Source of the DNA: Stentor roeselii
Taxonomy: Eukaryota; Ciliophora; Heterotrichea; Heterotrichida; Stentoridae
NCBI GenBank assembly: GCA_006503475.1
Contig: RSEH01000415.1
Location: forward strand, 1-21,934
Direction: 5' to 3'
Length of the DNA stretch: 21,934 bases
Shown here: positions 1-21,934 of the stretch, one piece after another
Layout: the number at the start of each line of letters is the position of its first letter
Position numbering within the stretch: position 1 is the first letter of the stretch
Position numbers and translations under genes: made by a program
The notes under the pieces: generated by a model
The model's input: only the letters and a program-made list of their open reading frames with translations
Databases searched by the model: none
What the model was told of the DNA's origin: nothing

Positions 1-1130
1 TAATGCTGTTCTAAATCCTTTAAAACCTGTGCATCAGCCTCAGTGACAAAGTTAATAGCGACTCCCTTTCTTCCAAATATTCCACTTCTTCCAATCCTAT
101 GCAAGTAATTTTCAGAGTTAGTAGGCATATCATAATGGATCACAAGACTGACCTGCTGCACATCAATTCCTCTAGCAATTAAATCAGTTGTAATCAACAC
201 TCTAGTCGATCCAGTCCTAAACTCCTTCAATACAAGTTCCTTCTGAGTCTTATTCATTCCTCCATACATATACGAAACAACAAAGTCCTCTTCAGTCATT
301 TGCTTAGTAAGTGCTTCTACTTTCCTTCTGGTATTTGCATAGATAATAGCTTGAGCAATATCTAAGTTTTCATACAAATCAGCCAAAGTCGCAAATTTCC
401 AGTCTTACTTTTTAATAGGAATATAATATTGAGCTATTCTTTCTAATGTAAACTCGTCTTTCTTCACCAAGATGCGAATTGGGTCACTCATGAAGTCTGT
501 TGTAAACTTCAAGATCTCTAGAGCCATGGCCGCTGAAAACAAGCAACACTGAACATTCCCTGGCAAGTATCTGAAGATTTCTTGGATCTGGTCTTTGAAA
601 CCTCTTGATAACATCTCCTTGTCTAAGACGAAGAGTTTTAATTGACTTGTTATCAGGTGGTTTCGGGATATCATCTCGAATACTCGACCTGGGGTACCAA
701 CAACTACGTGACAACCTTTTCCGAGAATGCGGATGTCTTCTCGCACTACTGTTCCTCCGATGCATGCGTGGCAGTTTATTTTCAGGTGTTGGCCGATCTG
801 AAGTATGACTCGGTGGATTTGCTGAGCTAGTTCACGAGTTGGAGCTAAAATCAATGCCTGACATTTGCTGATTGAGTTGTCTATCAGTTCTAACATCCCG
901 AAAGTGAAGGTTGCGGTCTTTCCTGTACCTGACTGAGCCTGGGCGATAGTATCTCTGCCCAATATGATCGGTTTAATTCCTTTTTGCTGGATTTCTGACG
1001 GTTTTTCGAAACCGTATGAGTGGATCCCTCTCAGCAATATTTGCTTCAGATTCATATCATCAAATGTCTCTGTCTCTGTCACTTCATGCCAATCGGAGTC
1101 GATTATAAATTCTTCAGTTTGTTCTACCAT
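1..1130 (-). pseudogene. Decayed inverted copy of the eIF4A gene, 3' end cut by the window
   Basis: This is a close copy of the intact eIF4A gene at 19102-20280, on the opposite strand. The ATG at 1128-1130 matches the intact start. The reading frame runs to a TAA at 405-407, where the intact gene has a Glu codon, and then stays open in the same frame to the window edge. Several changes hit essential helicase motifs. A 6-base in-frame deletion turns motif [10 protein letters not shown] into LDKEML, so the DEAD box is gone. Motif III SAT has become SAA. In motif [10 protein letters not shown] has become HRIGRSGI. Walker A (AQSGTGKT), PTRELA and TPGR remain. A 6-base tandem duplication (TETETF for TETF) is also in frame, so no frameshift is visible. 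It cannot be an active helicase. It is called a pseudogene on the motif losses plus the nonsense codon; a shortened non-catalytic protein is possible but less likely. Confidence 0.85.
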
Positions 1131-1370
1131 CAACCACCTATTATAACCAATTAGAAATCAGAAAAAAACTTTAATACATAATATCAACCTACATTCTAAC
1201 ATTAAATTTGAAATTCATCAACTTTATAACTTTTCAATCATAAATTTAAATATTTTCAAACTACTCCAATAAAAAAATGATTATTTTTATATCAGTTACT
1301 TCCAAAAATCAATAAAAAGCCCACAATCACATCATTTTTGTGAGCTTTATTAATATTCAAAATGTAATTC
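1131..1370. promoter_or_regulatory. Divergent intergenic spacer of the decayed eIF4A/SHIPPO pair
   Basis: This AT-rich spacer lies between two divergently oriented pseudogenes. It is recognisably the inverted counterpart of 18823-19101: the stretch just before the SHIPPO start (about 1349-1370) is nearly unchanged from the intact copy. It is presumed to have carried both promoters. The two in-frame ATGs upstream of the intact eIF4A start are not preserved here, which supports MVEQT as the true N-terminus. Confidence 0.5.
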
Positions 1371-2194
1371 ATGGCATCTGTCCATAAATCTGAACGAAAA
1401 CTAGTTCTCTATCAAAACCACAACAACATCAGTGCAGGCAACTACATTAGTCCTGGCAGCAACATCGGTTTAAACTAAAAAGAAAAAGTAAAGAAAAGTG
1501 TCACATTGCATATCATCTTAAAAATCCGTTTCCCGTGTTGAAGTCCTAACTCTAGTCCACGCTCCTACCTTCTTCAGACATCGAAGCCTCGTCCGACGAA
1601 TAACATAATCCAGTCTTCTTCTTTCGCAAGTCAAATGAAAGGTTTCAGCTGAAAACATGCAAAAGTCCAGGTCCAGGAGCCTAGGACACCCAACCGTGAC
1701 CGTCACTAAAGCAGCCCAACAACGATTAACTGGATAAGGTAGCCTTCAGCGCCATATATTCCAAGAAAAGGGTATTGTTACTCAGATGATCGATCTGGAG
1801 AACTCGTAATGAAAAAGGTCTCAGAAAGTAAAGATTCACTTGTCGGTCCTGGTTATTATGACCCTAAAAGTCTTAATAAGCCAAGACTTATACCTGGAAA
1901 GGCCTCAAACTTCAAGAATTATAAGTCAAAGAAAATCTTATTCTCCTGGACCTGGAATTTATGATTCTAAATCATCTAAACCCAGGTATAAAATAAGGAA
2001 AGTGCATCATTTTTAAGCAGAAGTAAAAGAGATGGGTATTTACCGGAGTTTATTAGTGAGAAAGATGTTCCTGGATCTGGATGGTATAACTTTGGCACTG
2101 CTTGGAATCAGGGTCATGTGAATAGGGTTAAATTTTGGAAGTAGGTGTGAAAGGTTTAGAGCTATGACTTCTGATATACAACCTGGACCTGGAA
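1371..2194 (+). pseudogene. Truncated, frameshifted copy of the SHIPPO (STPGR repeat) gene
   Basis: The start ATG at 1371 and the first residues (MASVHKSERKL) match the intact minus-strand gene at 17350-18822 (MAFVHKSERKL). The frame ends early at a TAA after GLN, and further stops and small indels follow, yet PG-rich repeat cores are still readable along it (for example GPGYYDPKS and QPGPG remnants in shifted frames). Near the start there is an 18-base internal expansion compared with the intact copy. Similarity ends abruptly at about 2194, inside the repeat that corresponds to 17997, so roughly the last third of the gene is missing. This is a clear pseudogene. Confidence 0.85.
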
Positions 2195-2466
2195 TGTGGT
2201 ATTAACAACCAGAATCATTTTTTTAAATTTAGAAATATAGGCACTACTTAACTGATGTTAAAAAACCAATATTCAAGCTAAAAGAAAAAATAATAAATTT
2301 TACAATATCCACATCTAAATTATCCTTAAAAGTCTTGTTACTAATCTAATCATAATTCCAATCAAAAATTCTAAACTTTGTTAATTTTCCTTACTTTACT
2401 CTGTTTTAATCAGACTTTATAAGTTTCTTTAATTCAAATGTCTTTTTTCAACAATTCAAATACAAA
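2195..2466. other. AT-rich spacer upstream of the Cache gene
   Basis: There is no open frame of note. Homology to the SHIPPO gene stops at 2194 and unrelated AT-rich sequence follows up to the Cache-protein ATG at 2467. It presumably holds that gene's promoter; I see no motif I can name. Confidence 0.4.
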
Positions 2467-4002
2467 ATGGGAATAAAGTCAAGATTTTCTCAAACAACAA
2501 TCTCAAGACAAGTGCAATTATTATTTATATTATCATTATTCCCATTATGCAGCATATTAGTACTAATCACAAAGTTCCAGCTAGACTGGATCAGGTCATT
2601 GGCGCTTTCAGAGGCTTCAAATTCATTTAAAACCCGTCTTTACCACCAAATCGAAAACATCGGTGAAGTGGAAGCCTCATACTTCGAGTCAGAGTTCACC
2701 AATTACGAGTACTTCACAAAAAACCTTGCGATAACAGACGAGTTAATAAACGGTTTTTCTAGTTCTTACAAATCCAAAGTTTTCTCAACATCCTCTTCTT
2801 ACTCAGAAAGTTTCTTAGGAGGACAAGCGAGTTACTCTCACGGAGTTTATTACTCGAAAACCTCGCCTCTATCACCAGCAGGTCAATCTTTATTAAAAAA
2901 CGAATCAAGTTTGAATTTTATCTACCCAGCTCTTTACACGTCTTACTTTTCTCGATACTATCAAGGTTACTTCACAGATGAAATATTGAACTACTATCCA
3001 AGCAGGAAAATAACACCCGGGTACTCCCCTTTACCTCGAGAATGGTTTTATCGAGGAGTTGAAAATCAAGGAAAAGTTACAATCACTGAACCATATCAAG
3101 ATGCTGGTCAAGGGACTTGGGTTGTTTCGCTTTCAAGAGCTATTATGAAAAATGAAGAAATATTCGGAGTAGCTGCTTGTGAAGTGACTTTAAACTCAAT
3201 TAGTGAAAAGTTAAGTAAAGTGAAAGTACTGAGGAAAGGATTTGCTGTACTTGTTAGTGCGAGTGGAATTCTTTTAAGTATTCCTGAGATATGGAAAAAT
3301 TATGAGAAAGACTTTCTTCGGATTTTTGATTCGATGGTCACTGGTATTTCTTTAGAAACATGGGAAGATATCAGGGATAGACCTGATGCTAGCTGGGTTA
3401 GTATCTCTATTGAAGAAAATGATGATTATAGCATTTCTAAAGCGGAGTTAAGGTTATTTAAAAAAAACATCATTCCGAAGTTTCAAAAGAATGCAACTCA
3501 TTACTTGATTATTGTTGTTGATGAAGATGATACTAATGATGTCAGGGATCTAATAGTTAAAGAGTTTGAAAAAACATATGTGGTACTTTTTTGGGTTATT
3601 CTTGCTTTTGGGATCACGATTTTAGCTGTTATTTTGATGATGGGATGGTATTTCGGACGGGAAATCACTAAATATTTTTCTCGTGCTGATGAGATCATTG
3701 GAGGACTCCTAAGAAGAGGGTTTTTCACTCAGAAAAATAAACTGTTTGATTATGTCTTTCCGACTAAAAGGCTACTTGTGATAGAAAATTTTAAAAATGC
3801 AGTTTTGAATAAAGTTATGCAGGTAGAGAGAAAAGAAATCTTGTATGAACAACGGTGCTGGATGATTACTCGACCTGAAGATCAGATTATTTACCTGGAA
3901 TGGAATCGATGTTTGTACTCAAGGCGTAGAAAGAAGACTCGAAATACTATCTGGGATGAAAAAGTAGAGGAGATCATGTCAAAGATTAATAGATTATCTT
4001 AG
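2467..4002 (+). CDS. Two-span membrane protein with extracellular double-Cache-like sensor domain
   Basis: The 511-residue product has an N-terminal membrane span (about residues 17-36), a large extracytoplasmic region (about 40-370), a second span (about 371-396, YVVLFWVILAFGITILAVIL) and a basic tail of about 115 residues. The region at about 191-275 has the Cache_1/dCache pattern: an aromatic REWFYRG, then GKVTITEPYQDAG, WVVSLSRAIM, FGVAACEVTL, and GFAVLVSASGILLSIPE. Cache domains bind small extracellular ligands in receptors, so the expected role is chemosensing at the plasma membrane. The tail carries no kinase, cyclase or HAMP domain that I can see, so output must come from a partner. 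The start is the first ATG of the open frame; the stop is TAG. Synonymous codons shift from C/A-ending to T/G-ending near 3060. A broken copy follows directly downstream. The ligand is unknown. Confidence 0.85.
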   Translation: MGIKSRFSQTTISRQVQLLFILSLFPLCSILVLITKFQLDWIRSLALSEASNSFKTRLYHQIENIGEVEASYFESEFTNYEYFTKNLAITDELINGFSSSYKSKVFSTSSSYSESFLGGQASYSHGVYYSKTSPLSPAGQSLLKNESSLNFIYPALYTSYFSRYYQGYFTDEILNYYPSRKITPGYSPLPREWFYRGVENQGKVTITEPYQDAGQGTWVVSLSRAIMKNEEIFGVAACEVTLNSISEKLSKVKVLRKGFAVLVSASGILLSIPEIWKNYEKDFLRIFDSMVTGISLETWEDIRDRPDASWVSISIEENDDYSISKAELRLFKKNIIPKFQKNATHYLIIVVDEDDTNDVRDLIVKEFEKTYVVLFWVILAFGITILAVILMMGWYFGREITKYFSRADEIIGGLLRRGFFTQKNKLFDYVFPTKRLLVIENFKNAVLNKVMQVERKEILYEQRCWMITRPEDQIIYLEWNRCLYSRRRKKTRNTIWDEKVEEIMSKINRLS

Positions 4003-4057
4003 TTTTATAATTTAATAGCTTAGTTAATAATAGGATCAGTAAATACTTAGTTTTATC

Positions 4058-4680
4058 ATGTTTAGTATTTATAAGTTTATATCATTATCATCTATTCAAA
4101 TTAGAGTCTTGATCAAGTCAGAGGAGATTTCAGAAGCCTCATACTTTTTTAAACCTTACTTACCACCAATCGAAAACATGGTAAAAAATAAACCTTGTAT
4201 TGTGTCAGAGTTCACTAGATATGAGTATCTTACACAAATCTTGCTAAAACTTAAGAACCAATAAGCGATTTTCTAGATTTTACAAATTCAGAATACTCAA
4301 AACATTTTCTTCTAACTCAGAAAACCTCTAAGAAGGTTCAGTGTTTTATTCTCACTGAGTTTATTACTCAACAACCTCGCCTCTATCATCAGCAAGTCAA
4401 TCTTAATAAAAACGAATAGAAATTGAATTTCCTATACATGCTCTTTATACATCAAGATTTCATGAACACTTGGCCATAATAAAGACATTCAAGGACTTAA
4501 AGCCCTTAAAACTAAAGGTAAAGTTATCATTTAATTGACTGAAGTTTTTTACAATTCTAATAAGGAAACTGAAGCTATTTAGTATTTCAAGTTAAGATAT
4601 AGCATAATAATATCAATTCTACAAACAAAACACAGTGAATAAAAAATTGCTGGTCTATCAGGTAAAGTCATTTTTTATCA
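4058..4680 (+). pseudogene. Degenerate tandem copy of the Cache-domain gene
   Basis: An ATG frame runs 4058-4264 (68 codons), with the pieces SEEISEASYFF and SEFTRYEYLTQ matching SEASNSF and SEFTNYEYFTK of the intact gene 1.6 kb upstream. After the stop, nucleotide similarity continues in shifted frames: 4348-4420 closely tracks the intact segment encoding SYSHGVYYSKTSPLSPAG. Around 4510-4660 one frame reads GKVII, then ISILQTKHSE and KIAGLSG, with TAA, TAG and TAA codons in between, lining up with the Cache core GKVTIT...AIMKNEEIFGVA. It is a tandem-duplication relic with stops and frameshifts. The 3' limit is approximate. Confidence 0.75.
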
Positions 4681-6534
4681 TAAAAATACACCTCAGTTTC
4701 TCCTTATTTTTTTTAACTTATTCATTATATAATAAATTCTAATTTTTTTTTTAGATTTTTTAAATATTGAGCTTTATCTGAGTCCTCGATAAATATGGCA
4801 GAGTAAGAGGGGATTAAAAATAATACAAAGTATTGATCTTAACGTAAAGTTGTAGTATCAGCTGCAATTGATCTCGACTTAATTTGTCTAACTTTTAATT
4901 TAAAACTTTTTTCCATAGCACAAAGTTTTTCGCAAGTCTTTTATCCAAACCAATCCCGTAATAACAGTTCAAAGCAACTAAAAACATTTAATCTCATTTT
5001 GTTCAAAAATTTCTAATTCAGAGATTACCCAAATTTTCTCTAAACCTTGCACCAGTCGAAAATTTTTCAATTATAGATTAACCAATCATCAAAAGTGAAG
5101 ATCTAAAGAGTTTTATTTTATAGAAATTCTTAAAAAAACTTGATTTGGAAGTACTTCGAATTTTTTCTATTCAGAGACTTATATGTTAACAGAAGATAAT
5201 CTTTTGAATTAGAGGCACTTGTCTGAAAACTGAAGAAAAGAAGACCTGGCATTTTGGGAGATTCAATAAAAGTATATATACTGTTCTTTCGAAGGACCTC
5301 TCATATTTGAGCACTAATGAATGGCAAGGTTGGCGTGGTTGAATAGAGCTGCGGGAAGATTCATAGAAAAGGCCAAACCTGGAAACAGGAGGCCAAAGAC
5401 TTAAAATTGATCTAATTCGATGAGCGAAAGAAAAGAACTACCATTTATTTAAATATAAAGGGGTCTTTTTTTATAAAATTAAAGAAACAGCGATTATTTG
5501 ATGCTCTCCATGCCGATATGCGGTTAAGAAAAGAAACATATCATAAAATTGATGATGATTCGATAATTAAAATCCTCATTGAAATTTACTGGAAAAACTG
5601 AGGACATGAACTTGACTGTCAGAGATTATTTAACTATTCACCTGTCACATAAATATAGCCTCGCTAGGCCAGCCTGGTAGAACCGTAAAGGAACTTTCCC
5701 CAGGTATCTATAAGTACTCGATTGCATTCAAAAGCATATAGAAACAAATTATTTCAATGAAAAGCTGATAAGTTCAAAATATTATCAGGTAGTCCAGATT
5801 GAATTCTTTAACTAATAAGAAAAAAATATCTAGATTCAATAAAAGAGCTTTATTTTGAATCAGCCTAAATTCAGCTTGATGAGAAGATGAATTGTAATGA
5901 ATTCGTAGATGTTGTAAACTTTCAATTTAAAAATAAGTCCCCAAACGAAACATCGACTTCTCGTTAGCGATTTAATTTAATATTAAGAGCTTGAAATAAC
6001 CTGTGATTAAAAGTCCTTGTTTAATTGTTTGCTTTTATAAGCTGAGAATTGGAAATATTCCAGCTGTTGAATAGGACAAGATAAAATTTTTTTTTAGATA
6101 ATGATGACCAATTAGTAAATCGAATCTTGACTTTCCTTATCTTGTCCATCACGAGTATCGTTGTTTTCTCATTTCTTTACCATGAGTAAGTATTTTTTTA
6201 TATTTGAGTCCTTTTACGATTTTCTTAGACCTCCTTACTTAAATTGACTGTTACAATCGATTCAGAATCGAAGTATTTAAATCATTCCATTCTTATATAA
6301 GCCTAAAAATTTTGATCTTCTTCACGTAGAAAAGAACTGAAGTTGATATATAAGTTTATCGACAAAAGTGAAAATATTAGTAGAATATCAAGGAATATAA
6401 AATTAAGAGCAAGCAAGGTGAATTATCCAAAGTTTAGACATTTTTTAGTGACTTAGTGATAAGCGAAAGTTAATCAATACATCACATTCAAATCTTCAAA
6501 CTTAAATTCAACAATTATTAATTAACCAAAAAGT
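4681..6534 (+). other. Gene debris: no intact gene, several short coding-like remnants
   Basis: This stretch of 1.85 kb has no full-length frame. Readable scraps on the plus strand are these. At about 4847-4900 a frame reads VVVSAAIDLDLIC, Cache-like. At 5321-5405 a frame reads MARLAWLNRAAGRFIEKAKP, not recognised. 5416-5601 is open for 61 codons with no ATG (it includes LFDALHADMRLRKETYHKI), ends in TGA and reopens for 16 codons to TAA at 5650; not recognised. 6097-6189 encodes an acidic stretch plus a hydrophobic span (DNDDQLVNRIL, then FLILSITSIVVFSF), which resembles the DEDDTNDVRD-plus-TM2 arrangement of the intact Cache protein. Taken together this suggests one or more decayed paralogues of the Cache gene, but only the first and last scraps support that. 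Confidence 0.4.
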
Positions 6535-7533
6535 TTAAAGTCCCTTAGGCACAAACTCAGCTTTATCAATATCAAAGCACAAATGCAATTGCTTAATATT
6601 CTCTTCATCCACTTCAATTCTATTAACCTCATTAATAATCCTCTTCCAATTCAATTTTCCTTCTCCAGCATCAAGTAAAACAACAAAATCCTTCCATTCC
6701 TTCTGAGATTTATGACAAATCTTCAAAGGAATAATAATATCAGCAAGGTCAGATGCCTGCAGAAGCATTTTTTCAAGTTTTTTCAGTATAAAAACTACAA
6801 ACTTATAAAAAAAAATCCACCCACTATAAAAAAACTGATCAAAAACCATGACCATCTCATTAGCCGGTACAACTCCAGCAAACAAAGAAAAGCACCACTC
6901 AGTCACATACATCTTCGGAAGTACTTCAAACCTAGCAAAGTGAGCATGAAGACTAGGAAGTCTTTCAATCATCAACAAGTGAATAATTTGACAATGCTTA
7001 GACAATCCTGGGAACTTCGGTAAGTACACATCTCTTAATTCATGTCGTTCCATCAATCCAACAAAAATCCAAAAAGCGTCAACTTCTGAACAATGCCACA
7101 AAAGAGCTCCAACGATATAATTCATTCCTTGAACATAACCTAAATTCGGGTCGTATTTGCAGTAAACACTTAAAACTCGACGTAAACTGTCTTCGCCCGT
7201 CGAGGAGTTGAAGTAATCCTCGTCTGGGTACGTCCTGCTCAGGTCTAACTCGATTTGACGAAGGCTTGACTGGTACTCTGCGATGTCCATTGGACTCATC
7301 AGGAGACTTGAGTAGATAGATTCGGCATTTCGAGGAAAATTCAAATATTTCGCCCATTGTTGCACTCGCCAACAAGATGATGTCTGAGACTGACTGGAAC
7401 GACGAAGGTAACGAGTGATTATGTTCTGTCTTTTTAAATCACAGTCGCATTGAATGTGGTGACTTGATTCTAAAGATGCTTTTGGATTTGGAGAACTATG
7501 AGGAGTGTATTCTGATGTTGAAAGAGAAGCCAT
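6535..7533 (-). CDS. TBC-domain Rab GTPase-activating protein
   Basis: The 332-residue protein is almost entirely a Rab-GAP TBC domain. It would accelerate GTP hydrolysis by a Rab GTPase on endomembranes. Both catalytic fingers of the dual-finger mechanism are present: the IxxDxxR motif as IELDLSR with Arg100, and the YxQ motif as GYVQGMNYI with Gln135. The usual downstream blocks follow (DAFWIFVGLMER, then MYVTEWCFSLF and VFDQFFYSGW). The N-terminus (1-40) is Ser-rich and low in complexity; no accessory domain is seen. The start ATG at 7531-7533 is 109 bases from the divergently transcribed epimerase gene; the stop is TAA. The target Rab cannot be told from sequence. Wobble bases are C-rich in the 5' half (9 of 20 codons at 7201-7260) and C-free near the 3' end (0 of 20 at 6601-6660). 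Confidence 0.9.
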   Translation of the reverse strand: MASLSTSEYTPHSSPNPKASLESSHHIQCDCDLKRQNIITRYLRRSSQSQTSSCWRVQQWAKYLNFPRNAESIYSSLLMSPMDIAEYQSSLRQIELDLSRTYPDEDYFNSSTGEDSLRRVLSVYCKYDPNLGYVQGMNYIVGALLWHCSEVDAFWIFVGLMERHELRDVYLPKFPGLSKHCQIIHLLMIERLPSLHAHFARFEVLPKMYVTEWCFSLFAGVVPANEMVMVFDQFFYSGWIFFYKFVVFILKKLEKMLLQASDLADIIIPLKICHKSQKEWKDFVVLLDAGEGKLNWKRIINEVNRIEVDEENIKQLHLCFDIDKAEFVPKGL

Positions 7534-7642
7534 TTATAAAGATGAGGATTTTTGATTGAGAAGAAAGAGTTTGAGGAAAAAATCTTAAATTTTTTGATTT
7601 TATGGAAATCTCTTGATTTAGGAATAGAATTAAGGTTTAATA

Positions 7643-8635
7643 ATGAACATCTTGGTGACAGGAGGCTTAGGCTACATCGGAAGTCATACAGTTGTCGAGT
7701 TAAGTGAAATCGCTTCAACAATTCACATAATCGACAATTTATTCAACGCCTCAGTTGAAGTGTTCTCGAAACTCGAACAGCTTTTACCATCAAAGAATCT
7801 CGTCTTTCACAAAGGCGATTTACGTGATGAGTCTTTTTTAAGTTCAGTGTTTTCAAACCCGATCGATGCAGTGATCCACTTCGCAGCGTTGAAAGCAGTC
7901 GGCCAGAGCATGTTGAAGCCTTTAGACTATTACCAAGTAAACGTGGGTGGAACGATTAACCTTCTCCAAGCAATGAAATCAGCGAATGTGAATAAGTTTA
8001 TTTTCTCGTCATCGGCATGTGTTTATGGGGATCAAGGCGGAATCTATGTCGAAACTTGCCCGACTGACGCGGTGAACGTTTATGGAAAGACTAAGGTCAT
8101 GGTTGAGACGATTCTTAAGGACTATGCCTATGCGAATAAAGAGTTTTCTGCTATTATTTTGAGGTATTTTAACCCTGTCGGCGCACATCCTTCAGGGCTT
8201 ATCGGGGAGGACCCTAATGGCATACCGGACAATTTGGTCCCTTTTATACAAAAAGTTGCTACTGGGAGACTGGAGAAGCTTCGAGTCTTTGGAAATGATT
8301 ATATTAGTAATGACGGAACTGGGATAAGAGATTATATTCATATTGTTGACCTTGCTAAAGGACATGTTACTGCACTTCATCATTTGAAGCCGGGATGCGA
8401 AGTCTATAACTTGGGCACAGGTAAAGGAACAACTGTACTCGAGCTGATCAAGACCTATGAAAAAGTAATAGGAAGAGAAATCCCCTACGAAATAGTCGGC
8501 AGAAGAGACGGAGACGTTAACACCTTGCAGTCGATCCCGACAAAAGCCAATACAGACCTAGGTTGGTTCGCTGAAAAGACCGTGGAAGACATGTGTCGAG
8601 ACTCTTGGAATTACATAAGTTCTAAGAACATTTAG
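7643..8635 (+). CDS. GALE: UDP-glucose 4-epimerase
   Basis: The enzyme is an NAD-dependent short-chain dehydrogenase/reductase family member that interconverts UDP-glucose and UDP-galactose (Leloir pathway, cytosol). Its 330 residues match the usual 330-350. Visible motifs are the Rossmann GGLGYIG (7-13), FAALKAVGQS, the active-site serine block FSSSACVYG (121-129), the catalytic YxxxK pair Tyr147/Lys151 in VYGKTK, ILRYFNPVGAHPSG, IRDYIHIVDLAKGH and YNLGTGKGTTVLEL. The start is the first ATG, with an AATAATG context seen at several genes here. The TAG stop at 8633-8635 abuts, with no spacer, the stop codon of the convergent membrane-protein frame. UDP-galactose supplies glycosylation. A GDP- or dTDP-sugar relative is unlikely given the match to the GalE-specific blocks. 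Confidence 0.95.
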   Translation: MNILVTGGLGYIGSHTVVELSEIASTIHIIDNLFNASVEVFSKLEQLLPSKNLVFHKGDLRDESFLSSVFSNPIDAVIHFAALKAVGQSMLKPLDYYQVNVGGTINLLQAMKSANVNKFIFSSSACVYGDQGGIYVETCPTDAVNVYGKTKVMVETILKDYAYANKEFSAIILRYFNPVGAHPSGLIGEDPNGIPDNLVPFIQKVATGRLEKLRVFGNDYISNDGTGIRDYIHIVDLAKGHVTALHHLKPGCEVYNLGTGKGTTVLELIKTYEKVIGREIPYEIVGRRDGDVNTLQSIPTKANTDLGWFAEKTVEDMCRDSWNYISSKNI

Positions 8636-9187
8636 CTATTTTATATAGTTGCTAAAAATATCCGGATCATCAAAGTTCAGGTCCACGTCTTTACTTTCTT
8701 GGGTCTGCTTGGCAAGGACTCCTCTCCGATGAATGACAAAACCATAAATCAAATGAGTCGATATCAGAATGACCAAGTAAGGCACATATAAACCCACTGC
8801 TACCACATCAGACAATCCGAAAAAGACTGCCAAGACAATTCCTTGCATTAAAGCTGCACCGCTTAAAACCAATGCAAACCTTTATAATCCATACAAAGAG
8901 TGACGATAAAAAAACATCATCTTGCAGGCACAAGAGGCTAAAGTGACTTGAACCAGTGCTCCAACATTGATCAAAACACTTAAATTCGATGAACTTGCTG
9001 ATAATGCAAGTCCAGTACTGACTGCAGAAAAAACACTTCCAACAACCCAAAAGCAAGGCAATAAATAGTTACTAGGTCGCTTTAACCTAAATAAATCCTA
9101 CAGTTTCCAAGGGTACTGCTCTAAAACGTAAGCCAAGGCAAAGGTCTGCACGAGAAGCCAGATAAGAATGAGACTATCAGCTTGCAT
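8636..9187 (-). pseudogene. Five-span membrane protein frame interrupted by two in-frame stop codons
   Basis: From ATG 9185-9187 to TAG 8636-8638 a single frame of 184 codons runs without a frameshift, but codon 30 is TAG (9098-9100) and codon 102 is TAA (8882-8884). Read through, it encodes five hydrophobic spans (about residues 5-22, 41-62, 69-93, 104-122, 125-150) and a short acidic tail ending SNYIK. The loop after span 1 (LKRPSNYLLPCFWVVG) and the block AVFFGL...VPYLVILISTHLIYGF loosely recall TspO/MBR proteins, which also have five spans and similar length. That is only a suggestion. Both stops are one C-to-T change away from Gln codons (CAG, CAA). The simplest reading is a young pseudogene; stop-codon reading as Gln is an alternative that the intact neighbouring genes do not support. 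The frame ends flush against the epimerase stop. Confidence 0.6.
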
Positions 9188-9235
9188 TAACTATAATCCA
9201 AGTATCTTAATAAGATTTTTGCCTACATTTAACTA

Positions 9236-10231
9236 TTAAGCCCAAAAATAACTCAAGAAAGCGACGATCACTGCTAGTAAGCCCAAAACTTTCCAAAGAG
9301 AAGTACCTGTTTTGATAAGTTTGTAAGAATAATCTGCACTTCCTACCATCACTGCTGAGCCATTCTCGTTAAAGTCACAACAAGTTGCTGGCATTTCAAA
9401 AACTGTTTCTTTTAGTTTGATTGAAAAGGTTTTCATGTCAACTAAGATTATTTCTCCTGAACCTGTTCCGACTGCTGTTGTTTCGCCTGATCTACTTGGC
9501 TTTGCCATTCCTGCGGAAGAATTGCATACTTTAAGAGAGTCTATTGGAGAGAAGTTGCTTATAATGTCCCATTTGTTCAGGTAAGTTGAGTTTCGAGTGG
9601 TTGAAAGAGTTATTAATTTGTTTTGGATCACGAAACATGATTTTAGCATCATTTTAGATGATGGACTTTCTGAAAATTGAAGAGTTTTCAGCTTTTCACC
9701 TGATTTTGATGAGAAAACAGCACAGGATGATGGCTTTAAACAAGCAAAGATGTAGTTTGATGAACCTTCACATGAGGCTATTTCTGAACCTGTAAAAATT
9801 TCTAACACTTTTGAAGAGATGCCTACTTTCTCAACATTCCACACAGAAATCACTCCTTCTTCACCAGCCGAAATAACACGAGAATCATTTTCATAAGGTT
9901 TAACAATCGATACAGTTTTCACCTTTTCACTTTGAAACCTATGTTGAAGTCGAATTTTGGCATCTTCAGTAACCGAGTAAAAAGCGATATCTTTTCCAAG
10001 TCCTCCAACAATAATATTCGCGGTATTCAAATAATGAATCGAGTAAAGCAAATCATCTCCTGTGTCTAGAGAATCAACTTTTTCCATACTCGACGATTTG
10101 AAAATTAAGATCTCGTTTTTAAGAGCAAACTTCTTCCCACCCCCTCCTCCTGAAATAAGTACCCAATTCTTGCAAAAGCATAAACCAAAGATAGGAAAGT
10201 CAAGAGTTTTAGGTTTTCGCTTACAAGACAT
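9236..10231 (-). CDS. SEC12: Sec12/PREB-like WD40 protein with C-terminal membrane anchor
   Basis: This 331-residue protein has a beta-propeller-like body and a single C-terminal hydrophobic span (about 311-331, LWKVLGLLAVIVAFLSYFWA) with almost nothing after it, so it is a tail-anchored ER protein. Near the N-terminus PIFGLCFCKNWVLISGGGGG and KKFALKNEI match the Gly-rich K-loop region that in Sec12/PREB inserts into Sar1. Later blades include SRVISAGEEGVISVWNVEK and GTGSGEIILVDMKT. Sec12 is the guanine-nucleotide exchange factor for the GTPase Sar1 and starts COPII vesicle budding at the ER. The protein is shorter than the metazoan one (about 417), and blade signatures are weak, which is usual for Sec12. 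The start ATG is 10229-10231; the stop is TAA. It is divergent from the importin gene across a 284-base spacer. The main alternative is an unrelated tail-anchored WD40 protein. Confidence 0.75.
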   Translation of the reverse strand: MSCKRKPKTLDFPIFGLCFCKNWVLISGGGGGKKFALKNEILIFKSSSMEKVDSLDTGDDLLYSIHYLNTANIIVGGLGKDIAFYSVTEDAKIRLQHRFQSEKVKTVSIVKPYENDSRVISAGEEGVISVWNVEKVGISSKVLEIFTGSEIASCEGSSNYIFACLKPSSCAVFSSKSGEKLKTLQFSESPSSKMMLKSCFVIQNKLITLSTTRNSTYLNKWDIISNFSPIDSLKVCNSSAGMAKPSRSGETTAVGTGSGEIILVDMKTFSIKLKETVFEMPATCCDFNENGSAVMVGSADYSYKLIKTGTSLWKVLGLLAVIVAFLSYFWA

Positions 10232-10515
10232 TTGAGTTAATATGGAAGCAAAAGGCTAGAATTACAGCTCTTTAAGAATCCTTTAAATCCTCTTTACTCC
10301 CAATAATCATAAACCCATGAAAACTATTCCAACTTCAATAACTAAATTCCTATTCTCCTTTAAAACATCATCAATTCCTAAACCTCATCATCTTCCCCCA
10401 ACCATTCTTCCCATCCTCCAAATGATCCAAATCTGATCATCTTCACATCATCCTAAATAAAGTATCTAAACTAAACCAAATCCATGAATCAAGTGCATAT
10501 CTAATATATAGTAAA
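10232..10515. promoter_or_regulatory. G-poor divergent spacer between Sec12-like and importin-beta genes
   Basis: The 284 bases presumably hold both promoters. Composition is extreme: 10381-10440 has 24 C and only 2 G on the plus strand (A 17, T 17). No stable open frame or named promoter motif is seen. The sequence just before the importin start is AT-rich (TATATAGTAAAATG). Confidence 0.45.
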
Positions 10516-13011
10516 ATGAGTTTACTCTCTCAAATCCTACTCGAAGCCCAAACAATAGACCAGACTTCACGAGAAAAGGCGAAAAAAGCCTTAGAAGATC
10601 GTTCCCATACAAATCCAACTGGGTATCTTCTAGATCTTTCTACAGAACTGACGAACAACTCTAACCAGGCAAAGGTCCGTCAGCTGGCGGGGATCTTAAT
10701 CAAGAACCTGGTCCAAAATCTAACCCAAGACCCGTTGTTGGAAAATGTGTGGCAACGAGTGGACGCTGAGACCAAGACTCTTATAAGGAACAACACCCTC
10801 GGATCACTTGCCAGTGATGATAAGGACGTCAGGCTTATCGCTTCACAGGCAGTGTCGTCTTTAGCCTGTCTTGACATTCCACAAAACGACTGGCCGGAAG
10901 TACTTGGTATCTTGATCACGAATTCAACAAATATGAATAAAATCTTCAAAGTCTCTGCAATAAGAACTTTAGGATATATATGTGACGGGCTTCCTGAACA
11001 GTATGTTAGTAAATCACAGGCTGATTCGATTTTAACGGTTTTGGCTAGCAACTTAGACGTAAGCGAGCCGGATATTGATGTGAAGCTTGTTTCTTTAGCC
11101 TCTTTGAGAAATTCTTTGAAGTTCATCAGTGCCAATATGGCGAACGCGGAAGAAAGGTCTTTGATTTTAAACCTTCTTTATAGTTGTAGCACTCATTCAG
11201 AGGTGAGCGTGAGAAGAGAAGCGGTGATGATCATTTGTGATGTTGCAACAACTTACTATCAGTTTATTGAAAGTAACTTGATAGACTTGGGGAATTTGAC
11301 TTACGGGATTATTCGAGGATCTGATGTGGAGGTAGCGATTTATGCTATAGAATTTTGGAATCAGATTGCAGATGAAGAAGCTACTTTGATTTCGCTAGGA
11401 AAGCCTTCGAAAGGCTATATTTCGACTGCCGCAGCTAGTTTAGTCCCTCTGTTGCTTGAAAAGATTCACCTATTTGATGAAGATAACGATGAATGGAATA
11501 TTCATAAGGCTTGTGCTAGTACCTTAGGTTCAATTGCTATTATTGTTAATGATAATATACTGCAAATGGTCGGAGATTATATCTCAACTTGCATTCAAGA
11601 TCCAGACCCTCGAAAAAGAACCTCGGCTGCCGTCATCATCGGATTCGTATCTGAAGGGATAACTGATGCGAAACTTTTGATTCAGGTAGTGTTTAAGTCC
11701 TTACTTGGACTTTTGAATGACAGTTATTTGAAATTAAGGGAAACCTCTGCCTGGAGCTTGTCGAAACTTTGTGAGTTTCATGGAAAGACTATCATTGAAA
11801 ATGGGTTTTTCCTTCAGATCTTTCAGGAAATTATCAAGTTGCTTAAAGATGCTCCAACTATTGCAACTCATGCTTGTTGGACTATTGTAAACTTGTTTAA
11901 AAAAGGTGCTATTAATGATATGTTGGACCAGGAGATGATTCAGTGCATTTTGAGCTCTATTTTTGATGCAAGTTTGAGACCTGATGCTTATGATACTGGG
12001 CATGAACTGGTGATTGCAATTTATTGCAGTATCAACTCCATCATTGAAGAGGTTCCTGAAAAGTATTTCAGTTATTTTACTAACCAAATACCTGTTTTTA
12101 TACAGTTACTTGAAAATACTGTCACGAATCCAGTTCATGCTCCTGCTCAGGGACATCTTTGCTCAGCTATTCAAGCTATCTTTGGAAGATCTCAACTTGG
12201 AATGGTTGATGAGGTTAATGCTGATAAGTTCATGGATACTATCATTGGGATTTTTAAAATGAAAGGCACTGTCATCGAGGAAGGCCTACAAGCAATAGGT
12301 TCATTAGCCGAAAACATCTCCTCACGTTTCCTAAAATACCTAAATACCGTAATGCCATTCGTTATCTGGTGTATCGACAACTCATCCTCCTCCCTATGCA
12401 AATCAGGAGTGATCGCCTGCGGTGATTTTTCTCGTGCACTGGGTGAAGACTTCGGCCCTCAAATCCCATCAGTAATTCACAAGCTTCTATCAATTCTCGA
12501 GAACCAGCAGCAGATGTTTGAAGTAAAAATCCGAGTGATAGACACATTAGCCGATTTCGCATCACACAATGCCGGAATAACTTCTAATTACTTGCCAACT
12601 ATCTTTAAATTTATCGGCGGAGCAGCAGAACTAAGTTTAAATTTGAACAATGAAATAAATTCCGAGTATTTTGAATGTTTTTTACAGTTGCGAGAGGCGA
12701 TTATGAGTTTTTATGTAGGGATCATCCAGGGCCTTCATGACAAGAAACAAGAAGAAATCGTGAACGGGTACATGCCGGGAATAGTTGAATACGCACTTCA
12801 AGTAGTTCAAGATAGGTACAAGCCGAGCCTTGATATTCACATCGGGGCAATAGGACTCATTGGAGATATCGCGTCGTACTTCGGATCGAAATTGGTTCAG
12901 TTGATTCGCTCACCACTGGCTAATGACTATTTGGCAGCAGCTGCTAGGTTCGAGGATAAGACTATCAAGGAAATTCTAGCCTATACAAATGAAAGGATTA
13001 AACTTGTTTAG
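10516..13011 (+). CDS. KPNB1: Importin subunit beta-1 (karyopherin beta)
   Basis: The 831-residue alpha-solenoid is built of HEAT repeats and is close in length to animal and yeast importin beta (about 860-876). The N-terminal importin-beta region is recognisable: an ILLEAQTIDQTSREKAKKAL helix pair, then KVRQLAGILIKNLV, the family's (R)xxAxxxLKN block. Later helices such as CASTLGSIA, KRTSAAVIIGFVSEG, LRETSAWSLSKLCEF and ATHACWTIVNLF match the central HEAT repeats. It would carry importin-alpha/NLS cargo through nuclear pores and release it on binding Ran-GTP. The start is the ATG at 10516 (context GTAAAATGAG); the stop is TAG. There are no introns. Synonymous codon use changes sharply inside the gene: wobble positions at 11341-11400 are T9 A7 G4 C0, while 12301-12360 are A9 C8 T2 G1. 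Confidence 0.93.
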   Translation: MSLLSQILLEAQTIDQTSREKAKKALEDRSHTNPTGYLLDLSTELTNNSNQAKVRQLAGILIKNLVQNLTQDPLLENVWQRVDAETKTLIRNNTLGSLASDDKDVRLIASQAVSSLACLDIPQNDWPEVLGILITNSTNMNKIFKVSAIRTLGYICDGLPEQYVSKSQADSILTVLASNLDVSEPDIDVKLVSLASLRNSLKFISANMANAEERSLILNLLYSCSTHSEVSVRREAVMIICDVATTYYQFIESNLIDLGNLTYGIIRGSDVEVAIYAIEFWNQIADEEATLISLGKPSKGYISTAAASLVPLLLEKIHLFDEDNDEWNIHKACASTLGSIAIIVNDNILQMVGDYISTCIQDPDPRKRTSAAVIIGFVSEGITDAKLLIQVVFKSLLGLLNDSYLKLRETSAWSLSKLCEFHGKTIIENGFFLQIFQEIIKLLKDAPTIATHACWTIVNLFKKGAINDMLDQEMIQCILSSIFDASLRPDAYDTGHELVIAIYCSINSIIEEVPEKYFSYFTNQIPVFIQLLENTVTNPVHAPAQGHLCSAIQAIFGRSQLGMVDEVNADKFMDTIIGIFKMKGTVIEEGLQAIGSLAENISSRFLKYLNTVMPFVIWCIDNSSSSLCKSGVIACGDFSRALGEDFGPQIPSVIHKLLSILENQQQMFEVKIRVIDTLADFASHNAGITSNYLPTIFKFIGGAAELSLNLNNEINSEYFECFLQLREAIMSFYVGIIQGLHDKKQEEIVNGYMPGIVEYALQVVQDRYKPSLDIHIGAIGLIGDIASYFGSKLVQLIRSPLANDYLAAAARFEDKTIKEILAYTNERIKLV

Positions 13012-13698
13012 GTTGATTTGGTTTTCAATTAAAGTCTTATTTGATTTGATCTTAAATGGGATTTGGATTTTGAATTGAGAGGGGTTTGTGAGATATTTTT
13101 TAGTTTTGGGGAATTTGGGGTTACTGTAGAATGGATTGGGTTTATTAGAGATCTGAAGAAGGATTATTTTTATGTTTTTCTGGGGATTATGAGGATATTG
13201 AAGGTTTTAATTGATGCTTCTTGCAAGGTTTTGGGTTTGATCTGTTTGAAATACTGTGAAGGTCTACCTAAATGTTTTTTAGTCTTTTTGAGTGCTAATT
13301 TTAGCTAAACTCAAAGCAACTAACTTTTTCTAAAAGGTCTTACTAGCCTGGGTTTCATTTGTTTCACGATTAGCCCAAAATCACTTTTTCATCTCCGAGT
13401 TCTTGAAAGATTTTTACTTTTCTTTGGAGCTATTTTCTATTTTTTATAGAAAATCAGGTTTTTCTTGTGCTTATTGCTTAAAACATCGCTTGAGGCTTCA
13501 GCTTCTTTCGAAAACTCTGAAGAAAAGTGTTCTGCTAAGTTTTTATACTCTCAGTGGCTTCAATTGAAATATGATGAAAACTGATGCGATATTAACTCAT
13601 AATTTTATTAGAATTTATAGAATCTGTCGAATCGAGCTAATATTATATTCATGGAAATTTGGACCTGCTTCAGAAACATGCAAAAATATAAACGTTAA
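13012..13698. other. Non-coding spacer downstream of importin beta, strongly G/T-rich at first
   Basis: 13020-13310 is very G/T-rich on the plus strand (13081-13140: G 23, T 25, A 11, C 1), with G-runs at 13081-13084, 13108-13111, 13117-13120 and 13138-13140. An 81-codon frame at 13063-13308 begins with TTG and looks like a product of this composition, not a gene. 13310-13690 is AT-rich and includes a perfect 8-base inverted repeat at 13432-13454. A 62-codon ATG frame at 13571-13759 overlaps the next gene in another frame and is not supported. The spacer should hold the importin 3' end and the promoter of the 13699 gene. Confidence 0.45.
13432..13454. repeat. Perfect 8-base inverted repeat with 7-base T-rich loop
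   Basis: ATTTTCTA at 13432-13439 and TAGAAAAT at 13447-13454 can form a hairpin around a loop of six T and one A. It is AT-only apart from one G-C pair, so it is weak; it could mark a 3'-end or be chance in AT-rich DNA. Confidence 0.3.
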
Positions 13699-14094
13699 AT
13701 GGAAACCAAATTTAAAACACGGGGAAAAATTGTTAAAGACGTTGGAAGGAAATCATTGATGTTCGCGCCTGAGACTTCCAAGAATTTTGAATCAACTTGT
13801 AGGTACTTTAAAGGAGCGGAAACTGCAAGAAGTTTGAATAGTATTGGACTAAAAAAGTCACTTTCACACTTCAATGTTGACATTGAACCGATTTTTCAGC
13901 CTGTTCAAACTTCTCGAAACTCTTTAACAGACAAAAATTGTAAGTTTGAAGTTCTTAGCAGGAGACTTTCCCTTCCATCAAAACTAAAGCCCAGTCCAGT
14001 AATCCTCCCCTCCTTCTCCTCAAAATTCCTCCACAACTTATCAAAACTAGAGCACCGTTTAAAACTTTACTACCTAAACCAAAACTACCTATAA
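13699..14094 (+). CDS. Small basic protein, orphan
   Basis: The product is 131 residues, rich in Lys, Arg and Ser (METKFKTRGKIVKDVGRKSL at the start), with no membrane span, coiled coil or domain that I recognise. Support for a real gene is its ATG start, a protein-like composition and clean placement: its TAA stop lies 11 bases from the stop of the convergent EF-hand gene, the same tight tail-to-tail spacing seen at other pairs here. The C-terminal 40 residues use C/A-ending codons like neighbouring genes. The middle has a short IEPIFQPVQTSRNSL stretch typical of disordered linkers. Function unknown; possibly a microtubule- or nucleic-acid-associated basic protein, which is a guess from charge alone. 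Confidence 0.5.
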   Translation: METKFKTRGKIVKDVGRKSLMFAPETSKNFESTCRYFKGAETARSLNSIGLKKSLSHFNVDIEPIFQPVQTSRNSLTDKNCKFEVLSRRLSLPSKLKPSPVILPSFSSKFLHNLSKLEHRLKLYYLNQNYL

Positions 14095-14105
14095 ATAGTC
14101 TAAAC

Positions 14106-15638
14106 CTAATGTTTATCAAGATGAAGTTTGTATATAATCGATACAAAGTTCCCATTATACTCAAGCTGATGCGACAAGAGTGTACTAACAATATCAGAAA
14201 AAGTAATCTTTCCAGTATCAGCCGGGTCAACAAACTTAATAAGTCTTTCATTTTCTTCTAAAATATCGAGCATTGCCAAAAGTTCTGAAAACTGTTTAGC
14301 AGTGAGAAGACCAGTGTTCTCAGTATCAATAATCGAGAATTTTTCCCTAAAGGCCTCAAGAAGCTGGTCATGTCCAGTCACTTGAAACTCAAGAAGAAGG
14401 TTGACGAATGTCGAGTAACTTAAAGTCGACTTGCCTTGAGCCTTGGAAGCTCTTGACTGGCTTCGCTCAGCATGTTCGTTGAGAAGACTTATAAGGTACT
14501 GGCTGTCTGAAGGGGTGTACATGTAATTCACTATGTTTTTCCATTCTTCTTCTTCGAGGTCTCCTTGGGTCTTTGTTGAGAGAAGGTCACTGATTGCCTT
14601 TTCTTGCATGTAGGGAAATTTGTTCTTTAGGTGGATTTTTAATAGAAGGAGGGACTTGTTTTTCACGTCTTGGATTATGCTACGGTAGGACTCCTCGATT
14701 TGATGACGAAGAATCTTAGCGAATAGAAGGATGTCAGGGTCTTCCGCTTCGAACTTGTCCACGGCTTTGATCACGGCGTTGTACCAGTCGTTTTTTAAGG
14801 TTTTTAAACCGTATTTCTTGTTTAGGTATGAGTCCATGTATTGCTCCATTGTTTCTTTTGGTAAGTGCATCTGTGAGCACTTCAAATCATACTTTTCCTT
14901 ACTAGCATAAATATCATCAATAAACTCTTTCAACTGTTTCAAAGTTAAATCTTTAACAGTAGAAACCTGAGAAATCCTACTCGTGACTTTTTTAACATCA
15001 CGAGTTTTTTCCTTAACAACCTTTGGTGCAGAGTAGCTTCCAATATCCTTAGAAAGTGCACTATCCGCTTTTTCCTTCGACAAGCTGATAATCTTCTGCA
15101 AATACTTCTCATTCTCTTCCTGCAGCTGTTGCAACTGCAAATCCAAATCCTCAGGAACATCCCTAGACCTTTCCCTAAGCCTCGAGTTTTCTTCCCTTAA
15201 ACTTCTAACAGTACCTTCAAGTTCTTCAGCCGCAGCCAAAATCTGATTAACTTCATTTTTGCTTCTTTCCAATTCATCCTGCAAATAATTCAAACTTTCT
15301 CCAGACCCAGCAGATTCTTTAAAAATTCTTTGTATCTGAGTAAGTACTTCCACAAGGATTTTACTTGCACCAGTGTCTAAAGTTTTCACATAAGCACAAA
15401 TTTTTTCCCCACACATATTCCACAACTTATACCGAGCTTGAATAACCTCACTTCTAAAATCAGCAGATGAGGACTTTTTATTCGTCAGTTCTCCTAAAGC
15501 TTGTGAAATCGCTTTTTCGAAGGCTTGGGCTAAGACAGAGTCAGCCTCTGGATGCTTTTTTTTGAAGAGGGTTCTGATCTGGTCATAAGTATTCGCGATT
15601 TGTTCGAGGTCTTTAGGGTCAAATCCTGTTTCTTCCAT
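14106..15638 (-). CDS. Coiled-coil protein with C-terminal EF-hand pair
   Basis: This 510-residue protein has three parts. Residues about 1-110 are helical. About 115-205 is a coiled coil (ELEGTVRSLREENSRLRER, then QLQQLQEENEKYLQKI). About 225-350 is a compact helical block (LTLKQLKEFIDDIYASKEKY, LPKETMEQYMDSYLNKKYGL, LLFAKILRHQIEESYR) that I recall as a conserved block in EF-hand proteins of ciliated protists, without a settled name. The C-terminus carries two EF-hand-like loops, DTENTGLLTAKQF and DPADTGKITFSDI. Each keeps the first Asp and central Gly, but several ligand positions are poor, so calcium binding is uncertain in the first and plausible in the second. The likely role is structural or calcium-regulated in cilia or cortex. 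The start ATG is 15636-15638; the stop is TAG. The next minus-strand gene ends 64 bases upstream of this start. Confidence 0.85.
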   Translation of the reverse strand: MEETGFDPKDLEQIANTYDQIRTLFKKKHPEADSVLAQAFEKAISQALGELTNKKSSSADFRSEVIQARYKLWNMCGEKICAYVKTLDTGASKILVEVLTQIQRIFKESAGSGESLNYLQDELERSKNEVNQILAAAEELEGTVRSLREENSRLRERSRDVPEDLDLQLQQLQEENEKYLQKIISLSKEKADSALSKDIGSYSAPKVVKEKTRDVKKVTSRISQVSTVKDLTLKQLKEFIDDIYASKEKYDLKCSQMHLPKETMEQYMDSYLNKKYGLKTLKNDWYNAVIKAVDKFEAEDPDILLFAKILRHQIEESYRSIIQDVKNKSLLLLKIHLKNKFPYMQEKAISDLLSTKTQGDLEEEEWKNIVNYMYTPSDSQYLISLLNEHAERSQSRASKAQGKSTLSYSTFVNLLLEFQVTGHDQLLEAFREKFSIIDTENTGLLTAKQFSELLAMLDILEENERLIKFVDPADTGKITFSDIVSTLLSHQLEYNGNFVSIIYKLHLDKH

Positions 15639-15702
15639 TATTGTGAAGGAGTGGAGAGGATGTTAAGGTAGAGAAGATTAGTGAATAATGTCAAGTAATA
15701 GA

Positions 15703-16254
15703 CTAGTCTATTCGGTAGGTATAACTGTACTTGTAAGACCAGGCACCGTCAAAGGTTAATTCGCAGATTTCAGCTTTTGAGTTGGGTTTCACGTCAGTTG
15801 CGAAGACTGTTCTTCCACTTTCAGAACGGATGCCAGAGAGTTCCATTATCATGATTTCGAAGTGGATGGGTCTTTCGGTTTTATTGATTAGTTCAAAGAG
15901 AATTCGCTGTTCCAGGTCTTCTTGAGTTATGATCAGGTCGAGGTTCTCAGCGACTTGGACTTCTTTCACTAGAGCCTCGGGCTTTAGCTTCTGGTATTTG
16001 TATTCGAATTTATAGGAAAACTGCCCTTCCACTTGTAGTTGCATAAAAGAAAAAGAGGTCAATGGTAATACTTGGACCTGTTTTTCAAGTTCTCCGTCAG
16101 GGGACTTTACATTTACAGGCTGCTTTATTTGAAAGTCAACTAAAAACATAAAGTCAGTCTGGTTCTCTAAGAAAAAATCGATTAGTCCTTCAGAAAGTCT
16201 TTTCCGGATTCTCAGAAAGAGTCCAGAACAGATCATTTTTTGAATGTCTGACAT
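15703..16254 (-). CDS. Beta-rich protein made of two tandem copies of one domain
   Basis: The product is 183 residues with no signal peptide or span. It has an internal duplication. The first half runs DFFLENQTDFMFLVDFQI ... VLPLTSFSFMQLQVEGQFSY, KFEYKYQ. The second runs LFELINKTERPIHFEIMIME ... DVKPNSKAEICELTFDGAWS, YKYSYTYR. Both units end in G-aromatic-SYK-aromatic-x-Y-x-Y, so each is probably a beta-sandwich of about 70 residues. I do not recognise the family with confidence; beta-sandwich C-terminal domains of protist calpain-like proteins have a similar feel, which is a weak analogy. The start ATG is 16252-16254 (AATAATG context); the stop is TAG at 15703-15705. The phosphatase gene diverges from it, with about 50-90 bases between starts, so the pair likely shares a promoter. 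Confidence 0.75.
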   Translation of the reverse strand: MSDIQKMICSGLFLRIRKRLSEGLIDFFLENQTDFMFLVDFQIKQPVNVKSPDGELEKQVQVLPLTSFSFMQLQVEGQFSYKFEYKYQKLKPEALVKEVQVAENLDLIITQEDLEQRILFELINKTERPIHFEIMIMELSGIRSESGRTVFATDVKPNSKAEICELTFDGAWSYKYSYTYRID

Positions 16255-16347
16255 TATTAATTAACTTTGCTAAAGTTTGAGTTATTTCACAAGTTAATCT
16301 TGAAAATGAGATTTCAACATTTTTCTAATTTCTACTCTTTTAAAATA

Positions 16348-17358
16348 ATGGATTTTATTTTTAACGGCCTTAGCAAAACTCCGAAGACTGAAAAACCGAC
16401 TCGAGAAATTCTGAAAACGATTGTTAATTCGAATCTTAGTCTTAATCCTTGCTTCAACTCGCCATCTGGACAGAAAATTCGAGAATCTCTTCATCTTCAA
16501 TGCAAACGTAGATCAGTTTTAACAAGTCCTAGTTCAAAGTTGAGTGAAAATTCAAAGTCTCCTCGAATCGCGATTCCTTCACGCTTTAAGTCTGGTGCTT
16601 CAAGTTCTTCTCTCAAATATGCATCATCAACAATATCTGAGAGAAGAAGTGAACAGTTTTATAGAGAACATTTGTTTTTTACTTTCCAAGCTACTAAATT
16701 TATTAGGAAGATTAATGAGGTTGACCTGGAAATTATTAAAGAGAAAAGTGTTTGGATACCTAAAAAACCTGGCTTTGAAGGGAAAAAAACGGTTATTTTT
16801 GATCTTGATGAAACACTTGTGCATACTTCTGAGGATTTCGGAGGTCAGAGTAATCGAATTAACATCTGTTTACCTCAAGGACAGGTCTTTGCTTGGGTTA
16901 ATATCAGACCTTTTGCGAGGGAATGTTTAAGAGAAGCTGCTAAAAATTTTGAGGTGATTGTGTTCACTGCCAGTGATTCACCCTATGCAGATGCTGTATT
17001 AGACCTCCTCGACCCAGAGAAGACCTTAATTCACTGGCGACTATATCGTGAAAGTTGCATCATCGTAAACAACAAATTTATAAAAGACTTAAGAATTCTA
17101 GCAAACAGAGACTTAAAAGACATAATCCTGGTCGACAACTCAGTTTACTCCTTCGCTTATCAACTAGACAACGGTATCCCAATAATAACCTGGACGGAAG
17201 ACCCATGCGACCGAGAGTTATTCAACCTAATCGACTATCTTCAACTTCTTCTAGAAACCGAAGACATGCGATCATTAAACAGATCAGTTTTTCAACTGCA
17301 TTCATTTTACGACGACTACATAAGAGACTATTTAAAATCAGGTAGGTTATTATTTTAA
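16348..17358 (+). CDS. FCP1/SCP-type (NIF) HAD-family protein phosphatase
   Basis: The protein has 336 residues from the chosen ATG, which has the AAATAATGG context common here; an in-frame ATG at 16306 would add 14 residues, and the TTG at 16267 is not credible as a start. The N-terminal 130 residues are Ser/Lys-rich and probably disordered. From about 147 the FCP1-homology domain is complete: motif I FDLDETLVHT with the nucleophile Asp152 and acid/base Asp154, motif II FTAS, FIKDL with the motif III Lys, and motif IV ILVDNS. The family dephosphorylates Ser/Thr on the RNA polymerase II CTD (SCP) or on lipin (Dullard/Nem1) using an aspartyl-phosphate. With no membrane span it resembles SCPs more than Nem1. 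The stop TAA overlaps the convergent SHIPPO gene by 9 bases. Codon wobble flips from T-rich to C-rich near 16970. Confidence 0.9.
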   Translation: MDFIFNGLSKTPKTEKPTREILKTIVNSNLSLNPCFNSPSGQKIRESLHLQCKRRSVLTSPSSKLSENSKSPRIAIPSRFKSGASSSSLKYASSTISERRSEQFYREHLFFTFQATKFIRKINEVDLEIIKEKSVWIPKKPGFEGKKTVIFDLDETLVHTSEDFGGQSNRINICLPQGQVFAWVNIRPFARECLREAAKNFEVIVFTASDSPYADAVLDLLDPEKTLIHWRLYRESCIIVNNKFIKDLRILANRDLKDIILVDNSVYSFAYQLDNGIPIITWTEDPCDRELFNLIDYLQLLLETEDMRSLNRSVFQLHSFYDDYIRDYLKSGRLLF

Positions 17359-18822
17359 ATCAAACAAAGCATTAAAAGTTTTCTTGTTCCACCCTTTCAT
17401 ATCTGAATAAGAACCTGGACCAGGAGACTCTGAAAGGGTTTCTTTGAATCTCGGGTTTTTGGCTACAATGAAACCTTTGCTTTTCTTGATTGTTGATAAC
17501 TTGTAACTACCTGGGCCTGGAGTGAAAGAACGATTTTTTTCATCGAATCTTTCTGATTGGATGTTGAAGGCTTTGGCTTTATTGGATCCTTCTCGAACTA
17601 GAATAGGATGGACTACTGAACCTATTGACTTCACTTCTCCCATCTTTTTTACCACTTCGTAGGAACCTGGGGCAGGGGTAAAGGTTTGAACGGCTGTTGG
17701 CAATCTTTTGCTTTTGCTTATAAAGACACTTGAACCTTTGGGTCTTTGACTGGTTATTGTTTTGTGAGAATCGTAACTACCTGGACCTGGAGAGTCTTTT
17801 AGTTCTGTGTAATAGTTGAACCTGTCTTGACCTGCACCGAATCCTCCTCTGCTTTGAGTTGGTCTTACTCCTACTTTGGTATCATAACTTCCTGGGCCAG
17901 GTCCAGCATCAACACATTCAACAAACCTTGGCCCAGTAGAATCAAAAGGAACCTTCCCTTCAACTCCAAATTTCCCATTTTCCAAAGACAAATAACTTCC
18001 AGGTCCAGGTTGTACATCAGGAGTCATAGCTCTAAACCTTTCACACCTACTTCCAAAATTCTGAACCCTATTAACATGACTCTGATTCCAGGCAGTTCCA
18101 AAGTTATATCTTCCAGGTCCAGGAACATCTTTCTCACTAATAAACTCCGGTAAATACCCATCCCTTTTACTTCTGCTTAAAAATGATGCACTTTCCTTAT
18201 CTTTATACCTTGGTTTAGGTGATTTAGAATCATAAGTTCCAGGTCCAGGAGAACAAGATTTTCCTCTACTTATTGTTCTAGAAGTTTGAGGTCTTCCCCA
18301 GATATAAAGTCTTGGCTTATTAGGACTTTTAGGGTCATAATACCCAGGACCGACCAGTGACTCTTTACTTTCTGAGACCTTTTTCATTACGAGTTCTCCA
18401 GATTCATCATCTGAGTAACAATACCCTTCTCTTGGAATAGATGGCGCTGAAGGCTGCCTTATCCAGTTAATCGTTGTTTCAGTCTTATTGGACTGCTTTA
18501 ATGTCGGCCAAGGTTGGGTCTCGTAGGCTCCTGGACCTGGACTTTTGCATTGTTTCAGCTGGAACCTTTCAATTTGACTTGCGAAAGAAGAAGACTGGAT
18601 TATGTTGTTCGTTGGACGAGGCTTCGATGTTTGAAGAAGGTAGGAACCTGGACCTGGAGTAAGGACTTCAACACGGGAAACGGATTTTTCAGATGATATG
18701 CAAAATGGCACTTTTCCTTGCTTTTTCTTGTATGAGTTTAAACCGATGTAGCTACCTGGACCGATGTTGTTGTGGTTTTGATAGAGAGTTAGTTTTCGTT
18801 CAGATTTATGGACAAATGCCAT
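17350..18822 (-). CDS. SHIPPO/STPGR-repeat protein (ODF3/CIMAP-like)
   Basis: The 490-residue protein consists of about twelve sperm-tail PG-rich repeats, each centred on a PGPGxY-type core. In order these are GPGSYIGL, PGPGSYLL, PGPGAYET, GPGYYDPK, PGPGTYDS, PGPGRYNF, PGPGSYLS, PGPGSYDT, PGPGSYDS, PAPGSYEV, PGPGSYKL and PGPGSYSD, spaced roughly 33-50 residues. The protein is Lys/Ser/Pro-rich with no membrane span. STPGR proteins associate with axonemal or cortical microtubules and outer dense fibres, so a cytoskeletal role in cilia or cortex is expected. The start ATG is 18820-18822; the stop TAA overlaps the phosphatase gene end by 9 bases. It is divergent from eIF4A. A truncated frameshifted copy lies at 1371-2194. 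Family assignment is firm; the precise role is not. Confidence 0.92.
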   Translation of the reverse strand: MAFVHKSERKLTLYQNHNNIGPGSYIGLNSYKKKQGKVPFCISSEKSVSRVEVLTPGPGSYLLQTSKPRPTNNIIQSSSFASQIERFQLKQCKSPGPGAYETQPWPTLKQSNKTETTINWIRQPSAPSIPREGYCYSDDESGELVMKKVSESKESLVGPGYYDPKSPNKPRLYIWGRPQTSRTISRGKSCSPGPGTYDSKSPKPRYKDKESASFLSRSKRDGYLPEFISEKDVPGPGRYNFGTAWNQSHVNRVQNFGSRCERFRAMTPDVQPGPGSYLSLENGKFGVEGKVPFDSTGPRFVECVDAGPGPGSYDTKVGVRPTQSRGGFGAGQDRFNYYTELKDSPGPGSYDSHKTITSQRPKGSSVFISKSKRLPTAVQTFTPAPGSYEVVKKMGEVKSIGSVVHPILVREGSNKAKAFNIQSERFDEKNRSFTPGPGSYKLSTIKKSKGFIVAKNPRFKETLSESPGPGSYSDMKGWNKKTFNALFDLK

Positions 18823-20231
18823 GAATTACATTTTGAATATTAATAAAGTATATAAGAATGAAGTGATTTTGGGCTTTTTATTGATTATTGGAAGTACCTG
18901 ATATAAAATAATCCTTTTTTATTGGAGTAGTTTGAAAATATTTAAATTATGATTGAAAAGTTATCAAAAAGTTTTAAAGTCTTTTATTTTAATATAAAGT
19001 TGATGAATTTGAAATTGAGTTTTAGTGTGTAGGTTGATATCATTTATTTAAGTTTTTTAATGATTTCTGATCATTTTCTAATGGGTTATAATAGGTGGTT
19101 GATGGTAGAACAAACTGAAGAATTTATAATCGATTCCAATTGGCATGAAGTGACAGAGACATTTGACGATATGAATCTGAAGCAAACTTTGCTGAGAGGG
19201 ATCTACTCATACGGTTTCGAAAAACCGTCAGCCATCCAGCAAAAAGGAATTAAACCGATCATATTGGGCAGAGATACTATCGCCCAGGCTCAGTCAGGTA
19301 CAGGAAAGACCGCAACCTTCACTGTCGGGATGTTAGAACTGATAGACAACTCAATCAGCAATTGTCAGGCATTGATTTTAGCTCCAACTCGTGAACTAGC
19401 TCAGCAAATCCATCGAGTGGTCCTTCAGATCGGCCAATATCTAAAAATAAACTGCCACGCCTGCATCGGAGGAACAGTAGTGCGAGAAGACATCCGCATT
19501 CTCGAAAAAGGTTGTCACGTAGTCGTCGGTACCCCAGGCCGAGTATTCGACATGATATCCCGAAACCACCTGACAACAAGTCAATTGAAACTCTTCATCT
19601 TAGACGAGGCAGACGAGATGTTATCAAGAGGTTTCAAAGACCAGATCCAAGAAATCTTCAGACACTTGCCAGGGAATGTTCAGTGTTGCTTATTTTCAGC
19701 GACTATGCCTCCAGAGATCTTGAAACTGACAACAGACTTCATGAGAGACCCAATTCGCATCTTGGTGAAGAAAGACGAGTTGACATTAGAAGGAATAGCT
19801 CAGTATTATATTCCTATTGAAAAGGAAGACTGGAAATTGGCGACTTTGGCTGATTTGTATGAAAACTTAGATATTGCTCAAGCTATTATCTATGCGAATA
19901 CCAGAAGGAAAGTAGAAGCACTTACCAAGCAAATGACTGAAAAGGACTTTGTTGTTTCGTATATGCATGGAGAAATGGACCAGACTCAGAGGGAACTTAT
20001 TATGAAGGAGTTTAGGACTGGATCGACTAGGGTGTTGATTACGACTGATTTACTTGCTAGAGGAATTGATGTGCAGCAGGTCAGTCTTGTCATCAATTAT
20101 GATATGCCTACTAACTATGAAAATTACTTGCATAGGATTGGAAGAAGTGGAAGGTTTGGAAGAAAGGGAGTCGCTATTAACTTTGTCACTGAGGCTGATG
20201 CACAGTTTTTAAAGGATTTAGAACAGCATTA
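17997..20231 (+). repeat. Arm B of the large inverted duplication (intact arm)
   Basis: This arm is the reverse-complement partner of 1-2194. Both genes are intact here: eIF4A has every helicase motif and SHIPPO has twelve repeats. It is therefore the parental or maintained copy. The duplication breakpoint lies inside the SHIPPO coding region. Confidence 0.9.
18823..19101. promoter_or_regulatory. Divergent spacer of the intact SHIPPO/eIF4A pair
   Basis: The 279 AT-rich bases should contain the promoters of both genes. The inverted copy at 1131-1370 lets conserved parts be picked out: the stretch TTTATTAATATTCAAAATGT just upstream of the SHIPPO start (minus strand) and TTATAATAGGTGGTTGATGG at the eIF4A start are nearly identical in both arms. 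Because the copies are young, conservation is not by itself proof of function. Confidence 0.5.
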
Positions 20232-20280
20232 TAATACCAGTATTGAGGAGTTACCTGAAGATCTGAGTAATCTTCTTTAG
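19102..20280 (+). CDS. EIF4A: DEAD-box RNA helicase eIF4A
   Basis: The product is 392 residues from the ATG at 19102, within the usual eIF4A size (about 390-410). An upstream in-frame ATG at 19060 adds 14 residues, but that extension is not conserved in the inverted copy. Motifs in order are Q motif GFEKPSAIQ, Walker A AQSGTGKT (63-70), Ia PTRELA, GG, Ib TPGR, DEAD (168-171), SAT (199-201), [29 protein letters not shown] and motif [15 protein letters not shown]. The N-terminal [20 protein letters not shown] and the C-terminus ([15 protein letters not shown]) point to eIF4A, less likely the exon-junction paralogue eIF4A-III. It unwinds mRNA 5' leaders as part of eIF4F during cap-dependent initiation. 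The stop is TAG. Wobble bases run A9 C9 G1 T1 at 19441-19500 but T10 G4 A3 C3 at 20041-20100. Confidence 0.95.
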
Positions 20281-20599
20281 TTTAATCAGTTATTGATTCA
20301 GATTTTTTTATTATTTAGAGAGATATTGGGTGATTGGGTTGATTTAGTTGATTTTATTAGTTTAGTGATTTTTATGGTTTGGTGATATTTACTTAACTCA
20401 GTAAAAGTCTATTAAAATAACTATATTATAAAGAATTATCTTTTTATTAAATATAGACTCTTTTAGGAATAATCAATAGTATTATATCATAGTTATTTAA
20501 TGCTATAACTGTATTTTGTATATTTAACATAAAAAAATTTCACTGATTTACACTAATATATAAAGGAAAAGGCTTTGTGGTTTTTTTAGTAGTTTATAA
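20281..20599. other. AT-rich spacer between eIF4A and the cyclic-nucleotide-binding gene remnant
   Basis: The 319 bases have no gene. The first 110 bases are T/G-rich, continuing the composition of the end of eIF4A, and the rest is A/T-only over long stretches. It should contain the eIF4A 3' end; nothing else is recognised. Confidence 0.4.

Positions 20600-21934
<1,335 letters not shown>

Follow-up and report, generated by a model that had tools for sequence, protein, structure and literature searches.

A kilobase-scale sawtooth of strand composition that changes synonymous codon choice within genes of Stentor roeselii

Why does the choice of synonymous codons change partway through genes of the ciliate Stentor roeselii? 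The usual explanations of codon usage are G+C content, the supply of tRNAs, and expression. An earlier note on 21,934 nucleotides of contig RSEH01000415.1 (the window) described a plus strand that alternates between A/C-rich and G/T-rich stretches, with switches inside genes. We analyzed the window along with 220 kb from two other contigs, or 242 kb in total, and we segmented these 242 kb (of 44 Mb) with an HMM. In the K state, the strand is G/T-rich; in the M state, it is A/C-rich; and K3 is the K measure at wobble positions. The genome is of the heterotrich type and has introns of 15 nt, and about one quarter of the analyzed DNA is noncoding. Rfam had no matches in the window or in ten other loci. 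Three of the window's genes come up repeatedly:

10516..13011, plus strand, importin beta-like gene (Pfam TPR_IMB1, HEAT)
16348..17358, plus strand, NIF/CTD-type phosphatase gene (PF03031, 5.6e-49)
19102..20280, plus strand, eIF4A-like DEAD-box helicase gene (PF00270, PF00271)

The alternation is real, and it is stronger than could be seen at first. The earlier note gave eight wobble counts (six full third-position counts and two counts of wobble C in the TBC gene), and on recounting, all eight were exact and in frame. Importin beta has T9 A7 G4 C0 at 11341-11400 versus A9 C8 T2 G1 at 12301-12360; the phosphatase has T12 A4 G3 C1 at 16801-16860 versus C10 A6 T3 G1 at 17101-17160; and eIF4A has A9 C9 G1 T1 at 19441-19500 versus T10 G4 A3 C3 at 20041-20100. 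In the TBC gene (minus strand), wobble C is 9/20 at 7201-7260 and 0/20 at 6601-6660. Comparison with synonymous shuffling, which the note had proposed as a check, rejects chance for the ten genes of the window (shuffling within each gene). In 9 of the 10 genes, the range of K3 over 40 codons was matched by at most 9 of 2,000 shuffles; the lone exception is a gene of 183 amino acids (482 of 2,000). T is coupled to G, and C to A, up to about 100 codons away (cross-term z of 6 to 12, from synonymous shuffles). In the ten window genes, the T-versus-C, G-versus-A, and cross-correlations stay above zero out to about 60-100 codons and are below zero at distances of 100-240 codons. Because T goes with G and C goes with A, this is strand skew and not variation in G+C content. 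The same pattern was found again across the 220 kb of the other two contigs, and it was absent from E. coli when run through the same code.

Across the 242 kb, we are confident that there is a strand-coordinated compositional bias that forms a sawtooth of about 1 kb; its best reading is a change of C to T in the strand that is in the K state. We found no earlier report of such a kilobase sawtooth in the literature that we searched. The mean HMM run is about 0.41 kb if short flips are counted, which is near the low end of the 0.4-0.9 kb that was first estimated. The autocorrelation rebounds near 1 kb, which suggests that the spacing is regular; break hotspots would not lead one to expect this. 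The domains that we mapped in the window are:

7147..7641, K domain covering the 5' part of TBC plus the spacer between it and the divergent galE; K-to-M switch near 7641 (HMM posterior, mean absolute P 0.93)
7983..8407, K domain within galE; K-to-M switch near 8407
9261..9829, K domain within the WD-repeat gene; K-to-M switch near 9829 (HMM)
10965..12263, K domain within importin beta, into which one short flip (11602-11649) was merged (HMM end 12263)
12264..12804, M domain within importin beta, into which a short flip (12640-12726) was merged; mean absolute P 0.78
14396..14877, K domain within the EF-hand gene (minus strand); z 5.7 at 14868, HMM 14877
14878..15496, M domain within the EF-hand gene
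15497..16977, K domain spanning the EF-hand 5' end, the 183-aa gene, and part of the phosphatase; K-to-M switch at 16977 (z 4.1, HMM)
16978..17408, M domain, 3' part of the phosphatase gene
17409..17880, K domain within the SHIPPO-repeat gene; z 4.4 at 17897, HMM switch near 17880
18477..19191, K domain, SHIPPO 5' part, spacer, and start of eIF4A; K-to-M switch near 19191 (HMM)
19192..19787, M domain, 5' half of eIF4A

For example, importin beta has a sharp K-to-M switch near 12260 (z = 5.0 at 12258), and in galE, K3 per 30 codons goes from 0.67 at 8273 to 0.53 at 8363 and 0.20 at 8453. The EF-hand gene, which had been described as mixed, is mixed at the one place that was counted (C7 T6 G4 A3), but elsewhere it has a switch of the sharper type, near 14870 (z = 5.7).

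The switches have a polarity. The sharpest ones go from K to M, and the return from M to K is more gradual. We scored switches with a codon score or with a plain K/M score, which was not trained on K-to-M flanks, and the number of sharp switches depends on the setting h (90, 150, or 300) and the cutoff (z = 4 or 5). Within single ORFs, the codon score gives 44 K-to-M switches versus 2 M-to-K (h = 90, z = 4), with 37:1 in a further count, and the plain score at z = 4 gives 25:1 for h = 90 and 43:3 for h = 150. For these two settings, the plain score yields 1:0 and 0:0 in E. coli. Across all of the DNA, the ratio is 25:0 (h = 150, z = 5). A looser cutoff brings the two directions closer together (63:34 for z = 4 and h = 150), and they are level at h = 300 (49:48, z = 5). 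Since the K-to-M polarity is identical on both strands, each sharp switch is a point-like center. The 242 kb contain 178 robust K-to-M and 158 robust M-to-K transitions, and the K-to-M ones amount to about 0.74 centers per kb. Steps describe the data as well as ramps do, with a slight advantage for piecewise-constant segments (18945.6 vs. 18969.5). When segments are fitted linearly, 79 of the 188 fall, and 68 of the 185 jumps go from M to K; 18792-20712 of the window is among these cases. There, in the M domain of eIF4A, the fit falls and then jumps back to K near 19776, contrary to the sawtooth rule.

The bias is not confined to codons. It extends into noncoding DNA at about half of the amplitude, and the coding-by-noncoding correlation at 30 bp is 0.0455, as compared to a geometric mean of 0.046 for 0.0804 and 0.0262. 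The wobble state correlates with the adjoining 150 bp of noncoding DNA in each of four end-and-strand classes (r = 0.25 to 0.47); the pooled correlation is 0.49 (n = 140), to which differences between the classes contribute. Strand continuity between neighboring genes was not significant for gaps under 400 (r = 0.11 on the same strand, r = 0.17 on opposite strands), nor was it for opposite-strand pairs with gaps under 1500 (r = -0.19). The switches had been said to ignore gene borders. Most robust switches do lie inside ORFs (117 of 178 K-to-M and 136 of 158 M-to-K), but gene ends have an average bias, with 5' ends in the M state (z = -5.9) and 3' ends in the K state (z = +3.5). K-to-M versus M-to-K transitions are 61:22 in noncoding DNA and 117:136 in coding DNA (P = 1.5e-5, Fisher exact test). 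Divergent spacers have a K-to-M drop of 0.34, tandem spacers 0.20, and convergent spacers 0.06. Sharp centers have no clear preference for noncoding DNA: in one set, 31 of 92 are noncoding and 61 are coding; in the other set, 10 of 82 are noncoding and 72 are coding.

The contexts of the affected bases point the same way on both strands. Across 16 trinucleotide contexts, T/C wobbles and G/A wobbles that are read from the other strand rank alike (Spearman correlation = 0.965), although the states had been inferred from the very codons that were compared, which makes the 5' context circular in part. The order of neighboring bases is unchanged if the labels come from the plain score. C to T at wobbles is highest in CCG, ACG, and ACA and lowest in GC contexts. 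In noncoding DNA, the log-odds are greater for C/G (0.79) than for A/T (0.19), and contexts there correlate weakly with those at wobbles (0.41, P = 0.12). Codons do not all move together: GAT swings from 0.79 to 0.23, GAA/GAG and AAA/AAG are nearly immobile, and GGN and CGN codons shift the opposite way, in coding DNA only.

Nor does the layout appear to follow the protein. Along a stretch of tubulin (190 residues, 99% identical protein), the layouts at two loci differ (r = -0.36). Over 115 paralog alignments, a set that includes one locus matched to itself and the window's duplicate, the mean correlation of layouts is 0.05, and pairs range from -0.82 to 0.89 or more. Judging from these sequences, the layout is not conserved between diverged paralogs. 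The window's 89%-identical duplicate had no directional excess of substitutions. Because the bias enters noncoding DNA, C-to-T contexts rank alike on both strands, and the layout ignores the protein, we favor a strand-specific mutational process, as the earlier note suggested; of the causes that it named for such a process (the spacing of replication initiation, antisense transcription, and inversion of segments), inversion does not hold up (see below).

We propose that each abrupt center is a site of recurrent double-strand breaks in the germline. Resection would expose the top strand as single-stranded DNA on the left side and the bottom strand on the right side. The exposed amino bases, chiefly C, would mutate more often, so over evolutionary time G and T would accumulate in the left flank and A and C in the right flank, an effect that would fade within about 0.4 kb. 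Where break sites lie inside a gene, synonymous codons would therefore flip. As predicted for such a footprint, amino bases are depleted to the left of the point center and keto bases to the right. Recurrent breaks with resection, a cause that the earlier note did not name, fit the polarity better than inversion or closely spaced replication initiation does. In yeast, meiotic breaks favor spacers at the 5' ends of genes; here the K-to-M drop is largest across divergent spacers, but most of the sharp centers are coding. The genome has one profile match of the Spo11/TopoVI-A type (TP6A_N) and two for the Rad51 family. We give the whole statement, the sawtooth along with breaks and resection as its cause, a probability of roughly 0.37, which we lowered slightly because one of the two sets of centers is not enriched in noncoding DNA. 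More tentatively, the whole genome may preserve the traces of fixed sites of germline breakage or strand opening, tens of thousands of them at intervals of about 1 kb, and these may largely set synonymous choice along its genes.

Similar footprints have been described elsewhere. As reported by Hinch et al. 2023 (PMC7615360), the forward strand at human meiotic hotspots mutates at amino bases in one flank and at the complementary bases in the opposite flank, which is the same K-to-M polarity about a point center. However, the 25,440 autosomal hotspots described there have no asymmetry in the central 100 bp and flanks of 1-2 kb, while in S. roeselii the asymmetry reaches the center and the flanks are about 0.4 kb. 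Also, the human data are mutations at hotspots, while ours are a standing composition over most of the sequence analyzed, with codon usage that flips inside genes and with breaks that are putative. In yeast, APOBEC clusters with a single switch that arise from bidirectional resection have mutated C on the left and G on the right (Sakofsky et al. 2019, PMC6786661), like the S. roeselii centers. Those clusters are single repair events in the tCw context, whereas here the bias is an evolutionary composition and CCG, ACG, and ACA are highest.

The centers might instead reflect replication forks: they could be origins at very short intervals, if the leading strand is A/C-rich, or sharp termini, if it is G/T-rich. 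The same skew measure has a sawtooth with abrupt jumps in other genomes, and the K-to-M drop is greatest in 5' spacers, which are common sites of origins. In the human N-domains (the "factory roof"), abrupt upward jumps at origins are followed by gradual returns, but those domains are about 1 Mb rather than about 1 kb, and the jumps have the opposite sign. Replicons would have to be very short: with 178 K-to-M transitions in 242 kb, nearly every origin would need to fire in each cycle to give swings as large as that of GAT, and a steady change across the replicon is not preferred to steps. We consider this unlikely. Cutting or nicking in the germline at IES junctions or developmental breakage sites would yield the same polarity as breaks do. 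According to reports on Blepharisma, this other heterotrich has about 40,000 assembled IESs (PMC9942856) and a 41-Mb MAC genome with alternative telomere addition sites (PMC9942806), along with 15- and 16-bp introns; its tens of thousands of sites, at about 1 per kb, are near our 0.74 centers per kb. The main texts of these two papers do not contain the word "skew." At 82 S. roeselii centers, if placed within about 25 bp, TA is not enriched (81 observed vs. 79 expected within 8 bp, 154 vs. 153 within 15 bp, 262 vs. 258 within 25 bp). A PiggyBac-type transposase domain was not found, but control genomes lack a match as well. Moreover, changes from excision in the somatic nucleus would not be passed on to progeny. 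Overall, junctions of this kind seem quite unlikely to be the cause.

Selection on codons or mRNA, for alternating fast and slow translation or against RNA structure or cryptic splicing, could explain why GGN and CGN behave as they do in coding DNA only and why swings at wobbles exceed those in noncoding DNA. It is improbable as the main cause, given that the bias continues into noncoding DNA, that contexts rank in one order for both kinds of wobbles if these are taken as C, each on its own strand, and that the layouts of tubulins and other paralogs are unlike each other. Repeatedly inverted segments, or segments assembled from scrambled germline pieces, under a long-range strand bias would give alternating domains regardless of protein function, but switches should then be equally sharp in both directions. 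The observed asymmetry (44:2, 37:1, and 25:1) therefore largely refutes inversion, and we give this explanation almost no weight. We rejected mutagenesis at C5-methylated sites: PF00145 has 0 matches in this genome, while 10 of 14 controls have a match.

In the DNA analyzed, flips of codon usage accompany a local DNA process that is strand-specific, and such genes would be poorly fitted by evolutionary models that allow each gene only a single codon usage. If recurrent breaks are the cause, then an ordinary assembly of a ciliate maps its long-lived break sites, sites of breakage or strand opening can be read from one assembly, and recombination-linked mutation outweighs replication error in shaping composition.

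We also compared 4- to 6-mers within 12 bp of the 82 centers to simulated K|M junctions. No general motif of these lengths marks the centers, and TGATCA (5 vs. 0.6) is within the null for 6-mers. Two 5-mers are above the null: GCGCA (5 vs. 0.3) and GATCA (14 vs. 3.9).

The earlier note described A/C-rich and G/T-rich stretches of the plus strand that alternate within genes and flip the choice of synonymous codons. We use M for stretches that are A+C-rich on the plus strand and K for those that are G+T-rich. The note's eight third-position counts were exact on recounting, and all are in frame; the place in the EF-hand gene that it called mixed is mixed. It also proposed a comparison to shuffled synonymous codons. 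When we permuted synonymous codons within each of ten window genes (2,000 shuffles), nine genes went beyond chance: their range of K3 (a measure of wobble choice, per block of codons) was reached in at most 9 of the 2,000 shuffles. Only the K3 range of the 183-amino-acid gene was not beyond the shuffles. Across the ten genes, the choice of T over C, the choice of G over A, and the cross term were all positively autocorrelated out to ~60–100 codons (z = 6 to 12 for the cross term, from synonymous shuffles), and all three were negative at 100–240 codons (cross term z ~ −13). T is paired with G and C with A, so this is a strand skew and not an effect of G+C content.

We analyzed the window (contig C366 of an assembly with 44.4 Mb in 522 contigs), 150 kb of contig C1, and 70 kb of contig C339, for a total of 242 kb or ~0.5% of the genome. 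Our coding set was 121 mechanically-called ORFs of at least 150 amino acids. In the 242 kb, the autocorrelation of the wobble residual was 0.080 at 30 bp, crossed zero near 300 bp, and was −0.034 at 500 bp and +0.009 at 1,000 bp. The skew correlation is present in C1 alone and in C339 alone. As a control, 100 kb of E. coli K-12, analyzed with identical code, gave 0.006 at 30 bp and 0.002 to 0.006 out to 1,000 bp. That the pattern holds across the whole genome is an extrapolation from the ~0.5% analyzed.

Between the two states, the use of GAT for Asp goes from 0.79 to 0.23, TAT for Tyr from 0.80 to 0.25, ACT for Thr from 0.71 to 0.26, and AGG for Arg from 0.33 to 0.07. A tubulin-family gene on contig C350 shows a sawtooth within one gene: per 40 codons, K3 is 0.50, 0.62, 0.78, 0.72, 0.93, and then 0.23, 0.45. 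Codons respond unequally in the window and the fetched loci. GAA/GAG and AAA/AAG barely respond to the state; the response of CAA/CAG and TTA/TTG is strong. In K-state coding DNA, the use of GGT for Gly and CGT for Arg drops, while T is favored in most other boxes; this drop is absent from noncoding DNA, and one guess is that GT is avoided near tiny introns.

Where a switch is sharp, it goes from K to M. Over all of the DNA, we found 25 sharp K-to-M switches and no sharp M-to-K switches (h = 150, z = 5). Inside single ORFs, the plain K/M score gave ratios of 25:1 (h = 90, z = 4) and 43:3 (h = 150, z = 4), as compared to 1:0 and 0:0 for E. coli at those settings. A codon log-likelihood score, which was first trained on K-to-M flanks, gave 44:2 (h = 90, z = 4) and 37:1 (h = 150, z = 5) inside single ORFs, but 63:34 (h = 150, z = 4) and 49:48 (h = 300, z = 5) at other settings. 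Level counts at wide windows are expected if the M-to-K return exists but is gradual. A K-to-M step stays K-to-M when the sequence is reverse-complemented. The rule thus holds whichever strand is read, and each sharp switch (or center) is a symmetry point.

A two-state HMM assigned 41% of positions to K and 40% to M, with 20% uncertain. Its runs average ~410 bp, and K-to-M transitions are 819 bp apart (CV 0.57, with short flips counted). The 242 kb contain 178 robust K-to-M and 158 robust M-to-K transitions; by extrapolation, the 44.4 Mb would contain ~33,000 K-to-M transitions. Piecewise-constant (18945.6) and piecewise-linear (18969.5) fits were nearly tied, and the linear fit had 117 K-to-M and 68 M-to-K jumps, with 109 rising and 79 falling segments. 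Our claim is the asymmetric sharpness of the switches, not a linear ramp.

The strand bias is a property of the DNA. In noncoding DNA (outside of ORFs of at least 150 amino acids, so some short genes are included), the autocorrelation of the skew was weaker, at 0.026. The correlation of noncoding skew with nearby wobble positions was 0.0455, about the geometric mean (0.046) of the wobble and noncoding values, as one shared field would give. At gene ends, the wobble state correlated with the adjoining 150 bp of noncoding DNA in all four end-and-strand classes (r = 0.25, 0.47, 0.30, 0.39; the pooled value of 0.49, over 140 gene ends, is raised because the classes differ). We also compared trinucleotide contexts, taking a T/C wobble to be a sense-strand C and a G/A wobble to be a C of the opposite strand. 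The two kinds of wobble had nearly the same order across 16 contexts (Spearman 0.965; CCG, ACG, and ACA strongest, GCT weakest), which is what a process acting on DNA strands predicts. The 5' base of the context is partly circular because states derive from codon scores, but the 3' base is not, and labels from the plain score give an identical order of neighboring bases. Noncoding contexts agreed weakly with wobble contexts (0.41, p = 0.12), possibly because the noncoding state was inferred without context.

Several duplications involve genes of the window:

Window 1–2194 and 17997–20231: inverted duplication, 89.2% identity, which includes eIF4A and a portion of the SHIPPO-repeat gene
Window 2583–2942 and 4105–4453: degenerate partial duplicate (73%) of the dCache-domain gene, directly downstream of the gene
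C341:9977–11770 (G000), on another contig: additional copy of the importin beta 3' portion, 85% identical

In the copy at 1–2194, eIF4A is spread across two frames, and the listed ORFs of at least 100 amino acids include none for SHIPPO.

The layout of the skew has no tie to the protein sequence. Across 115 paralog alignments, the smoothed state profiles had a mean correlation of 0.05 (−0.02 for a shifted control), which is only indicative because single pairs range widely and one locus was matched to itself. Two tubulin genes (L032 and L038, presumably beta-type) are 99% identical over a 190-residue stretch of protein, and their profiles correlate at −0.36; for a 65% pair (L040 and L041) the correlation was 0.00, and for the window's own duplicate it was 0.89.

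Evidence on the placement of centers is mixed. By the plain score, 61 of 92 centers are coding, and by the codon score, 72 of 82; about 1/4 of the analyzed DNA is noncoding. Robust K-to-M transitions are commoner in noncoding than in coding DNA (0.91 vs. 0.67 per kb) and M-to-K transitions are rarer there (0.33 vs. 0.78 per kb; P = 1.5 · 10−5, Fisher exact test). Gene starts tend to M and gene ends to K. The K-to-M drop across spacers was 0.34 for divergent pairs (n = 24), 0.20 for tandem pairs (n = 54), and a nonsignificant 0.06 for convergent pairs (n = 26). It was −0.12 where the gap was shorter than 50 bp and rose to 0.44 for gaps of 400–1,200 bp, as compared to −0.04 for a within-ORF control.

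What might cause such switches? The skew is strand-coordinated and centered, and it occurs in coding and noncoding DNA. In yeast, mutation clusters at resected breaks are described as having C to the left and G to the right of the switch (PMC6786661), and the K-to-M polarity matches this single-stranded DNA mutagenesis. The centers may be sites of putative breaks; the breaks would be resected, the process would act in the germline, and the break sites would persist. Matches to profiles in the genome include one Spo11/TopoVI-A-type protein, two of the Rad51 family, and four dCMP/cytidine deaminases, with none for the C5 DNA methylase family. Yeast meiotic breaks favor promoter spacers. Mutation rates from germline replication are very low in ciliates, so recombination-linked mutation could dominate.

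Against breaks are the mixed placement of centers, their regular spacing, the asymmetry right up to the center, the weak match of noncoding contexts, and the codon-specific exceptions (GGN, CGN, AAR, GAR). We keep codon selection as a rival explanation, along with replication origins or IES (germline-limited DNA) at the centers. A search for motifs at centers found no general motif and no enrichment of TA, and no PiggyBac transposase domain was found in the genome, in a search that had no positive control. By title and opening abstract, none of the open-licence articles among the matches listed gave an account of kilobase alternation inside genes. Within 12 bp of 82 centers, GATCA occurs 14 times (3.9 expected from simulated junctions) and GCGCA 5 times (0.3 expected), which could be either chance or a weak site preference.

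Among 100 ORFs of at least 200 amino acids, 12 terminate in TGA and the remainder in TAA or TAG. The reading of UGA as Trp described for Blepharisma (PMC9942806) fits this genome less well. We found eleven GTA...TAG segments that restore reading frames and are exactly 15 nt long, as compared to 0–2 at each other length between 12 and 30:

L002, L003, L014, L015, L022, L030, L031, L035 (fetched loci): eleven 15-nt GTA...TAG introns, a heterotrich hallmark

About 95% of the introns of heterotrich ciliates are described as 15 bp (PMC11441545).
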